Assembly (NCBI RefSeq): GCF_030116705.1
Contig: NZ_JAOTIK010000001.1
Span: 6,228,501 to 6,292,500, forward strand
Length of the DNA stretch: 64,000 nt
Direction: 5' to 3'
Source: Streptomyces sp. ML-6
GTDB lineage: Bacteria; Actinomycetota; Actinomycetes; Streptomycetales; Streptomycetaceae
A model generated the notes under the pieces. The model worked only from the letters and a program-made list of their open reading frames with translations. It was not told the DNA's origin and ran no database searches. Made by a program: the position numbers and the translations under genes. Of this stretch, positions 1-64,000 are shown in pieces (position 1 is the stretch's first letter; each line of letters opens with the position of its first letter).

Positions 1-1
1 C

Positions 2-844
2 CAGCTCTACATCGTCGGCGTGTTCGTCTCCTTCACCCTCAGCCAGACCGGCATGGTCCGGCACTGGAACCGCCACCTGGCGACGGAGAAGGCCCCGGCC
101 AAGCGCCGCCACATGGTCCGGTCCCGCGCGATCAATGCCTTCGGGGCGTTCTTCACCGGCCTGGTCCTCGTCGTCGTGCTCGCCACCAAGTTCACCCACG
201 GCGCCTGGGTCGCCCTGCTCGGCATGGTGATCTTCTACGGGACGATGACCGCGATCCGTCGGCACTACGACCGGGTAGCCGAGGAGATCGCCGCCGACGA
301 GACCCCGTCCGACGAGACGATCCGGCCCTCCCGGGTCCACTCGATCGTCCTGGTGTCCAAGCTCCACCGGCCCACGCTGCGCGCCCTCGCCTACGCCAAG
401 CTGATCCGCTCCGACCGGCTGGAGGCCCTCTCCATCAGCGTCGACCCGTCCGAGACCAAGGCGCTCAAGGACGACTGGGAGCGGCGCGGCATCGACATCC
501 CGCTGAAGATCCTCGACTCCCCGTACCGCGAGGTGACCCGCCCGGTCATCGACTACGTGAAGGGCCTGCGCCGGGAGAGCCCGCGCGACGTCGTGAGCGT
601 GTACATCCCGGAGTACGTGGTCGGCCACTGGTACGAGCACCTCCTGCACAACCAGAGCGCCCTGCGCCTCAAGGGGCGGCTGCTGTTCACCCCGGGCGTG
701 ATGGTGACCTCCGTGCCGTACCAGCTGGAGTCCTCCGAGGCCGCCAAGAGGCGTGCCAGGAAGCGCGCCGAGTGGAACGCGCCGGGCTCGGTGCGCCGCG
801 GCCCCGTGGAACGCAGGCCCAAGGAACCCGGCAGCAAGGTCTGA
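2..844 (+). CDS. APC-superfamily permease, C-terminal part (partial)
   Basis: The reading frame is open from the window edge to a TGA at 842-844, so only the last 280 residues are seen. They begin inside a membrane segment. Two further hydrophobic helices follow at about residues 47-82, then a soluble cytoplasmic region of about 190 residues. This matches the C-terminal end of APC-superfamily amino acid permeases of actinobacteria that carry a universal-stress-protein-like cytosolic tail. The tail ends in an Arg/Lys-rich segment. The substrate cannot be read from this part. The RNA methyltransferase gene follows on the same strand after 176 bp. The family call is inference from topology and tail resemblance. 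Confidence 0.72.
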   Translation, partial: QLYIVGVFVSFTLSQTGMVRHWNRHLATEKAPAKRRHMVRSRAINAFGAFFTGLVLVVVLATKFTHGAWVALLGMVIFYGTMTAIRRHYDRVAEEIAADETPSDETIRPSRVHSIVLVSKLHRPTLRALAYAKLIRSDRLEALSISVDPSETKALKDDWERRGIDIPLKILDSPYREVTRPVIDYVKGLRRESPRDVVSVYIPEYVVGHWYEHLLHNQSALRLKGRLLFTPGVMVTSVPYQLESSEAAKRRARKRAEWNAPGSVRRGPVERRPKEPGSKV

Positions 845-1020
845 CCGCCCCTTCCCGCCTCCGCGCGTGTTCCGCCCCTGTTCCGCGCGTGGTAAACGGC
901 CGGACGACACCCACGTAGAATCGTAGGTTGTTGTCCGGCCGTTCCCCTTCGCGTCCCGTCCCACCGTTTCCCCTGCCGTTTCTCCCGCCGTTTCCTCTTG
1001 AGCTCTGGAGCCACCCCCTC

Positions 1021-2340
1021 ATGCAGAACGAACCCACGTCGTCGCTGGTCGGGGAGGAGTACGAGGTCGAGGTCGGGCCCGTCGCGCACGGCGGGCACTG
1101 CATCGCCCGTACCTCCGAGGGCCGGGTCCTGTTCGTACGGCACACGCTCCCCGGCGAGAAGGTCGTCGCCAGGGTCACCGAGGGCGGGAGCGACTCCCGC
1201 TTCCTGCGCGCCGACGCGGTCCGGATCATCGAGGCGTCCAAGGACCGGGTCGAGGCGCCCTGCCCGTACGCCGGTCCCGGCAAGTGCGGCGGCTGCGACT
1301 GGCAGCACGCCAAGCCGGGCGCCCAGCGCCGCCTCAAGGGCGAGGTCATCGCCGAACAGCTCCAGCGCCTCGCGGGCCTCAGCCCCGAGGAGGCGGGCTG
1401 GGACGGCACCGTCATGCCGGCCGAGGGCGACAAGCTCCCGGCGGGCGAGGTACCGGCCTGGCGCACCCGTGTCCAGTACGCCGTCGACGAGAACGGCCGG
1501 GCCGGCCTGCGCAAGCACCGCTCCCACGACGTGGAGCCCGTCGACCGCTGCCTGATCGCGGCCCCCGGCGTCACGGAGCTCGGCGTCGAGAAGCGGGACT
1601 GGCCGGGGATGGCCTCGGTGGAGGCCATCGCCGCCACCGGCTCCCATGACCGCCAGGTCATCCTCACCCCGCGCCCGGGCGCCCGGCTCCCGCTCGTCGA
1701 ACTGGACAAGCCGGTCTCCGTGATGCGCGTCGACGAACGCGACGGCGGCGTCCACCGGGTGCACGGCCGCGCCTTCGTCCGCGAACGCGCCGACGACCGC
1801 ACCTACCGGGTCGGCTCAGGCGGCTTCTGGCAGGTCCACCCGCAGGCCGCCAACACCCTCGTCCGCGCCGTCATGCAGGGCCTGCTGCCCCGCAAGAACG
1901 ACACCGCCCTCGACCTGTACTGCGGCGTCGGCCTGTTCGCCGGCGCCATCGGCCAGCGCATCGGCGAGAAGGGCGCCGTCCTCGGCATCGAATCCAGCAA
2001 GCGCGCCGTCGAGGACGCCCGGCACAACCTGAAGGACCTGGACCGGGTCCGCATCGAACACGGCAAGGTCGACCAGGTCCTCCCGCGCACGGGCATCACC
2101 GAATGCGACCTGATCGTCCTCGACCCGCCCCGCGCGGGCGCCGGCAAGGCGACGGTCAAGCACCTGGCCTCCCTGGGCGCCCGCCGCATCGCCTACGTCG
2201 CCTGCGACCCGGCCGCCCTGGCCCGCGACCTGGCGTACTTCCGGGACGGCGGCTACCGGGTGCGGACGCTGCGGGCGTTCGACCTGTTTCCGATGACGCA
2301 TCATGTGGAGTGCGTGGCTATTTTGGAGCCGGTGAAGTAG
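1021..2340 (+). CDS. TrmA/RlmCD-family RNA 5-methyluridine methyltransferase
   Basis: A 439-residue class I SAM-dependent methyltransferase that should methylate C5 of a uridine in tRNA or rRNA. An N-terminal TRAM-like RNA-binding domain fills about residues 1-65. Cysteines C81, C89, C92 and C177 fit the [4Fe-4S] cluster ligands of the family. The SAM loop DLYCGVGLFAG starts near D298, DPPRAGAG near D368, and the catalytic cysteine is C395 in YVACDP, with the usual glutamate in the last residues (HHVECVAILEP). The ATG at 1021 is chosen because the TRAM domain starts directly after it; an upstream in-frame GTG at 928 would only add an Arg/Pro-rich stretch. Which RNA and position are modified cannot be read from sequence. 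Confidence 0.9.
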   Translation: MQNEPTSSLVGEEYEVEVGPVAHGGHCIARTSEGRVLFVRHTLPGEKVVARVTEGGSDSRFLRADAVRIIEASKDRVEAPCPYAGPGKCGGCDWQHAKPGAQRRLKGEVIAEQLQRLAGLSPEEAGWDGTVMPAEGDKLPAGEVPAWRTRVQYAVDENGRAGLRKHRSHDVEPVDRCLIAAPGVTELGVEKRDWPGMASVEAIAATGSHDRQVILTPRPGARLPLVELDKPVSVMRVDERDGGVHRVHGRAFVRERADDRTYRVGSGGFWQVHPQAANTLVRAVMQGLLPRKNDTALDLYCGVGLFAGAIGQRIGEKGAVLGIESSKRAVEDARHNLKDLDRVRIEHGKVDQVLPRTGITECDLIVLDPPRAGAGKATVKHLASLGARRIAYVACDPAALARDLAYFRDGGYRVRTLRAFDLFPMTHHVECVAILEPVK

Positions 2341-2369
2341 GGCGCCTGATCTGCGGTTTTTCGGGTACG

Positions 2370-2399
2370 GGTCAGGCCGAAGTCCTTGGCTGCCTGACC
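2370..2399 (+). terminator. Candidate terminator hairpin after the methyltransferase gene
   Basis: An 8-bp perfect inverted repeat (GGTCAGGC / GCCTGACC) with a 14-nt loop starts 30 bp after the stop codon. There is no T-tract after it; a run of five T lies just before it. The MFS gene on the opposite strand ends at 2591, so the hairpin may serve both directions. Nothing else is seen in 2341-2590. Confidence 0.35.
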
Positions 2400-2590
2400 G
2401 GCCGAGCGGTCCCCGTTATCGGCTGCGATGCCCGAATGAAGTTCCGAGTGCGTGGGAGCCACTCCCCGTGAGGTCGCCGGCTACTGGCTCGTCCTGCCCC
2501 GGCCCGGAACGGAGATCGGACATCGGCGCCAACTCAGCCCCTTGACACGGGGCATTGGGTGTCCGGGATCGCGGAGGAGATCCAGTGTCC

Positions 2591-4078
2591 TCAGCGCACC
2601 GGCTGTTCCGCCGCGCCGGTCTCTTCGTCCTCTTCCCGGCCCGTGCCCGCCGTGGCCGGAGCCGGCTCGGGCAGTGCCTGGACGAGGAGCGTGACGACGA
2701 GGGGGAACGCCACGATGACTGCGATGCCGAGGTAGAAGGCCTTGGGGTAGCTCTCCGGTGCCGGCGGGTTGCCGAGCGTGCCGAAGAAGACCAGGCCGAC
2801 GAGCGAGACACCGAGCGCCGCGCCGCCCTCCATCGCGGTGGACAGCACGCCGGAGGCCGAGGAGGCGTGCTTCGGGTCGACGCCCGCCATGGCCGCGGCG
2901 GGTAGCGGCGCGGCGACCAGGCCCATGCCGAAACCGGCCACCAGCAGTCCGGGTGCCACCCAGCCGGCCGTGCCGTCCGTGCCGAGCTGCGAGACGATCA
3001 CGCCGACCGTCCCGTAGCCGACGGCCACCAGCCCGGCGCCCAGGGCGATGACCTGGTTCCCGATGCGCGCGGCGATCCTTCCCGCGAGGAAGGACGAGCC
3101 GAAGAAGCCGGCACTCATCGTGGTGAAGAGCAGACCGGACGCCAGGGGAGCCCAACCACGGCCTTCCTGCAGGTAGATCGCGAACAGCAGGAAGAAGGAA
3201 CCCATTGACATGAAGTACACGAAGTAGGCGGTGACACCGATGGTGAATCCCCGCGAACGGAACAGCCCCGGGTCGATCAGCGGCGCCCCGCCCCGTGCGG
3301 CCAGTCGCCGCTGGTGGGTGACGAACAGGGCGATCAGCGGCACGGCCACGACCAGCGACAGCCACGCCCACAGCGGCCAGCCCTGCTCCCTGCCCTCCAG
3401 CAGCGGCAGCACCACCGCGGTGAGGCCCACCGTGGCCAGGGCGGCGCCCACCAAGTCCAGTTCGGCACCGGCCCCGGTGCGGATGTCGGGCACGGACCGC
3501 GGCGTCAGGACCAGGATCACCAGACCGATCGGGATGTTGACCAGGAAGACGCTCCGCCAGCCGAGCCCGGCGACATCGAGAGCGATCAGCACGCCGCCGA
3601 TGAGCTGCCCGCACAGTCCGGACAGCCCCAGCATCAGCCCATAGGCACTGAAGGCATGGCCCCGCGCCTCATCGGTGTAGACGTGGCTCACGATGGCGAG
3701 CACCTGCGGGGCCAGCATCGCCGAGGAGAGCCCCTGGACGATGCGGGCGACGATCAGGAACCAGATGTTGGGCGCGAGGCCGCACGCCGCCGACGAGACG
3801 GTGAAGAGCGCGAGGCCGACCAGGAACATCCGGCGGGGTCCGAAGATGTCGCCCATCCGCCCACCGGTGATGAGCCCCACGCACAGGGCCGCGCCGTAGC
3901 CCACCATGACGAGTTGCGTCTCGGGCGCGCCGGCGCCCAGGTCGCGCTGGATCGATGGGATGGCCACATTGGCGATGAAGAAGTCCAGGAACGCGATGAA
4001 CCCGCCGATCAGAACGATGGCCAAGGGCGCCCAGGACGGGCGATCGGCTGTGCGTGCGGCAGTCTGCGCACTGGTCAT
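2591..4078 (-). CDS. DHA2-type MFS drug efflux transporter
   Basis: A 495-residue major facilitator with about 14 hydrophobic helices, the length and layout of the EmrB/QacA (DHA2) drug:H+ antiporters. Helix 1 contains FLDFFIANVAIPSIQ, typical of the family. Motif A (GGRMGDIFGPRRMF) follows helix 2, and a motif-C-like segment GLMLGLSGLCGQLIGG lies in helix 5. The protein ends in an acidic, Glu-rich cytoplasmic tail. It is divergent from the WYL-domain regulator at 4171 with 92 bp between the starts and a palindrome in that gap, so the regulator very probably controls it. The exported substrate is unknown. Start ATG is at 4076-4078. Confidence 0.9.
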   Translation of the reverse strand: MTSAQTAARTADRPSWAPLAIVLIGGFIAFLDFFIANVAIPSIQRDLGAGAPETQLVMVGYGAALCVGLITGGRMGDIFGPRRMFLVGLALFTVSSAACGLAPNIWFLIVARIVQGLSSAMLAPQVLAIVSHVYTDEARGHAFSAYGLMLGLSGLCGQLIGGVLIALDVAGLGWRSVFLVNIPIGLVILVLTPRSVPDIRTGAGAELDLVGAALATVGLTAVVLPLLEGREQGWPLWAWLSLVVAVPLIALFVTHQRRLAARGGAPLIDPGLFRSRGFTIGVTAYFVYFMSMGSFFLLFAIYLQEGRGWAPLASGLLFTTMSAGFFGSSFLAGRIAARIGNQVIALGAGLVAVGYGTVGVIVSQLGTDGTAGWVAPGLLVAGFGMGLVAAPLPAAAMAGVDPKHASSASGVLSTAMEGGAALGVSLVGLVFFGTLGNPPAPESYPKAFYLGIAVIVAFPLVVTLLVQALPEPAPATAGTGREEDEETGAAEQPVR

Positions 4079-4132
4079 GAGGTGGCCTTTCGTCCTTCGT
4101 CAGGTGAACGAGGGGAGGCTAGGACCGGATCA

Positions 4133-4149
4133 CTGACATCTGCTGTCAG
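4133..4149. promoter_or_regulatory. Palindromic operator between the MFS and WYL genes
   Basis: CTGACATCTGCTGTCAG is a perfect 6-bp inverted repeat with a 5-bp spacer. It lies 22 bp upstream of the WYL regulator GTG (4171) and 55 bp from the transporter ATG. A TACTGT hexamer at 4159-4164 sits 6 nt before the GTG, as expected for a leaderless promoter, which places the palindrome over its -35 region. Autoregulation and control of the transporter are inferred from position. Confidence 0.6.
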
Positions 4150-4170
4150 GGATCCGAGTACTGTTTTTCC

Positions 4171-5160
4171 GTGCGAGCGAGCCGGTTGGTGAGTGCCCTG
4201 TTGCTCCTGCAGACGCGCGGCCGGATGACCGCGCGGGAACTGGCGGACGCCCTGGAGGTGTCGGTACGCACCGTCTACCGGGACATGGAGGCACTCGGCG
4301 CCTCCGGCATCCCGCTGTACGGCGAATCCGGGCCGGACGGCGGATACCGGCTGCTGGAGGGGTACCGGACCCGGCTCACCGGACTCACCACGGACGAGGC
4401 CGGGGCCCTGTTTCTGACCGGTCTGCCCGACGCGGCGGCCGATCTCGGCCTCGGTGCCGTGGCGGCGGAGGCGCGGCTGAAGCTGTCCGCGGCACTGTCG
4501 CCCGAGCTGCGCGAGCGTGCCGAACAGTCCCGGCAACGGATCCATGTCGACATCCCCGGCTGGTACCAGGACGCCGAGGAGACCCCTCGGCTGGCCGCGG
4601 TGGTGAGTGCGGTGTGGGGCCGGCGGCGCGTGCGGATCCGGTACGAACGTTGGGCCACCCCGCACGAGGCGATCAGGACCATCGACCCCTACGGAGTGGT
4701 CCTCAAGGCCGGCCGCTGGTACCTGGTGGCCGGGTCCGCACGCGGCGTGCGAACCTACCGGGTGTCCCGGATCAACGAACTGGAGCCCCTGACCGAGACG
4801 TTCACCCGGCCTGCCGGATTCGACCTGGCGGCCCACTGGCACGAGTACCTGGCGACCTTCGACGCGCGCCGCTTCCTGGACGAGGCGGTGCTGCGCCTGT
4901 CGGCCGAGGCGTTCGCGGGCATCGGGCAGGTACTCGAACCGGCGGCGGCCCGTGCCGCCACGGAGTCGGCGGAACTCGGTGCGGACGGTTGGACACAGGT
5001 GGTCGTCCCCATCGAGTCCGCCGAACGGGCGCTCCCCGCACTGCTGTCACTGGGCGCGGGGGCGGAGGTGGTGGGGCCGTCGGCATTGCGGGAGAAGATG
5101 CGGCGCACACTGACCGAAATGCTTGCCCGGTACGAGGACGGACTCCCGGCGCGGGAATGA
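4171..5160 (+). CDS. WYL-domain transcriptional regulator
   Basis: A 329-residue one-component regulator. Residues 1-60 form a DeoR-like winged helix (RMTARELADALEVSVRTVYRDM), and a WYL domain at about 145-200 includes the literal signature in GRWYLVAG and the arginine-rich RTYRVSRI strand. A WCX-like C-terminal extension follows. The GTG start is supported by the helix-turn-helix beginning right after it. WYL domains are thought to bind ligands or nucleic acid; the ligand here is unknown. The gene is divergent from a multidrug exporter, the common arrangement for a drug- or metabolite-sensing repressor, and the palindrome at 4133 is its likely site. Confidence 0.88.
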   Translation: MRASRLVSALLLLQTRGRMTARELADALEVSVRTVYRDMEALGASGIPLYGESGPDGGYRLLEGYRTRLTGLTTDEAGALFLTGLPDAAADLGLGAVAAEARLKLSAALSPELRERAEQSRQRIHVDIPGWYQDAEETPRLAAVVSAVWGRRRVRIRYERWATPHEAIRTIDPYGVVLKAGRWYLVAGSARGVRTYRVSRINELEPLTETFTRPAGFDLAAHWHEYLATFDARRFLDEAVLRLSAEAFAGIGQVLEPAAARAATESAELGADGWTQVVVPIESAERALPALLSLGAGAEVVGPSALREKMRRTLTEMLARYEDGLPARE

Positions 5161-5164
5161 GGAA

Positions 5165-5196
5165 AGCCCGGCCCTTGCCCCCGGAGCGGGCGGGCT
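5165..5196. terminator. Terminator hairpin after the WYL gene
   Basis: AGCCCGGCCC (5165-5174) pairs with GGGCGGGCT (5188-5196) with one bulge, five bases after the WYL stop codon. Convergent transcription from the gntR gene ends at 5342. A second inverted repeat, GGAGGCCGC at 5241-5249 with GCGGCCTCC at 5276-5284, lies in the same gap and could act on the opposite strand. No gene is seen in 5197-5341. Confidence 0.5.
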
Positions 5197-5341
5197 GTCT
5201 TGTCGGCGCCGAGGCCGTGCCGATGGCTCTTTGGGGCCGGGGAGGCCGCTTTCTTCGGAGGGGTATCCGCTGGCGGCGGCCTCCGCCTGCTGGGACGAAG
5301 TGGCTGCGGCGTGACCGTGGCAACGGGTTGCCGCCTGCGCA

Positions 5342-6151
5342 TCAGCTCGTATCCGTTCCACGGAAGTTGAGCACGAAACGGGCGCGCTCGCCGTTGATCC
5401 GGCGTCGTACGTAGAGCACGGGCTCTCCCTCAGGGGTGCAGCTGACGCCTTCGCGGACGAGCAGCGGGCTGCCTGCGGGGACGCCCAGAAGGTCCGCGTC
5501 CCCGATGTCGGCTCCGACGGCGCTGAACGCCCGCCAGTCGTATTCCAGGACGATTCCTGTGCTGGAGGCCAGGACGCGGACGACGTTCTCGACATACCCC
5601 GGGGCGGACAGCTCCTGGGGCAGAAGACGTGAGTCGATCCAGTAGCTGCTGACGCCCCAGGGCTCGCTCCCGAGGGCGATCAGACTGTCCAGGCGGGTGA
5701 GTTCGCCCGCCTCGCGTCGCAGCTGGACCGCGGCGTCCAGGTCGACCGGTGCTTCCGGGGCAGGAGTGACCGCGACGATCCGCTCGCTTCCCTCCACGGT
5801 GGCGTTGGTGCTCGCGGCACCGGTGTCGTCGGTGGCGGCCGTCCGGTGGGGTACGGCAGTGGTCAGGCTGCCCAGGTCGAAGCGCTGGCTCCGCGGATCG
5901 ACAGTGATCGACATGCGTACCACGGGCCCGCGGACGAACGTTCCCACTCCCCGGCGGATCTCGACGGAGGCGGCGCGCTCGAGTTCGGCCATGGCCTGGC
6001 GGACGGTCAGCCGGTTGACGCCGAACTGGGCGCACAGCTCAGGTTCGCTGGGCAGTCTGGAACCGGCGGGGAGGTCGCCGCAGTCGATCCGGTCCTGGAT
6101 CCGCCGGGCGAGCTGCAGGTAGATCGGGGCGGCTCTTCTGCGGTTCGACAC
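5342..6151 (-). CDS. GntR/HutC-family (UTRA) transcriptional regulator
   Basis: A 269-residue regulator starting with GTG at 6149-6151. Residues 7-76 are a GntR winged helix (RLPSEPELCAQFGVNRLTVR), and about residues 105-262 form a UTRA effector domain ending in LYVRRRINGERARFVLNF. HutC/UTRA regulators usually sense a sugar phosphate or related metabolite and repress adjacent transport and catabolic genes. This one is divergent from the phosphatase-MFS-glycosidase operon at 6337-10357, and a perfect palindrome in between has the TCTAGA core seen in other UTRA-family sites. It probably represses that operon until a sugar or sugar phosphate is present; the effector is not known. Confidence 0.9.
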   Translation of the reverse strand: MSNRRRAAPIYLQLARRIQDRIDCGDLPAGSRLPSEPELCAQFGVNRLTVRQAMAELERAASVEIRRGVGTFVRGPVVRMSITVDPRSQRFDLGSLTTAVPHRTAATDDTGAASTNATVEGSERIVAVTPAPEAPVDLDAAVQLRREAGELTRLDSLIALGSEPWGVSSYWIDSRLLPQELSAPGYVENVVRVLASSTGIVLEYDWRAFSAVGADIGDADLLGVPAGSPLLVREGVSCTPEGEPVLYVRRRINGERARFVLNFRGTDTS

Positions 6152-6182
6152 ACCGGGATCCTACGAGGTCGCCACGGACCGG

Positions 6183-6217
6183 CTCCCCGGCCCCGGCCGA
6201 AGACCGGGGCCGGGGAG
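6183..6217. other. Strong 14-bp stem-loop in the divergent gntR / phosphatase gap
   Basis: CTCCCCGGCCCCGG (6183-6196) and CCGGGGCCGGGGAG (6204-6217) form a perfect 14-bp stem with a 7-nt loop. It lies between two divergent genes, where a terminator is not expected. If gntR is transcribed from near the palindrome at 6286, this stem would be in the 5' leader of gntR mRNA. Function unknown. Confidence 0.5.
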
Positions 6218-6285
6218 TGTCTGTTCACCCAAGGTTCAGCGGGCCGTCCACTGCGGGAGACCTCGGCGCCGGAGTGCGACAGGTA

Positions 6286-6299
6286 GACATCTAGATGTC
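6286..6299. promoter_or_regulatory. GntR operator, perfect 14-bp palindrome
   Basis: GACATCTAGATGTC is a perfect palindrome 38 bp before the chosen phosphatase start. Its TCTAGA core is shared with sites of the UTRA-family regulator DasR. It includes an alternative ATG at 6295, one reason to reject that codon as the translation start. Confidence 0.65.
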
Positions 6300-6336
6300 C
6301 AGCTCGTTGTGTGAAGCGATTCCCGAGGAACCCTCC

Positions 6337-7137
6337 ATGCCCCTGCTCAACTTCCGTGACCCTGCCCGCATCGCCGACCCCGAGGGCGTCCTGATGCGCC
6401 GCGGGGTCCTCTACCGTTCCGCGCAGCCCCATCCCGCGGCGGACGCCCGGACCGTCCGGGAACTCCAGTCCCACGGTATCCGTGTCGTCATCGACCTGCG
6501 CAGCCCCGAGGAGTGCCAGGAGGAATGGGCGGCCGTGGAAGCCGCCGGCATCACCGTCGTCGCCGCCCCCATCGCCCCCGATGACGACGACGCGATCGCC
6601 GGGCCCGGCATCTCCGCTCTGCGCACCTCCGCGGACCTCGGAAGGTTCTATGCCGACCTCGCCGCATCCGCCCCCGACGCCGTCGCCGCCGCGGTACGGG
6701 CGGCAGCGGGGCCGGGCGCGGCACTCATCCACTGCGCCGCCGGCAAGGACCGCACCGGTCTGCTGACGGCGCTGCTCCTGGAACTCGTGGGGGCGCCCGA
6801 CGACAAGATCGCCGACGACTACGTCCGTACCTCCGAGGCGCTTCCCGAGATCTTCGCGGCTCTCGCCGCCCGGCATCCCATCGCCCTGAACACCGCCGAT
6901 GACGCCGACACCGCCGTCGCCGACGGCAGTCGGGATGCGCGACGGGCCGCGGCCAGGGGTGTCGTCCCCGCTCCGCTGCTCCAGGCCCCGCGCGAGGCGA
7001 TCGAGGTCTTCCTGCAGACCGTGCGCTCGCGCCACGGCAACGCCGAAGGCTTCCTGCTGAGCTGCGGAGTGGAGTCCGCGGTCATCGACGCCTTCCGGGC
7101 CAAGGCCGCCCTGTCCTCGTCCGTCACCGTCGGCTGA
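6337..7137 (+). CDS. Tyrosine-protein phosphatase (IphP-like)
   Basis: A 266-residue protein with the CX5R phosphatase loop HCAAGKDRTG near the middle and a preceding VVIDLRSPEE segment, typical of the atypical dual-specificity/tyrosine phosphatases that include IphP and fungal Siw14. It may act on phosphotyrosine, inositol phosphates or another phosphomonoester. ATG 6337 is preferred because GAGGA lies 7 nt upstream and LNFRDP, the usual beginning of the family, follows; ATG 6295 lies inside the operator palindrome. The gene is the first of an operon with a sugar MFS (53 bp later) and a glycosidase, so a role in the sugar pathway or its signalling is likely but unproven. Confidence 0.85.
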   Translation: MPLLNFRDPARIADPEGVLMRRGVLYRSAQPHPAADARTVRELQSHGIRVVIDLRSPEECQEEWAAVEAAGITVVAAPIAPDDDDAIAGPGISALRTSADLGRFYADLAASAPDAVAAAVRAAAGPGAALIHCAAGKDRTGLLTALLLELVGAPDDKIADDYVRTSEALPEIFAALAARHPIALNTADDADTAVADGSRDARRAAARGVVPAPLLQAPREAIEVFLQTVRSRHGNAEGFLLSCGVESAVIDAFRAKAALSSSVTVG

Positions 7138-7190
7138 CGCTCCACCGCGCCCTCCTCGCCGCTGTCTCTCCCGACAGGAGCACTTCCCCC

Positions 7191-8528
7191 ATGACCGGCA
7201 CACTGCGCAAGACTCCTCCTCCCGCACCAGCCACCGGATCCGCTGCCCCCGTCCGTCCTGCCGCGGACGAGCAGCACGCTCCGCGGCGGGTCGTGGCCGG
7301 GCTGGTCTTCACCGAGCTGCTGATCGGAATCGGGTTCGCCATGCCCCTGGTGGCCTCCCTCAGCCTGAAGGTCAACGAGGTCGCCCCGCACGCCAGAGAG
7401 AGTGTGCTGGCCTCCGTCATCGCCGCCGGGGCCGTCGCCTCCTTCATCCTCAACCCGGTCTTCGGCCACCTGTCCGACCGCACGACCGGGCGCTTCGGCA
7501 GGCGCCGGCCATGGATTCTCGGCGGTCTCGTCGCCGGGCTTCCCGCCGCCGCGGTGATGGCCACGGCGACCTCCGCCGTCCAGCTGGGGCTGGGCTGGGT
7601 CCTCGCCCAGGCCGCCTACAACGCGGCACTGGCCGCGCTCGCGGCCGTGATCGCCGACCGCATACCGGCATCACAACAGGCCACGGTGTCCGGCCTGTTC
7701 GGAGCCGCACAGTTCGCCTCCGTCTTCCCCGCCTTCCTCCTCATCGGCCTCATCCCCCACAACACCACCCTCCTGCTGATCATCCCCGGCGTGGCCGGTG
7801 CCGCGGGCGCCTTCGTCTCATGGGCACTTCTGCGGGGCGACGAGGCCGTCCCCGCGAGCGAACGGCGCCCGGTGAGCCTGCGCTCGGTCTTCACCAGCCT
7901 GCTGTTCGACCCCCGTACCTCCCCGGCGTTCACGGCGGTGTGGCTGCAGCGCTTCCTGCTCCAGGGCGCCAACGCCCTGATCGGCACCTTCGGCCTCTAC
8001 TACCTGATGTCCCGGCTGCAGATGTCGACCGCCGAGGCCGCTGCCCTCGTCTCGGCCACCGGCATGCTCGCCGTCGTCGGCAACGTCGTCTCCGCGGCGG
8101 TGTTCGGGAAACTGGCCTCACGCACCGGTGCCTACCGGGCCTTCGTCGTCGCCTCCGGCCTGCTGATGGCTCTCTCGATGGCCATCAAGATGCTGTCCGC
8201 GTCCGTATGGCCGATCTACTTCTCCACCGCCATCGCGGCCATCGGGCTCGGAGCCTTCTACGCCGTCGACATGGCCCTCGTCCTGCGCGTCATGCCCACC
8301 AGCGCCGACGCCGCCCGCTGGCTGGGGGTGTTCAACATCGCCAAAGCCCTGCCCCAGTCCATCGCCCCCCTGCTCGCTCCCGTCCTCCTCGCCCTGGGCA
8401 CGGATCCCATCGGACCGGCGGCCGGCGACAAGAACTACTTCGCCCTCTACCTCGGCGGAACCCTCGCCGCACTCGCGGCCGTGGCCCTCACCCCGCTCAT
8501 CCGGCACCCCGGCCTCGCCCGCGACTGA
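7191..8528 (+). CDS. MFS sugar transporter (SLC45/GPH-like)
   Basis: A 445-residue membrane protein with about 12 helices. The loop after helix 2 reads RFGRRRPWILGG, a hallmark of the sugar:cation symporters related to plant and animal SLC45 sucrose carriers and the GPH group. A soluble N-terminal stretch of about 35 residues precedes helix 1. It lies between a phosphatase and a family 3 glycosidase that has no signal peptide. The simplest reading is import of a di- or oligosaccharide or glycoside for hydrolysis in the cytoplasm. The ATG has AGGAG about 12 nt upstream. The substrate is not determined. Confidence 0.85.
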   Translation: MTGTLRKTPPPAPATGSAAPVRPAADEQHAPRRVVAGLVFTELLIGIGFAMPLVASLSLKVNEVAPHARESVLASVIAAGAVASFILNPVFGHLSDRTTGRFGRRRPWILGGLVAGLPAAAVMATATSAVQLGLGWVLAQAAYNAALAALAAVIADRIPASQQATVSGLFGAAQFASVFPAFLLIGLIPHNTTLLLIIPGVAGAAGAFVSWALLRGDEAVPASERRPVSLRSVFTSLLFDPRTSPAFTAVWLQRFLLQGANALIGTFGLYYLMSRLQMSTAEAAALVSATGMLAVVGNVVSAAVFGKLASRTGAYRAFVVASGLLMALSMAIKMLSASVWPIYFSTAIAAIGLGAFYAVDMALVLRVMPTSADAARWLGVFNIAKALPQSIAPLLAPVLLALGTDPIGPAAGDKNYFALYLGGTLAALAAVALTPLIRHPGLARD

Positions 8529-8569
8529 CACCCGGCTTCCACCCCCGCACCTCCAAGAAAGGCCCCCTG

Positions 8570-10357
8570 ATGACCTCCCGCCTCCGCCACCACGACGGCA
8601 CACCGTTCCGCGACCTCAACCACAACGGCACCATGGAGCCCTACGAGGACCCCCGTCTGCCCGTCGACGAACGCGTCGAGGATCTCCTGGCCAGGATGAC
8701 CCTCGATGAGAAGGCCGGCCAGATGTGCCACGGCCGGATGGCGGCCGGCGACAACGGCTTCATGCCGTCCGGCGCCGACCTCATCGCCGACCGCCACATC
8801 ACCCACTTCGCCATGGTCCAGGTGCCTTCCGCCGACGCCATGGCCACGTGGAACAACCACGTCCAGGACCTCGCCGCCGCCACCCGCCTCGGCATCCCCG
8901 TAACCCTCTCCTCGGACCCCCGCCACGGCTTCACCGCCAACCCCATGACCGCCCACACCGACGGCGGCTTCAGCCCCGGCCCCGAACCGATCGGCCTGGC
9001 CGCCACCGACGACCCCGCCCTCGTCGAGGAATTCGCCGGGGCCATCGCCCGGGAACTGCGCGCCGTGGGAATCCGCGTGGCCCTCCACCCGATGGCCGAC
9101 CTCGCCACCGAACCCCGCTGGGCCCGCATCAGCGGCACCTTCGGCGAGGACGCCGACCGCGCCGCGCGGATGCTCTCCGCCTACATCCGGGGCATGCAGG
9201 GCGACACCCTGGGGCCGGACAGCGTGGCCTGCATGACCAAGCACTTCCCCGGCCACGGCCCCCAGGCCGGCGGCGAGGACTCGCACTTCGCCTACGGCAA
9301 GTACCAGGCCTTCCCCGGCGACAACCTCGAATACCACCTCAAGCCCTGGGAAGCCGCCTTCGCCGCCGGCACCGCCCAGGTCATGCCCTGCTACTCCATC
9401 CCCGCCGGCAGCGGCCTCCCGGAAGTCGCCGCGAACTTCAACCGTGAGGTCATCACCGGGCTCCTCCGCGGCCGCTATGGATTCGACGGCGTGGTGTGCA
9501 CCGACTTCAACTCCCTCAGCGGAATGGAGATCCCCGGCATCGTCCAGCTCCCGCCGCGCAACTGGGGCGTCGAGCACCTCTCCCTCGCCGACCAGGTCCT
9601 CCTGCAGCTCGACGCCGGTGTCGACCAGCTCGGTGGCGAGACCCGCCCCGACTGGATCGTCGAAGCCGTCCGCTCCGGCGCCGTCGACGAAGCCCGCATC
9701 GACACCTCCGTGCGCCGCATCCTGCGGGACAAGTTCCGTCTCGGTCTCTTCGACGACCCCTACGTCGACGTCGATGCCGCACGCGCCCTGGTCGGCGCAC
9801 CCGAGACCCGCCGACTGGGCCGCCACGCACAGCAACGCTCCCTCGTCCAGCTCACCGAACGCGCACAGGTCCTGGCGGAACTGCCTTCGCAGCCCGCCCT
9901 CTACGTCGAGAACGTCGTCCCCGAGGTCGCCGCCCGGTACGGCCGCCCCGTCGCGCGACCGGAAGAGGCCGACCTCGCGGTGCTGCGGCTGACCGCACCG
10001 TACGAGGCCAGGGAAGGGTTCCTGGAGCAGCACTTCCACGCCGGTTCCCTGGAGTTCCCGGCCGCAGAGCTGTCCCGGTTGCAGGCGCTGTGCGAGACCG
10101 TTCCCACCGTTCTCGACGTCCACCTCGACCGGCCGGCCGTTCTCACCGGGCTCGACACGGCAGCGGCCCTGCTCGTGGGCAGCTTCGGCGCCGACGACGA
10201 CCTCGTCCTCGATCTCGCCCTCGGCCGCTCGGTGGCCCGGGGCTCCCTCCCCTTCGACCTCCCCTCCTCGATGCAGGCCATCGAGAACTCCCGCGAAGAC
10301 GTGCCTTTCGACACTGCCGAACCGCTGTTCCGCTGCGGGCACCGGGCCACTGACTGA
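8570..10357 (+). CDS. Glycoside hydrolase family 3 protein (beta-glucosidase-like)
   Basis: A 595-residue GH3 enzyme without signal peptide. The N-terminal part begins with the family pattern PVDERVEDLLARMTLDEKAG. KHFPGHG starts at K224, and the nucleophile is expected at D312 in GVVCTDFNS. A second alpha/beta domain follows; no fibronectin-III domain is evident, which is short for BglX-type enzymes. ATG 8570 has AAGAAAGG with 7 nt spacing. It is the last gene of the GntR-controlled operon, 41 bp after the sugar MFS. It probably hydrolyses an imported beta-linked sugar; GH3 covers glucosidases, xylosidases and N-acetylhexosaminidases, so the exact substrate is open. Confidence 0.9.
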   Translation: MTSRLRHHDGTPFRDLNHNGTMEPYEDPRLPVDERVEDLLARMTLDEKAGQMCHGRMAAGDNGFMPSGADLIADRHITHFAMVQVPSADAMATWNNHVQDLAAATRLGIPVTLSSDPRHGFTANPMTAHTDGGFSPGPEPIGLAATDDPALVEEFAGAIARELRAVGIRVALHPMADLATEPRWARISGTFGEDADRAARMLSAYIRGMQGDTLGPDSVACMTKHFPGHGPQAGGEDSHFAYGKYQAFPGDNLEYHLKPWEAAFAAGTAQVMPCYSIPAGSGLPEVAANFNREVITGLLRGRYGFDGVVCTDFNSLSGMEIPGIVQLPPRNWGVEHLSLADQVLLQLDAGVDQLGGETRPDWIVEAVRSGAVDEARIDTSVRRILRDKFRLGLFDDPYVDVDAARALVGAPETRRLGRHAQQRSLVQLTERAQVLAELPSQPALYVENVVPEVAARYGRPVARPEEADLAVLRLTAPYEAREGFLEQHFHAGSLEFPAAELSRLQALCETVPTVLDVHLDRPAVLTGLDTAAALLVGSFGADDDLVLDLALGRSVARGSLPFDLPSSMQAIENSREDVPFDTAEPLFRCGHRATD

Positions 10358-10430
10358 TGGCGCCGGTGCCGCCGGACGGGCAGGGATCGGAGCTTCCGAC
10401 GGCCATGCGGCTGGGAAGTGCGAGGGGCGA

Positions 10431-10775
10431 GCGGATCTCGTGGATCTGGACTTCCTCGGGATAGGAGATCAGCCGACCGGCGAGCTGAACCTCGTTGTGT
10501 CCCACGGTGTCCCCGCCCTTGAGCCGGAGCAGCTGGAGCGACCCTGCGAGACCGGCGTGGTCCTCGCGGTCCGTGGGCATCCCTTGGATCGCCACGTTCC
10601 GCCGATGGCCGACCTCCAACAGGTGTTCGAGCTGCTTCCGCATCGCCATGGTGCCCCCGATAGGGCGCCGCAACGTCCCCTCTCCCTGAATGAACCTGAA
10701 TGAAAGCGAAGACGGAGCGGGCTGCCGGTCGAAGATCCCCTGACGTGCCGGCCGTGCGGCGACAAGCCGTTCCAC
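10431..10775 (-). pseudogene. Remnant of an XRE regulator, DUF5753 C-terminal domain
   Basis: Read on the minus strand from 10775, the frame encodes RLVAARPARQGIFDRQPAPS, then LRRPIGG, LEHLLEVGHRRNVAIQ, HAGLAGSLQLLRL and GHNEVQLAGRLISYPEEVQI. This is the DUF5753 domain of the XRE-family regulators abundant in Streptomyces. The N-terminal helix-turn-helix half is missing, and recognisable similarity stops after EVQIHEIR near 10431. The frame runs on toward 10143 only as a shadow of the glycosidase gene. It is therefore a broken fragment. Such regulators normally lie beside a DUF397 gene and an ATP-binding gene, and a fragment of the latter abuts this one. Confidence 0.75.
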
Positions 10776-10868
10776 CTCCTCCTCGTCGAAGCCCTGTCCA
10801 CCCGCTGGGGGACCACCGGCGGCGACCCGTGCACCAAAACCGTCTGGTGCGAGGTCGCCCTGCCCTGA
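10764..10868 (+). pseudogene. Remnant of an RsbW-like ATP-binding protein, C-terminal end
   Basis: The last 34 codons before TGA 10866-10868 read KPFHLLLVEALSTRWG, TTGGDPC and TKTVWCEVALP. This is the C-terminal end of the HATPase proteins that accompany XRE-DUF5753 regulators in Streptomyces (usual form: LLLVEAL..RWGV....GKTVW). No upstream part is present, since similarity disappears before 10764. The fragment is back to back with the DUF5753 remnant. Both look like the two ends of one old regulatory cassette whose middle was deleted. Confidence 0.6.
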
Positions 10869-10903
10869 GCGTCACGCGATCGTCACGGCGGAATCACGGT
10901 CGG

Positions 10904-10909
10904 TAGGGT
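10904..10909 (+). promoter_or_regulatory. Candidate -10 element for the Wadjet operon
   Basis: TAGGGT matches the streptomycete -10 pattern TAGRRT and lies 87 bp before the jetA ATG. No good -35 hexamer is visible; two GTCACG copies (10871 and 10882) lie in that region. If this is the promoter, the 10-bp repeats at 10927-10966 would be in the transcribed leader. Confidence 0.35.
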
Positions 10910-10926
10910 GAGGAGGTCGGGAAGGC

Positions 10927-10966
10927 CGAAACGATCCGGAACGACTCGGAACGATCCGGAACGACG
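10927..10966 (+). repeat. Four 10-bp direct repeats in the Wadjet leader
   Basis: Four head-to-tail units of consensus CGGAACGATC (CGAAACGATC, CGGAACGACT, CGGAACGATC, CGGAACGACG) end 29 bp before the jetA start. The period of about one DNA helix turn would put each copy on the same face of the duplex. This could bind a regulator or shape the mRNA leader. Confidence 0.6.
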
Positions 10967-10995
10967 CAAGCGCGAGGGTGGGGGCGACGAATCGC

Positions 10996-12783
10996 ATGGT
11001 CATGCTGGAGGACGGCGACCGGGGGAGCGCACGGGACCGGCAGCCGGTCCACGAGCGGAACCGGGAGGCGGCCGGCCGGGCCCCCGCTTCGTCCTCCGTC
11101 GGCTACAGCCCCTTCGCCCACCTCACCGCCCCCAACGCTCCCCTCTACCGGCAGGTGATGCGCACCTTCCTCGCCGCCAAGGAACGGTTCGCCGTGCACC
11201 TGCGGCCGGAGGACGTGCACGCCGCCCTGGAGGCGGAGAGCCGGCCCGCCGATGTCGAGGCGGTGACGAAGGCGCTGGACAGTCTCGTCGGCTGGGGGAA
11301 CCTGCGGGCCGATCCGGACCACGCGCGGGTGACGGCGGTCGAGGACTTCTACCGCCGGCGGTTCATCTACCAGCTCACACGGGCCGGTGAGGCGGCCGAG
11401 GCGGCGCTGGGGGCGTACGACGAGGTGCTGGGGCGGCGCGGGGAGCTCCAGGCGGTCGCGCTGCACGACATTGTCACGCAGCTGCGGGCGCTGCTGGTGA
11501 TCGCGGCGCAGGACGAACCGGACCCGGCGAAGGCGTACCTCGCCCTGTCCGTGCTGACCACGCGTTTCACCGACCTCGCCGACAACGCCCGTGCCTTCAT
11601 GGGATCGCTCCAGCGCACCATCGATCTGCACGACATCGAGGTCGAGGCGTTCCTCGCGTACAAGGACCGGCTGATCCAGTACCTGGAGCGGTTCATCCAG
11701 GACCTGATCACCCTCGGCGGACGGATCGCCCTGCTGATCGGGGAGCTGGAGGACCAGGGGCGGGTGGGGCCGCTGCTGCGGATCGCCGCCGCCCGGGAGG
11801 CCGTCGACGCCTCTCCCGACGACGCCGAGCACGCGGAGGCGGTGGCGTACGAGCGGTGGGCGGACCGGTGGTCCGGGCTCGCGCAGTGGTTCGTCTCGGG
11901 GGAGGGGCGGGAGTCGCAGGCCCGGCTGCTGCGGGGGCGCGCACTCGGATCGATTCCACAACTCCTCGCCGTCGTACGGCAGTTGAACGAGCGACGGGCC
12001 GGGCGGTCCGACCGTTCGGCCGACTTCCGCACGCTGGCCCGGTGGTTCGCCCAGGCGCCGGACGACGCGGCGCGGCACCGGCTGTGGCGGGTGGCGTTCG
12101 GGCTGTATCCGTCCCGGCACCTCACCGTCGACGGCGACACCCTCGCCGAGCGGACGGCCGCGCCCGAGCCGCCCTCGACGCCGTGGGCCGGGGCGCGACC
12201 GCTGCGGGTCAGCCCCCAGCTGCGCCGCACCGGCAGCTACGAGCGGCGTGGCAAACCGCGCCGGGTGGCCGACCGGGGAGAGGCGAAGCGCAGGCTCGCC
12301 GAGATCGCCGCCCAACAGGCCGAGGAGGTCAGGGCGGCCCGGGAGCGGCTCGCGACGGGCGGGCCGGTGCGGCTGTCCCGGCTGGGGGAACTCGATCCGG
12401 TCGCCTTCCAGCTGTTCCTGCGGCTGCTCGGCGACGCCCTCGCCACCTGGCGGCCGGAGACGACGGCCACCGCGGCCACCAGTGGGGACGGCTCCATGGA
12501 GATCCGGCTGACCGCGCTCGACGACGGTTCGACGGCCGAGGTGCGCACCCCCGACGGGGTGTTCAGCGGGCCCGACCACCTGATCGACATCATCGACCTC
12601 ACGGAGGAGATCCGGTTCGGGCCGCCCGCCGGGCTCACACCGGCGTCGGCCGAAGCCACATCCACCGAAGCCGAGTCGGCCGCACCCGTCGCGTCCGCGT
12701 CGGCCGAAGCCGAAGCCGAAGCCGAACCCGCATCCGCCTCCGTCGGAGCCGGGACGGTCGCGGGGCCGGGGGAGGGGCGGTGA
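10996..12783 (+). CDS. jetA: Wadjet type II subunit JetA (TIGR02677 / DUF2397)
   Basis: A 595-residue protein starting at ATG 10996 (a second ATG is two codons on). The N-terminus (GYSPFAHLTAPNAPLYRQVM) and helical middle part with YQLTRAGEAAEAAL match the TIGR02677/DUF2397 family. In type II Wadjet this subunit occupies the place of the MukF-like kleisin that bridges the SMC dimer. From about residue 550 the chain is low-complexity Ala/Glu/Ser. Its stop overlaps the next start as GTGA (12780-12783), so jetA and jetB should be translationally coupled. The family call rests on order and motifs of all four genes together: DUF2397, DUF2398, SMC-like TIGR02680 and Toprim DUF2399. Confidence 0.88.
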   Translation: MVMLEDGDRGSARDRQPVHERNREAAGRAPASSSVGYSPFAHLTAPNAPLYRQVMRTFLAAKERFAVHLRPEDVHAALEAESRPADVEAVTKALDSLVGWGNLRADPDHARVTAVEDFYRRRFIYQLTRAGEAAEAALGAYDEVLGRRGELQAVALHDIVTQLRALLVIAAQDEPDPAKAYLALSVLTTRFTDLADNARAFMGSLQRTIDLHDIEVEAFLAYKDRLIQYLERFIQDLITLGGRIALLIGELEDQGRVGPLLRIAAAREAVDASPDDAEHAEAVAYERWADRWSGLAQWFVSGEGRESQARLLRGRALGSIPQLLAVVRQLNERRAGRSDRSADFRTLARWFAQAPDDAARHRLWRVAFGLYPSRHLTVDGDTLAERTAAPEPPSTPWAGARPLRVSPQLRRTGSYERRGKPRRVADRGEAKRRLAEIAAQQAEEVRAARERLATGGPVRLSRLGELDPVAFQLFLRLLGDALATWRPETTATAATSGDGSMEIRLTALDDGSTAEVRTPDGVFSGPDHLIDIIDLTEEIRFGPPAGLTPASAEATSTEAESAAPVASASAEAEAEAEPASASVGAGTVAGPGEGR

Positions 12784-14036
12784 CCGGGCCGCTCGCCGAG
12801 GTCCTCGACGGCCAGCGCCGGGCCGACCTGCAACGCGCCGCGCGTGCCCTGCTGAAGGAGCCGCTGCTCACCGCCGACGGGCCGTACGCCGACGAGTTCC
12901 GGCTGGTGCGACGGCACCAGGCCGAACTGCGCGAGTGGTTCGAGCGCAACGTCGGCTGGACGCTGCGCACGGACGCCGACGCGGCGCGGCTGCGCAAGGC
13001 GCCGGGCACCCTCACCGATCCCACGCATCCGGCCCGGGAGGCCACCCGGACCGCCCTGCCCTTCACCAGGCGCCGTTACGTCCTGCTCTGCCTGGCGCTG
13101 GCCGCGCTGGAACGGGGCGAGGCCCAGGTGGCGCTCGGCCGGCTCGCCGAACAGATCGTGCTGGCCGCCGCCGATCCCGAACTCGTCGCCGCCGGGATCG
13201 TGTTCACCCTGGAGCGGCGCGACGAACGCCTCGACCTCGCGGCCGTCGTACGACTGCTGCTGCGGGCCGGGGTGCTGCGGCGGGTGGCGGGCGACGAGGA
13301 GGCGTACATCAGCGGGTCCGGGGACGCGCTGTACGACGTACGGCGGCGGGTGCTGGCCGGGATGCCGGCGTCCCTGCGCGGCCCCTCCCTCGTCGAGGCC
13401 GAGGAGTTCGAGGAACGGCTGGTGGAGATGACGGCGCGGACCGCCCTCGACAGCGACGAGCTGAGGTTCCGTGCGATCCGGTGGAAGCTGACCCGCCTCC
13501 TCCTCGACGACCCGGTGCTCTACTACGACGACCTCACCGACGACGAACTGGCCTACCTCACCCGGCAGCGCGGCTTCATCACCGCGCGGATCGGCGAACT
13601 GACCGGGCTGGTACCCGAGGTGCGCGCCGAGGGCGTCGCCATGGTGGACCCCCTGGACGACCTCACCGACGTACGCATGCCGGAACAGGGCACGCACGGG
13701 CACGTCACCCTCCTGCTCGCCCAGTACCTGGCGGCAGCCGGGCGGCCCGTCGCACCGGCGGAGCTGGCGCGGCGGGTGCGCGAACTCGCCGCCGAACACG
13801 GCGGGTTCTGGGCGAAGTCGGCCAGGGAGCCGGGCGCCGAACCCGTACTGGTGGCACAGGCCCTGGAGAAACTGGTGGCCCTGGGGCTCGCCGAGCACAC
13901 CGAGCAGGGCGTCGTGCCGCGGCCGGCCCTCGCGCGGTACGCGGTCGGCGAAGCAGTCGTCAGGGAACCGGCCGCACCACCGAACCGTCCGCACCCTCCC
14001 ACCGCACCGCACACGAACGTGAAGGACGAAAGGTGA
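12780..14036 (+). CDS. jetB: Wadjet type II subunit JetB (TIGR02678 / DUF2398)
   Basis: A 418-residue protein with a GTG start overlapping the jetA stop. It is rich in helices and winged-helix-like stretches (for example RLAEQIVLAAADPELVAAG), ends in a Pro/His-rich tail, and has LLLDDPVLYYDDL and LAYLTRQRGFI typical of DUF2398. It takes the place of the MukE/KITE-like subunit, which binds the kleisin and DNA near the SMC heads. Its own stop overlaps the jetC start by the same GTGA device (14033-14036). Much longer open frames in the same stretch are out-of-frame shadows. Confidence 0.87.
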   Translation: MTGPLAEVLDGQRRADLQRAARALLKEPLLTADGPYADEFRLVRRHQAELREWFERNVGWTLRTDADAARLRKAPGTLTDPTHPAREATRTALPFTRRRYVLLCLALAALERGEAQVALGRLAEQIVLAAADPELVAAGIVFTLERRDERLDLAAVVRLLLRAGVLRRVAGDEEAYISGSGDALYDVRRRVLAGMPASLRGPSLVEAEEFEERLVEMTARTALDSDELRFRAIRWKLTRLLLDDPVLYYDDLTDDELAYLTRQRGFITARIGELTGLVPEVRAEGVAMVDPLDDLTDVRMPEQGTHGHVTLLLAQYLAAAGRPVAPAELARRVRELAAEHGGFWAKSAREPGAEPVLVAQALEKLVALGLAEHTEQGVVPRPALARYAVGEAVVREPAAPPNRPHPPTAPHTNVKDER

Positions 14037-17000
14037 ACCGCGCCTCGACCGGGCTCCCGGCCCCCGCCCTCCCCAGCCCCGCCCCCGGCCGGTGGCGGCC
14101 CCTGCGCATCGGGCTCGTCGACCTGTTCCACTACGACGTCGAGGAGTTCTGGTTCCGCGACGGCCGGCTGCTGCTGCGCGGCAACAACGGCACCGGGAAG
14201 TCCAAGGTGCTCGCCCTCACCCTGCCGTTCCTGCTGGACGGGGACCTCTCCGCCCGCCGGGTCGAGCCCGACGGCGACCCGGGCAAGCGGATGGAGTGGA
14301 ACCTCCTGCTGGGCGGTGAGCACCCGCATCCCGAACGGCTCGGCTACACCTGGATCGAGTTCGGACGGCTCGACGGGACCACCGGCGAACCCCATTTCCG
14401 CACCCTGCTCTGCGGGCTGAAGGCCGTCACCGGACGCGGGATCGCCCGCCACTGGTTCGCGGTGACCGACCAGCGGATCGGCGCCGGACTCGACCTGCTC
14501 GACGCGACCGGCACGGCTCTGTCCCGGGACCGGCTCGCGGAGGCCGTCGGCAGCCACGGCATGGTGTACGACACCGCGAAGACGTACCGCCGGGCGGTCG
14601 ACGAGGCCCTTTTCGGACTGGGGGAGCAGCGCTACGGCGCACTCGTCGACCTCCTCATCCAGCTGCGCCAGCCCCAGTTGTCCAAGCGCCCCAACGAGGC
14701 GGCTCTGTCCCGGGCGCTGACGGAGGCGCTGCCGCCGATGGACCAGGCGGTCGTCGCCGACGCGGCGGAGGCGTTCCGGTCGCTGGACGAGGAGAAGGAG
14801 CAGCTGCGGGCGGCGCGCGAGGCGGAGGAGGCGTCGTCGGGGTTCCTCGACCACTACCGGCGCTACGCCCGCATCGCCTCCCGGCGCCGGGCCCGGCTGC
14901 CCCGCACCGAACACGCCCGCTACGAGCACATCCAGCGGGAACTCCTCAAGGCGCAGGACGCCCGCGAACAGGCCGTGGCGGACCGGGCGAAGGCGCAGGA
15001 ACGGGCGGCGTCCCTCGACGAGCACGCGGCGCGGCTGGGCGCGCAGGACGCGGCCCTGCGGACCGGGCCCGGGATGCGCGACGCCCGCGCGCTCGACCAG
15101 GCGGCGGTCGACGCCTCCCGCACGGCGGCCGACCTGACGCGCGCCGAGGCGGACCGGCGGACGGCCGACCAGGCGCACACCCGGGCCCTGGGCCGGCTCG
15201 ACACCGCGACGAACCGGCTGACCGCCGCGCAGGAGGCCCTGGACGACGTCCTGGGCCGGGTGACCGGGAGCGCCGCGGCGGCCCGGCTCGACGCCCCGCG
15301 CACCGAGGGCGCCCCCGTCACCGCGCTGCGCCGCGCGGCGGACGAGGCGACGGCGAGCCGACGGCGTGCCGTCGCCCATGTGGAGGCCCTCGCCGAGCGC
15401 GCCGAACGGGCCGGGGAGGCGCACAACGCCGCCCGGCTGCGCGCCGACGAGGCCGACGAGGAGGTGGTGCACGCCGGAGAACTGCTGGCCCGGGCCGAGG
15501 AGGAAACCGCCCAGGCCGGGCGGGCGCTCGTCGCCGCCGTCCGGGAGCACCTGTCCGGGTGCGCGGAGCTGCGGCCGGCCGGGCTGCCGGGAGTGCTCGA
15601 CGCGGTGCAGGAGTGGGCGGGCCATCTGAACGGCCCCCATCCGGCGCTCGTCGCCGCGGCCGGAACCCACCGTTCCCTCGCCGCCGGCCTGGCCGACCGG
15701 GCCGCCGCCCTGACCCACCGCGAAACGGCGACGGCGGAACGGCAGCGGCTGGTGGCCCAGGAACTGACCGCGCTCGAAGCGGGCGGACAGCGGGGCCCCT
15801 CCGCCCCGTACACCCGCACCCCCGATGTCCGGACCCAAGGCGCCGGGGCCCCGCTGTGGCGACTGGTCGACTTCCGCCCGCACGTCACCGGGGCCGAACG
15901 CGCCGGACTGGAGGCCGCCCTGGAGGCGTCGGGGCTCCTCGACGCCTGGGTGCGGCCGGACGGTTCCGCGGTCGCGGCGAACGGGCACGACGTGCTCCTC
16001 TCGCCCGTGGACGCGCCCGGCGGGAACGGCCTCGACCAGGTGCTGTGCCCGGCGGTCGACCACGCCGACGCGGGGGCCGCAGCCGTGGGGGAACGGACGG
16101 TCCAGCACCTGCTGGCCTCGATCGGGCTGGCGGGCATCGGGTCGGCGGGCGGGAACGGGGTCGGGCCGGCGGGCATCGGGTCGGCGGGCGGGAACGGGGT
16201 CGGGCCGGCGGAGGACGCCCGGTGGGCCGGGGCCCACGGCACCTGGGTCGCCACGGACGGGAGCTTCCGCGTCGGCGCGCTGACCGGGAGCTGGGCCAAG
16301 GACAGCGCCCAGTACGTGGGGGAGGGCGCGCGGGAACAGGCGCGCCGCACCCGGATCGCCGAACTGCACGTCGAACGGGAGAAGTTGGAGGCGGAGCGGG
16401 AGCGGCTGGCCGGGGAGCTGCGCGCGGTGGCGGGGCGCCGCGAGGTGCTCGACGCCGAACTCGCGGCCGTACCCGGCGACGACGAGCTGCGCCACGCGCA
16501 CGCCCGGGTCACCGCCGCGACCGACGCGGTCCGGCGGGCCCGTGCCCGGCAGCGGGAGCGGGCCGCCGAACTCGACGGGGCGGCCGGGGAAGCCGAGCGC
16601 AGAGCGGCCGAACTCGACGAGACGGCCACCGCCCTGCACCTCCCCGCCGACCGGGAGGCACTGGCCGTCGTGCGCCAGGCACTCGCCGATCACACCGCCC
16701 ACCTCGCGGAGCTGTGGCCGGCCCTGCGCGAGCGCACGGACGCCGAGCACGCGGTCACCGGCGACCGGGCCGAGACCGAGCGGGCCGAACTCCGCGCCCT
16801 CGAACTCGCGGAACGCGCGGCGGAGGCGGCCCGCCTGGCCGCCTCCGCGGACGAACACCTGCGCACGCTCCGCTCCACCGTCGGCGCCGCCGTCGCCGAA
16901 CTCCAGCGGCGGCTGGAGGAGACCGCGACCGCCGCCCGCGCCTGCGCGGCCGAACAGCAGCGGGCCCAGGCGGACATCCGCGACGCGGACCGGCGGGCCG

Positions 17001-18400
17001 GGCACGCCGAGGGACGCATCGAACGGCTCGAGGAGGACGTCACGGACGCCACCGCCGCGCGCGGACGCGCCGTCGAGGCGCTCCAGCGGTTCGTCTCGAC
17101 CGGGCTGCTCGCCGTCGCCCTCCCCGACGTCGCCGTACCGGACGACGACGGCGGCACGTGGGCGGCGACCCCCGCGGTGAACCTCGCCCGTGCCGTCGAG
17201 TCCCGGCTTTCCTCCGTCGACGATTCGGACGCGGCCTGGGAACGCGTCCAGAAGCGGCTGAGCGAGGAGTTGGGCCGGCTCCAGGACGCACTCTCCCGGC
17301 ACGGACACACCGCGACGGCCCGTCCGGGCGAGGACGGCATGCGGGTCGACATCGTCTACCAGGGCCGGCGGCGCGCCGTGCCCGAACTCGCCGAGGCCCT
17401 GGCCGCCGAGGTCACCGAACTGACCCGCCTCCTGTCGGCGCACGAACGCGAGATCCTGGAGACCCATCTGATCACCGAGGTCGCCGGGACGCTCCAGGAA
17501 CTGATCGGGGCCGCCGAACGCCGGGTGCGCGCCATGAACCGGGAGCTGGAGGAACGCCCGACCTCGACGGGCATGAAGCTGCGCCTGGTGTGGCGGGCCT
17601 CCCGCCGGGCCCCGCAGGGGCTGGCCCAGGCCCGGGAACGGCTGCGTCAGTCGGCCGACGCCTGGTCGCCGCAGGACCGGGCGGCGGTCGGGGTGTTCCT
17701 CCAGGAGCAGATCGCCCGCCGCCAGGCCGACGACAGCACGGGCAGCTGGCAGGAGGACCTCACCGCCGCCCTCGACTACCGGGCGTGGCACGAGTTCGGC
17801 GTCGAACGGCACCAGCACGGCAAGTGGGTGCCCGCCACCGGGCCCGCCTCCGGCGGCGAACGCGTCCTGGCGGCGTCCGTACCGCTCTTCGCCGCCGCGT
17901 CCTCCCACTACGCGAGCGCGGGCGGCGCGCACGCCCCGCGACTGGTCACCCTGGACGAGGCGTTCGCGGGGGTGGACGACGACTCCCGCGCCAAGTGCCT
18001 CGGCCTGCTGCGCGCCTTCGACCTCGACGTCGTCATGACCAGCGAACGGGAATGGGCCTGCTACCCGCAGGTGCCCGGCATCGCCATCGCGCAGCTCTCC
18101 CGCGTCGACGACATCGACGCCGTCCTGGTGACCCGTTGGGAATGGGACGGCTTCGACCGGCGGCGCGGCCCCGAGCCGGGAACCGCATCGCGCACGACGA
18201 CGGTGCCCCTCCAGTCCGACGGCCGCGACCGGAGGGGCCGGGACGCCGAGGGAACGGCCCCCGGGACGGCGCGGACTGGTGGCACGCAGGGGCCGAGCGA
18301 GTCCGGCGCCGCGCGGGGCACGGGAGCCACCGGCACGCAGGAACCGGGCGGAACCACCGCCGCGCAGGACGAGGGAGAGCAGGAGTCCCTGTGGGGGTGA
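14033..18400 (+). CDS. jetC: Wadjet type II SMC-like ATPase JetC (TIGR02680)
   Basis: A 1455-residue SMC/MukB-like motor. The Walker A loop GNNGTGKS is at residues 50-57, the ABC signature SGGERVL starts at 1273, and Walker B is RLVTLDEAF with D1308-E1309. Long Ala/Glu/Arg-rich coiled coils run on each side of a globular hinge at about residues 605-770 (from APLWRLVDFRPH). ATP-driven loop extrusion by such complexes lets them recognise small circular DNA, which JetD then cuts. The hinge holds a perfect 39-bp tandem duplication. After about residue 1375 the chain is a disordered Gly/Thr/Arg tail. The GTG start overlaps the jetB stop; AAAGG precedes it. Confidence 0.93.
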   Translation: MNRASTGLPAPALPSPAPGRWRPLRIGLVDLFHYDVEEFWFRDGRLLLRGNNGTGKSKVLALTLPFLLDGDLSARRVEPDGDPGKRMEWNLLLGGEHPHPERLGYTWIEFGRLDGTTGEPHFRTLLCGLKAVTGRGIARHWFAVTDQRIGAGLDLLDATGTALSRDRLAEAVGSHGMVYDTAKTYRRAVDEALFGLGEQRYGALVDLLIQLRQPQLSKRPNEAALSRALTEALPPMDQAVVADAAEAFRSLDEEKEQLRAAREAEEASSGFLDHYRRYARIASRRRARLPRTEHARYEHIQRELLKAQDAREQAVADRAKAQERAASLDEHAARLGAQDAALRTGPGMRDARALDQAAVDASRTAADLTRAEADRRTADQAHTRALGRLDTATNRLTAAQEALDDVLGRVTGSAAAARLDAPRTEGAPVTALRRAADEATASRRRAVAHVEALAERAERAGEAHNAARLRADEADEEVVHAGELLARAEEETAQAGRALVAAVREHLSGCAELRPAGLPGVLDAVQEWAGHLNGPHPALVAAAGTHRSLAAGLADRAAALTHRETATAERQRLVAQELTALEAGGQRGPSAPYTRTPDVRTQGAGAPLWRLVDFRPHVTGAERAGLEAALEASGLLDAWVRPDGSAVAANGHDVLLSPVDAPGGNGLDQVLCPAVDHADAGAAAVGERTVQHLLASIGLAGIGSAGGNGVGPAGIGSAGGNGVGPAEDARWAGAHGTWVATDGSFRVGALTGSWAKDSAQYVGEGAREQARRTRIAELHVEREKLEAERERLAGELRAVAGRREVLDAELAAVPGDDELRHAHARVTAATDAVRRARARQRERAAELDGAAGEAERRAAELDETATALHLPADREALAVVRQALADHTAHLAELWPALRERTDAEHAVTGDRAETERAELRALELAERAAEAARLAASADEHLRTLRSTVGAAVAELQRRLEETATAARACAAEQQRAQADIRDADRRAGHAEGRIERLEEDVTDATAARGRAVEALQRFVSTGLLAVALPDVAVPDDDGGTWAATPAVNLARAVESRLSSVDDSDAAWERVQKRLSEELGRLQDALSRHGHTATARPGEDGMRVDIVYQGRRRAVPELAEALAAEVTELTRLLSAHEREILETHLITEVAGTLQELIGAAERRVRAMNRELEERPTSTGMKLRLVWRASRRAPQGLAQARERLRQSADAWSPQDRAAVGVFLQEQIARRQADDSTGSWQEDLTAALDYRAWHEFGVERHQHGKWVPATGPASGGERVLAASVPLFAAASSHYASAGGAHAPRLVTLDEAFAGVDDDSRAKCLGLLRAFDLDVVMTSEREWACYPQVPGIAIAQLSRVDDIDAVLVTRWEWDGFDRRRGPEPGTASRTTTVPLQSDGRDRRGRDAEGTAPGTARTGGTQGPSESGAARGTGATGTQEPGGTTAAQDEGEQESLWG
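16129..16206 (+). repeat. 39-bp perfect tandem duplication inside jetC
   Basis: Units 16129-16167 and 16168-16206 are identical and in frame, encoding the 13-residue sequence AGIGSAGGNGVGP twice at about residues 699-725. They form a Gly-rich loop in the hinge domain, so length change would lengthen a loop without shifting frame. Confidence 0.9.
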
Positions 18401-19713
18401 ACCCTCCCGGCCGGACCGACACGGATCGCTCCGACGCCGACCACCCCGGCCGCTCCGACGCCGACCACCCCGGTCAGCCCGACGCCGACCGTCTCGGCCG
18501 GCTGCTCGGCGACCCCGGCCTCGCCTGGCTCCTGGAACGTGCCCGCCGCCGGATGGCCGCCGGCCGGCCCCTCACCGGCACGGTCACCCTGGCCCGCCCC
18601 GACGAACTCCAACGGGAGGCCGCCGAACGCCTGCTGGGGCGGGCGCCCGGCGCGGGTCGCTCCCTGACGGTACGCCTCGACGCGGTGGACGCGGTGCTGC
18701 GCCGGTCCGGGGCCGGCCCCGACGGGCTGGAGGCCGCGGTGGTGGCCCTGACCGGGCCCGTCGCCGTGCGCACGGAGGTGCGCGACCGGGAGGAACGGGC
18801 CTGGGAGGACGCGTACGCACCGTTCGACACCCTGGCCTTCGGGCTGGCCGACTGGGCGGAACGGGCCCGCGGGGACGGTCTCGTACGGCGGCTCGCACGT
18901 ACCCCGGAAGCCGCCGGCCCGCTGGTGGGCGCCGCCGTACGGGCGCTGCGCGCACTGCCCGCGGTTCCGCCGGTGTCACGGGCGACGTTCGCGGCCCGCC
19001 ACCTCTCCGGCGCGCACGCCCTGGACGAGGGAACCCCGCTCGCCGCCCTGGTCCTGTCGGGGCTGCGGGCCCTCACGGGTTTCCCGGACGGCTCCGGCGC
19101 CGAGTGGCAGCGGGAGGCCTGGGCGTCGGCGGGGCTGCTCAGGGACGACGTGTCGTCGACCGTCCTGACCCTCAACCTGCGGGGGACACCGGCCCTCGAC
19201 TGGGCGGCCGACGAGGGGGAGCCCGCCGTCCTGACGCTGCGTTCGCTCGCCCGGCACGCCCCGAGCGGCGCCCTCCCGGGAACGGGGACCGTGTACGTCT
19301 GCGAGAACCCGGCCGTCCTGTCCGCCGCCGCCGACGCCTTCGGCCCGGCGTGCCCGCCCATGGTGTGCCTCCAGGGGCAGCCCTCGGCCGCCGCGCTCGC
19401 CCTGCTGCGCGGCCTGTCCGGGAGGGGAGCCGGGTTCCTCCACCACGGCGACTTCGACTGGGGCGGGATGCGCATCGCCGCGACGCTGGGGCGCGGTGTC
19501 GCGTGGCGGCCCTGGCGCTTCGGGGCGGCCGACTACCTGGCCGCCCTGGCCCGGGTGACGGAGCCGCAGCGGCTGACCGGCGCACCCGTCGCCACCCCGT
19601 GGGACCCGGACCTGGCCGGCGCCCTCGCCGAGCACGGAATCCGGGTCGAGGAGGAGGCCGTGCTCGACGATCTGCTCTCGGACCTGGGGGAACAGGCCCG
19701 CCGCGGCGGATGA
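18397..19713 (+). CDS. jetD: Wadjet type II nuclease subunit JetD (TIGR02679 / DUF2399)
   Basis: A 438-residue protein whose C-terminal half is a Toprim-like DUF2399 domain related to topoisomerase VI/Spo11. The metal-binding acidic residues are visible: E303 in VYVCENPAVL and the D352-F-D354 pair in HHGDFDWGGMRI. In Wadjet this subunit cleaves the plasmid DNA gathered by JetABC. GTG 18397 overlaps the jetC stop as GTGA, the same device used at both earlier junctions; an in-frame GTG at 18391 with AGGAG 5 nt upstream is the alternative. The first 30 residues carry a short RSDADHPG repeat. The gene converges on cbiO, with 24 bp between the stops. Confidence 0.9.
   Translation: MNPPGRTDTDRSDADHPGRSDADHPGQPDADRLGRLLGDPGLAWLLERARRRMAAGRPLTGTVTLARPDELQREAAERLLGRAPGAGRSLTVRLDAVDAVLRRSGAGPDGLEAAVVALTGPVAVRTEVRDREERAWEDAYAPFDTLAFGLADWAERARGDGLVRRLARTPEAAGPLVGAAVRALRALPAVPPVSRATFAARHLSGAHALDEGTPLAALVLSGLRALTGFPDGSGAEWQREAWASAGLLRDDVSSTVLTLNLRGTPALDWAADEGEPAVLTLRSLARHAPSGALPGTGTVYVCENPAVLSAAADAFGPACPPMVCLQGQPSAAALALLRGLSGRGAGFLHHGDFDWGGMRIAATLGRGVAWRPWRFGAADYLAALARVTEPQRLTGAPVATPWDPDLAGALAEHGIRVEEEAVLDDLLSDLGEQARRGG
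18427..18474 (+). repeat. 24-bp tandem repeat at the start of jetD
   Basis: Two 24-bp units (18427-18450 and 18451-18474), identical except for the last base, encode RSDADHPG twice; a third degenerate copy encodes QPDAD. They lie before the conserved part of the protein, in a probably disordered leader. Confidence 0.75.
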
Positions 19714-19737
19714 GCCGGGGGCTCGTGCCGCGCCGGA

Positions 19738-20589
19738 TCAGCGGTCGGCCGGGGCCTCGGGCACCAGGGCGGCCAGTTCCTCCGGGGTGCGCGGACCGGT
19801 GGTGCCTTCGGCCAACAGCCCGTGCGTGCGCAGCAGTTCGGCCGCCGCGATGCCCCACGGCAGGCGCAGCCCCGCCTGCTGGAGCAGGTCGGTGCGGGCG
19901 AGGGCGGCGGGTGCCGGGGCGAGGTGTGCGCCGGACGGGGTGAGGAGTGCGGCGTCGTCGGCCCAGCGCAGGGCGAGATCGACGTCATGGGTGGCCATGA
20001 CGACGGTGGTGCCGTTCGCACGGAGCCGGTCGAGGGTGGCGAGCAGCCGCTCCTGGCCGTCCGGGTCGAGCCCGGCGGTCGGCTCGTCGAGGATCAGCAC
20101 CCGGGGCCGCATGGCGACGGCACCGGCGATCGCGGCCCGCTTGCGCTGCCCGTAGGACAGCAGATGGGTGGGCCGGTCGGCCAGCGCGCCGATGTCCAGG
20201 GCGGTGAGCGCCTCGTCGACGCGCGCCCGCACCTCGGCGTCGGACAGGCCCAGGTTGAGCGGGCCGAAGGACACGTCCTGGAGGACGGACGCGGCGAAGA
20301 GCTGGTCGTCGGGGTCCTGCACCACCAACTGCACGGTCGTGCGCAGCCGGGTCAGCCCCTTGCGGTCGTACGAGACGGGGCTCCCCTCGACGGTCAGTCG
20401 CCCGGTGCGCGGCCGCAGCCCGCCGCTGAGCAGCCGCATCAGGGTGGTCTTGCCGCTGCCGTTGCGGCCCAGCAGCGCGAGCGCGCGCCCCTCGCGCACC
20501 TCGAAGTCGAGCCCGTCGAGCACGGTCGGCCCGTCCTCGTACGAGAAGGACGCGCCCCGCAGGGCGACCAGGGCGGCGGGCTCGCTCAT
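19738..20589 (-). CDS. cbiO: Cobalt ECF transporter ATPase CbiO
   Basis: A 283-residue ABC ATPase. Walker A GRNGSGKT is at residues 41-48, the Q-loop VVQDPDDQLF is the form typical of ECF/CbiO ATPases, the signature is LSYGQRKR, Walker B is VLILDEP, and the switch histidine is in ATHDVDLA. It energises metal uptake through CbiMNQ. The ATG at 20587-20589 overlaps the cbiQ stop by 4 bp; a longer open frame upstream is the antisense of cbiQ. The last gene of the cbiMNQO operon, it ends 24 bp from jetD on the other strand. Confidence 0.93.
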   Translation of the reverse strand: MSEPAALVALRGASFSYEDGPTVLDGLDFEVREGRALALLGRNGSGKTTLMRLLSGGLRPRTGRLTVEGSPVSYDRKGLTRLRTTVQLVVQDPDDQLFAASVLQDVSFGPLNLGLSDAEVRARVDEALTALDIGALADRPTHLLSYGQRKRAAIAGAVAMRPRVLILDEPTAGLDPDGQERLLATLDRLRANGTTVVMATHDVDLALRWADDAALLTPSGAHLAPAPAALARTDLLQQAGLRLPWGIAAAELLRTHGLLAEGTTGPRTPEELAALVPEAPADR

Positions 20590-21335
20590 GACAGCGGCCT
20601 TTCCAGTACGAAGGTGAGGACGGTCAGTGCCGCGAGCAGCGCGAGGCTCGCCGCGGTGAAGGGGACGGAGACCCGGGCCTCGGGCACCAGGACGCGCAGG
20701 GTGCCGTCGTAGCCCCGGCCGGCGAGCCCGGCCTGGAGCCGCGCCGCCCGGTCGAAGGCCCGGACGAACGCGGTGGCGCCGAGCCCGCCGAGGGAACGCC
20801 AGGCGGCGGCCCGCGTGGTGTGCCCGAGCCGGGCCGCCTGCGCCTGACGGATCAGGCGCACGGAGTCGAGCAGCAGGAAACTCATGCGGTACGTCACCAG
20901 GGCGACGTCCACGACCGGCGCGGGCACCCCGGCCCGCACCAGGCGCGGCAACAGGTCGGACATGGGCGTGGTGAAGGCGAACAGCAGCACCCCCAGGGAG
21001 GCGGCCGAGGTGCGCAGCAGGAGTTCCCCCGCCCGGACCGGCCCGTCGTCGGCGAGGGCCACGAACCCGTCGGGGCCGCCGACCCGCACCAGCAGGGTGG
21101 CCGCCCCGGTCACGCAGAAACCCAACGGCACCCGGTACGCCCGCCACAGCCGCCGGCCCGGCACGCCCGCCGGACCGGTCAGCAGCACGAGCGCCGTCAC
21201 CAGGACGAGCGCCGCGCCGGGCCAGGGCGGCAGCGAGATCGCGAGCACGGTGAGCCCGAGTCCGAGCACGGCCTTGTCCACGGGGTGACGGCGGCGCCAG
21301 CGGTTGCCGTGCGCCGCCTCGTCGATCGGCAGCAC
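20586..21335 (-). CDS. cbiQ: Cobalt ECF transporter transmembrane protein CbiQ
   Basis: A 249-residue membrane protein with about five or six helices. It carries the coupling-region arginines of ECF-T components: RAFDRAARLQAGLAGRGYDG matches the usual A-R-G motif pairs that contact CbiO. The chosen GTG (21333-21335) is 7 bp after the cbiN stop with GAGGGAG upstream; longer starts would run back through cbiN. It links the metal-specific CbiMN to the CbiO ATPase dimer. Confidence 0.88.
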   Translation of the reverse strand: MLPIDEAAHGNRWRRRHPVDKAVLGLGLTVLAISLPPWPGAALVLVTALVLLTGPAGVPGRRLWRAYRVPLGFCVTGAATLLVRVGGPDGFVALADDGPVRAGELLLRTSAASLGVLLFAFTTPMSDLLPRLVRAGVPAPVVDVALVTYRMSFLLLDSVRLIRQAQAARLGHTTRAAAWRSLGGLGATAFVRAFDRAARLQAGLAGRGYDGTLRVLVPEARVSVPFTAASLALLAALTVLTFVLERPLS

Positions 21336-21342
21336 CGCGGGT

Positions 21343-21723
21343 TCAGGCTCCCTCGGCGGGGGAGTCCCCGGTACCGACGGGCGCGCTTTCGGGATCCCGC
21401 CGTGCCTGCCCCTGCGCCCCTGCGAGTTCCGAGCCCTGGCGGCGGCCCCGGCGCAGCCCGAAGTAGTAGGCGAGGACACCCGCGCCGAGCGCCGCCTGGA
21501 GGGCGAAGAGCGCCGACTCGATCTCGCCGGACGGCGGTTCGTACAGGGGCGAGAACCAGGGTTCGTAGTCCGGTTCGAGCTCGGTGATCGCCGTCTCCGC
21601 CTCGGCGTCGGCGCCCGCGAACGGCTCCTCCTTGTGGTCGCCGAGGCCGAGCGCCAGCGGCAGGACCGCGAGCGCGGCCACGACGAGCAGCAACAGGGCG
21701 TTGATCTTCGCGTTACGGCTCAT
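21343..21723 (-). CDS. cbiN: Cobalt transport accessory protein CbiN
   Basis: A 126-residue protein with an N-terminal membrane helix ([20 protein letters not shown]), an acidic extracytoplasmic segment ([18 protein letters not shown]) and a second helix near residue 80 ([20 protein letters not shown]). This two-helix layout and the acidic loop are those of CbiN, which helps CbiM load cobalt. ATG 21721-21723 overlaps the cbiM stop by 4 bp. The C-terminal tail is hydrophilic and charged. Confidence 0.85.
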
Positions 21724-22424
21724 CGGGCCACTCCCTCGGGCGTGCCGGTCCGGTCCGCCCGGACGGCCGGGAACACGCCCAGCCGGGTCAGTTCCCCCTT
21801 GCTGGACTGCGCCAGCAGCCGCATCACGACCACCGTCAGCAGCCCCTCGCTCACCGCGAGCGGGATCTGGGTGACGGCGAAGATGGAGCCGAACTTGCCG
21901 AGCGCGCCCAGGAAACCGCTGCTCGGGTCGGGGAAGGCCAGCGCCAGCTGCACACTGGTGACGCAGTAGGTGGAGAGGTCGGCGACGAACGCGGCGAAGA
22001 ACACCGCCACCATCAGCGGCACGTCGAACCGCCGCAGCAGCCGGTACAGCCCGTACCCGGCCCAGGGGCCGACGACCGCCATCGAGAAGACGTTGGCGCC
22101 GAGCGTGGTCAGGCCGCCGTGGGCCAGCAGCAGCGCCTGGAAGAGCAGGGTGATGGTGCCGAGCACCGCCATGATCGGCGGCCGGAAGAGGATGGCGCCC
22201 AGCCCGGTGCCCGTGGGGTGCGAGCAACTCCCGGTCACCGAAGGGAGTTTCAGGGCCGACAGGACGAAGGTGAAGGCCCCGGAGGCGCCGAGGAGCAGGG
22301 TGCTCTCCGGGTGCTCCTTGACCTCACGGGTGAGTGACCGTACTCCGTGTACGACGAACGGCGCGGACGCGACGCCCCAGGCGATCGCGTGCGCCGGAGG
22401 CAGAAAGCCCTCGGCTATGTGCAT
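21720..22424 (-). CDS. cbiM: Cobalt-binding S component CbiM
   Basis: A 234-residue integral membrane protein that starts with [10 protein letters not shown], where the N-terminal Met-His of CbiM/NikM proteins is a metal ligand, and has the second metal loop [15 protein letters not shown]. Six to seven helices are visible. It captures Co2+ (nickel is possible for relatives) for corrin synthesis. It is the first gene of the cbiMNQO operon, and the cobalamin riboswitch just upstream supports cobalt as the substrate. GGAGAGGG lies ahead of the ATG. Confidence 0.93.
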
Positions 22425-22454
22425 GGCTCAGTAGACCCTCTCCAGCACCTCGTG

Positions 22455-22645
22455 GATGGTTGACGCGCCTTGGCCGGTCTCCTGGCTGACGGGTACCACC
22501 GCCCGTGCTCCGCCTTCCCGGGTCCGAGGACCCAGTGGCTGCCCGCAGGGGGCTGGAGCCGGACTTCCCGATCACAGTGGCGAGGGCCGCACCGGTATCA
22601 CACCGGATTTCCCGTTCACCAAGGCGTGGCGACAGTAATGCCCGA
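22455..22645 (-). promoter_or_regulatory. Cobalamin (B12) riboswitch upstream of cbiMNQO
   Basis: Read on the minus strand, the leader contains in order the class I cobalamin riboswitch core: GGTGAACGGGAA, then CCGGTGTGATACCGG, GCCACTGTGATCGGGAAG, the GCCACTGGGTCC stem, CGGGAAGGC, and the B12 box GTCAGCCAGGAGACC at 22490-22476. It ends about 30 nt before the cbiM ATG (22424), so bound cobalamin would be expected to block translation or transcription of the cobalt importer. The 5' edge is approximate. Beyond it, 22646-22835 holds only GC-rich simple sequence (CGCGCGCCC runs and a repeated CTGCCGTCACCG motif) with no gene. Confidence 0.9.
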
Positions 22646-22835
22646 CCCGGGGTGGTGACAAGCACGCCCGGAGGGGGCGGGACGCACCGCGCGCCCGCGC
22701 GCCCGCCCGCGCGCCCGCGCGTGCAGGGGCCGGCGCGCGGTGCCGGCCACCTGCGCGGACGGCCCCGTACGCCCCGTACCGCCCCTGCCGTCACCGCGGG
22801 CGGCCCCTGCCGTCACCCCCGTACCGTGCCTGCCG

Positions 22836-23042
22836 TCACCGCGGGTCGAAGTCCGTTCCCCGGGAGACCTTCTCCCACTCGGCGAGCTCGGCCCGCACCG
22901 AGTCCAGGTGCCTGACGACGGCGTCCACCGCGTCGCCGCCGAGGACGAGTCGCAGCGGGGTCCGCTCGGCGTCCAGGGCCAGCCGGATCGCCGCCGCGGC
23001 CTTCGCCGGGTCCCCGGGCTGGGTGCCGTCGCCGCCTTGCAC
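22836..23042 (-). pseudogene. 3' remnant of a short-chain dehydrogenase gene
   Basis: The last 68 codons of a minus-strand frame read QGGDGTQPGDPAKAAAAIRL, then ALDAERTPLRLVLGGDAVDA and HLDSVRAELAEWEKVSRGTD. This is the C-terminal end of a common Streptomyces SDR family. The Rossmann fold and Tyr-Lys catalytic pair are missing; similarity stops at about 23036. A GTG at 23042 gives a formal start, but a functional enzyme is impossible at this size. It abuts a 5'-truncated LysR fragment on the other strand. Confidence 0.75.
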
Positions 23043-23447
23043 CGTCCGCCTGGTGGCGCTGCCGCAGGGGCACCCCCTGGCGGTGCGGGCCGCGGCCGAC
23101 CACGAGGGGGCGGTCGATTTCGCGGACCTCCTCGACGAGCCGTTCCTCGCCCTTCCACCGGAGGCCGGTCCGCTGCGGGACTACTGGCTGGCCCTGGACG
23201 CCCGGGGCGGGTGGGCGGGGTGGTGAGCAGCGCCGAGGAGACCCACGCGGCGGTCGTCAACGGTCAGGGGGTGGTCCTGCTGGCCGCCGGGAACGCCCCG
23301 CTGGTCGTCCGGGACGAGGTGACCGCCGTACCGGTCCGCGGCATCTCCCCGTCCCGGCTGGCGGTGGCCGCCCGCCGGGACGACGAACGCCCTCTGGTAC
23401 TGGCGTATCTGGCCGCAGCGACGAAGGCGACGGCCGACACCGCCTGA
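23038..23447 (+). pseudogene. 5'-truncated, frameshifted LysR-type regulator remnant
   Basis: From 23038 the plus strand encodes TVRLVALPQGHPLAVRAAAD and DFADLLDEPFLALPPEAGPL, the effector domain of a LysR regulator. Near 23205-23215 the frame breaks; the continuation VGGVVSSAEETHAAVVNGQG to TKATADTA and the TGA at 23445-23447 is in the next frame. The N-terminal helix-turn-helix and half of the effector domain are absent. The gene is dead by truncation and frameshift. Confidence 0.75.
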
Positions 23448-23494
23448 ATGCCCGGCACCGCCTGAATGCCCGGCACTGCTTGAAGGCCCGGCTC
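23441..23494 (+). repeat. 18-bp tandem repeat, three units
   Basis: Two perfect units of CGCCTGAATGCCCGGCAC (23441-23458, 23459-23476) and one degenerate unit (23477-23494). The first copy includes the stop codon of the LysR remnant. The rest of 23495-23670 has no visible gene. Confidence 0.75.
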
Positions 23495-23670
23495 CGATGG
23501 GCCCCTGGACGCCCGATTCGGGCGGGCCCGGGGTGCCCGGTTCCGGCACGTCGCCGTCCCGGTGGGCGGAGCGCGGTACCGGGCGGCGGGGCCGTCCACC
23601 CCCTGTGCGAGACTCGATGCCGCACCACGGGCGGGCGGGTCGCCGCCACCGATGAAGGGAACGTCTCCGG

Positions 23671-24537
23671 ATGCGCATCGGGATCGTCGGCACCGACAGC
23701 AGCCACGTCGACCAGATCGTCCGCCACCTCAACATCGACGGGGCGGGCGGCGACGCCCGCGTCGTGGCGCTCAGCGGCGGGCACGGCCCGCGCAACGACG
23801 CCCTGGCGGCCACCGGCGGGATCACGAGGATCGTCGACGAGCCCGCCGGGCTGCTCGGACTGGTCGACGCCGTCGTCGTCGCGGACCGGTACGGCACGCG
23901 CCACCGCGACCTGGCGATTCCCTTCCTGTCCGAGGGCCTCGCGGTGTTCGTCGACAAGCCGCTCGCCCGCACCGTCGAGGACGCCCGGGCGATGATCGAC
24001 ACCGCGCTCGCCCACGGCGCGCCGCTCACCTCGTCCTCGGCGCTCCGCTGGATCCCCGACACCGAGGAGCTGGCGGCCCGGGCGGCGGCGAACGGCGCAC
24101 CGCACCTGGTCGTCGTGTCCGGGCCGGCCGACCCCGACAGCGAGTACGACGGGATCTTCTTCTACGGGATCCACGCGGCGGACCTCGCCCTCCGGCTCGC
24201 ACCCGGAGCGGTCTCCGGCATCCGCACGGACCTCACCGACACCACCGTCACCGCCTCGTTCACGGCGGGCGGCACCCGGGTCGTCGTGAACCTCGTCCGG
24301 CCGGGCAGTACGGAGCAGATCCCGTTCCACGCGATGGCCTTCACCCGCGAGGCCATGGTCCAGCGGACGATCGTCCCCGGCGCGGACTACTGCGTCCCGG
24401 GCCTCGAAGTGTTCCTGGAGATGGTCCGTACGGGCAGGCAGCCCATCGGGCACGAGGACCTGCTGCGTCCGGTCGAGGTCCTGGAAGCCGTCGCCGCGGC
24501 CCTGGGCGAGGCGCCCGCCGGTACCCGGACGGGGTGA
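23671..24537 (+). CDS. Gfo/Idh/MocA-type oxidoreductase, short form
   Basis: A 288-residue putative NAD(P)-dependent dehydrogenase. It begins RIGIVGTDSSHVDQIVRHL, a Rossmann start in which the usual GxGxxG is altered to GTDSSH, as in a subgroup of this family. VFVDKPLARTVEDA replaces the usual EKP motif, with the lysine kept. The C-terminal half is the alpha/beta Gfo domain, with FFYGIHAADLALRL carrying the conserved histidine. Sugars and inositols are usual substrates, but nothing here fixes one. AAGGGA is about 13 nt before the ATG. It stands alone after the SDR/LysR remnants, so no pathway can be read from neighbours. Confidence 0.75.
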   Translation: MRIGIVGTDSSHVDQIVRHLNIDGAGGDARVVALSGGHGPRNDALAATGGITRIVDEPAGLLGLVDAVVVADRYGTRHRDLAIPFLSEGLAVFVDKPLARTVEDARAMIDTALAHGAPLTSSSALRWIPDTEELAARAAANGAPHLVVVSGPADPDSEYDGIFFYGIHAADLALRLAPGAVSGIRTDLTDTTVTASFTAGGTRVVVNLVRPGSTEQIPFHAMAFTREAMVQRTIVPGADYCVPGLEVFLEMVRTGRQPIGHEDLLRPVEVLEAVAAALGEAPAGTRTG

Positions 24538-25048
24538 ACCGGGTCCCGGTCCTGGTTCCGGCCCTGGTCCCGATTCCGGTTCCGGTTTCGGTTCCGTCGC
24601 GACTGTGCCGACGAGGGCGCCTCGCGGATCGGACGAGGGTTGCGGTGGAGTGACGGGAGAGTGGCCGACAGGTGTCTTCCGGAGGACGGTTGACCTGGTG
24701 AGGGCCCTTTCGAGGGTGCCTTCCGACATGAAGTCAACACACTTTCAGGCAATATAACCGGACCGGAGGGAGCTACCTTCCGTGCCTGCGCACTCGCTCC
24801 GAGCGATGATCGTGTGGCCTGGGTCACAACGTTCTTGACAGTCGTCGGGCGGGTGTCGAAAGCTCATGCATCATTGGTCTGGACCACGATGGGTGGGCGG
24901 GGTTCATGTTCGATTCGCCATGGGCTTCTGGTGCTGAAACTTCACTCATCAGGAGTGAACTCAGCTTCAGAGCATGGGAATTGACACATCATCAATTCTT
25001 TGCCGAAGTGTGTGTCCCGGTGCGTCGGCGTGCGGGCCTGGAGGGCTG
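24538..25048. other. Intergenic region with low-complexity stretch and two inverted repeats
   Basis: No gene is seen. 24541-24600 is a CCGGTTCCGG-type low-complexity run. The rest is unusually AT-rich for this genome. Two inverted repeats precede the ArsR-type gene: TTCACTC-ATCAG-GAGTGAA at 24941-24959, and GAATTGA (24978-24984) with TCAATTC (24992-24998) around a 7-bp spacer. The second contains TTGACA (24981-24986), a good -35 hexamer, and is a likely site for the downstream regulator. Another TTGACA lies at 24835-24840. Confidence 0.55.
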
Positions 25049-25996
25049 ATGGACCGACAGCAGCCCGACGTAAGACTGGCGTTGTGCGATCTGTGGCAGG
25101 CATTCGGCGCCGTCGCGCTGTTGACCCGCTATGGCCCCGACGCCCCCTGGCCCCATCGCTCCTGGGCCCGCGAGGCGCACGGGATGCTGACGCCGCGCCT
25201 GAGGTCCGTGGTCGCCCTGGCCCGGCGGCGGGGGCGTGTCCCCTCGTTCCTGGGGACGGGCATCGCCTCGCGGCGGGCGGGGATCACCGAGGGGCTGGAC
25301 GACCTGGCGCGCACCCCGGCCGCCCCGGTCCGCGACGAGATCGCCCGGGAGTACCCGGCGGCCGTCGAGGATCCCCCGATCGCCGCGCTGATCCGTGACC
25401 CGGAGAGTCAACTCCGTTACCTGGCAGCCGATTTAGCGAACTTCTGGCGGGTCGCGGTCGAGCCGCGCGAGGCAGGCCTGGCGCGCTGTCTGGAGGAGGA
25501 GATCCTCTTCCGCTCGCGCACCCTGGCGATGAGCGGGGGAGCGGCGCTCCTCCGCGAACTGGGGCTGCCGCTCGAACGCACCGACGGCACGGGCCGCTTG
25601 ACCGCCGTACCGATGATGTTCGCGGACGGCACCCACTGGTGGTCGGTCGCCGGCGGCCGGACCGTGGTCTCCTTCGCGGCGCGGGGAGCGGGGCTCCTGC
25701 ACACCGGTCCGAAGCGGGAGGGTGCCGCGCAGGACCGGCGCGAGGACCGCCTGGCGATCCTGCTGGGCCGGGGGCGCGCCTCGGTCGTACGGGAACTGGC
25801 CGAACCGATCACCACCTCCGCGCTCGCCGACCACCTGGGGCTCGCCGCGAGCACGGTCTCCCAGCACCTCTCGGCACTCGTCTCGGCCGGTGTGGTGCAA
25901 CGCCACCGGGCCGGTACGCGCGTCCTGTACGAGCTGAACCGTTCGGGCGTGACGCTGACACAGTGTCTGATGAGCCACCAGGCATCACAGGGCTGA
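25049..25996 (+). CDS. ArsR-type winged-helix regulator with N-terminal DUF5937-like domain
   Basis: A 315-residue regulator. The DNA-binding domain is C-terminal at about residues 230-305 (ALADHLGLAASTVSQHLSAL), typical ArsR/SmtB winged helix. The N-terminal 220 residues resemble the DUF5937 domain of a large Streptomyces group of such regulators, with ALIRDPESQLRYLAADLANF. No cysteine metal site is visible, so metal sensing is unlikely. ATG 25049 with GGAGGG is preferred over the ATG at 24974, which lies immediately before the GAATTGA/TCAATTC operator-like repeat. The gene ends in a strong terminator, so it is a separate unit from the operon that starts at 26737, although it could control it. 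Confidence 0.78.
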   Translation: MDRQQPDVRLALCDLWQAFGAVALLTRYGPDAPWPHRSWAREAHGMLTPRLRSVVALARRRGRVPSFLGTGIASRRAGITEGLDDLARTPAAPVRDEIAREYPAAVEDPPIAALIRDPESQLRYLAADLANFWRVAVEPREAGLARCLEEEILFRSRTLAMSGGAALLRELGLPLERTDGTGRLTAVPMMFADGTHWWSVAGGRTVVSFAARGAGLLHTGPKREGAAQDRREDRLAILLGRGRASVVRELAEPITTSALADHLGLAASTVSQHLSALVSAGVVQRHRAGTRVLYELNRSGVTLTQCLMSHQASQG

Positions 25997-26072
25997 CCGC
26001 CGGGGCCGACCGGCCCCCGCAACACCACAACCGCACACCGGGCCGACGGGCCGACGGGTCCATCACGACCGC

Positions 26073-26115
26073 ACACCGGGCCGGCGCTTGGCGCCGCGCC
26101 CGGTGTTGTGTTTTT
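26073..26115 (+). terminator. Intrinsic terminator after the ArsR-type gene
   Basis: ACACCGGGC (26073-26081) pairs with GCCCGGTGT (26098-26106), and the inner CGGCGC/GCGCCG extends it to a 15-bp stem with one bulge and a 3-nt loop. TTGTGTTTTT follows. This is an unusually classic rho-independent terminator for this genome. Confidence 0.85.
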
Positions 26116-26736
26116 CGCGACGCCCGCCGACCCGGGGACGAGCATGACCGAAACACTGCGCCGCCTGGTGCCCAGAAGTGTGATGTCACCTCTCCCACCA
26201 GCGATTACGCCGGAAAACGAGGAACCGGTCCGGCATGCCGCCGAGGCGATTCGGCGTACGCCGAAAGGCTTGTCGGGTGCCCGGGACTCGACAAGAGTCG
26301 AGGCGGGAACTGCTCGACCGGAGGGCCGCGAAGACGTGAGCAAGGCACTGGGAAACGTTCGTTTCCTGGAATCCGACCCGCCCGCAGGACCGAGCGCGAA
26401 CCACCACACCGACAGAACCGACGGCACCGCCCCGACCCATCGGACTGGCAGGACCGTCGGCCACCGCCCTTGAAGCACAACGCGACGCCACCCGCTCCAC
26501 CGCCTCACGACCCGTCCGCCGCACCGGACGCACGAGGCCGGTGACCGGGCCGGCCCGTCGCCCGGACAACCCGCACCACACCCGTCCCGCGGCCCGAAGC
26601 GCCGTACCGGCGCCGTTCGACGACGACGGCGCCGAGGCCGTCACCGGCACCCACCGAGGTGGAGCGCCCGGACCCGTACCGCAGGGGGAGCGGTCGGTCC
26701 GCCCAGCCACGAAGAACCGAGCCCTGGAGTGAACGC
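26116..26736 (+). promoter_or_regulatory. Upstream region of the five-gene operon, with a 16-bp palindrome
   Basis: About 620 bp without a convincing gene. TTCGGCGTACGCCGAA at 26250-26265 is a perfect 16-bp palindrome, a good operator candidate. CTCGAC-AAGA-GTCGAG at 26287-26302 can form a short hairpin just after it. Further on the sequence is rich in CCGACC-like simple sequence. Open frames here encode Thr/Arg-rich strings and are not credible. A long leader or a regulator site for the biosynthetic operon is the likely content. Confidence 0.5.
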
Positions 26737-27801
26737 ATGACGACGCCCGACTCCTACCTGTACCGATCCCCCTCGCAACGCCCGTACTTCAGCTCGGACG
26801 GCGAGTCCTACCTGGCACAGACACCGCTGAGGGACATCCGGAAGTCGCGGGAACTGCGGGTGCTCTCCGAGGCGGACTTCGAGTTCTGGCAGACCTACGG
26901 CTACGTCATCGTGCGGGAGGCGATCCCGGCCGCCGCGGCGCGCCGCCTGCTCGACTTCACCTGGGACTTCCAGGGTCTCGACCCGGCCCGGCCCGAGACC
27001 TGGTACGAGGACCGCCCCTTCCGGGACGACCTGGACCGGGAACTGCACGTCTACGGATTCGTCGAGGCGTACCACCACCAGCTCATCTGGGACAGCCGGC
27101 AGGCGCAGCGCGTCTACGACGCCTTCGTCGACGTGTGGGACTGCGAAGAGCTGTGGGTGACCCTGGACCGGCTCAACCTCAACCCGCCCAACGTCAAGAA
27201 CCGGGACCGGGCGCTCATCGCGCCCACCGACAAGGGCTTCGACATCGAGCTCCACTGGGACGTCGACACCACGCTCGGCGTCCTGCCCCAGCGGGTCCAG
27301 GGCATCATCGCGCTGAACGACACCCGGCCGGAGGCGGGCGGCTTCCAGTGCTCGCCGGAACTCTTCCGCCGGTTCGAGGAGTGGAAGACCGGGCAGCCCG
27401 CGGACCGGGACCCGATCAGGCCGGACACCGACCGCGCGGAGTTCCCGGTCATCCGCCCGGAGCTGCGGGCCGGGGACCTGCTGATCTGGAACGGCCTGCT
27501 CGCGCACGGGGTGGCCCGCAACACCTCGCGGGACGAGGTCCGCGCCGTCCAGTACCTCTCGATGATGCCCGCGCTGGAGTCGCACGACGAACTGCGGCGC
27601 TCCCGGATCGATTCGTGGCGCAACCTCGCCACCCCGGAATGGAACAGGACGCTCGTCGGCGACATCACGAAGCACGAATCCCTCAGGTACGGCACTGCCA
27701 CGCTGAACGACCTCGGCGAGAAGCTGCTGGGACTGAAGTCCTGGCACGGGCAGGACGACGAGCGGTCGACCGGAGAGCTGGCATGCGCCGAATCTGTCTG
27801 A
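26737..27801 (+). CDS. Phytanoyl-CoA dioxygenase (PhyH)-family 2-oxoglutarate oxygenase
   Basis: A 354-residue Fe(II)/2-oxoglutarate-dependent oxygenase. The iron ligands are readable as H173-x-D175 in LHWDVD and the distal H257 in LLAHGVARN, followed by an arginine strand (RAVQYLSM) for 2-oxoglutarate. The N-terminal RELRVLSEADFEFWQTYGYV is typical of PhyH-type hydroxylases of bacterial secondary metabolism. It probably hydroxylates, desaturates or rearranges a small molecule such as an amino acid. GGAG lies 8 nt before the ATG. It is the first gene of a five-gene operon and overlaps the next gene by 19 bp. The substrate is unknown. Confidence 0.87.
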   Translation: MTTPDSYLYRSPSQRPYFSSDGESYLAQTPLRDIRKSRELRVLSEADFEFWQTYGYVIVREAIPAAAARRLLDFTWDFQGLDPARPETWYEDRPFRDDLDRELHVYGFVEAYHHQLIWDSRQAQRVYDAFVDVWDCEELWVTLDRLNLNPPNVKNRDRALIAPTDKGFDIELHWDVDTTLGVLPQRVQGIIALNDTRPEAGGFQCSPELFRRFEEWKTGQPADRDPIRPDTDRAEFPVIRPELRAGDLLIWNGLLAHGVARNTSRDEVRAVQYLSMMPALESHDELRRSRIDSWRNLATPEWNRTLVGDITKHESLRYGTATLNDLGEKLLGLKSWHGQDDERSTGELACAESV

Positions 27802-29177
27802 CCCTTCCGACGAACAGGGCCTGCGCCGCGACGATCTCGGCCGTCGGCGAGGAGGCGGACCACGCGGCCGAACACTTCGGCGTCGAGGTGCACCTGCTGA
27901 TCCTGGACTCCTCGAACGAACAGGAATTCGCGGAGCACGCCCGGGTCGTCGCCGGGGCGCGCCGGGCCCCGCACGTGGTCGTGCACCACCTCGGCGAGGC
28001 GGAGCAGCGTGACTTCCTGCGGCGGGTGATCCGGCGCTCCGGCGTCGCCAAGCCCGACCTGATGCTCGGCCTCATGCTCCCGGACGGCGTCTCCTACGGC
28101 GCCTGCACCAACCGGGCGTTCCTGATCGCCGCCGCGCTCGGCTGCCGGTCGGTGCACCGCCGGGACTCCGACAGCACCTACCAGGTCCTGGACGGCGAGA
28201 CCGTCTTCCCCATCCACCACGAACTCGCCTCGCTCGGCAAGGCCGCGGCCGACGCGGCGGCCGGGGTGTCCGAGACCGTGCTCGACCCCGGGCACGCGCA
28301 CAAACCGGTGGTGATGGTGGGCAGTTCCTTCGTCGGCGAGCTGTCGGTGGACATCGGCGAGATCGCCGAGCTGGACCAGGACGTCTACCACGACGTCGTC
28401 GGTCTGTGGGCCCCCGGACACTGGTCGGACGAGCAGAAGAGGGAACTCGTCGAGGAGTCCTTCAAGGGCGCCGGCACCGACCCGTTCGTCCGCGACCACT
28501 CGGTCCTCACCCATGTCGATCCGATGCGGGTCGACATGTGCAACATCAGCTTCCTGGACGAGGTGTACGAACGGGTGCCGCTGCCGCCCGCGACCGACAC
28601 CATCGGCAGCGACTACTTCCTCATGCACCTGGTGCACGACAGCACGCTGCCCGGGGTCCTGCACAACCGCAACATCGTGAACTTCTACACCGCGGAACGC
28701 CGGACCGACGCCGGGTTCATGGCCTACCAGCTGCGGTTCGCGAAGTTCTTCCTCTCCATGCTCTACTTCAACTTCATCTACGAGAAGATGGCGGAGGCCG
28801 GTCCCGCACTGCTCAACGACCGGCACCGCGTCCGGCCGGCGGCGGTGGCCGAGCTGGCCAGACGGAGCGCCCTGGTGGACCGGGCGGAGAACGTGCACCG
28901 ACTGGACGTCCTCGACCGCTCCTACCGGAAACTGGGCGGCAGGTACGCCGAGTTCGCCGAGGTCCTGGCGGCAGGCGGCCGACAGCTGCTCGAAGAGGCC
29001 CGTGCGGACATCGAGGACTTCGCGCTGCTGACCGAGTCCTGGTCATCCCTGGTACGGGCGAGCGGCTCCACCGGCCTCCACCCCTCGGACGGAGCCACCG
29101 GCCTCCACCCCTCGGACGGGTCCACCGACCCCCATCCGTCGGACGGGTCCACCGACCCCCACCCGTCGGACCGGTAG
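27783..29177 (+). CDS. DUF6271-like protein, possible GT-A-type transferase
   Basis: A 464-residue protein that I cannot assign firmly; it most resembles DUF6271 proteins. The N-terminal half looks like a nucleotide-sugar-binding fold: strands VEVHLLILDSS and PHVVVHHLG, CTNRAFLIAAALGC, then RRDSDSTY, where D128-S-D130 resembles the DxD metal motif of GT-A glycosyltransferases. The middle contains HKPVVMVGSSFVGELSVDIG; the C-terminal third is helical. The last 40 residues are four 9-residue repeats (GSTGLHPSD type). It overlaps the dioxygenase gene by 19 bp and precedes the decarboxylase by 16 bp, so all should act in one pathway. A glycosyl or nucleotidyl transfer role is inference. Confidence 0.6.
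   Translation: MRRICLTLPTNRACAATISAVGEEADHAAEHFGVEVHLLILDSSNEQEFAEHARVVAGARRAPHVVVHHLGEAEQRDFLRRVIRRSGVAKPDLMLGLMLPDGVSYGACTNRAFLIAAALGCRSVHRRDSDSTYQVLDGETVFPIHHELASLGKAAADAAAGVSETVLDPGHAHKPVVMVGSSFVGELSVDIGEIAELDQDVYHDVVGLWAPGHWSDEQKRELVEESFKGAGTDPFVRDHSVLTHVDPMRVDMCNISFLDEVYERVPLPPATDTIGSDYFLMHLVHDSTLPGVLHNRNIVNFYTAERRTDAGFMAYQLRFAKFFLSMLYFNFIYEKMAEAGPALLNDRHRVRPAAVAELARRSALVDRAENVHRLDVLDRSYRKLGGRYAEFAEVLAAGGRQLLEEARADIEDFALLTESWSSLVRASGSTGLHPSDGATGLHPSDGSTDPHPSDGSTDPHPSDR
29064..29171 (+). repeat. Four 27-bp tandem repeats at the 3' end of the DUF6271-like gene
   Basis: Units at 29064, 29091, 29118 and 29145, each 27 bp and in frame, encode GSTGLHPSD, GATGLHPSD and GSTDPHPSD twice. The stop codon TAG follows two codons later. 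Being a multiple of three, copy number could change without loss of frame. Confidence 0.9.
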
Positions 29178-29193
29178 GCGGAACCGGACCATC

Positions 29194-30363
29194 ATGCACC
29201 TGAACGCACACATGCGCGCCGCGCTGACGGCGGCCGACGACGACCGGATCATCTTCGACCTCACCGGCATAGCGGCGCAGTACGAAGCACTGCTGCGCGA
29301 ACTGCCGGGAGTCTCCGTCCGCTTCGCCATGAAGGCCTGCCCGGTGGACGAGGTCCTGGCCTGTCTGGCGGCGCGGGGCTCCGGCTTCGACGCGGCGAGC
29401 CCCAACGAGGTGGCACAGGCCCTGCGCACCGGGGTGCCGGCCGACCGGATCCACTACGGCAACACCATCAAGTCCGACCGGAACATCGCCGACGCCCACC
29501 GCATGGGGATCACGACCTTCGCGACCGACAGCCTGGAGGACGTGGCGGCGATCGCGGCCCACGCCCCCGGCGCCCGGGTCTTCTGCAGACTGGCCACCAG
29601 CGGGGCCGGGGCACTCTGGGGCCTCAGCCGGAAGTTCGGCTGCTCGGCCGCCGACGCGGTGCTGGTGATGGAGGCGGCGCGGGCGGCCGGTCTGACCCCG
29701 GCCGGCCTGTCCGTCCACGTCGGCTCCCAGCAGATGACCTCGCAGGCGTGGCAGGAGGTCTTCGAGTCCCTCGCCGACCTGCTCGCGGTGCTGAACCGGC
29801 GGGGCATCCTCCCGGACCACCTCAACCTCGGCGGCGGACTGCCCGCACTGGGCTACCTGGACAGCAGGGGCCGGCCCCTGGACCCGCCGGTGGACAAGAT
29901 CTTCGCCGTGATCCGCGAGGGAACACAACACCTCGCGGCGGTGTCGGAGGCGCCGCTGGACTTCCTCATGGAACCGGGCCGCCACCTGGTGGCCGATCAC
30001 GGCGCGATCAGGGCGCACGTGGCCCGGCTGTCGTCCCGGCAGCAGATCGACGGCGCACGCGAGAACTGGCTGTACCTGAGCTGCGGGAAGTTCAACGGCC
30101 TCTACGAGATGGACCAGTTGCAGTACCGGCTGCTGTTCCCCTCGCACGACGACGGCGACCACGTACCGGCCGTTGTCGCGGGCCCCACCTGCGACAGCGA
30201 CGACGCCTTCGCCCACGAGCACAACCGCGTTCCGGTGCCCCGGGAAGTCGCCTCGGGGGACCCGGTATGGATCCTCTCCAGCGGCGCCTACGCGACCGGA
30301 TACATGACGCGGGGATTCAACGGCTTCGATCCGCTTCCGTACGCGTGGACGCGCGGCGACTAG
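29194..30363 (+). CDS. Fold type III PLP decarboxylase (ornithine/lysine type)
   Basis: A 389-residue enzyme of the alanine-racemase-fold decarboxylases. The PLP lysine is K47 in RFAMKACP. Other marks are HVGSQQ, the glycine loop NLGGGLP, EPGRHLVAD for phosphate binding, and the catalytic cysteine C333 in GPTCDSDD, which is shared between the two active sites of the dimer. The GPTCDS form is typical of enzymes that decarboxylate ornithine, lysine or related basic amino acids. The product would be a diamine or substituted amine. It is the third gene of the operon, 12 bp before the acetyltransferase. Whether the true substrate is first hydroxylated by the dioxygenase is unknown. Confidence 0.9.
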   Translation: MHLNAHMRAALTAADDDRIIFDLTGIAAQYEALLRELPGVSVRFAMKACPVDEVLACLAARGSGFDAASPNEVAQALRTGVPADRIHYGNTIKSDRNIADAHRMGITTFATDSLEDVAAIAAHAPGARVFCRLATSGAGALWGLSRKFGCSAADAVLVMEAARAAGLTPAGLSVHVGSQQMTSQAWQEVFESLADLLAVLNRRGILPDHLNLGGGLPALGYLDSRGRPLDPPVDKIFAVIREGTQHLAAVSEAPLDFLMEPGRHLVADHGAIRAHVARLSSRQQIDGARENWLYLSCGKFNGLYEMDQLQYRLLFPSHDDGDHVPAVVAGPTCDSDDAFAHEHNRVPVPREVASGDPVWILSSGAYATGYMTRGFNGFDPLPYAWTRGD

Positions 30364-30375
30364 AGGGACCACCAC

Positions 30376-30933
30376 GTGCGCATACGGCACATATCCAATG
30401 ACGACTGGGACGGCATCACCGCACTGGAGGCCGAGGAGTACACCGCCGACGGACTGTCGGAGGGCCGGGCCGCGCTGCGGTCCCGGGCCCACGCCTCACC
30501 GGCCACCTGCTTCGTCCTGGACCACGCCGGCCGGGTCGCGGGATACCTGCTGGCCCTGCCCTACCCGAAGTTCGAGTACCCCGACCTGGACCGGAAGGAG
30601 GGCCTCGTCTTCCACTCGCGCAACCTGCACCTGCACGACCTCGTCGTGGCCCCGGAGTTCCGCGGCGGGGGACTCGCGAAGAACCTCCTGCGCCACTTCA
30701 CGGCGACGGCGGGAGCGAAGGGGTACGAGGAGGTGTCCCTGGTCGCCGTCCGCGGCAGCGACACCTTCTGGGCGGCCCACGGATACCGGGCCCACCGGGA
30801 GGTCGAGCCGCCGGCGAGCTACGGACCGGGCGCGGTGTACATGTCCAGGGCGGTACCGGGAGTCCGGGCCGGAAGAACGAACCTCGCCGACCTGCCGGCA
30901 CACGGGGTACCTCCGAAAGACGAAGTGGGCTGA
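30376..30933 (+). CDS. GNAT-family N-acyltransferase
   Basis: A 185-residue GNAT protein starting at GTG 30376 with GAGGGACC upstream. The strand-helix LHLHDLVVAPEFRGGGLAKN holds the acyl-CoA pyrophosphate loop (R-x-x-G-x-A form), and FWAAHGYRAHREVEPP is the usual beta6-beta7 end. It should acylate, probably acetylate, a primary amine. In context the amine may be that made by the neighbouring decarboxylase, for self-protection or as a biosynthetic step. The last 25 residues are an Arg/Pro/Gly-rich tail. The spacing to the next gene is 6 bp. Confidence 0.85.
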   Translation: MRIRHISNDDWDGITALEAEEYTADGLSEGRAALRSRAHASPATCFVLDHAGRVAGYLLALPYPKFEYPDLDRKEGLVFHSRNLHLHDLVVAPEFRGGGLAKNLLRHFTATAGAKGYEEVSLVAVRGSDTFWAAHGYRAHREVEPPASYGPGAVYMSRAVPGVRAGRTNLADLPAHGVPPKDEVG

Positions 30934-30939
30934 TTGCAC

Positions 30940-32106
30940 ATGTCTGGCGTTCGTGACGAATTCCACCGCGCGCAACTGGCGATCGGGGCGCTGTTCTGCT
31001 TCCTCGGGTTCCAGTACGCGACCTGGGCCTCCCGGCTCCCCGCGATCAAGGCGGAACTCGACCTGACCGAAGCGGAACTGGGCCTGCTGCTGATGGCTTG
31101 CGGGGCGGGTGCGGCGGCCTCGTTCCCCCTCGTCGCGGTCCTGATGAGGCGGATGGGATCGCGCCGGCTCGCACTCGTGTCGGTCGGCTTCCTGAGCCTG
31201 CTCCTGCCGGCGCTCGCCGTGGCGCCCAACTACCCGGTCGCACTCCTGGTCATCTGCTGCGACGGCGTCGCCGTCGGGAGTCTGAACGTCGCGATGAACG
31301 CTCAGGGGGCGGCGCTCGAAGCCGCCCACGAGCGCACCGCCATGGCCAGGCTGCACGCCGTGTTCAGCGCCGGTTCCCTGCTCGCGGCCCTGCTCGCCTC
31401 CGGGGTGAACGCGCTGACCCCAAAGGTCGCGGTGCACTTCGCGGTGGCCGCCGTCCTTCTTCTGCTGCTGGTCGGACTGACCTGGAAGGGCCTGCTGGTG
31501 GAGGACCCGCCGGCCCCGGAGCAGCAGGCCCCGAAGAAGAGCCGCCGCAGGCTCACCGTGCCGTCCCGCGTGACGATCTGGATGGGCTGCGCGATGGTCT
31601 TCGGCACCGTGACCGAGGGCGCCATGAACGACTGGTCGGCGCTCTACATGGAGGACGTGGTCGGAGCGGCGTCGGAACTGGCGCCCCTGGGCATCGCGGT
31701 CGTCTCGGGGATGATGGTGCTGGCCCGCCTCTTCGCCGACGGCTGGCGCAGCCGCTGGGGCGACGGACGGATCGTCCGCGTCGGCAGCGCGGTGGCCGGT
31801 ACCGGGCTGGCGCTCGCCCTGCTGGCCGGTGGCGTCGTGCCGACGCTGATCGGGTTCGCCTGCGTCGGACTGGGCGTCGCGGCCGTCACCCCGTGCATCT
31901 ACGTGGCGGCGGCGGGGCAGGGCACGGACGCGCTGGCCCTGGTCGCCGCCATGGGGACGACCGGTCTGCTGGCCGGGCCCGCGCTGATCGGCTTCATAGC
32001 GGAAGCCGGCAGCCTCGTCTGGGGCATGGGGGCGGTGGCCGCCTCGGCGATCCTGGTCTCCCTGTGCGCCACCCGGATCCGCTGGCCGCAGCCCGCCGAG
32101 TCCTGA
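30940..32106 (+). CDS. MFS exporter of the five-gene operon
   Basis: A 388-residue membrane protein with about 12 helices, of the fucose-permease-like/YbjJ MFS subgroup: helix 1 FCFLGFQYATWASRLPAIKA is characteristic. MNDWSALYMEDVVGA in the middle is also typical of this group. ATG 30940 is preferred over TTG 30934. It directly follows the acyltransferase and is followed by an array of hairpin repeats that probably end the transcript. The likely role is export of the operon product; import of a precursor is the alternative. Confidence 0.85.
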   Translation: MSGVRDEFHRAQLAIGALFCFLGFQYATWASRLPAIKAELDLTEAELGLLLMACGAGAAASFPLVAVLMRRMGSRRLALVSVGFLSLLLPALAVAPNYPVALLVICCDGVAVGSLNVAMNAQGAALEAAHERTAMARLHAVFSAGSLLAALLASGVNALTPKVAVHFAVAAVLLLLLVGLTWKGLLVEDPPAPEQQAPKKSRRRLTVPSRVTIWMGCAMVFGTVTEGAMNDWSALYMEDVVGAASELAPLGIAVVSGMMVLARLFADGWRSRWGDGRIVRVGSAVAGTGLALALLAGGVVPTLIGFACVGLGVAAVTPCIYVAAAGQGTDALALVAAMGTTGLLAGPALIGFIAEAGSLVWGMGAVAASAILVSLCATRIRWPQPAES

Positions 32107-32125
32107 CACCGCCCTGCGCCCGGGG

Positions 32126-32259
32126 CCGTTCCCCGGGCGCCGGGAACAGCCCCTTGCCCCTGGTCCGTTCCCCGGGCGCCGGGAACAGCCCCTTGCCCCT
32201 GGTCCGTTCCCCGGGCGCCGGGAACAGCCCCTTGCCCCTGGTCCGTTCCCCGGGCGCCG
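32126..32259 (+). repeat. 39-bp tandem repeat array, each unit with a hairpin
   Basis: Three identical 39-bp units (32126-32164, 32165-32203, 32204-32242) and a partial fourth (32243-32259) begin 20 bp after the MFS stop. Each contains GTTCCCCGGGCGCCGGGAAC, which folds into an 8-bp stem with one bulged C and a 3-nt loop. The array may act as a stacked terminator for the five-gene operon. The rest of 32260-32541 is GC-rich, without a gene. Confidence 0.85.
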
Positions 32260-32541
32260 AACCGCCCGCGCGGGACCGGTGAGACCGCCCCGCACAAGAC
32301 CGGTAGACCGGCCGCGCAGGCCGGTGACTGCCCGCGCGGCCCTCTTCGCGCGGCCCCCTTCGTGCGTGACGGCACGGAACACGAGATACCGTCGTGCACG
32401 CCGGGTCCGACGGCACCCGACCGCGCCGGGCGCGGCCGGGGAGCCTCGGCGGGGCGTCCCGCGCGTCGGCCGTCCGATGCCCGGACGGACCGGCTCCGGG
32501 ACCGGTGCGGGGTGTGGGCAGTCAGCAGGCAAGGGGAGACC

Positions 32542-33261
32542 GTGATCGAGAAGATTCTGCCGTCGGGGGTGGCAGTGGCAGAGGTGTTCTCCGATCTGCC
32601 CGACGCCGTGCTGATGCCCGCCGAGGAGGAACTGGTCCACCGCTACGTGGAGAAGCGGAGGCTGGAGTTCACCACGACGCGCCACTGCGCGCGCCGCGCG
32701 CTCGGGGAGCTGGGCATCGCGCCCGTCCCCATCCTCAAGGGCGAACGCGGCGCCCCGGTCTGGCCGCAGGGCGTGGTCGGCAGCATGACCCACTGCGTGG
32801 GCTACCGTGCCGCCGTCGTGGCGCGCGACGCGGACGTGCTCACCATCGGCATCGACGCCGAGCACAACGCGCCGCTCCCCGACGACGTGCACGACAACAT
32901 CGCGCTGACGACGGAACAGGAGCGCGAGCACGAGCTGCGCCGACGGAACCCGGGCATCCACTGGGACCGGTTGCTGTTCAGCGCGAAGGAGAGCGTCTAC
33001 AAGGCGTGGTTCCCGCTGACCCGCCGTTGGCTGGGTTTCGAGGAGGCCGACATCGTGCTCCACCCGGACGGCGGCTTCACCGCCGAGATCCTGGCCTCCC
33101 GGACGGCGGCGAGGAGCGGTACGAACCCCCGGGCGCCCTTCGGCGAGGTCCCGGAGCCGTCGGCCGGACCGGCGGAGGACCCCTCGGAGTTCCGCGGCCG
33201 GTGGCTGGCCGCGGACGGCCTTCTGGTGACCGCGATCGTCGTGGCGGAGCCGGCCGCCTGA
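32542..33261 (+). CDS. Sfp-type 4'-phosphopantetheinyl transferase
   Basis: A 239-residue enzyme that transfers phosphopantetheine from CoA to carrier-protein serines of polyketide, peptide or fatty acid synthases. The metal-binding motif IGIDAEHN has D105 and E107, and the second motif FSAKESVYKAW has K149, E150 and K154. It begins with an EntD-like leader (LPSGVAVAEVFSDLPDAVLM). GTG 32542 has AAGGGGAG upstream. The C-terminal 50 residues contain a Pro/Ser/Glu insertion. A terminator-like array separates it from the operon before it, and no carrier protein is in the window, so it probably serves synthases elsewhere in the genome. Confidence 0.92.
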   Translation: MIEKILPSGVAVAEVFSDLPDAVLMPAEEELVHRYVEKRRLEFTTTRHCARRALGELGIAPVPILKGERGAPVWPQGVVGSMTHCVGYRAAVVARDADVLTIGIDAEHNAPLPDDVHDNIALTTEQEREHELRRRNPGIHWDRLLFSAKESVYKAWFPLTRRWLGFEEADIVLHPDGGFTAEILASRTAARSGTNPRAPFGEVPEPSAGPAEDPSEFRGRWLAADGLLVTAIVVAEPAA

Positions 33262-33284
33262 GAACCGCCGTCGGACGCCCGCGG

Positions 33285-33315
33285 GAGAGGCCCGGGAGGA
33301 ACCTCGGGCCCTCTC
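33285..33315 (+). terminator. Hairpin after the phosphopantetheinyl transferase gene
   Basis: GAGAGG (33285-33290) pairs with CCTCTC (33310-33315), extended inwards by CCCG/CGGG with one bulge. It lies 24 bp after the stop, without a T-tract. Confidence 0.5.
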
Positions 33316-33350
33316 GTCGGGCGCGCCCCGGTCCCGTAACCTCTCCCCGC

Positions 33351-34484
33351 ATGAACGCAGATCACCGCGGCGAGGGCCGCATGCGCGCACGCGAGGCGGG
33401 CATCCCGCTGCCGGGCGAGCCCGGTCCGTGGAACGCGATCACGGACGTGCCGGGCGTCGAGGTCGGGTACGTCACCCTCGTCGAGGGGGACGACGTGCGG
33501 ACGGGGGTGACCGCGCTCCTGCCGCGCGGCCGGGACGGCGTGGGCACGCCCTGCGCGGCCGGCTGGCACTCGTTCAACGGCAACGGCGAGATGACCGGCA
33601 CCGCCTGGATCGAGGAGAGCGGCTCGCTCGCCGTGCCGGTGGTCATCACCAACACGTACGCGGTCGGCCCCGTGCACCGGGGCGTCGTGGAGTGGGTGCG
33701 CGCCAACTGCGGCGGCATGGCGCCGGAATGGCTGCTGCCGGTGGTCACGGAGACCTGGGACGGCCACCTCAACGACATCCACGGCGCGGCCGTGCGGCCC
33801 GACCACGCGGCGGCGGCGATCGGGGCGGCGGCCTCCGGCCCGGTCGAGGAGGGGTGCGTCGGCGGCGGCACGGGCATGCGCTGCTACGGCTACAAGGGCG
33901 GCTCGGGCACCGCCTCGCGGGTGGTGCGGTACGGGGAGGACCGGTACACCGTCGGCGCCTTCGTCCAGGCCAACTTCGGCGCGCGGCGCGAACTGGTCGT
34001 GGCCGGCGTGCCGGTGGGGCGCGAACTGTCCCCACCGGTGGCGGAGCCGCCCCTCGCGGAGCCCGGCGGGGAACGCCCGGTGCCGCCCGGCGCGGGCTCG
34101 GTGATCGTCGTGGTGGCCACCGACGCCCCGCTGCTGCCCGGACAGTGCAAGGCGCTGGCCCGCCGGGTGACGCTGGGCCTCGCCCGCACCGGCACCACCG
34201 GCAGCCATTTCTCCGGCGACCTCTTCCTGGCCTTCTCCACGGCCAACCCGTCCGCGTTGACCAGTACGTTCCCCGAGAACGACGGCAGCGCGCCGTACGA
34301 GTCGATGCGCTTCGTGCCCTGGGGCCGGATGGACCCCTTCTACGAGGCGGTGGTCGAGTCGGTGGAGGAGGCGGTGCTCAACGTGCTCACCGGGGCCCGG
34401 GCGATGACCGGCCGGGCCGGTCACCACGTTCCGGCGCTCCCGCTGGACCGGACCGCCGAAATCCTGGCGGCTCACGGCCGCTGA
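33351..34484 (+). CDS. P1-family (S58, DmpA-like) N-terminal nucleophile peptidase
   Basis: A 377-residue member of the DmpA/BapA-type aminopeptidases, which self-cleave to expose an N-terminal serine. The family start ITDVPGVEVGYVTL, the oxyanion region NTYAVGPVHRGVVEW and the glycine-rich segment VGGGTGMRCYGYKGGSGTAS around the expected cleavage site are all present, as is GTTGSHFSGDLFLAF near the end. Such enzymes remove N-terminal residues from small peptides or beta-peptides. No signal peptide is seen. The ATG has no Shine-Dalgarno sequence, but TAACCT ends 8 nt upstream, as in leaderless transcripts. It is not tied to either neighbour. Confidence 0.85.
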   Translation: MNADHRGEGRMRAREAGIPLPGEPGPWNAITDVPGVEVGYVTLVEGDDVRTGVTALLPRGRDGVGTPCAAGWHSFNGNGEMTGTAWIEESGSLAVPVVITNTYAVGPVHRGVVEWVRANCGGMAPEWLLPVVTETWDGHLNDIHGAAVRPDHAAAAIGAAASGPVEEGCVGGGTGMRCYGYKGGSGTASRVVRYGEDRYTVGAFVQANFGARRELVVAGVPVGRELSPPVAEPPLAEPGGERPVPPGAGSVIVVVATDAPLLPGQCKALARRVTLGLARTGTTGSHFSGDLFLAFSTANPSALTSTFPENDGSAPYESMRFVPWGRMDPFYEAVVESVEEAVLNVLTGARAMTGRAGHHVPALPLDRTAEILAAHGR

Positions 34485-34574
34485 CCCGGTGGCACGGGCC
34501 CGGCGGGGGGTGCTGCGGCCCCCGCACGGCAGGGGCGCTGGCTCCGTACAGGTTCGTCGGCCATACTGCCCGCC

Positions 34575-35114
34575 GTGGAGCAGCGCATAGATCCGAAGAC
34601 TCAGCCCGGGTACGCCGCAGGGACAGACCCGGCGTACATCCCTGGCCTCACGGCCCCCGCCACCGCCGTGAAGCCGGACACGAGCCAGGAAACGGCCCCG
34701 GGGAAGGAACCGGTGGCGGAGCCGGAAAGGACGGACCCGGAACGGACGGATCCGCAGGACGAGGCCGGTCCCGTCGCGGAGGCCGGCTCCGGGGCCGCCA
34801 CCGAACCGGCGGCGGAGGAAGGGGAGAAGGCGGACGGCCCGGCGTTCGAGGTGAGCGACCGGCGCGGGTCGATCACCGTGGACCGCACCGGCGTCCGGTT
34901 CCGCCTGGACGACCAGGAGGCCGACTTCCGGTGGGACGAGATCGGGGCCGTCGAGGTGAAGACCTCCCGGTTCGGCCGCCGGTTCACCGTCACGGTCCAC
35001 ATGTCGACCCGGCGGTGGTTCAACGCCGAGGTCGAGGCACCGGCCAGGAGCCACCTCAAGAAGTGGGCGGAGGAACTCGACGAGGTCCTGGACGCCTACT
35101 TCGAGGAGTCCTGA
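34575..35114 (+). CDS. Conserved hypothetical protein with C-terminal PH-like domain
   Basis: A 179-residue protein of unknown function. Residues 1-90 are low-complexity Pro/Glu/Thr and probably disordered. Residues 95-179 form a compact beta-rich domain (GSITVDRTGVRFRLDDQEAD, FRWDEIGAVEVKTSRFGRRF) ending in an amphipathic helix (WAEELDEVLDAYFEES), which looks like a PH-type fold. The GTG has no ribosome site, but CATACT ends 7 nt upstream, suggesting a leaderless transcript. The gene converges with the SIS gene over a shared hairpin. Confidence 0.6.
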   Translation: MEQRIDPKTQPGYAAGTDPAYIPGLTAPATAVKPDTSQETAPGKEPVAEPERTDPERTDPQDEAGPVAEAGSGAATEPAAEEGEKADGPAFEVSDRRGSITVDRTGVRFRLDDQEADFRWDEIGAVEVKTSRFGRRFTVTVHMSTRRWFNAEVEAPARSHLKKWAEELDEVLDAYFEES

Positions 35115-35127
35115 GCCCGACGCGCGT

Positions 35128-35157
35128 CCGGAGGGGCCGGTGGCCCGGCCCCTCCGG
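35128..35157. terminator. Bidirectional terminator, 13-bp perfect stem
   Basis: CCGGAGGGGCCGG (35128-35140) and CCGGCCCCTCCGG (35145-35157) form a perfect stem with a TGGC loop between two convergent genes. Confidence 0.8.
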
Positions 35158-35177
35158 GAGCAGGAGAGCCGTGCGGG

Positions 35178-36062
35178 TCAGGACTCGGCGAGCACCACCG
35201 AGCGGGTCAGGTGACGCGGGCTGTCCGGGTCCAGGCCGCGGGCGGCGGCGCGGGCGATCGCCAGGCGCTGGACGCGCACCAGCTCGGCCAGCGGGTCCAG
35301 GCCGCTCTCCACCCACAGGGCGCCGGTCGCCCGCACCTGCTCCGCGAGCCCCTCGGGGGCGGTGCCGAACATCCAGGTCGCGGTGCCGGTGGTGGCGATG
35401 CTGATCGGGCCGTGGCGGTACTCCATCGCGGGGTACGACTCCGTCCAGGACAGCGACGCCTCCTTCATCTTGAGCGCCGCCTCGTTGGCGAGCCCCGCCG
35501 TCCAGCCGCGGCCGAGGAAGGTGAACTGGGTGCACTCCAGCAGGCCCTCGGGCAGCGGCTCGGCCAGGGCGGTCTCCGCGTCCCGGACCACGTCGTCGGT
35601 GTGCAGGCCGAGGTGGGCGCGGAGCAGGGTCAGCAGCGTGGTGGCGAACCGGGTCTGCACGACGGACCGCTCGTCGGCGAAGTCGAGCACGACGACGTCG
35701 TCGGCGGCCGTCATGACCGGGGTGTCCGGGTCGGCGGTGATGGCCACCGTGCGGGTGGCGCCCCGGAGCCGGCCGAGCAGTTCCAGCACCTCGGTCGTGG
35801 TCCCCGAACGGGTGAGGGCGACGACCCGGTCGTAGCCGCGGCCGAACGGGAACTCCGAGGCGGCGAAGGCGTCGGACTCGCCCTGCCCGGACCCCTCGCG
35901 GAGCGCGGCGTACGCCTGGGCCATGTAGAACGAGGTGCCGCAGCCGACGACCGCGATGCGCTCGCCGGTGGCGGGCAGCGCGCCCGCGTCGGTCCGGGCC
36001 AGCTCGGCGGCACGGCGCCAGCACTCCGGCTGACTGGCGGTCTCGGTCTCGACAAAAGACAC
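35178..36062 (-). CDS. SIS-domain sugar isomerase/deaminase-like protein
   Basis: A 294-residue protein with two SIS domains like the isomerase half of GlmS or AgaS/FrlB deglycases. IAVVGCGTSFYMAQA and VVALTRSGTTTEVLE are the sugar-phosphate-binding loops of the first domain; SYPAMEYRHGPIS carries the conserved E and H of the second. It should act on a phosphorylated keto or amino sugar. The GTG at 36060-36062 is chosen because an upstream extension would cross the divergent promoter region. The divergent DeoR gene 185 bp away and the Gfo/Idh gene downstream of it suggest a small sugar or amino sugar catabolic locus. Confidence 0.82.
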   Translation of the reverse strand: MSFVETETASQPECWRRAAELARTDAGALPATGERIAVVGCGTSFYMAQAYAALREGSGQGESDAFAASEFPFGRGYDRVVALTRSGTTTEVLELLGRLRGATRTVAITADPDTPVMTAADDVVVLDFADERSVVQTRFATTLLTLLRAHLGLHTDDVVRDAETALAEPLPEGLLECTQFTFLGRGWTAGLANEAALKMKEASLSWTESYPAMEYRHGPISIATTGTATWMFGTAPEGLAEQVRATGALWVESGLDPLAELVRVQRLAIARAAARGLDPDSPRHLTRSVVLAES

Positions 36063-36092
36063 GTCTGCACTCCGTACTTGTAGTGGATGCTC

Positions 36093-36136
36093 GTTTGCGC
36101 ACGTTACACGCGCTGTACGAACATCTTCAAGCAAAC
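36093..36136. promoter_or_regulatory. Divergent SIS / DeoR control region
   Basis: The 184-bp gap has GTTTGC at 36093-36098 and its complement GCAAAC at 36131-36136, 32 bp apart. Both lie in similar contexts (CGTTTGCGCAC and, on the other strand, TGTTTGCTTGA). DeoR-type repressors often bind such spaced motifs. Assignment is by position only. Confidence 0.4.
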
Positions 36137-36246
36137 AGTGTGCAGGATGCTTGACTGGACGGGGCCTTGTGCGACGCTTGCGCGTGTCCGGCGACCGTAT
36201 CCAAGGGGATGGGTGCCTGAAGGCCGGGCCGGTGAGGAGAGTTCTC

Positions 36247-37047
36247 TTGTCCAGGGATGCCCGGTGGAACGCGCTGCTGGAACTCGTCGGCAAGAACGGC
36301 CGGGTGGAGGTCGAGGACGCGGCCGCCACCCTGGACGTCTCGGCCGCGACCATCCGCCGCGACCTGGACCAGCTCGCCGAGCAGCAACTGCTCACCCGTA
36401 CCCGCGGCGGCGCGGTGGCGCACGGCGTCAGCTACGAGCTCGCCCTGCGCTACAAGACCGGCCGCCACGCCCCGGAGAAGCAGGCCATCGGCCGCGCGGT
36501 CTCCGAACTGGTGGCGGTCGGCGAAGTGGTGGGGCTGACCGGCGGCACGACGCTGACCGAGGTGGCCCGTTCGCTGGCGATGCGCTCCGACATCGTGGGC
36601 GAGGGCGCCATGGGGGCGGGCGGCCAGCCGACGCTGACCGTCGTCACCAACGCACTCAACATCGCCAACGAGCTGGTGATCCGCCCGCAGATCAAGATCG
36701 TGGTGACCGGCGGGGTGGCCAGGCCGCAGTCGTACGAACTGACGGGCCCGCTGGCCAGCGGGGTGCTGGGCGAGATCACCCTGGACGTCGCCGTGCTGGG
36801 CGTCAACGCGATCGACACCGAGCGCGGCGCGTACGTGCACCACGAGGGCGAGGCCAGCATCAACCGGCTGCTCGCCCAGCAGGCGCAACGGGTGGTCGTG
36901 GCCGCCGACTCCTCGAAGATCGGCAAGCGGGCCTTCGCCCGGGTCTGCGACCTGGGGCAGGTCGATTTCCTGGTCACCGACAAGGGGATCGCGCCCGAGG
37001 CGGCCGCCCGCTTCACGGAGGCCGGGGTCACGGTCGTCGCGGTCTGA
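36247..37047 (+). CDS. DeoR/GlpR-family transcriptional regulator
   Basis: A 266-residue regulator. The N-terminal winged helix contains RVEVEDAAATLDVSAATIRR with the DeoR signature, and the C-terminal DeoRC sensor domain has VVGLTGGTTLTEVARSL, VVTNALNIANEL and VVVAADSSKIGKRAF, the loops that bind a phosphorylated sugar. TTG 36247 is preferred, with GAGGAGA 6 nt upstream and the family start LSRDARWNALLELV directly after; GTG 36232 is the alternative. It probably controls the divergent SIS gene, itself and perhaps the following Gfo/Idh gene. Confidence 0.9.
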   Translation: MSRDARWNALLELVGKNGRVEVEDAAATLDVSAATIRRDLDQLAEQQLLTRTRGGAVAHGVSYELALRYKTGRHAPEKQAIGRAVSELVAVGEVVGLTGGTTLTEVARSLAMRSDIVGEGAMGAGGQPTLTVVTNALNIANELVIRPQIKIVVTGGVARPQSYELTGPLASGVLGEITLDVAVLGVNAIDTERGAYVHHEGEASINRLLAQQAQRVVVAADSSKIGKRAFARVCDLGQVDFLVTDKGIAPEAAARFTEAGVTVVAV

Positions 37048-37063
37048 AACGACGGCCGTCCGG

Positions 37064-37110
37064 CGGTGGGCGGACATCCCGGGGCCCGGGGTGCCCGCCC
37101 ACCGTTTTTT
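37064..37110 (+). terminator. Intrinsic terminator after the DeoR gene
   Basis: CGGTGGGCGG (37064-37073) pairs with CCGCCCACCG (37095-37104), with an inner CCCGGG/CCCGGG-type extension, followed by six T at 37105-37110. Confidence 0.85.
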
Positions 37111-37133
37111 CGCGCGCACGGCCCGTGCTGCAG

Positions 37134-37220
37134 GGTCTGCGCCGTACGGGCCCGTGCCGCACGGTCTGCGCCGTACGGGCCCGTGCCGCACGGTCTGCGC
37201 CGCATGGTCCGTGCTGCGCG
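37134..37220 (+). repeat. 29-bp tandem repeats between the DeoR and Gfo/Idh genes
   Basis: Two perfect 29-bp units (37134-37162, 37163-37191) beginning GGTCTGCGCCGTACGGG, and a third degenerate unit (37192-37220); related sequence extends back to 37113. No gene is seen in 37048-37393, which apart from this holds the terminator and the promoter of the next gene. Confidence 0.8.
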
Positions 37221-37393
37221 TGCTGTGCGCATTGAACAGCACATCGTTGCCCATTCGTGTTTGATAAGACCGAGAAATGAGCAACTCTTGCCATCGGTGT
37301 GCGCCGTCGTGAACTATGAACCCGTCCCGTACGGACCCGCCCGCCCCACGGCGCGGACCTCGCACCACCAGTACAGACAGAGAAGGGACCACC

Positions 37394-38575
37394 GTGTCAG
37401 ACCTGCGACTCGGCGTCATCGGGCTCGGCCTGCGCCGTTCCATCGCGACCTCCGCCCACCACCCCGGACAGGGGTCGGCGATCACCGCCGTCTGCGACCT
37501 CGACCCCGAGGTGCGGCGGCGCGAGGCCGAGCAGTTCGGCACCGACGTCGCGGTCGAGGACTACAGGCTGCTCCTCGACCGGGACGACCTCGACGCGATC
37601 ATTGTCGCCACCCCCGACGACACCCACGAGACCATCGCCGTCGACGCGTTGCGGGCCGGCAAGCCGGTCTTCGTCGAGAAGCCGCTCGGCATCACCGTCG
37701 AGAGCTGCGACAACATCCTGCGCGCCGCGTACGAGACCGGGACCAGGCTGTACGTCGGACACAACATGCGCCACATGGGCGTGGTGCGGCTGATGCGCGA
37801 CATCATCGCCCGCGGCGACATCGGCGAGCCCCGGACGGTCTGGGTGCGCCACTTCGTCGGCTACGGCGGCGACTACTACTTCAAGGACTGGCACGCCGAC
37901 CGGACCCGCACCACCGGCCTGCTGCTCCAGAAGGCCGCCCACGACATCGACGTCCTGCACTGGCTGGCCGGCGGCTACACCCGTCGCGTCAACGCGCTCG
38001 GCGACCTCCTCGTCTACGGCGACCTGCCGCGCCGCGAGCCGGACACCCCGCGCCCGGAGAACTGGCTGCGCGAGTTCGACTGGCCGCCGACGGCCCGCAA
38101 GGACCTGCACCACGTCGTGGACGTCGAGGACGTCTCGGTGATGAACATGCAGCTCGACAACGGCGTCGTGGCCGCCTACCAGCAGTGCCACTTCACCCCC
38201 GACTACTGGCGCAACTACACGGTCATCGGCACCGAGGGCCGGCTGGAGAACTTCGGCGACGGCCCCGGCGACGAGGTCAGGGTCTGGAACTCCGGCCCCA
38301 GCGGATACCGCCGCGACGCCGACATCACCTACCGGGTGCCGGACGCGGGCGGTTCGCACGGCGGCGGGGACACCCGGATCATGCGGGAGTTCTGCCGGTT
38401 CGTGCGCGAGGGCGGCGTCACCGACACCTCGCCGGTCGCCGCCCGGATGAGCGTCGCGGCCGGTGTGCTCGCGACCCGCTCCCTGCGCGAGGGCGGTGTG
38501 CCGTACGAGGTGCCCGCCCTCGACCCGGAGCTGATTGCCTACTTCGAGGGCGGCCAGGTCCGCCGGACGGCGTAG
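37394..38575 (+). CDS. Gfo/Idh/MocA-family oxidoreductase
   Basis: A 393-residue NAD(P)-dependent dehydrogenase. The Rossmann start is LRLGVIGLGLRRSIATSAHH, followed by VIVATPDDTHETI-type sequence (IIVATPDDTHETI) and VFVEKPLGIT with the EKP lysine. KAAHDIDVLHWLAGG in the C-terminal domain supplies the conserved D and H. Such enzymes oxidise sugars, inositols or their derivatives. GTG 37394 has AGAAGGGA upstream. It follows the DeoR gene but is separated from it by a terminator and repeats, so it has its own promoter. A role in the sugar pathway of the SIS gene is inferred from closeness. Confidence 0.85.
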   Translation: MSDLRLGVIGLGLRRSIATSAHHPGQGSAITAVCDLDPEVRRREAEQFGTDVAVEDYRLLLDRDDLDAIIVATPDDTHETIAVDALRAGKPVFVEKPLGITVESCDNILRAAYETGTRLYVGHNMRHMGVVRLMRDIIARGDIGEPRTVWVRHFVGYGGDYYFKDWHADRTRTTGLLLQKAAHDIDVLHWLAGGYTRRVNALGDLLVYGDLPRREPDTPRPENWLREFDWPPTARKDLHHVVDVEDVSVMNMQLDNGVVAAYQQCHFTPDYWRNYTVIGTEGRLENFGDGPGDEVRVWNSGPSGYRRDADITYRVPDAGGSHGGGDTRIMREFCRFVREGGVTDTSPVAARMSVAAGVLATRSLREGGVPYEVPALDPELIAYFEGGQVRRTA

Positions 38576-39027
38576 CACCCGCGCCGGTCCGCTGGTGCGC
38601 CGGTCCGGCCGTGCACCGGTCCGATGGCGCGCCGGTCCGTGCGCCGCTCCGTGCGGGGACGTTTTGGAGCGGCGCCTCCGGGCCGGCGCCTCCGGGCCGG
38701 TGCCTCCGGCCCGGAGCCTTCCGGCGCCACCGCGAGAATCTGCCGCCACGAAGATCTTCGGACAGTCGTTTTCGGCCATGCTCGGTGGGTAATCGGCTTG
38801 TTCCGGTTTGGTGGCTCCGTGAGGGATGTCCGTCTCAGCGCGTGACATCGTCGGGTTAAATGACATGAATTGACTGAAATGTGGCATGCAGGGATGCGGG
38901 GTGTCGATTCCGCAGGGTTACCACCGCCGTACCGATGGGCGAAATGAAGGGTGATTTCAGGCCAACGGAATAGGTCAGTGGCCGAGTTCGAACGCGTGGC
39001 CGGATCGGGGTGGGCATAATCGCGTGC
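38576..39027. other. 450-bp intergenic region with low-complexity repeats and a palindrome
   Basis: No gene is seen. 38580-38710 consists of repeated GCCGGTCCG and GGGCCGGCGCCTCC motifs. CGAAGATCTTCG at 38749-38760 is a perfect 12-bp palindrome. The last 200 bp are AT-richer. CATAAT at 39015-39020 lies 7 nt before the next ATG and looks like the -10 of a leaderless transcript. Confidence 0.5.
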
Positions 39028-40029
39028 ATGTCGATCACGGGCGGGGACGTCGTTGACCTGGGGCAGGGCCTGTACGCATGGCTACCGCCGAAACGGGGCT
39101 GGGGGCTGGCGAACTGCGGCCTCCTCGTCTCGCCCTGCGGCGCGCTCTGGATCGACACCCCGTACGACCCCGCGCTGGCCGGGCAGTTCCTGGCCGAGTC
39201 CACGAAGCGGCTGCCCGAGGGTGTCCACGTCGACCGGGTGATCGTCACCCATGCGAACGGCGACCACTTCTGGGGCGCGGGGGTGCTCCCGGACGCGGAG
39301 ATCATCGTGACCCGCGAGGCCCGGGAGCACATCCACTACGACCCCACGCCGAAGCAGCAGCACGCCCTCGTCACCGCGGGCGACCGGAACACGCCGCTCG
39401 GGGACTACCTCGCCCGCCACTTCGGCGTCTTCGACTGGTCGGACACCGAACCGGTCGTGCCGACCACGTACTTCACCGGGGAACTCGAACTGACCCTGGG
39501 CGACTACCCCGTCCGGATCTCCTCGCTGCCGCCCGCGCACACCGCCGGTGACCTGATCGTCCATCTGCCGGTGCAGGACACCGTGTTCAGCGGCGACGTC
39601 ATCTTCTCGTCCACCCCGGAGCGGCCCGGCGACCACCCGGTGCACTGGGCGGGCCCGATCGACAACGTGATCTCGGCCTGCGAGCAGGTGCTGGCCACCG
39701 GCGCCGGAACCATCGTTCCCGGCCACGGCCCGGTCCTCGACCGGCCCGGGGTGCGCGACCACATCGTGTACCTGGAGTACGTGCGCGAGCGCGCCCACGC
39801 CTTCCACGCAGCCGGTGTCCCCTCCGTCGAGGCGGCCCGCCGGATCATCGGCGAGGGCCGCCACCCGGAACTCGGCCTTCCCGAGCGGCTGGTGGTGACC
39901 GTCGGCAGCGAGTACCGGCACCTGGACGGCTCCGGACTGCCCGGCGTGCTCGAAGTGATGACCGATGTCGCCGTGGTGGCCCGGGAGACGGAGCGGACCC
40001 CGCGGCGGGCGGCCCCGGCGCAACAGTAG
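39028..40029 (+). CDS. Metallo-beta-lactamase-fold hydrolase
   Basis: A 333-residue MBL-fold protein. The first metal motif is VIVTHANGDHFWGAG, where the second histidine of the usual HxHxDH is asparagine, as in one subgroup of the family. Later ligands are the histidine in LPPAHTAGD, the aspartate in VFSGDVIF and the histidine in IVPGHGPV. The enzyme could be a lactonase, esterase or thioesterase-like hydrolase. ATG 39028 is chosen over GTG 39010 because CATAAT sits 7 nt upstream. It precedes the conservon by 69 bp, but no functional link is known. Confidence 0.82.
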   Translation: MSITGGDVVDLGQGLYAWLPPKRGWGLANCGLLVSPCGALWIDTPYDPALAGQFLAESTKRLPEGVHVDRVIVTHANGDHFWGAGVLPDAEIIVTREAREHIHYDPTPKQQHALVTAGDRNTPLGDYLARHFGVFDWSDTEPVVPTTYFTGELELTLGDYPVRISSLPPAHTAGDLIVHLPVQDTVFSGDVIFSSTPERPGDHPVHWAGPIDNVISACEQVLATGAGTIVPGHGPVLDRPGVRDHIVYLEYVRERAHAFHAAGVPSVEAARRIIGEGRHPELGLPERLVVTVGSEYRHLDGSGLPGVLEVMTDVAVVARETERTPRRAAPAQQ

Positions 40030-40098
40030 GCAGCAGGCGGAGCTTCGGCCGTCGCTCGGGCCGGACGACCGATCCGACGACAGGAATGCGGTGACGGC

Positions 40099-41496
40099 AT
40101 GGGATGGATAGTGGCGGTGATCGCCGTCGCCGCTGCCGTGGCGGCGATGGCGCGGGCGCAGAACGCGGCCCGCGCCGAGTACACGGCCCTGGGCCGGGTC
40201 GAGGTGGCCGAGCGCCAGGCGAAGGCGGCCGAGGCCCGCACCGCGGCCCTCACCGAGGAGATCCGCCAACTGGCCCGCAAGCGGATACCCGCCGTCGCGC
40301 TCTCCCTCTCCCACCCCACCGCCCAGGTCCCCGGACTGCGGGAGGCGGCCGAGATCGACGGCGAGGCGGCCCGGCTGCTCGCCGAGTCGGTGCAGGCGGC
40401 CCGCGCGGCCGTCCTGGAGGAGCGCGGACGCGTCGACGCCGCCGCCCGCGCGGCGATGCGCGGCACCTCCGCCAAGATCCAGTCCCTGCTCAACCAGTCC
40501 CAGCAACTGCTGCACGAGCTCCAGCACGAGTACGACGACCCGCGCATCCTGCAACTGGACTTCCGCAACGAACTGGCCCTGCGGCGCACCCAGGCCACCG
40601 CCGTGCTCTGCGACGCCTGGCCGGGCCTCGCCCGCCAGAACTCGCCGCTCGTCGAGATCGTCCTCGGAGCCCAGTCACGGGTCGCCGGCTACGAACGCGT
40701 GAAGGTCGCCAACCACCTGCGCGACGAACGGCTCGCCCTGGTCGCCCGCGCCGCCGAACCCCTCGCCATCGCGCTCGCGGAACTCCTGGCCAACGCCACC
40801 GCCTACTCGCACCCCGACACCGACGTCCAGGTCACCCTCCAGCAGAGCGGCGGCCGCGGCGCCTTCCTGATGGTCGACGATGCGGGCATCGGCATGGACG
40901 ACGACGCGCTCGACCGGGCCCGCACCCTGCTGGCGGGGCCGGACGAGGTCCTCCTGACCGAGCTGGGCGACCCGCCGCAGACCGGCTTCGCCGTCGTCGG
41001 CCGACTGGTGGCGCAGTACGGCTTCGACTGCCACATCGAGGCGTCGCCGTTCGGCGGGATGCGCACGATGCTGCGCGTCCCCGCCCACCTGCTGACCGTG
41101 CTGGAGAACGACCGCACCCTCTCCATCCTCGCCCCCGAACCGGTGCGCGCACCGGCGCCCGCCGTGCCCGCCGCCCCCGCGGTCACCCCCGCCGTTCCCG
41201 TCCCGGCCGAGCAGGAGCCCGTACCCGTGTCGCAACCCGCCGCCGGGCCCGCCACCGGACTGCCCAGCCGCCGCCGTCGCGCCCCGCGCCCGGCCCCGGC
41301 CCGGCCCGCGCCCGCCGAACAGGGCCGCGAACAGGCGCCCCGTACGCCCGAGCAGGCCGGGGCCTCCTGGGCGGCGCTCCAGCAGGGCACCCTCAACGGC
41401 AGGAGCCTCGCGGACCGGTCATCCGCACCGGCTCCGGACCGCGACCGCCAGGACGACCACGACCACCAGAACGACCAAGGAGACGACAAGCCGTGA
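40099..41496 (+). CDS. cvnA: Conservon sensor-kinase-like protein CvnA
   Basis: A 465-residue protein with one N-terminal membrane helix (WIVAVIAVAAAVAAMA), a coiled coil to about residue 190, and a histidine-kinase-type ATPase domain: N box ELLANATAYSHPD and G box VDDAGIGMDDD. No phosphoacceptor histidine region is evident. After residue 350 it is Pro/Ala-rich. CvnA-type proteins sit at the membrane and work with CvnB-D in a complex likened to eukaryotic G-protein signalling. The stop overlaps the cvnB start as GTGA. Confidence 0.88.
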   Translation: MGWIVAVIAVAAAVAAMARAQNAARAEYTALGRVEVAERQAKAAEARTAALTEEIRQLARKRIPAVALSLSHPTAQVPGLREAAEIDGEAARLLAESVQAARAAVLEERGRVDAAARAAMRGTSAKIQSLLNQSQQLLHELQHEYDDPRILQLDFRNELALRRTQATAVLCDAWPGLARQNSPLVEIVLGAQSRVAGYERVKVANHLRDERLALVARAAEPLAIALAELLANATAYSHPDTDVQVTLQQSGGRGAFLMVDDAGIGMDDDALDRARTLLAGPDEVLLTELGDPPQTGFAVVGRLVAQYGFDCHIEASPFGGMRTMLRVPAHLLTVLENDRTLSILAPEPVRAPAPAVPAAPAVTPAVPVPAEQEPVPVSQPAAGPATGLPSRRRRAPRPAPARPAPAEQGREQAPRTPEQAGASWAALQQGTLNGRSLADRSSAPAPDRDRQDDHDHQNDQGDDKP

Positions 41497-41918
41497 GCGC
41501 TCCCACCCCCACCACCGGTGACCTCGCATGGGTGCTGACCCCGCTGCTGGAACTGCCCGGTGTCCAGCACGCGGTGGTCGCCACCGGCGACGGACTCGTC
41601 GAGGGCGCCTCGCCCGGCCTGGACCGTGCCTCCGGCGAGCGGGTCGCCGCCATGACCGCCACCCTGCACGCCGCGGCCCGCGCGTTCACCACGGCCTTCA
41701 CCGACGCCGAGGCACCGCGCCTGGCCCAGACGGTCGTCGAGTCCGATCTGGGCTTCGCCATCGTCGTACCGGCCGGGAACAACACCACGCTCGCCCTGTT
41801 CGCGGAACCGGGGGCCAAGCTCGGCGACATCGCCTACCAGATGCAGGTGCAGGTCACCGCCCTCACCCGGGCGATGAACGCACCCGCCCGCAAGCCGGAC
41901 ACCACCGCCCGGCCATGA
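41493..41918 (+). CDS. cvnB: Roadblock/LC7 protein CvnB
   Basis: A 141-residue roadblock/LC7-domain protein (LAWVLTPLLELPGVQHAVVA through NTTLALFAEPGAKLGDIAYQ). In bacteria these proteins act as GTPase-regulating partners, as MglB does for MglA. GTG start overlaps cvnA and the stop overlaps cvnC (ATGA at 41915-41918), so the operon is tightly coupled. Confidence 0.9.
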   Translation: MSAPTPTTGDLAWVLTPLLELPGVQHAVVATGDGLVEGASPGLDRASGERVAAMTATLHAAARAFTTAFTDAEAPRLAQTVVESDLGFAIVVPAGNNTTLALFAEPGAKLGDIAYQMQVQVTALTRAMNAPARKPDTTARP

Positions 41919-42268
41919 CCGCCGGACCGGGTCGCCGCCTGATCCCCGCCTATCTGGTCACCGGCGGCCGGACCAGGCCCGCCGGTCCCGCGCTGGACCG
42001 GCTCGACGTACTCGTGCGCACCGGCACCGGCCTGCCCCCGGACCTCGGCTCGGAACAGCGCAGGCTGTGCGAGCTGCTCGAACCGGGCGCGCTCACCGTC
42101 GTCGAATGCGCGGCCCACCTGGACCTGCCGGTCAGCGCCACCGTCTTCCTGGCCACGGACCTCGCCGCCGCCGGACACCTGCACACCCGACCGCCCATCC
42201 CCAGCGCCGGGGAGATCGACCGGTCGCTCGTCGAGAGGCTGCTCGTTGGACTCCGCTCCCTCCACTGA
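41915..42268 (+). CDS. cvnC: DUF742 protein CvnC
   Basis: A 117-residue DUF742 protein. RLIPAYLVTGGRTRP is the family start; the centre is a winged-helix-like segment (EPGALTVVECAAHLDLPVSA) and the end is GEIDRSLVERLLVGLRSL. It links the other conservon proteins in proposed models; DNA binding has not been settled. Its 3' end overlaps cvnD by 23 bp. Confidence 0.9.
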   Translation: MTAGPGRRLIPAYLVTGGRTRPAGPALDRLDVLVRTGTGLPPDLGSEQRRLCELLEPGALTVVECAAHLDLPVSATVFLATDLAAAGHLHTRPPIPSAGEIDRSLVERLLVGLRSLH

Positions 42269-42860
42269 ACACACCGGCGTCGGCTATCTGCCGCCCGCCG
42301 CCAGGACCCTGATGAAGCTCGTCGTCACGGGGCCGTTCGGCGTGGGCAAGACCACCTTGATCCGTACGCTGTCGGAGATCGCCACGCTGCACACCGAAGA
42401 GGCGATGACCCAGTCCAGCACCCGGCTCGACGACACCGCGGGACTGCCGGACAAGACCACGACCACGGTCGCGATCGACTTCGGCCGGCTCACCGTCCTG
42501 GACGACCTGGTGCTCTACATGTTCGGCACCCCGGGTCAGCAGCGGTTCCTCCCGCTCTGGGAGGACATCGCGCGCGGTGCGCTCGGCGCCCTCGTCCTGG
42601 TCGACACCCGCAGGCTCGCCGACTCCTTCGCGGTCATGGACATGGTCGAGGAGCAGGGGCTGCCGTACGCGGTCGCCGTCAACCGCTTCCCGGACGCCCC
42701 CGTCCACCCCGACGAGGTCCTGCGGGGACACCTCGACCTCGCGCCCGAGACCCCGCTGGTGCAGTGCGACGCCCGCGAGCGCCGCGGCGGCATCGACGCC
42801 CTGATCGCCCTGGCCGAACACGTGCTGACCCGGATGCCCCGGCCCGAGGACCCGTCATGA
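42246..42860 (+). CDS. cvnD: Conservon small GTPase CvnD
   Basis: A 204-residue ATP/GTP-binding protein of the MglA/Ras-like group. The P-loop is GPFGVGKTT near residue 29, the switch II region is MFGTPGQQRF, and AVAVNRFPD takes the place of the NKxD specificity motif. The start is TTG 42246, inside cvnC. It is presumed to be the nucleotide-dependent switch controlled by CvnB. The stop overlaps the P450 start by 4 bp. Confidence 0.9.
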   Translation: MDSAPSTEHTGVGYLPPAARTLMKLVVTGPFGVGKTTLIRTLSEIATLHTEEAMTQSSTRLDDTAGLPDKTTTTVAIDFGRLTVLDDLVLYMFGTPGQQRFLPLWEDIARGALGALVLVDTRRLADSFAVMDMVEEQGLPYAVAVNRFPDAPVHPDEVLRGHLDLAPETPLVQCDARERRGGIDALIALAEHVLTRMPRPEDPS

Positions 42861-44131
42861 CACCGTACGCACAGCCGCCGCAGCCCCTCGCCCTGTACGG
42901 CCCGGACTTCGCCGCCGACCCGCGGAGCCACTACCGGCGCCTGCGCGAGCACGGGCCCCTCGCCCCGGTCCGGCTCGCCCCCGGCATCGACGCCCTGCTG
43001 GTCACCGACTACCAGGCCGCCGTCGACCTGCTGCGCGACACCCACACCTTCACCAAGGACCCGCGCGCCTGGCAGGCCACCGTCCCCGAGGACTCGCCGA
43101 TCCTGCCCATGCTCGGCCACCGCCCCACCGCGCTCTTCAGCGACGGCGAGGCGCACGCCCGCTACCGCGCCGCCATCAACGACGGCCTCGCCCTGATCGA
43201 ACCGCACGTCCTGCGGGCCGAGGTCACCCGGGTCGCGAAGCGGCTCATCGGCGAATTCGCCGCCACCGGGAGCGCCGACCTCATCGCCCAGTACGCCCGG
43301 CGGCTCCCCGTGCACGTCTTCGTCACCTGGTTCGGCACGGCGCCGAAGGACAGCGAACGCGTCGTCGAGGCCGCCACCAGAATGTTCAACTCCGCCGAGG
43401 ACGCCGCCACCGCCTACGCCGACCTGGTCGAGGTCGTCACCGCCCTGGTCGCCGACCGGCGCGCCCGCCCGCGCCGCGACCTCACCTCGTACCTCCTCGG
43501 CCATCCGGCCGGTCTCGACAACGACGAGACCGTGCGTCAGATCACCCTGATCATGAGCGCGGGCCACGATCCGACGACCAATCTGATCGGCAACGCGCTG
43601 CTGCACATGCTCACCGACACCCGCTACGCGGGCTCGCTGCACGGCGGTGCGAAGACGGCGCACGAGGCGATCGACGAGGTCCTCTGGCAGGACCCGCCCC
43701 TGGCCAACCTGTCGGCCCACTACCCCCGGCACGACACGGAGTTCCACGGCGTGCGGCTGCGCGCGGGGCAGCTGATCCTGGTCTCCTACGCCGCGGCCAA
43801 CGCCCAGTCCGCGCCCGACCTCAAGAACCCCGTGCCCCGTTCCGGCTCCAGCGCCCACCTGGCCTGGTCCGCGGGCCCGCACCGCTGCCCGGCGAAACAA
43901 CCGGCGCTGCTCATCGCCATGACCGCGATCGAACAGCTCACCAGCCAGCTGTGCGACGCGGAACTCGCGGTTCCGGTCAGTGCGCTGAAATGGCGTCCGG
44001 GACCCTTCCACCGTGCGCTGGTCCGGCTTCCGGTACGGTTCACCCCCGTCGACATGATGGCGGAAACCGACCGGCAGCGGCCTTCCGGGCACGGGCCCGA
44101 GGAGCCCCCGGCGGTGTCGATCGGCCGGTGA
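42857..44131 (+). CDS. cvnE: CYP157-like cytochrome P450 (CvnE) without ExxR
   Basis: A 424-residue soluble P450 encoded as the last gene of the conservon. The I helix is MSAGHDPTTN and the heme ligand is C344 in WSAGPHRCPAK. The K-helix ExxR motif, otherwise almost invariant, reads E274-V-L-W277 here. The CYP157 family of Streptomyces, which occurs in conservons, is known for lacking ExxR, so this is a family feature and not a sequencing error. The substrate is unknown, and a role coupled to CvnA-D signalling is inferred from the operon. Confidence 0.87.
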   Translation: MTPYAQPPQPLALYGPDFAADPRSHYRRLREHGPLAPVRLAPGIDALLVTDYQAAVDLLRDTHTFTKDPRAWQATVPEDSPILPMLGHRPTALFSDGEAHARYRAAINDGLALIEPHVLRAEVTRVAKRLIGEFAATGSADLIAQYARRLPVHVFVTWFGTAPKDSERVVEAATRMFNSAEDAATAYADLVEVVTALVADRRARPRRDLTSYLLGHPAGLDNDETVRQITLIMSAGHDPTTNLIGNALLHMLTDTRYAGSLHGGAKTAHEAIDEVLWQDPPLANLSAHYPRHDTEFHGVRLRAGQLILVSYAAANAQSAPDLKNPVPRSGSSAHLAWSAGPHRCPAKQPALLIAMTAIEQLTSQLCDAELAVPVSALKWRPGPFHRALVRLPVRFTPVDMMAETDRQRPSGHGPEEPPAVSIGR

Positions 44132-44235
44132 ACCGTGTCGGTGGTACGCCGAACGGGTGAGTGGCGAGAGAATTGCACGATGAACAGCGAGCGCAGCGGG
44201 CGCAACGCGGACCGAAGCACAGACGGGGTGGTCCG

Positions 44236-44637
44236 GTGAGCAGGTACGACAGGTACGACGTCACGGACGAGCAGTGGGAGGGGCTTGCCCAGGTCGTGCC
44301 TCTGCGCAGCCGCAACGAGTGGCCGTCCAGAGTGGACCATCGCGCGGTCCCCGAGGAGAGCACGGCGAGCGAACAGCGACGACTTGTCGTCCTGCGGGTC
44401 CAGGTCTTCGCGGACGCCCGGGAGGTGGCCGAGTACCTGGTCGCGCAGATTCCGGTGCTCCTCGACCTGACCAGCGCCGAGACGGACGTGGCCAAGCGGA
44501 TCCTGGACTTCACCAGCGGGGTCGTCTTCGGCCTGGAGAGCGGCATGCACCGGGTGGACCGGAACGTCTTCCTGCTGTCGCCGCTCGGCATGGAGGTCGA
44601 GGGGGTCGCGGCAGCGGCGGGAATCCCCGGTTCGTAG
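44236..44637 (+). CDS. sepF: SepF-family cell division protein
   Basis: A 133-residue SepF paralogue. VFADAREVAEYLVAQIPVLL, DVAKRILDFTSGVVFGLESG and MHRVDRNVFLLSP cover the SepF core that dimerises and binds FtsZ. The N-terminal membrane-binding helix of the main SepF is not obvious; instead the protein starts SRYDRYDVTDEQWEGLAQVV, which resembles a known group of short Streptomyces SepF-like proteins. GTG 44236 is chosen since the region before it (from 44161) is a charged, poorly conserved stretch. It follows the conservon by 104 bp. Confidence 0.82.
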   Translation: MSRYDRYDVTDEQWEGLAQVVPLRSRNEWPSRVDHRAVPEESTASEQRRLVVLRVQVFADAREVAEYLVAQIPVLLDLTSAETDVAKRILDFTSGVVFGLESGMHRVDRNVFLLSPLGMEVEGVAAAAGIPGS

Positions 44638-44685
44638 CGGGCCCCGCGGGCCCCGCCGGAGCACGGGCGCCGTCGGGCGGCGGGG

Positions 44686-44746
44686 CCGCCGGGCCGGGAG
44701 GTACGACCCGCACGGCCCGTGCGGGTCGTACCTCCCGGCCCGGCGG
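44686..44746. terminator. Perfect 29-bp stem with 3-nt loop
   Basis: 44686-44714 and 44718-44746 are exact reverse complements separated by GCC, centred at 44716. It starts 49 bp after the sepF stop. No T-tract follows. It is by far the longest perfect stem in the window and would be a very strong terminator or a cruciform. Confidence 0.85.
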
Positions 44747-44834
44747 GGCACGGCGGTTCACCGGGTAGCCCGATCGTAGGAAGGTCGTTCAGGCGGAACG
44801 GTTCGGCAGTTCGTGCCGTGCGTACGGTCCGCCC

Positions 44835-46079
44835 ATGACTGCTCTCCGCCCGGATGCCATCCCGCCGTCCCCCGCCGACCTGCCCGAGCCCGGTCCCGTA
44901 CCGGCGGTTGCCGACACGGGACCGTCCGGCGGGCGGGGCCGTGCCGTGCGTACGGTCCGCCCGACCGGCCCGGTCGTCACCGAACTGCGGCTGTCCGCCT
45001 TCGCCTCGCACCGGGGCGCGACCTTCCCCATCCGCCCGGTCACGCTCTTCGGCGGGCCCGGCGGCAGCGGCAAGACGAACGTGCTGCGGGCGTACGGCGC
45101 GCTGGCGCGGCTGGCCGACGGGGAACCGCTGGAGGCGGCGTTCCCGGACCCGGGCGGCTGCGTGCCGGAGGGCGCCGTGCCCGACGACCAGGGACGGCGC
45201 GGGTTCCGGATCGGCTGCACGGCGGACGGCCCGGCGGGCCAGGTGCGGCTCGACGTCGCGGTCCAGGCGGAGCCCACCCTCCGGATCGTCGGCGAACGGC
45301 TCACCGGCGGCGGCGAGACCCTGCTCACCACCGCGCTGCGCGACCCGGGGCGCTCGACGGTCCAGGCGGCCTGGCACACCGCCGACGTGGTCCCGGTGAC
45401 CCGGGCTCCGCTGCCGGGCGACCGGCTCGGGACGGCCCTGCTGCCGCTGCGGGTCGCGGGCCGGACCGCGGGCCAGTTACAGGTCCTGGCCGCGGCCGAG
45501 CAGATGGTCGTGGCCCTGCGGTCGGTCTTCCGGTGCGAGCCGCAGCCGCGGCGGATGCGGGCCCCCGCGCCGCCCGGCGCCGACGGGCTGCGCCGGAGCT
45601 GCGAGAACATCGCGGCGGTGCTGGAACGGGTGCACGCGCGGTCCGCCCGGCGCCGCACCCGGCTGGTCGCGGCGGTGCGCGCCGGCTGCGCGGGGCCGGT
45701 GACCGGACTGGACGTCGAACGGCTCGGGGACGGATCGCTGAGCGCGACAGTCGCCCGCGGCGAGGGGCGTGCCACGCCGATCGGGCGGCTCGGCGACGGC
45801 GAGCTGAGGTATCTCGCGCTGGCCCTGGTGCTGCTCACCGGCCCCGGCGTGCAGGCGGTGGACCCCGCGGGCGAGGTGCCGTCGGCCGTGCAGACCCTCA
45901 CCGTGCTGACCGACGGGTTCGACCGGGACCTGGACGGGCGGCAGTTGCGCGAACTCCTGTCCCTGGCGGTGTCGATCGGCGGGGCCGGACACCTCCGGCT
46001 GCTGGGCACGGTCACGGAGTCCGGGGCGGTACGGGCCCGGGAGGTCCCCGGGGTGTCGGTGGTAGACCTGGGGCCGTGA
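44835..46079 (+). CDS. RecF/OLD-like AAA family ATPase
   Basis: A 414-residue ATPase. After a Pro-rich leader of about 45 residues comes VVTELRLSAFASHRGATFPI, the first strand of SMC/RecF-type heads, and a P-loop GGPGGSGKTN at residues 73-82. LRYLALALVLLTGP resembles the signature/Walker B side, though the classic DE pair is not clear (LTVLTDGFDRDL may replace it). It looks like a single-chain AAA_21-type ATPase. Its stop overlaps the start of a MazG-like gene by GTGA, so the two are co-translated. TACGGT ends 7 nt before the ATG, suggesting a leaderless mRNA. The role is unknown; defence or nucleotide-pool control are possibilities. Confidence 0.75.
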   Translation: MTALRPDAIPPSPADLPEPGPVPAVADTGPSGGRGRAVRTVRPTGPVVTELRLSAFASHRGATFPIRPVTLFGGPGGSGKTNVLRAYGALARLADGEPLEAAFPDPGGCVPEGAVPDDQGRRGFRIGCTADGPAGQVRLDVAVQAEPTLRIVGERLTGGGETLLTTALRDPGRSTVQAAWHTADVVPVTRAPLPGDRLGTALLPLRVAGRTAGQLQVLAAAEQMVVALRSVFRCEPQPRRMRAPAPPGADGLRRSCENIAAVLERVHARSARRRTRLVAAVRAGCAGPVTGLDVERLGDGSLSATVARGEGRATPIGRLGDGELRYLALALVLLTGPGVQAVDPAGEVPSAVQTLTVLTDGFDRDLDGRQLRELLSLAVSIGGAGHLRLLGTVTESGAVRAREVPGVSVVDLGP

Positions 46080-46444
46080 CAGAACTCGATGTACGGACCC
46101 TTCAGCGACGGCTCGCCGCGTTCGCGGCCGCGCGGGACTGGGGTCGGTACCACACCCCGAAGAACCTGGCGGCGGCGCTGAGCGTCGAGGCGTCCGAACT
46201 GGTCGAGATCTTCCAGTGGCTGACGCCGGAGGAGTCGGCGCGGGTGATGGAGAGCCCCGGGACGGCGCACCGGGTCGCGGACGAGGTGGCGGACGTCCTC
46301 GCGTACCTGCTGCAGTTCTGCGAGGTGCTGGGGATCGATCCGCTGGAGGCGCTGGCCGAGAAGATCGACCGGAACGAGGCCCGATTCCCGGTGCCGGGGC
46401 TCCCGGCCGCCTCCGAAACACCCGACCGTCACTCTTCGGAGTGA
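46076..46444 (+). CDS. MazG-like nucleotide pyrophosphohydrolase
   Basis: A 122-residue all-alpha NTP pyrophosphatase of the MazG/RS21-C6 group. The metal-binding pattern is visible as EASELVEIFQW followed by DEVADVLAYLLQFCE, the E-x-x-E and E-x-x-D pairs. RYHTPKNLAAALSVEASEL is typical of the dCTPase-like subgroup. It should hydrolyse a (deoxy)nucleoside triphosphate to monophosphate, for pool cleansing or depletion. It is coupled to the ATPase gene by a GTGA overlap. Confidence 0.87.
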   Translation: MTELDVRTLQRRLAAFAAARDWGRYHTPKNLAAALSVEASELVEIFQWLTPEESARVMESPGTAHRVADEVADVLAYLLQFCEVLGIDPLEALAEKIDRNEARFPVPGLPAASETPDRHSSE

Positions 46445-46449
46445 TCGAC

Positions 46450-46476
46450 TTGCCCACAATCGATTTTGTGTCCACA
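46450..46476. other. Two DnaA-box-like 9-mers in an AT-rich gap
   Basis: TTGCCCACA at 46450-46458 and GTGTCCACA at 46468-46476 each differ by one base from TTGTCCACA and start 18 bp apart. The surrounding 46459-46500 is markedly AT-rich. No replication gene is near, so this is at most a DnaA-titration or regulatory site. Confidence 0.3.
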
Positions 46477-46566
46477 GATTTCCGAATTCCTCTGGCTTTT
46501 CGGTGCTGATGACCTCACTGTGGGTAATGGACGAGGGGACGGCCTTTCGTACGGACGGGGGAACGC

Positions 46567-47112
46567 ATGGAAGCGGAGCGGCTTGTCGGGGTCAGTCGTC
46601 GTGCGCTGGCTCAGAGCAGGGGGACGCCGGACATCATCGCGGAGGCATGGCAGGCCCAGGCGCTGGCCCAGGCGATCGGCAGCCGGCTGGCGGCCGACGG
46701 CCCCAAGGTGTTACGGGCCGAGGCGCGCGGCCTCAGCGAGATCGGCGGCCGCAGCGGCGGGACGCTGGACCACCCGGCGGCGCGGGCGGGGGTGGCGCGG
46801 GCCGCACAGCTCTCGGAGCTGGCCGAGCCGAGAGCGACGCTGACGGGCCTGGGCGCGCTGCTGGGCGAGGTGGGGATGGCCTTGGTGGGGGTGGCCTGCG
46901 AGACCGACGAACAGAGCCTCTACTGGCAGTGCATGGAGGCGATCGACGCGGCCGACGAGTCCATGGACCGGGTGCACGGGATGCTCCGCCGCCTCGATGA
47001 GCAGGACCGGGAACGACAACAGGATCTGGAGCGCGGCAGGGAGCGGGACGGCCCGTACGGTGCGGCGCGCGGCCCGGCGGGCCCGGCGGCGGCCGGTCGT
47101 GGCCGGCCGTGA
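46567..47112 (+). CDS. DUF6099-like conserved protein
   Basis: A 181-residue protein of unknown function, mostly helical: RRALAQSRGTPDIIAEAWQA, then LLGEVGMALVGVACETDEQS and WQCMEAIDAADESMDRVHGM. It resembles the streptomycete DUF6099 family. No catalytic motif, signal peptide or membrane helix is visible. The last 40 residues are Arg/Gly/Pro-rich and probably disordered. It stands alone on the plus strand 122 bp after the MazG-like gene. Confidence 0.65.
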   Translation: MEAERLVGVSRRALAQSRGTPDIIAEAWQAQALAQAIGSRLAADGPKVLRAEARGLSEIGGRSGGTLDHPAARAGVARAAQLSELAEPRATLTGLGALLGEVGMALVGVACETDEQSLYWQCMEAIDAADESMDRVHGMLRRLDEQDRERQQDLERGRERDGPYGAARGPAGPAAAGRGRP

Positions 47113-47268
47113 GCGCGCCGGGCCGCCGGAGCCCGGACAGCGGGGGCGGGGGTGCCGGATTCCAGCGACGGGGATGCGGGGCGGCGACCCTACCGGACTT
47201 CGGCGGCAACGGCGCGGGGGAGGGAGGCGAGGAGGGAGGCCCGGCGCCCGGAGGTGCAGGATGGATGC

Positions 47269-48192
47269 ATGGATCTTCGAATCTTCACCGAGCCCCAGCA
47301 AGGGGCGAGCTACGACACCCTGCTCACCGTCGCCAAGGCGGCCGAGGACCTCGGCTTCGACGCCTTCTACCGCTCCGACCACTATCTCCGCATGGGCCCG
47401 GGGGACGGACTGCCCGGTCCGACCGACGCATGGATCACGCTGGCCGGGCTGGCGCGCGAGACCGAGCGGATCCGGCTCGGCACCCTGATGACCGCGGGCA
47501 CGTTCCGGCTGCCCGGCGTCCTCGCCATCCAGGTCGCGCAGGTCGACCAGATGTCCGGCGGGCGCGTGGAGCTCGGCCTCGGAGCGGGCTGGTTCGAGGA
47601 GGAGCACAAGGCGTACGGCATCCCGTTCCCCAAGGAGAAGTTCGGCCGGCTGGAGGAGCAGCTGGAGATCGTCACCGGGCTGTGGGCCACCGAGGTCGGC
47701 AAGACGTTCAGCTTCGACGGCACCTACTACCAGCTCACCGATTCGCCCGCGCTGCCCAAACCGGCGCAGGCCAAGGTGCCGGTCCTGATCGGCGGCCACG
47801 GCGCGACGCGCACGCCGCGGCTCGCAGCCCGGTACGCGGACGAGTTCAACATCCCCTTCGCCTCCCTGGAGGACAGCGAGAAGCAGTTCGGTCGGGTCCG
47901 GGATGCGGCCGGGGCGATCGGCCGCGATCCCGACGCCCTGGTGTACTCCAACGCCCTGGTGGTCTGTGTCGGGAAGGACGACGCCGAGGTGGCGCGCCGT
48001 GCCGCCGTCATCGGTCGTGAGGTGGCGGAGCTGAAGGCGAACGGGCTCGCGGGCTCGCCCGCCGAGGTGGTCGACAAGATCGGCCGGTACGGCGCGATCG
48101 GCTCGTCCCGGATCTACCTCCAGGTCCTGGACCTGGACGATCTGGACCACCTGGAGCTGATCGCCTCCCAGGTGCAGCCCCAGCTCGGCTGA
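47269..48192 (+). CDS. LLM-class F420-dependent oxidoreductase
   Basis: A 307-residue luciferase-like TIM-barrel protein. DLRIFTEPQQGASYDTLL and FDAFYRSDHYLRMG start the barrel; GGRVELGLGAGWFEEEHKAY is the conserved cofactor-binding segment of the F420-dependent group. It should reduce or oxidise an unidentified substrate with coenzyme F420. ATG 47269 is preferred, with GGAGGTG about 12 nt upstream. It forms no evident operon with its neighbours. Confidence 0.85.
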   Translation: MDLRIFTEPQQGASYDTLLTVAKAAEDLGFDAFYRSDHYLRMGPGDGLPGPTDAWITLAGLARETERIRLGTLMTAGTFRLPGVLAIQVAQVDQMSGGRVELGLGAGWFEEEHKAYGIPFPKEKFGRLEEQLEIVTGLWATEVGKTFSFDGTYYQLTDSPALPKPAQAKVPVLIGGHGATRTPRLAARYADEFNIPFASLEDSEKQFGRVRDAAGAIGRDPDALVYSNALVVCVGKDDAEVARRAAVIGREVAELKANGLAGSPAEVVDKIGRYGAIGSSRIYLQVLDLDDLDHLELIASQVQPQLG

Positions 48193-48564
48193 GCCGGGGT
48201 GCGGCCCCGGTTCGTCTGAAGCCGGGGAGCTGGGTGGGTCGGGGAGCCGGGCGGGCCGGGAAGCTGGGACCGGGCGGGCCGGGGCCTGCCGACCGGGAGA
48301 CAAGGCGAGGCCGGCCGGAGCGGCCTCCGCCCCGACTGCCCCGCCCGGTCCGCTCGGCACCCGGCACCCGGCCCCGGTCCGCTCGGCTCCGGCTCCCCCG
48401 CCCGCTCGGCCCCGGCACCCGGTCCGCTCGGCCCCGGCACCCGGTCCGCTCGGCCCCGGCTCCCGGCCCACGGCTCGCTCGGCCCCGCCGAGTCCCCGTC
48501 CCGTTTCCCTGTCCCGTTTCCCCGCCCCGTTTGTTCCGATGTGTGAAGGACCGAGGGAGTCACC
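48193..48564. other. Intergenic region with 22-bp repeats
   Basis: No gene is seen. 48195-48300 is GGGCCGGG-type simple sequence. Units of 22 bp beginning CCGCTCGGCCCCGG lie at 48402-48423 and 48424-48445, with a partial third copy to about 48466 and older relatives before and after. GAGGGAG at 48554-48560 is the ribosome site of the next gene. Confidence 0.65.
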
Positions 48565-49620
48565 GTGCGACCCGCCCGTGCAGCCGATGGCCCGACCGTC
48601 CCCGAAGTCCCCGGGCCCCTGTCCGGTTCCGCCTCCGGTTCTGCCCCCGGGGCCGGGGCGCGGGCCGGGCGCCCGTCCGGCCGCACGCTCGAACGTGCCC
48701 TTGCGCAGGGGCCGGTCCTGCTGGACGGAGGACTCTCCAACCAGCTGGAGGCGCAGGGCTGCGATCTGTCCGACGCCCTGTGGTCGGCCCGGTTGCTGGC
48801 AGACGGGCCCGAACAGATCGAGGCGGCGCACGCGGCCTATGTGCGGGCGGGCGCGCAGGTGCTCATCACCTCCGGGTACCAGGCGACCTTCGAGGGGTTC
48901 GCGCGGCGCGGCATCGGACGGGCGGAGGCCGAGGAGCTGTTCGCCCGCAGTGTGCGGCTGGCGCGGCGGGCCGCCGGCGCGGTGGAGCGGGACGTCTGGG
49001 TCGCCGCCTCGGTCGGCCCGTACGGGGCGATGCTGGCGGACGGCAGCGAGTACCGCGGCCGCTACGGGCTCTCCGTGCGGGAGCTGGAGCGGTTCCACCG
49101 GCCCCGGATCGAGGCGCTGACCGCCGCCGGGCCCGATGTGCTGGCGCTGGAGACGGTGCCGGACATCGACGAGGCCGAGGCGTTGCTGCGGGCGGTGGAG
49201 GGGTGCGGGCTGCCCGTCTGGCTCTCGTACAGCGTGGCGGGCGACCGGACCAGGGCCGGGCAGCCGCTGGAGGCGGCCTTCGCCCTGGCCGCGGGCCGGG
49301 ACCAGGTGATGGCCGTGGGGGTGAACTGCTGCGACCCGCAGGACGCGGACCGGGCGGTGCGGGTGGCCGCCGAGGTGGCGGACAAGCCGGTCGTCGTCTA
49401 CCCCAACAGCGGTGAGCGCTGGGATGCCGGGAGACGGGCCTGGGCCGGTGCCCCCACCTTCGATCCGGGGCGGACGAGCGCGTGGCGAAGCGCCGGCGCC
49501 CGGCTGATCGGCGGCTGCTGCCGGGTCGGCCCGGACCTCGTCGCGGAGCTGGCCGGGATGCTCGGCCGGCCGGTGGCGGGCCCGGCGGAAGAAGGGGCGA
49601 AGACGCGCCCGGACGAGTGA
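48565..49620 (+). CDS. mmuM: Homocysteine S-methyltransferase
   Basis: A 351-residue zinc-dependent methyltransferase of the MmuM/BHMT family, which makes methionine from homocysteine with S-methylmethionine or SAM as donor. After a 40-residue low-complexity leader the core begins VLLDGGLSNQLEAQGCDLSD. Zinc cysteines are visible at C255-C256 in GVNCCDP (one of them the ligand) and C318-C319 in IGGCCR. GTG 48565 has GAGGGAG upstream; a later start would drop the leader without touching the core. No methionine gene lies beside it. Confidence 0.88.
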   Translation: MRPARAADGPTVPEVPGPLSGSASGSAPGAGARAGRPSGRTLERALAQGPVLLDGGLSNQLEAQGCDLSDALWSARLLADGPEQIEAAHAAYVRAGAQVLITSGYQATFEGFARRGIGRAEAEELFARSVRLARRAAGAVERDVWVAASVGPYGAMLADGSEYRGRYGLSVRELERFHRPRIEALTAAGPDVLALETVPDIDEAEALLRAVEGCGLPVWLSYSVAGDRTRAGQPLEAAFALAAGRDQVMAVGVNCCDPQDADRAVRVAAEVADKPVVVYPNSGERWDAGRRAWAGAPTFDPGRTSAWRSAGARLIGGCCRVGPDLVAELAGMLGRPVAGPAEEGAKTRPDE

Positions 49621-49664
49621 AATTACCTGGTGGGGGAGAAGTGAACCGGACCATAATCGGACGT

Positions 49665-51203
49665 GTGTTCCTGACGATCAGTACGACCGGCATCCCGGAA
49701 CGTCCCGCGACCGACCTCGGTTTCCTGCTGCACAAGCATCCCGACAAGGCGCAGGCGTTCTCCACCTCCCACGGCACCGCGCATGTCTTCTACCCGGAGG
49801 CGTCCGTCGAGCGCTGCACCGCGGCGCTGCTGCTGGAGGTGGACGCCGTGGCGCTGGTGCGGCGCGGCAAGGGCAAGGGCCGGGGCGGCGCCCCCGACGC
49901 GGCGCTCGCGCAGTACGTCAACGACCGCCCGTACGCGGCCTCCTCGCTGCTCTCCGTCGCGATGAGCACGGTCTTCAAGTCCGCGCTGCGAGGGGTGTGC
50001 CGGGCCCTGCCGGAGCGCGCGGCGGCGCCGATGCCGTTGCGGATCGAAGTCCCCGCACTGCCCGCCCGGGGCGGCGCGGAGCTGGTGCGCAAGCTCTTCG
50101 GGCCGCTCGGCTGGACGAGCGTGGACGCGGTGGCCGTACCGCTGGACGAGCGGTTCCCGGAATGGGGGGACTCCCGGTACGTACGGCTGGTGCTGGAGGG
50201 CGAGCTGCGGCTGGCGGACGCGTTGCGGCAGCTGTACGTCCTGCTCCCGGTGCTCGACGACGCCAAGCACTACTGGGTCGCGCCGGACGAGGTGGACAAG
50301 CTGCTGCGGGCGGGCGAGGGATGGCTCGCCGGCCACCCCGAGCAGAAGCTGATCACCAGCCGCTACCTGTCCCGGCGCTGGGGTCTGACCCGGCAGGCGA
50401 TGCAGCAGCTCGAAATGGTACGGCTCGCGGAATCGGACGACCTCGACGTCGAGAGCATCGACAACGCCGTGGACGAGACGACCGACACCGAGGAGAAGCC
50501 GGTGCCGCTCGCCGAGCAGCGGCGCGCCGCGATCCTCGGGGCGCTGCGCACCGCCGGTGCGAGCCGGGTGCTCGACCTGGGCTGCGGTCAGGGCCAGTTG
50601 GTGCAGGCGCTCCTGAAGGACGTGGGCTTCACGGAGATCGTCGGAGTCGACGTCTCCATGCGCGCCCTGGCCATCGCCTCGCGGCGGCTGAAGCTGGAGC
50701 GGATGGGGGAGCGGCAGGCCGGCCGGGTCACGCTTCGGCAGGGCTCGCTCACCTACACCGACAAGCGGCTCAAGGGATATGACGCCGCGGTGCTCAGCGA
50801 GGTCGTCGAACACCTCGACCTGCCGAGACTGCCCGCGCTGGAGTACGCCGTGTTCGGGTCGGCCCGCCCCCGCACGGTGCTGGTGACGACGCCGAACGTC
50901 GAGTACAACGTCCGCTGGGAGACGCTGCCCGCCGGGCACGTGCGCCACGGCGACCACCGGTTCGAGTGGACCAGGGCCGAATTCCGCGACTGGGCCGGGA
51001 AGGTGGCGCGGCGACACGGGTACGAGGTTGTCTTCGTCCCCGTGGGGCACGACGAGCCGGAGGTGGGACCGCCCACCCAGATGGCCGTGTTCACGATGGC
51101 CGACAGCAAGAACGACAGCAAGAACGACAGCAAGAACGACAGCAAGAACGACAGCAAGAACGACAGCAAGAACGAGAACGAGAAGGAGGCGGAAGCCGCA
51201 TGA
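49665..51203 (+). CDS. hen1: RNA 3'-terminal ribose 2'-O-methyltransferase Hen1
   Basis: A 512-residue bacterial Hen1. The N-terminal half (FLTISTTGIPERPATDLGFL) is the bacteria-specific domain that activates Pnkp ligase. The C-terminal half is the methyltransferase: SAM loop DLGCGQGQ from D304, metal site E379-V-V-E382-H383, TTPNVEYNVRW and RHGDHRFEWTRAEF. Hen1 methylates the 2'-OH at an RNA cut before sealing, protecting the repaired RNA from renewed cleavage. GTG 49665 is preferred because the family starts there and CATAAT ends 7 nt upstream; GTG 49641 is possible. Its tail is SKND repeats, and its stop overlaps pnkp by 4 bp. Confidence 0.92.
   Translation: MFLTISTTGIPERPATDLGFLLHKHPDKAQAFSTSHGTAHVFYPEASVERCTAALLLEVDAVALVRRGKGKGRGGAPDAALAQYVNDRPYAASSLLSVAMSTVFKSALRGVCRALPERAAAPMPLRIEVPALPARGGAELVRKLFGPLGWTSVDAVAVPLDERFPEWGDSRYVRLVLEGELRLADALRQLYVLLPVLDDAKHYWVAPDEVDKLLRAGEGWLAGHPEQKLITSRYLSRRWGLTRQAMQQLEMVRLAESDDLDVESIDNAVDETTDTEEKPVPLAEQRRAAILGALRTAGASRVLDLGCGQGQLVQALLKDVGFTEIVGVDVSMRALAIASRRLKLERMGERQAGRVTLRQGSLTYTDKRLKGYDAAVLSEVVEHLDLPRLPALEYAVFGSARPRTVLVTTPNVEYNVRWETLPAGHVRHGDHRFEWTRAEFRDWAGKVARRHGYEVVFVPVGHDEPEVGPPTQMAVFTMADSKNDSKNDSKNDSKNDSKNDSKNENEKEAEAA
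51102..51173 (+). repeat. Six 12-bp repeats in the hen1 tail
   Basis: Six perfect copies of GACAGCAAGAAC encode DSKN six times just before the hen1 stop and the pnkp start. The stretch is about half A+T, unlike its surroundings, and is followed by GAGAAC/GAGAAG. Confidence 0.92.
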
Positions 51204-53773
51204 CCAGTACCTCGCGCACACTGCCGGTGACCGACCTCTCCCTCGTGGTCCTCATCGGGGCCAGTGGCTCCGGCAAGTCCACCTTCGCCCGCAAGCACTT
51301 CAAGCCCACGGAGATCGTTTCCTCGGACTTCTGCCGCGGGCTGGTCGCCGACGACGAGAACGACCAGAGCGCCAGCGGTGACGCCTTCGACGTCCTGCAC
51401 TACATCGTGGGCAAGCGCCTCGCCGCCGGACGGCTGACCGTCGTGGATGCGACCAGCGTGCAGTCCGAGAGCCGCAAGCAGCTGGTCCAGCTGGCCCGCA
51501 GCCACGACGTGCTGCCCATCGCGATCGTCCTCGACCTGCCCGAGGAGGTCTGCGTCGCGCGCAACGCCTCCCGCCCCGACCGTGCCGACATGCCGCGCCA
51601 CGTCGTCCAGCGCCACCGTCGCGAACTGCGTCGTTCGCTGCGCGGCCTGGAGCGCGAGGGCTTCCGCAAGGTGCACGTCCTGCGCACCGAGGAGGAGACG
51701 GAGAACGCCGAAGTGGTGCTGGAGCGCCGCTACAACGACCTGCGCCACCTCACGGGCCCCTTCGACATCATCGGCGACATCCACGGCTGCAGTTCCGAGC
51801 TGGAGACCCTGCTCGGCAAGCTCGGATACGTCGACGGCGCGCATCCCGAAGGGCGTACGGCGGTCTTCGTCGGCGACCTCGTGGACCGCGGCCCCGACAG
51901 CCCCGGAGTGCTGCGCCGCGTCATGGCCATGGTCGCGGCGGGCAACGCCCTGTGCGTACCGGGCAACCACGAGAACAAGCTCGGCCGTTACCTCAAGGGC
52001 CGCAAGGTCCAGCACACCCACGGCCTCGCCGAGACCATCGAGCAGCTGGACCGGGAGGACGAGAAGGACCCGGCCTTCCGCGGACAGGTGCGGGAGTTCA
52101 TCGAGGGGCTCGTCAGCCACTACGTGCTCGACGGGGGCAAGCTCGTCGTCTGCCACGCCGGTCTGCCGGAGAAGTACCACGGACGCACCTCCGGGCGGGT
52201 CCGCTCGCACGCGCTCTACGGGGACACCACCGGCGAGACCGACGAGTTCGGCCTGCCCGTGCGCTACCCGTGGGCGGAGGAGTACCGGGGCCGGGCCACC
52301 GTGGTCTACGGCCACACCCCGGTGCCCAACACCTCCTGGGTGAACAACACCATCTGCCTGGACACCGGCGCGGTCTTCGGCGGGAAGATGACCGCGCTGC
52401 GCTGGCCGGAGCGCGAACTCGTGGACGTACCGGCCGAGAAGGTCTGGTACGAGCCGGTCAAGCCGCTGGCCACGGAGGCGCCCGGCGGCCGGGAAGGACG
52501 GCCGCTGGACCTCGACGACGTGCAGGGCCGCCGGATCGTCGAGACCCGGCACATGGGCCGCATCGCGGTCCGGGAGGAGAACGCCGCCGCCGCGCTCGAG
52601 GTCATGAGCCGGTTCGCCGTCGACCCCCGGCTGCTCGGCTACCTCCCGCCGACCATGGCGCCCACCGCGACCTCGCACGAGGAGGGCTACCTGGAGCACC
52701 CGGCCGAAGCCTTCGCCCAGTACCGGGCGGACGGGGTCGCCCGGGTCGTGTGCGAGGAGAAGCACATGGGCTCGCGCGCGGTGGCGCTCGTCTGCCGGGA
52801 CGCGGTTGCCGCCCGCGAACGGTTCGGCGTCGGGGCCGAATCCGAGGACGCCGGCGCCGCGGGCGGTCCGACCGGGGCGCTGTACACCCGCACCGGGCGG
52901 CCGTTCCTCGACGACGCCGCGCTCACCGAGGTGATCCTCGGCCGGCTGCGCGCGGCCGTCACCGCCGCCGGGCTCTGGGAGGAGTGGGGCACCGACTGGG
53001 TGCTGCTCGACGCCGAGCTGATGCCGTGGTCCCTCAAGGCCGGCGGGTTGCTGCGCTCGCAGTACGCCGCGGTCGGCGCCTCGTCCGGCGCCGTCCTCCC
53101 GGTGGCCGACGCGGCCCTCGCGGCAGCGGCGGCGCGCGGGGTGGACGTGGGCGAGCTCGCCGGGCGCCAGCAGGGGCGGGCCGAGGACGCCGCCGCGTTC
53201 ACCGAGGCGTACCGGCGTTACTGCTGGAGCACCCAGGGCCTGGACGGGGTGCGGCTCGCGCCGTTCCAGATCCTCGCCGTCCAGGGACGCTCGCTGGCCT
53301 CCGTGCCGCACGACGAGCAACTGGCTTGGCTCGACCGGCTGGTCGAGCACGACCCGACCGGGCTGCTCCAGGTCACCCGTCGGCTCGTCGTCGACACCGG
53401 GGACGAGGCATCGGTGCGCGCCGGTGTCGACTGGTGGCTGGAGATGACCGGCGGCGGCGGCGAGGGAATGGTCGTCAAGCCGCTCGCCGCCCTGGTCCGG
53501 GACGGCAAGGGCAGACTGGTCCAGCCGGGCATCAAGGTGCGCGGCCGGGAGTACCTGCGGATCATCTACGGGCCCGAGTACACCCGCCCGGAGAACCTGG
53601 AACGGCTGCGCGGCCGGTTCCTCGGGCACAAGCGGTCGCTGGCGTTGCGGGAGTACGCGCTGGGGCTCGAAGCGCTGGACCGGCTGGCCGAGGGGGAGCC
53701 GCTGTGGCGGGTCCACGAGGCGGTGTTCGCGGTGCTGGCCCTGGAATCGGAACCGGTCGACCCGCGGCTCTGA
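51200..53773 (+). CDS. pnkp: Polynucleotide kinase-phosphatase-ligase Pnkp
   Basis: An 857-residue RNA repair enzyme with three domains in order. The 5' kinase has P-loop GASGSGKS at residues 20-27. The binuclear metallophosphatase has GDIHG (D193, H195), GDLVDRG (D226), GNHE (N256, H257), CHAGL and YGHTP. The ligase-like adenylyltransferase domain has nucleophile K521 in CEEKHMGSRA. The enzyme heals 5'-OH and 2',3'-cyclic phosphate ends left by ribotoxins and seals them together with Hen1. The gene overlaps hen1 by ATGA and ends in a minisatellite. Confidence 0.94.
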   Translation: MTSTSRTLPVTDLSLVVLIGASGSGKSTFARKHFKPTEIVSSDFCRGLVADDENDQSASGDAFDVLHYIVGKRLAAGRLTVVDATSVQSESRKQLVQLARSHDVLPIAIVLDLPEEVCVARNASRPDRADMPRHVVQRHRRELRRSLRGLEREGFRKVHVLRTEEETENAEVVLERRYNDLRHLTGPFDIIGDIHGCSSELETLLGKLGYVDGAHPEGRTAVFVGDLVDRGPDSPGVLRRVMAMVAAGNALCVPGNHENKLGRYLKGRKVQHTHGLAETIEQLDREDEKDPAFRGQVREFIEGLVSHYVLDGGKLVVCHAGLPEKYHGRTSGRVRSHALYGDTTGETDEFGLPVRYPWAEEYRGRATVVYGHTPVPNTSWVNNTICLDTGAVFGGKMTALRWPERELVDVPAEKVWYEPVKPLATEAPGGREGRPLDLDDVQGRRIVETRHMGRIAVREENAAAALEVMSRFAVDPRLLGYLPPTMAPTATSHEEGYLEHPAEAFAQYRADGVARVVCEEKHMGSRAVALVCRDAVAARERFGVGAESEDAGAAGGPTGALYTRTGRPFLDDAALTEVILGRLRAAVTAAGLWEEWGTDWVLLDAELMPWSLKAGGLLRSQYAAVGASSGAVLPVADAALAAAAARGVDVGELAGRQQGRAEDAAAFTEAYRRYCWSTQGLDGVRLAPFQILAVQGRSLASVPHDEQLAWLDRLVEHDPTGLLQVTRRLVVDTGDEASVRAGVDWWLEMTGGGGEGMVVKPLAALVRDGKGRLVQPGIKVRGREYLRIIYGPEYTRPENLERLRGRFLGHKRSLALREYALGLEALDRLAEGEPLWRVHEAVFAVLALESEPVDPRL

Positions 53774-53994
53774 GCCGGTTGGTCCGCGGGCTCTGAGGAG
53801 GTCGATCCGGCAGGCTCTGCGGAGGTGGTCGGCAGGCTCTGCGGAGGTGGTCGGCAGGTTCTGCGGAGGTGGTCGGCAGGTTCTGAACCGGTCGGCCGCG
53901 GGCTCTGCGGAGGTGGCCTGCGGGCTCTGAGCCAGTCGACCCGCGGGCTCTACGGAGGTCGATCCGGCGGGCTCTGCGGAGGTGGTCGGCGCGG
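53766..53994 (+). repeat. Degenerate 22-24 bp minisatellite after pnkp
   Basis: About ten units of the type GGCTCTGCGGAGGTGGTCGGCA run from the last codons of pnkp to about 53994. Three are nearly identical around 53812-53882; the others vary between 22 and 24 bp. No gene is seen in 53774-54081. Confidence 0.85.
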
Positions 53995-54081
53995 ACCGTC
54001 GGCGGGTGCGTCGGTGGGACCGACGGAAACCCGCTGGCGATTCATCGGGTGAACGGCGCTCCGCACGGTGAGGATGAAGAC

Positions 54082-55314
54082 ATGGGATTCCACGTCGACT
54101 CCGAGACCGGGCGGCTGCGCCGCGTCATCCTGCACCGCCCGGATCTGGAACTGAAACGGCTCACCCCGAGCAACAAGGACACGCTCCTGTTCGACGACGT
54201 GCTCTGGGTGCGCCGTGCCCGGGAGGAGCACGACGGCTTCGCGGACGTGCTGCGCGACCGCGGGGTGGAGGTGCACCTCTTCGGCGATCTGCTCCGTGAG
54301 TCGCTGGACATCCCGGTGGCCAGGCGGCTCGTCCTGGACCGGGTCTTCGACGAGAAGGAGTACGGCCCGCTCGCCACCGAGCATCTGCGCACCGCCTTCG
54401 AGGAGTTGTCCAGTACCGAACTGGCCGAGGCGCTCGTCGGCGGGATGACCAAGCGGGAGTTCCTGGAACGGAACGGCGAGCCGACGTCCGTCCGCTTCCA
54501 CGTCATGGACCAGGACGACTTCCTGCTGGACCCGCTGCCGAACCACCTCTTCACCCGGGACACCTCGGCCTGGATATACGACGGGGTGTCGATCAACGCG
54601 ATGCGCTGGCCGGCCCGGCAGCGCGAGACCGTCCACTTCGAGGCGATCTACCGTCACCACCCCCTGTTCACCGGGTCCGAGGCCGGTGCCTTCCACCACT
54701 GGTCGGAGGGGCAGGACGACTACCCCTCCACCATCGAGGGCGGCGACGTGCTGGTCATCGGCCACGGCGCGGTCCTCATCGGGATGAGCGAACGCACCAC
54801 GCCGCAGGCGGTGGAGATGTTGGCCCGCGGACTGTTCGACGCCGGTTCGGCGCGCACGATCGTGGCGCTCGACATGCCCAAGCGCCGTGCGTTCATGCAC
54901 CTCGACACGGTGATGACGATGGTCGACGGCGACACCTTCACCAAGTACGCGGGGCTGGGCATGCTCCGCTCGTACACCATCGAGCCGGGGGACGGGCCCA
55001 GGGACCTGAAGGTCACCGACCACCCGCCCGAGCACATGCACCGGGCGATCGCGCACGCCCTGGGGCTGGACTCGATCCGGGTCCTCACGGCCACCCAGGA
55101 CGTGCACGCCGCCGAGCGCGAGCAGTGGGACGACGGCTGCAACGTCCTGGCCGTCGAACCGGGCGTGGTCGTCGCGTACGAGCGCAACGCCACCACCAAC
55201 ACCCACCTGCGCAAGGAGGGCATCGAGGTCATCGAGATCCGGGGCAGCGAACTCGGCCGGGGGCGGGGCGGCCCGCGCTGCATGAGCTGTCCGGTGGTGC
55301 GCGACCCGGTGTAG
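54082..55314 (+). CDS. arcA: Arginine deiminase
   Basis: A 410-residue amidinotransferase-fold enzyme that hydrolyses arginine to citrulline and ammonia. [20 protein letters not shown] starts the fold; [22 protein letters not shown], the catalytic histidine in [10 protein letters not shown] and the nucleophile C400 in [11 protein letters not shown] are all present. ATG 54082 follows GAGGA at 8 nt; GTG 54049 would add 11 residues. Together with the following ornithine carbamoyltransferase and permease it forms an arginine-catabolic group. No carbamate kinase gene is in the window. Confidence 0.95.
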
Positions 55315-55354
55315 GCGGGCCGACGCGGGAGCGATGGAGGGGAGCACGGACACA

Positions 55355-55420
55355 CCAGCCCGTATAGCGATGCATGGTGTCGTATAGACTTCCAGTGTCA
55401 ATGCATGTGCGCATCCCGCC
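55355..55420 (+). promoter_or_regulatory. Upstream region of argF/arcB with ArgR-box-like sequences
   Basis: CGTATAGCGATGCATGG (55361-55377) and TGTCAATGCATGTGCGCAT (55396-55414) each contain ATGCAT, the half site seen in streptomycete ARG boxes. CGTATAG occurs twice, 20 bp apart. A related sequence, GTATGCATGGAAATGCGTC, lies at 56451-56469 after the gene. ArgR binding is a guess from pattern only. Confidence 0.35.
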
Positions 55421-55438
55421 CGACCCAGGAGCCGCCCC

Positions 55439-56449
55439 ATGGCCATAGACCTCGCAGGCCGCCACTTCCTCAAGGAGCTGGACTTCACGGCCGAGGAGTT
55501 CCGCGGCCTGGTCGACCTCGCGGCCGAGCTCAAGGCCGCCAAGAAGTCGGGAACCGAGGTGCAGCGACTGCGCGGCAGGAACATCGCGCTGATCTTCGAG
55601 AAGACCTCGACCCGCACCCGCTGCGCCTTCGAGGTGGCCGCCGCCGACCAGGGCGCGTCCACCACGTATCTGGACCCCTCCGGCTCGCAGCTGGGGCACA
55701 AGGAGTCGGTGAAGGACACCGCCCGGGTACTCGGCCGGATGTTCGACGGCATCGAGTACCGCGGGGACAGCCAGGCCGCCGTCGAGGAGCTGGCGGCATA
55801 CGGCGGCGTACCCGTCTTCAACGGGCTCACCGACGACTGGCACCCGACCCAGATGCTCGCCGACGTCCTCACCATGACCGAGCACAGCGACAAGCCGCTG
55901 GAGCGGATCGCCTTCGCCTACCTCGGGGACGCCCGCTTCAACATGGGCAACTCGTACCTGATCACCGGAGCCCTGCTGGGCATGGACGTCCGGATCGTCG
56001 CCCCCGAGGCGTACTGGCCCGCGGAGGCGGTCGTCGCCCAGGCCCGCCGGCTGGCCGCGGGGAGCGGTGCGACCATCACGCTCACCGAGGACATCGCCAC
56101 GGGCGTCCGGGGAGCCGACTTCGTCGTCACGGACGTCTGGGTCTCGATGGGGGAGCCCAAGGAGGTCTGGGCCGAGCGCATCGCCGCCCTCGCGCCGTAC
56201 GCCGTGACCATGGACGTGCTGCGCGCCACCGGCAACGCCGACGTGAAGTTCATGCACTGCCTCCCGGCCTTCCACGACCTCGGCACCGAGACGGGGCGGC
56301 AGATCGAGGCCGTGCACGGGCTGGCGGAGCTGGAGGTCACCGACGAGGTCTTCGAGTCCGCGCACTCGATCGTCTTCGACGAGGCCGAGAACCGGATGCA
56401 CACGATCAAGGCCGTCCTGGTGGCGACCCTGGCCGCCGACCGCGGCTGA
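55439..56449 (+). CDS. arcB: Ornithine carbamoyltransferase (catabolic type likely)
   Basis: A 336-residue transcarbamylase. The carbamoyl phosphate loop is FEKTSTRTR (S57-T58-R59-T60-R61), followed by [12 protein letters not shown] and the ornithine-site [10 protein letters not shown] (H273, C274). VWVSMGE is the ornithine-binding SMG loop, which separates OTCase from other transcarbamylases. Next to arginine deiminase and an arginine-type permease it most likely works catabolically, splitting citrulline, although the protein cannot be told from anabolic ArgF by motifs. CAGGAG is 8 nt before the ATG. Confidence 0.93.
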
Positions 56450-56515
56450 CGTATGCATGGAAATGCGTCTGATTGGGTGAACATGCGGACAGGTGACTAA
56501 TATGTTGCCTCTTGG

Positions 56516-56545
56516 TGGGGTTCGGGCTCGCACGCTCGAACCCCA
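56516..56545 (+). terminator. Hairpin between arcB and the permease gene
   Basis: TGGGGTTCG (56516-56524) pairs with CGAACCCCA (56537-56545), loop 12 nt, followed by TTTCC. A perfect palindrome CCGGTTCCGGAACCGG lies further on at 56561-56576. The permease gene therefore may have its own promoter or depend on readthrough. Confidence 0.5.
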
Positions 56546-56687
56546 TTTCCGTGCGCGCCACCGGTTCCGGAACCGGCACGGCCCCCAGGGCCGGTGCCGA
56601 CGCCGGGACCGGTGACGGAGCCCGGAGTCCCCACGGCTCCGGCGCGCGCGTCCCCCCACGCGTTCCACCAGAGAAGAGATCATCCCC

Positions 56688-58130
56688 GTGAGTCCGCTGC
56701 GCCCATCGAGCCCCGCGCGCCCGTCCGGGGCGCGCGTCAAGAGCCCCCACCAGCTGATCGCCGAGTCCGGCGCCGACCTGGAGGGGCACGGACTCAAGCG
56801 CACCATGGGCCTCTTCCAGCTCGTGTGCTTCGGCATCGGCGCCGTCGTCGGCACCGGCATCTTCGTGGGCCTCTCCGACAGCGTCGCCGAGGCGGGTCCG
56901 GCGGTCGTGCTGTCCTTCGTGCTCGCCGCGATCACCTGCGTCTTCACCGCCTTCTCCTTCGCCGAGCTGGGCAGCGCCATCCCGGTCTCCGGCAGCTCGT
57001 ACTCCTTCGCCTACGCGACCCTCGGCGAGCGCGTCGCCTTCCTCGTCGGCTGGTGCCTGCTGCTGGAGTACGGCGTCTCGGTCTCCGCGGTCGCCGTCGG
57101 CTGGAGCCAGTACGTCAACGAACTGCTGGACAGCCTCTTCGGCGCGCAACTGCCCGCCGCGCTCTCGGCGGGGCCCGGCGACGGCGGAGTGGTCAACCTG
57201 CCCGCCGTCCTGGTGGTCATGATGGCCGCCACCCTGCTGGTGCGCGGCGTCCGGGAGAGCGCCGGGGCCACCGCCGCCATGGCGATCCTCAAGATCACCA
57301 TCCTGCTCCTGTTCTGCGCCATCGCCTTCACGGCCTTCGAGCGCGGCAACCTCACCCCCTTCTTCGCCCACGGCCCGGCCGGGGTCACCGCCGGGGCCTC
57401 GCTGGCGTTCTTCTCGTACATCGGCTTCGACGCCATCACCACGGCCGGCGAGGAGGTCAGGAACCCGCGGCGGAACATCCCGGTCGCGATCATGATCTGC
57501 ATCGGCCTGGTCACCCTGCTCTACTGCGCGGTGGGGCTCGCCGCGATCGGCGCCCTGGGCCCGGACGCCGTCGCCGACAAACCCGCGGCGCTCTCCATCG
57601 TCGTCGACCAGGTCACCGGATCGACGATCGGCGGCGGGATCATCGCCTTCGGGGCGGTCGTCGCGATCGCGTCCGTCGTGCTCGCGGTGATGTACGGGCA
57701 GACCCGCATCCTGATGTCGATGTCCCGGGACGGCCTGATCCCGCGGGTCTTCGAACGGGTCTCGCCGCGCACCGCCACCCCGGTCGCCAACACCTGGATC
57801 GTGGCGGTGGTCTTCGCGGTCCCGGCGGCCTTCTCCTCGCTCGACGTGGTGGTGAACCTGACCACCATCGGCACGCTGGCCACCATGGTCGTGGTGAACC
57901 TCGCGGTGATCGTGCTGCGCCGCCGCAACCCGGAGGTGCGGGGATCGTTCCGGGTGCCGCTCTATCCGCTGAGCCCGCTCCTGGGCGTCGGCTTCTGCCT
58001 CTATCTGATGTACGGGACGGGATGGGCGACCTGGCTGCAGTTCGCGGTGTTCCTGGTCGTCGGCGCGGTGGTGTACGCCTGCTACGGCCGCAGCCGCTCC
58101 CGGCTGGCCGTCGCGGACCCGGGCCGCTGA
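56688..58130 (+). CDS. APC-family cationic amino acid permease
   Basis: A 480-residue transporter with about 12-14 membrane helices and the APC signature GIGAVVGTGIFVGL at helix 1. GHGLKRTMGLFQLVCFGIGA and AFFSYIGFDAITTAGEEVRN place it in the cationic amino acid transporter (CAT) group. It starts at GTG 56688. Following arginine deiminase and ornithine carbamoyltransferase, it probably imports arginine or exchanges it for ornithine. Confidence 0.87.
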   Translation: MSPLRPSSPARPSGARVKSPHQLIAESGADLEGHGLKRTMGLFQLVCFGIGAVVGTGIFVGLSDSVAEAGPAVVLSFVLAAITCVFTAFSFAELGSAIPVSGSSYSFAYATLGERVAFLVGWCLLLEYGVSVSAVAVGWSQYVNELLDSLFGAQLPAALSAGPGDGGVVNLPAVLVVMMAATLLVRGVRESAGATAAMAILKITILLLFCAIAFTAFERGNLTPFFAHGPAGVTAGASLAFFSYIGFDAITTAGEEVRNPRRNIPVAIMICIGLVTLLYCAVGLAAIGALGPDAVADKPAALSIVVDQVTGSTIGGGIIAFGAVVAIASVVLAVMYGQTRILMSMSRDGLIPRVFERVSPRTATPVANTWIVAVVFAVPAAFSSLDVVVNLTTIGTLATMVVVNLAVIVLRRRNPEVRGSFRVPLYPLSPLLGVGFCLYLMYGTGWATWLQFAVFLVVGAVVYACYGRSRSRLAVADPGR

Positions 58131-58169
58131 GGGCGTACGGCCGGTTCCCGGCGTGCTGAGCGTCCGGTC

Positions 58170-58255
58170 GGCTGCCGGGCGCCGAGGGTGTGCGGCCGGC
58201 TGACGGGCCGCCGAGGGCGTATGACCGGGCTGCCGGGCCGCCGAGGGCGTCCGGC
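58170..58255. repeat. Threefold degenerate repeat after the permease gene
   Basis: Three units of about 30 bp sharing GCTGCCGGGCCGCCGAGGG. They lie between two convergent genes (58131-58290) and contain no coding sequence. Confidence 0.55.
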
Positions 58256-58290
58256 CCGCTGTCGGGGCGGGTCGCCGGGGCGGGGCCGGG

Positions 58291-58722
58291 TCAGTTCTCG
58301 GGGAGGAGGGCGGGCAGGGTGAACCACACCGCCTTGCCGTGCTCCGTCGCACGGTGGCCGCAGGACGAGCTGAGCGCGCGGATCAGCAGCAGCCCCCGGC
58401 CGTGCTCCTGCCAGGGGTCCGGCTCCTCGCCCGGCCGCGGAAAGACGAGGCCGGCGGGCGGGGCGGGGGCGCGGTCGCGCACCTCCACCTGGCAGCCGGT
58501 CGGCAGGAGCTCCACCACCAGCTCGATGGGCTCGTCGCTCCCGGTGTGCTCGACCGCGTTGGCGACCAGTTCCGCGGTGAGCAGCTCGGCGGTGTCGGCG
58601 TAGGCCGACACGTCGGTGGCCGCGAGCGCGGTGCGGATCAGGGCGCGGGCGAGGGGCACGGCCGCCGTCGAGTGCGGCAGGTCGATCCGCCACGAGGCGG
58701 GAAAGGGGGTCTCGGGCGACAC
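58291..58722 (-). CDS. RsbW/anti-sigma-type ATP-binding protein
   Basis: A 143-residue HATPase-fold protein of the anti-sigma-factor kinase type. The N box is LLTAELVANAVEHTG and the glycine lid GRGLLLIRALSSSCG, ending in GKAVWFTLP. It lacks membrane segments. Such proteins in Streptomyces bind sigma factors or anti-sigma antagonists and may phosphorylate them; none is adjacent. GTG (58720-58722) with GAAGGGAAG 9 nt upstream is preferred; a longer frame to 58863 has no ribosome site and adds a poorly conserved leader. Confidence 0.82.
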   Translation of the reverse strand: MSPETPFPASWRIDLPHSTAAVPLARALIRTALAATDVSAYADTAELLTAELVANAVEHTGSDEPIELVVELLPTGCQVEVRDRAPAPPAGLVFPRPGEEPDPWQEHGRGLLLIRALSSSCGHRATEHGKAVWFTLPALLPEN

Positions 58723-58964
58723 AGCATGGCTTCCCTTCCGGGACGAGAGGGTTCTCCGCGACGAGAGTGTTCTCTGCGGATCAAGACTTCTCCTCTTCAA
58801 CCTTACGAACCGAAAGAAACCGGACAAGGGACCACCGGCAGGCATGCAAGGGACGTTGGACACTTTTCCCGTCCTCCCTGTATTGCGTTCTCGTGACGGA
58901 AGTCACGCACGGGTGATAAGTTCGATCGCAGGTAGCAGCCGACGGCTGAAGGGGAGCCCCCTCC

Positions 58965-59792
58965 ATGAGCCCGTTTCCCAGCTCCGCCCCCCGCACGGAC
59001 GAGTGGCGCCATCTGCGGCTGACCGTGGACGACGGGGTCGCCACCGTCACCCTCGCCCGGCCCGAGAAACTCAACGCGCTCACCTTCGGCGCCTACGCCG
59101 ACCTGCGCGACCTGCTCGCCGAACTGTCCCGCGAACGCGCCGTGCGGGCCCTGGTGCTCGCGGGCGAGGGCCGCGGCTTCTGCTCCGGCGGGGACGTCGA
59201 CGACATCATCGGCGCGACGCTCGCCATGGACACCGCCCAGCTCCTCGACTTCAACCGGATGACCGGACAAGTCGTGCGGGCCCTGCGTGAGACCCCCTTC
59301 CCCGTTGTGGCCGCCGTACACGGCGTGGCCGCGGGCGCGGGCGCCGTTCTCGCGCTGGCCGCCGATTTCCGGGTCGCCGATCCGTCCGCCCGGTTCGCCT
59401 TCCTGTTCACCCGGGTCGGCCTCTCCGGCGGCGACATGGGCGCCGCCTACCTGCTGCCGCGCGTCGTCGGCCTCGGCCACGCCACCCGGCTGCTGATGCT
59501 CGGTGACCCGGTCCGCGCACCCGAGGCGGAACGGATCGGGCTGATCAGCGAGCTGGCCGAGGAGGGCCGGGCGGACGAACGGGCGGCGGCGCTCGCCCGC
59601 CGTCTCGCCGACGGACCGGCCCTCGCCCTCGCCCAGACCAAGGCGCTGCTCACCGCCGAACTCGACATGCCGCTCGCCGCCGCCGTCGAGATGGACGCCG
59701 CCACCCAGGCCCTGCTGATGCACGGCGAGGACTACGCGGAATTCCACGCCGCCTTCACCGAGAAGCGGCCCCCGAAGTGGCGGGGCCGGTAA
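58965..59792 (+). CDS. Enoyl-CoA hydratase/isomerase family protein
   Basis: A 275-residue crotonase-fold protein. The oxyanion-hole regions GFCSGGDVDDI and HGVAAGAGAVLALAADFR are clear. The acidic residue pattern of classical hydratases is not complete (LSGGDMGAAYLLPRVVGL replaces the usual GE/PE), so dehydration or isomerisation cannot be told apart. Its context, next to a fused aryl-CoA monooxygenase/reductase and near a CoA ligase, suggests processing of an alicyclic acyl-CoA formed in aromatic degradation. AAGGGGAG precedes the ATG. Confidence 0.82.
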   Translation: MSPFPSSAPRTDEWRHLRLTVDDGVATVTLARPEKLNALTFGAYADLRDLLAELSRERAVRALVLAGEGRGFCSGGDVDDIIGATLAMDTAQLLDFNRMTGQVVRALRETPFPVVAAVHGVAAGAGAVLALAADFRVADPSARFAFLFTRVGLSGGDMGAAYLLPRVVGLGHATRLLMLGDPVRAPEAERIGLISELAEEGRADERAAALARRLADGPALALAQTKALLTAELDMPLAAAVEMDAATQALLMHGEDYAEFHAAFTEKRPPKWRGR

Positions 59793-59794
59793 CG

Positions 59795-62209
59795 ATGCCC
59801 TCCCGACCGACCCTGGCACAGGCCCAGGCCTCGGCACAGGCCCAGGCTCCCGCCCCGGCCCAGGCTCCCGCCCCGGCCCAGGCTCCCGTCCGGGTCCAGG
59901 CCCCCGCCCGGGCCCCCGCGACCGCGCCCCGGACCGGCGCGCGGCGGATCGCGGTCATCGGCGGCGGCCCCGGCGGGCTCTACGCCGCGGCCCTGCTCAA
60001 ACGGCTCGACCCGGCCCGCGACATCACCGTCTGGGAGCGCAACGCCCCCGACGACACCTTCGGCTTCGGCGTCGTCCTCTCCGACGAGACCCTCGGCGGC
60101 ATCGAACACGCCGACCCCGTCGTGTACCGGGCACTCAAGGACGAATTCGTCCGGTGGGACGACATCGACATCGTCCACCGGGGCGTCACCCAGACCTCCG
60201 GCGGCCACGGCTTCGCGGCCCTGGGCAGGCGCAGACTCCTGGAGATCCTGCGCGAGCGCTGCGCGTCCCTCGGCGTACGCCTCCACTTCCGCACCGCCGC
60301 ACCGCCGGCCGCCGAGCTGGCCGCCGCGCACGACCTGGTGATCGCCGCCGACGGCGTGCACAGCCCCACCCGCACCGCCCACGCCGACGTCTTCGGCCCC
60401 CACCTCACCACCCACCGCTGCCGCTACATCTGGCTCGCCGCCGACTTCGCCCTCGACGCCTTCCGCTTCGAGACCGCCGAGACCGCGTACGGGGTGATGC
60501 AGCTGCACGGCTACCCCTTCTCGTCCGACGCCTCCACCGTCATCGTCGAGATGCGCGAGGAGGTCTGGCGGGCCGCCGGATTCGACACCTGCTCCGTCGA
60601 GCACTCGACCCTGCGCTGCGCCAAGATCTTCACCGAGGCGCTCGGCGGCCGGCCGCTGCGTTCCAACAAGTCCGCCTGGACCGCCTTCCGCACCGTCGTC
60701 AACGCCCGCTGGTCGCACGGCAACACCGTCCTCATCGGTGACGCCGCCCACACGGCGCACTTCTCCATCGGCTCCGGCACCAAACTCGCCGTCGAGGACG
60801 CCCTCGCCCTCGCCGCCTGCATCGAGGAACGGCCCGACCTGCCCGGCGCGCTGTCCGCGTACGAGGCCGAGCGCCGGCCGGTCGTCGAATCCACCCAGCG
60901 GGCCGCGGCGGCCAGCCTGCGCTGGTTCGAGGAACTGGGCACCTACGTCGACCAGCCGCCCCGCCAGTTCGCCTTCAACCTCCTCACCCGCAGCCGCCGC
61001 GTCACCCACGACAACCTGCGCCTGCGCGACCCCTCCTTCACCGCCGCCGTCGAGGAGGAGTTCGGCGGCCTCCCCGGCACCCCGCCGATGTTCGCCCCGC
61101 TGCGGCTGCGCGGCCTCGAACTCCGCAACCGCGTGGTCGTGTCACCCATGGACATGTACTCGGCCGTCGACGGCGTCCCCGGCGACTTCCACCTCGTCCA
61201 TCTGGGCGCCCGCGCGCTCGGTGGCGCCGGACTCGTCATGACGGAAATGGTGTGCGTCAGCGCCGAGGGCCGCATCACGCCCGGCTGCGCCGGCCTCTAC
61301 ACCGACGAGCAGGTCGCCGCCTGGAGCCGCGTCACGGACTTCGTCCACGCGAACGCCCCCGGCACCGCCATCGGCGTCCAGCTCGGCCACTCGGGCCGCA
61401 AGGGCTCCACCCGCCGGATGTGGGAGGGCATCGACCAGCCGCTCGACCACGGCAACTGGCCGCTCGTCGCCGCCTCCCCGATCCCTTACCGGGACGGCGT
61501 CAGCCAGGTCCCGCACGTCCTGGACCGGGCCGGACTCGACGCCGTGCGCGAGCAGTTCGTGGCAGCCGCCCGCCGCGCCGACCGCTGCGGCTTCGACCTG
61601 CTCGAACTCCACTGCGCCCACGGCTACCTGCTGTCCGGGTTTCTCTCGCCGCTCACCAACCACCGCACCGACGAGTACGGCGGCTGCCTGGCCAACCGGC
61701 TCCGGTTCCCCCTCGAAGTCTTCGACACCATCCGCGAACAGTGGCCGGACGCCCGGCCCATGACCGTCCGGATCTCGGCGACCGACTGGGCCGGGGGCGG
61801 CACGACGGCCGACGACGCCGTCGAGATCGCCCGCGCCTTCGTCGCCCACGGGGCCGACGCCATCGACGTCTCCACCGGCCAGGTCGTCTCCGACGAACAC
61901 CCCGAGTACGGCCGCTCCTACCAGACCCCGTACGCCGACCGGATCCGCAACGCCCTGTGTGTGCCCGTCGTCGCGGTCGGCGCGATCTCCTCCTGGGACG
62001 ACGTCAACTCGCTGCTCCTCGCGGGCCGGGCCGACCTCTGCGCCCTGGCCCGCCCCCACCTCTACGACCCGCACTGGACCCTGCACGCGGCGGCCGAGCA
62101 GGGCTACGCCGGCCCCGGCGCGCCCTGGCCTGCCCCGTACCGTGCGGGCAGCCGCCGCCCGCCGACGGGCCGCACGGACGCGCCGAAACCACGGCTCACC
62201 CTGGGGTGA
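59795..62209 (+). CDS. Bifunctional aryl-CoA monooxygenase / old yellow enzyme reductase
   Basis: An 804-residue fusion. The N-terminal half is a group A FAD monooxygenase (GGGPGGLYAA at about residue 55, DGVHSPTRT, GDAAHTAHFSIGSG). From about residue 430 (MFAPLRLRGLELRNRVVVSP) it is an old-yellow-enzyme barrel with QLGHSGRKGS, ELHCAHGYLLSGFLSP and ALARPHL. Fusions of this design are 2-aminobenzoyl-CoA monooxygenase/reductase and salicylyl-CoA 5-hydroxylase, which hydroxylate, and in the former also reduce, an aryl-CoA ring. Substrate choice is open. Residues 5-50 are AQAPAP repeats not found in the family. ATG 59795 follows the hydratase stop by 2 bp; GTG 59777 is an alternative. Confidence 0.87.
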   Translation: MPSRPTLAQAQASAQAQAPAPAQAPAPAQAPVRVQAPARAPATAPRTGARRIAVIGGGPGGLYAAALLKRLDPARDITVWERNAPDDTFGFGVVLSDETLGGIEHADPVVYRALKDEFVRWDDIDIVHRGVTQTSGGHGFAALGRRRLLEILRERCASLGVRLHFRTAAPPAAELAAAHDLVIAADGVHSPTRTAHADVFGPHLTTHRCRYIWLAADFALDAFRFETAETAYGVMQLHGYPFSSDASTVIVEMREEVWRAAGFDTCSVEHSTLRCAKIFTEALGGRPLRSNKSAWTAFRTVVNARWSHGNTVLIGDAAHTAHFSIGSGTKLAVEDALALAACIEERPDLPGALSAYEAERRPVVESTQRAAAASLRWFEELGTYVDQPPRQFAFNLLTRSRRVTHDNLRLRDPSFTAAVEEEFGGLPGTPPMFAPLRLRGLELRNRVVVSPMDMYSAVDGVPGDFHLVHLGARALGGAGLVMTEMVCVSAEGRITPGCAGLYTDEQVAAWSRVTDFVHANAPGTAIGVQLGHSGRKGSTRRMWEGIDQPLDHGNWPLVAASPIPYRDGVSQVPHVLDRAGLDAVREQFVAAARRADRCGFDLLELHCAHGYLLSGFLSPLTNHRTDEYGGCLANRLRFPLEVFDTIREQWPDARPMTVRISATDWAGGGTTADDAVEIARAFVAHGADAIDVSTGQVVSDEHPEYGRSYQTPYADRIRNALCVPVVAVGAISSWDDVNSLLLAGRADLCALARPHLYDPHWTLHAAAEQGYAGPGAPWPAPYRAGSRRPPTGRTDAPKPRLTLG
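59815..59904 (+). repeat. Five 18-bp repeats encoding the AQAPAP leader
   Basis: Five units of 18 bp (59815, 59833, 59851, 59869, 59887), the middle ones CGCCCCGGCCCAGGCTCC, encode an Ala/Gln/Pro leader on the monooxygenase. All are in frame. Confidence 0.85.
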
Positions 62210-62627
62210 CCGGCAGGCACTCGTGGCAGAGGCACGGGTCGGGGTGCGGGCCCCCGTGGTGGGCGTGCCGCTCCTCCCGGGCGACCCGCTCCAGCAGCGC
62301 GGCCAGCGCCTCGGCCTCCTCCCGGCCGGCCGTGAGCGGGCCGGGGCACCGCTTCAGCACGGCCGGGGTGTACACCAGCCGGGCCCGGAAGGTGTGGAGA
62401 TGACGGGTCCCCGTGTCGATGGTGATCCAGCGGCCGTTGTGCCGCCCGTGCCCGACGGTGGTCAGCTGCTGGTGCCCCATCCCGGCGTAGGTGTCGACGA
62501 CGTACACCTTCGCCCCGCCCCGGTACGCCTTCGTGCCGGGACGCAGCTCCTGCCCGAGGTCCCCGTACCGCCGCCACAGCACCACGTTCGCCACGACCAG
62601 CCAGGCGGGTTCCGGCGGGCCGCTCAC
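62196..62627 (-). CDS. Conserved hypothetical protein downstream of the GNAT gene
   Basis: A 143-residue protein of unknown function. It begins at GTG 62625-62627, overlapping the GNAT stop by 4 bp, and reads EPAWLVVANVVLWRRYGDLG, KVYVVDTYAGMGHQQLTTVG, RWITIDTGTRHLHTFRARLV. A C-terminal PHPDPCLCHECLP with paired cysteines and histidines might bind a metal. It ends by overlapping the monooxygenase gene on the other strand by 14 bp. Confidence 0.65.
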   Translation of the reverse strand: MSGPPEPAWLVVANVVLWRRYGDLGQELRPGTKAYRGGAKVYVVDTYAGMGHQQLTTVGHGRHNGRWITIDTGTRHLHTFRARLVYTPAVLKRCPGPLTAGREEAEALAALLERVAREERHAHHGGPHPDPCLCHECLPVTPG

Positions 62628-63445
62628 CGCTCCTCCGCGCTGATCAGCAGCCGGTCCGAGACCGCCCGGAAGCCGATGCGCCGGTACACGCCGTTGCTGG
62701 TCGGGTTCGCCAGGTCGGTGAAGAGCAGCACCTCCCGCGCGCCCGCCTCCCGCGCCGACCGGGCGGCCTCCGCCGTCACCGCGGCCGCGTAGCCCCGGCG
62801 GCGGTGCTCGGGCGGGGTGTAGACCGCCGTGACCCGGACCGTGCCCGCGATCCGTGGCAAGATCCCCGCCATCGACACCGGGACACCGTCGTCCTCCCAG
62901 AGCGTCAGTGCGCCGGACGCCGTGCGCTCGTCCACCTGCCGCTCGGCGAGGGAGCCGGACTGGCCGACCTGATCGGCGAAGGCGAGATGCCAGCGCACCA
63001 GCAGTTGCCGGTCGGTGGTGGTGGCGGTCCTGGGCCGGCCCGAGGGGGACGGGGAGGGCGGGATCAGCGTCGCCAGCCGGTAGAGCCGCTGCTCCTGGTC
63101 GACCCGGTGGCCGGGCCAGCGGGCGGCGAGCACCTCGGCGGTGGCCCGGTCGGCGTTGATCCGGGTCAGGGGGAGCGCCGCGGCCAGCGGCCCGACCGCC
63201 TCCGGGGCGACGGATCCCAGCACCGGCGGAAACGGCGGGGTCTGCACCAGCGTCCCCGCGACCTCGCCGTCCGCCCCGCGCCACCAGCCGAGCAACGGGG
63301 CAGCGTCCCCGTAGGCGTGCGGGCCGCGCCGCCGCAGGGTGTCGGTGACCGTCAGGATCAGGGTGTTCTCGGCGGGCCGGGCGGCCAGCGAGACGCCGGC
63401 CGCGTCGAGAAAAGTGTCGACGTCATCGGTGAAGGTCCAGGTCAT
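62624..63445 (-). CDS. GNAT-family N-acetyltransferase
   Basis: A 273-residue protein whose C-terminal half is a GNAT domain: VTAVYTPPEHRRRGYAAAVT is the acetyl-CoA loop, and FTDLANPTSNGVYRRIGFRA the typical end. The N-terminal half (TFTDDVDTFLDAAGVSLAAR) is a second, degenerate GNAT-like or accessory region. The substrate is unknown. It is co-translated with the next hypothetical gene and 48 bp from the CoA ligase gene on the same strand. Confidence 0.87.
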   Translation of the reverse strand: MTWTFTDDVDTFLDAAGVSLAARPAENTLILTVTDTLRRRGPHAYGDAAPLLGWWRGADGEVAGTLVQTPPFPPVLGSVAPEAVGPLAAALPLTRINADRATAEVLAARWPGHRVDQEQRLYRLATLIPPSPSPSGRPRTATTTDRQLLVRWHLAFADQVGQSGSLAERQVDERTASGALTLWEDDGVPVSMAGILPRIAGTVRVTAVYTPPEHRRRGYAAAVTAEAARSAREAGAREVLLFTDLANPTSNGVYRRIGFRAVSDRLLISAEER

Positions 63446-63493
63446 GCCTCATCCTGCCGGGTGTGCGTGGCGCGAGGCACACGTATTTCCGGC

Positions 63494-64000
63494 TCAGCCG
63501 TCCCGCAGCCGGAAGCGTTGCAGCTTCCCGGTGGCGGTACGGGGGAGCGCGGGCAGGAACTCGACGACGCGCGGGCACTTGTGCGGGGCCAGCTCGTTCT
63601 TCACGTGGGCGCGCAACGCGTCGGCCGGGACGTCCGCGCCCTCGCGCAGCACCACGTACGCCACCACGATCTGGCCGCGCAGCTCGTCCGCCCGGCCCAC
63701 CACCGCGGCCTCGGCCACCGCGGGATGGCGCAGCAGGGCCTCCTCGACCTCGGGGCCCGCGATGTTGTACCCGGAGGAGATGATCATGTCGTCGGCGCGG
63801 GCGACGTACCGGAAGTAGCCGTCCGGCTCGCGCACATAGGTGTCCCCGGTGAAGTTCCAGCCGTGCGCCACGTACTCCCGCTGGCGCCCGTCGGCGAGAT
63901 AGCGGCAGCCCACCGGGCCGCGTACCGCGAGGAGTCCCGGCTCGCCGTCCGGCACCTGTCCGCCGTCGCGGTCCAGGACGCGGGCCTGCCAGCCCGGCAC
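63494..64000 (-). CDS. AMP-dependent acyl/aryl-CoA ligase, C-terminal part (partial)
   Basis: The last 168 residues of an ANL-superfamily ligase; the N-terminal part lies beyond the window. GWNFTGDTYVREPDGYFRYV, RADDMIISSGYNIAGPEVEE, and the catalytic lysine in PRTATGKLQRFRLR are the A7-A10 motifs. This tail resembles benzoate- and 2-aminobenzoate-CoA ligases. With the aryl-CoA monooxygenase/reductase 1.3 kb away it probably activates the aromatic acid for that enzyme. Confidence 0.85.
   Translation of the reverse strand: MPGWQARVLDRDGGQVPDGEPGLLAVRGPVGCRYLADGRQREYVAHGWNFTGDTYVREPDGYFRYVARADDMIISSGYNIAGPEVEEALLRHPAVAEAAVVGRADELRGQIVVAYVVLREGADVPADALRAHVKNELAPHKCPRVVEFLPALPRTATGKLQRFRLRDG

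Follow-up and report, generated by a model that had tools for sequence, protein, structure and literature searches.

A DasR-linked operon of Streptomyces with a PhyH–DUF6271 core, proposed to make and export a small molecule

The five-gene operon in the 64-kb window (the whole stretch of Streptomyces DNA analysed here) is best explained, with moderate confidence, as a GlcNAc/DasR-linked unit for small-molecule biosynthesis and export, organised around a two-enzyme core of a PhyH-family oxygenase and a DUF6271 protein. The putative product is most likely an exported, hydroxylated, amino-acid-derived amide under GlcNAc control, and it is probably glycosylated. The first-pass annotation had guessed at a hydroxylated, acylated, maybe glycosylated diamine that is exported; the hydroxylated amide, the export and the probable sugar stand as the most likely reading, while the diamine is now merely one option. 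What that annotation overlooked was the regulator and sugar context, namely the DasR operators, a GH3 neighbour and an ACP-based second type of operon. Of the sampled Streptomyces genomes, about three in ten carry the core.

Operon layout and distribution

All five genes lie on the forward strand in the order PhyH, DUF6271, decarboxylase, GNAT, MFS. The first encodes a PhyH-family Fe(II)/2-oxoglutarate oxygenase (26737..27801, +; Pfam PhyH, 2.3e-09) and overlaps by 19 bp the DUF6271 gene (PF19787; 27783..29177, +; Pfam, 2.9e-238), which is followed after 16 bp by a gene for a fold type III PLP decarboxylase (29194..30363, +; Pfam Orn_Arg_deC_N, 2.2e-41) and, 12 bp beyond that, by a GNAT acyltransferase gene with a GTG start (30376..30933, +). 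The MFS exporter gene begins at 30940 (ATG) or 30934 (TTG) and ends at 32106 (+). Pfam matches to Acetyltransf_1 (1.1e-12) and MFS_1 (1.5e-25) bear out the earlier calls of an acyltransferase and an exporter. What had been described as an unusual hairpin array is a 39-bp tandem repeat (32119..32259, +; 3.6 copies, 98% matches) with an inverted repeat in every unit; it received no flag in a terminator scan and is the probable end of the transcription unit. The PPTase gene at 32542-33261 was ruled out as a member of the unit, being found downstream in only 4/80 loci (L002-L005). In L032 a 43% relative was seen far upstream.

All five genes were present in 72 of 80 loci, with identical order and strand in 71 of these (each query matched over at least half its length, within 6 kb), in keeping with the earlier claim that they form one unit and should recur together in other genomes. 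Incomplete loci included three that reach a contig end (L048, L066, L068), one with a short GNAT match (L064), one without the decarboxylase (L067) and one of the second type (L079). In that second type, carried by 10 of the 32 Streptomyces genomes with PhyH/DUF6271, an aminoacyl-ACP ligase, an ACP and a condensation enzyme replace the decarboxylase and GNAT; a decarboxylase-GNAT pair occurs apart from PhyH/DUF6271 in three further genomes. The transporter also varied: MFS is inverted in L024, and it is absent from L057 and L075, where two ABC half-transporters precede PhyH.

Of 101 Streptomyces genomes, an identical set of 32 has PhyH orthologues and near relatives of DUF6271, and the operon core was present in 123/392 Streptomyces genomes and 5/396 genomes of a phylum sample. 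Plasmid-borne copies were observed in S. cattleyicolor and S. clavuligerus. As had been noted, the window's form of the operon has no core synthase, the usual kind sought by genome-mining tools, and a search limited to openly licensed papers found no described cluster that matches it. The same literature yielded no paper on DUF6271, none on DasR together with phytanoyl-CoA dioxygenase, and none naming SCO6031 or SCO6033-6037 (a search by name, which does not match the notation 'SCO6032-6033').

Enzymes of the operon

In PhyH, residues H173, D175, H257 and R269 were invariant across 40/40 aligned rows, and the window protein has the HxD...H facial triad and the 2OG-binding Arg of PhyH-type Fe/2OG oxygenases, upholding the 2OG oxygenase call made from the first three residues. 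Alignment rows for PhyH (40), DUF6271 (60) and the decarboxylase (22) were hand-picked from the collected loci. A predicted PhyH structure was discarded as too poor (pLDDT 54).

D128-S129-D130 of DUF6271 was invariant in 60/60 rows, four of them merely 24-28% identical to the window protein, and H294 was invariant alongside D128 and D130; D128-S-D130 and H294 would form the metal site, with D277 as a candidate base. The comparison with GT-A folds proposed in the first-pass annotation supports such a fold: the predicted structure has a GT-A fold with an MtdL-type core and C-terminal helices, and its best match, over 311 residues, was MtdL/GT75 (NDP-pyranose mutases). In this model the nearest fold relative is a nucleotide-sugar mutase, which goes beyond transferases alone. 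Mannosyl- and glucosyl-3-phosphoglycerate synthases (GT55 and GT81) gave a clearly weaker fold match and no sequence match; that a family was missing from the structural match lists was not counted as evidence. A DUF6271 profile search of the PDB, a method that misses distant relatives, returned no GT75 chain at E up to 10, and its only matches, to TRAF6 (four rows) and to a single designed protein, all at E 0.37 or worse, are attributable to chance.

MtdL and DUF6271 both have a DxD and a His, an equivalence that rests on residue order and spacing, and the distance from DxD to base is similar (149 in MtdL and 147 in DUF6271). They differ in the distance from base to His (27 and 17), identity is 12-14% and there is no profile match. 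The published MtdL metal ligands are D109-D111 and H287 (PMC9937993). DUF6271 might be an MtdL-like NDP-sugar pyranose/furanose mutase giving a furanosyl donor, not a transferase. We consider this unlikely. GT75 requires an autoglycosylated nucleophilic arginine, R159 in MtdL (PMC9937993), and DUF6271 residues 131-293 contain no invariant or near-invariant Arg (60 rows; judged by spacing, not superposition); moreover, no further recognisable sugar transferase is encoded in the operon. Recoding of an in-frame TGA in DUF6271 was also considered and dropped, because the stops placed by tblastn in ten loci sit around residue 430, where the protein naturally ends.

The decarboxylase, initially called a basic-amino-acid decarboxylase, keeps K47, C333 and D334 in 22/22 rows. 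The solved enzymes nearest to it are lysine/ornithine decarboxylases (2plj, 9.6e-40), with which (2plj, 5gjm) it has in common fold III and the catalytic Lys, His, Glu and Cys-Asp. However, their substrate loop, DDGxYG, corresponds here to SxGKFNGL, within which K299 is invariant (22/22 rows), and the DDGxYG stretch with its acidic residue was not conserved in a HMMER alignment with 2plj, 5gjm and 1f3t. That acidic residue is D332 of T. brucei ODC, which holds the distal amine. The original call therefore holds for fold III and K47/C333 but is weaker than stated as to the basic substrate, given the absent acidic residue.

DasR operators and the GH3 neighbour

DasR is a GlcNAc-responsive repressor, and its operator is known as dre. 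A dre was found upstream of 67/81 loci compared with 12/449 other gene upstreams used as a control. By the set criterion 14/81 loci were without one; for nine of these, a dre was found after the fact further out, as a dre-like site before an ArsR-like gene, as in the window (L002-L005), at -459 to -665 (L006, L008, L011, L097), or before co-directional ABC genes (L075). Four loci (L012, L017, L057, L078) had no dre, also further out, and those of L077 were located beyond another gene.

In the window, the 450 bp before PhyH contain no dre (best site, 5 mismatches). Across the 64 kb, only ATTGGTCTGGACCACG (24873..24888, no strand assigned; core 24875-24886, 1 mismatch) comes within 1 mismatch; it is located 99 bp before the gene for an ArsR-type winged-helix protein (24974..25996, +) and 1.86 kb before PhyH. 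Loss of dre in the window's clade is ruled out by this site, which falls outside the 450-bp range. The ArsR-like gene lies upstream of PhyH in the clade (L002-L005), and the short locus L107 keeps its end. The ArsR-like protein, with a dre before its gene, is a candidate relay regulator that may pass on the DasR signal in this clade, perhaps via a palindrome before PhyH, the candidate operator TTCGGCGTACGCCGAA (26250..26265, no strand assigned). The palindrome has a single exact match in the host genome, and TTCGGYGTACRCCGAA is present in 5/6 aligned upstream regions of the clade, being imperfect in L004. The DasR and DasD genes of the window's genome are located elsewhere.

In 53/73 testable loci the gene immediately upstream encodes a GH3 beta-N-acetylhexosaminidase, which is lacking in 20/73, although these and the other locus counts are not independent because neighbours share ancestry; the DUF6271 tree requires 3 changes for the das arrangement and 7 for the divergent arrangement. 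In the das-locus form the GH3 beside the operon is DasD itself. A dedicated GH3 clade adjoins the operon in 40/62 rows; this type occurs without DUF6271 in 2/13 genomes and is non-adjacent in 2 of the remaining 11. The window has no adjacent GH3, and none was found in the second-type stretches read. Together, the dre and the GH3 neighbour in most relatives suggest the conditions of the molecule's synthesis and its possible make-up, and the DasR link points to GlcNAc or chitin as the switch-on condition.

Nagstatin represents a class of inhibitors of beta-N-acetylglucosaminidases, and the product could be of this kind, with the dedicated GH3 as an insensitive copy sustaining the producer's use of chitobiose or muropeptides. 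Chitin-linked control would fit, as would the KHFPGHGD motif, retained in the GH3 copies read, and the presence of a dedicated clade beside the operon even though a GH3 relative exists in 101/101 Streptomyces (E 1e-60 or better; G001, incomplete, only 43%). We nevertheless regard an inhibitor as improbable, since DasD itself adjoins the operon in the das-locus form, GH3 is missing from the window's clade and from the second-type stretches read, and the literature search found no pathway paper.

The loci without GH3 and the kinship of the decarboxylase to lysine/ornithine decarboxylases would also suit a sugar-free hydroxylated N-acyl polyamine, with the DUF6271 fold serving a different reaction and the GH3 link reflecting shared regulation only; the nucleotide-sugar fold with its invariant DSD and His, together with the altered substrate loop, makes this quite improbable. 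Amino-sugar catabolism or cell-wall recycling, to which DasR operators and GH3/das neighbours could equally belong, is very improbable given the patchy spread, the plasmid copies, the ACP/condensation version and a set comprising oxygenase, decarboxylase, GNAT and exporter.

Proposed pathway and comparison with known systems

For the GlcNAc/DasR-linked biosynthetic operon that we favour, DasR would control transcription, PhyH would hydroxylate an amino-acid-derived substrate, and DUF6271 would use a nucleotide sugar (as a first guess, a GlcNAc-type donor) together with a metal ion to attach or rearrange a sugar. The decarboxylase and GNAT would convert the amino-acid end to an N-acyl amine; in operons of the second type, the condensation enzyme would join the ACP-loaded amino acid. 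MFS would export the product, and GH3, where present, may take the sugar off again for recycling or self-protection. More tentatively, DUF6271 could be the first of a new family of nucleotide-sugar enzymes acting on hydroxylated, partly ACP-bound amino acids, making with PhyH widespread, unrecognised, GlcNAc-triggered glyco-amino-acid metabolites, which would be produced when chitin or cell-wall sugar is plentiful, exported, and dismantled or tolerated via the dedicated beta-N-acetylhexosaminidase.

This reading would give DUF6271 a function, and distant relatives of this protein occur even on honeybee lactobacillus plasmids. In a 33-kb plasmid cluster of Apilactobacillus kunkeei (OX335123.1), a DUF6271 relative (Pfam 2.1e-27, 20.9% identity) occurs together with an ACP, a class II aminoacyl ligase-like protein and an MFS; the cluster differs in its ATP-grasp ligases, aminotransferase and split transketolase, and no PhyH was seen there. 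The split transketolase was rejected as a constant partner, as S. clavuligerus (L147) and A. kunkeei (L146) were the sole collected loci with a match.

The SCO6032-6033 region of S. coelicolor is bound by DasR in vivo; in the available part of that report, the DasR target named is the GH3 gene, and the operon on the opposite side is given no role (PMC4398421). SCO6032 corresponds to the GH3 neighbour of the operon, and the region has a dre 16-mer identical to that of L062 and L074 at nearly identical spacing, whereas in the window's clade the dre stands before the ArsR-like gene instead. With its promoter region bound in vivo by DasR, S. coelicolor is a test organism at hand.

Gene layout and distribution of the operon

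The five-gene operon (PhyH, DUF6271, fold III decarboxylase, GNAT and MFS genes, assigned by Pfam) spans 26737-32106, and the coordinates, spacing and families described in the first-pass annotation were all recovered. A 19-bp overlap is followed by gaps of 16, 12 and 0-6 bp, and a 39-bp tandem array (32119-32259) lies directly after the five genes. That they form one unit is well supported; none of the five proteins reached the cut-off of any NCBIfam model. The window's DUF6271 gene also carries 4.2 copies of a 27-bp repeat (29063-29175), encoding an additional low-confidence tail of HPSDGST type. Elsewhere in the window, a four-gene block (10996-19713) encodes DUF2397, DUF2398, an SbcC-type ATPase and DUF3323/DUF2399, which we take to be the make-up of Wadjet anti-plasmid defence.

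The expectation that the five families recur together in other genomes was borne out. Searching a species-level genome collection with the DUF6271 protein gave 143 related places, and among the best 80, a sample biased towards close relatives, 72 loci held all five genes and 71 held them in identical order and strand. In less biased samples, 123 of 392 Streptomyces genomes had DUF6271, a handful only as a remote relative or a fragment, as did 89 of 293 genomes at order level and 5 of 396 at phylum level, all five being Streptomyces. Across 101 Streptomyces genomes, PhyH orthologues (at least 68% identity) occurred in 32, exactly those whose DUF6271 is closely related to the window's; in a 33rd genome with DUF6271 (G037) the relative reaches only 27%, and G060 carries only a 47% PhyH paralogue. 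The decarboxylase was found in 23 of the 101 at E 1e-40. DUF6271 relatives of 24-28% also lie in PhyH-free contexts, one neighbourhood being common to L087 and L088 and another to L089 and L090. A PhyH paralogue (44-47%) sits in a cluster common to L144 (5397-14953) and L145 (5340-15500), which in L144 includes Pfam radical SAM, carbamoyltransferase, pyridine nucleotide-disulphide oxidoreductase and GDSL-type proteins.

The PhyH-DUF6271 core and its exchangeable partners

The decarboxylase adjoins DUF6271 in 21 of the 32 PhyH-DUF6271 genomes, counting one in which it is broken (G077) and one in which it lies on the contig with DUF6271's end (G073); outside these, G088 carries a truncated copy. 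In 10 of the 32 (G059, G005 and eight others, with the DUF6271 of locus L137 missed by the gene caller), a condensation-domain protein 3' of DUF6271 replaces decarboxylase and GNAT. These second-type loci have a divergent gene set of PPTase, ACP and a class II aminoacyl-carrier ligase-like protein, family names that rest on one member each, and a different MFS gene downstream in 9 of 10 (not called in L138). Their 12 rows in the DUF6271 tree, two from one genome, form one side of a single branch (SH-aLRT 99, quick method). Decarboxylase-GNAT pairs also stand away from PhyH and DUF6271, with alike neighbours, in three other genomes (G016, G024 and G038, with an NRPS gene by Pfam among the neighbours in G038). 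The second type and these stand-alone pairs thus mark PhyH-DUF6271 as the operon core, with an amide-making part that can be exchanged. Loci L132, L133 and L134 hold such pairs without PhyH/DUF6271, in L134 next to genes for an NRPS, an ABC transporter, a glutamine synthetase-like protein and an acyl-CoA dehydrogenase.

The iron and 2OG residues of PhyH are conserved in 40 of 40 rows. The proposal of a basic-amino-acid decarboxylase held in part: lysine/ornithine decarboxylases are the nearest relatives, but the acidic residue of the substrate loop is missing and an invariant K299 occupies its position, so the substrate may be other than plain ornithine or lysine. From the chemistry we infer for the operon, our best guess at the product is an exported, hydroxylated, amino-acid-derived amide, carrying a sugar or made through one.

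Plasmids also carry these genes. pSCAT of S. cattleyicolor holds a GH3 (beta-N-acetylhexosaminidase-type) gene and all five operon genes, with dre, the DasR operator, present; S. clavuligerus plasmids hold a second-type locus and, separately, a PhyH-DUF6271 pair lacking the decarboxylase. A DUF6271 relative (20.9%) occurs on six Apilactobacillus kunkeei plasmid records; in the one record read, it belongs to a cluster (L146, 7498-17896) that further encodes ACP, a class II aminoacyl ligase-like protein, a class IV aminotransferase, two ATP-grasp ligases and a split transketolase; the last, a partner in common, also follows the S. clavuligerus second-type locus (L147, 4869-15650). Locus tags indicate that the six records are pLPX, a 33-kb plasmid that the accessible part of the A. 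kunkeei plasmid paper characterises by its LPxTG gene, with no mention there of the DUF6271/ACP cluster.

The GH3 neighbour and the das locus

Among the 73 of the 80 loci with more than 2.2 kb of upstream sequence, 53 have GH3 immediately 5' of PhyH, divergent in 33 and co-directional in the rest; many co-directional copies close a das-like locus (GntR, binding protein, two permeases, GH3). Each of the 101 Streptomyces genomes contains a GH3 relative reaching E 1e-60 or better, the one in the incomplete G001 at only 43%. Copies at least 65% identical to that of L007 occur in 13, of which 11 belong to the 32 PhyH-DUF6271 genomes, and coordinates place the copy next to PhyH/DUF6271 in 9 of these 11. 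The GH3 tree separates a clade of DasD, the GH3 of the das locus (22 rows), from a dedicated clade of 40 rows, 33 of them divergent and 7 co-directional. In L066 and L095 one GH3 from each clade is present, an arrangement that suggests how the operon may have arrived at the das locus.

DasR operators upstream of the operon

A dre core (up to 2 mismatches, within 450 bp 5' of PhyH) was found at 55 of 91 loci, which as relatives share ancestry and are not independent events, against 0.7 expected from shuffles; the upstream sequence is the same within each of three pairs of loci, and 55 of 92 distinct upstream sequences have a site. For the 81 loci with more than 2.2 kb upstream, dre lay directly upstream in 50, upstream of a co-directional unit in 17 and in neither place in 14, although a post hoc wider search found a site farther out in 9 of the 14. 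As controls, windows upstream of other called genes held dre in 12 of 449 cases, and sequence not on the upstream side of the operon had 31 sites in 1.07 Mb, a density that would give about 1 in 81 windows. Second-type loci had two sites each in 8 of 8 scanned, and S. clavuligerus L147 had one.

The window and L002-L005 form a single clade in the DUF6271 tree (SH-aLRT 95), with no GH3 and no dre within 450 bp of PhyH. A dre-like site at 24875-24886 (core with 1 mismatch), the sole site with up to 1 mismatch in the 64-kb window, precedes a co-directional ArsR-like gene (24974-25996, + strand), and L002-L005 carry similar sites. A stricter pattern, TGGTCTAGWCCA, too strict to detect this site, had one genome match, below its backward control. 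The palindrome TTCGGYGTACRCCGAA lies within the ~740 bp separating the ArsR-like gene from PhyH; it is seen in 5 of the 6 clade members aligned (imperfect in L004), and its exact sequence has a single match in the host genome, which also encodes a DasR relative (71%) with DasD 3.6 kb further on. The position of the dre site would fit a relay from DasR through the ArsR-like protein to the operon, and would also fit plain co-transcription of the ArsR-like gene and the operon. The site itself strengthens the regulatory part of our explanation; the confidence placed in the explanation as a whole is unchanged by it.

The survey is consistent with published work on S. coelicolor. The accessible part of that study reports DasR binding to the SCO6032-6033 intergenic region in 24 h and 54 h samples, with dre cttggtctagtccatt at -154/-278 and SCO6032 as a beta-N-acetylhexosaminidase (PMC4398421); SCO6033 is the putative PhyH gene of the operon. 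The same 16-mer lies between GH3 and PhyH in S. tendae (L062, -152/-280) and L074 (-151/-279). Together, the operators and this one published binding region give good support to the operon being an ancestral DasR target.
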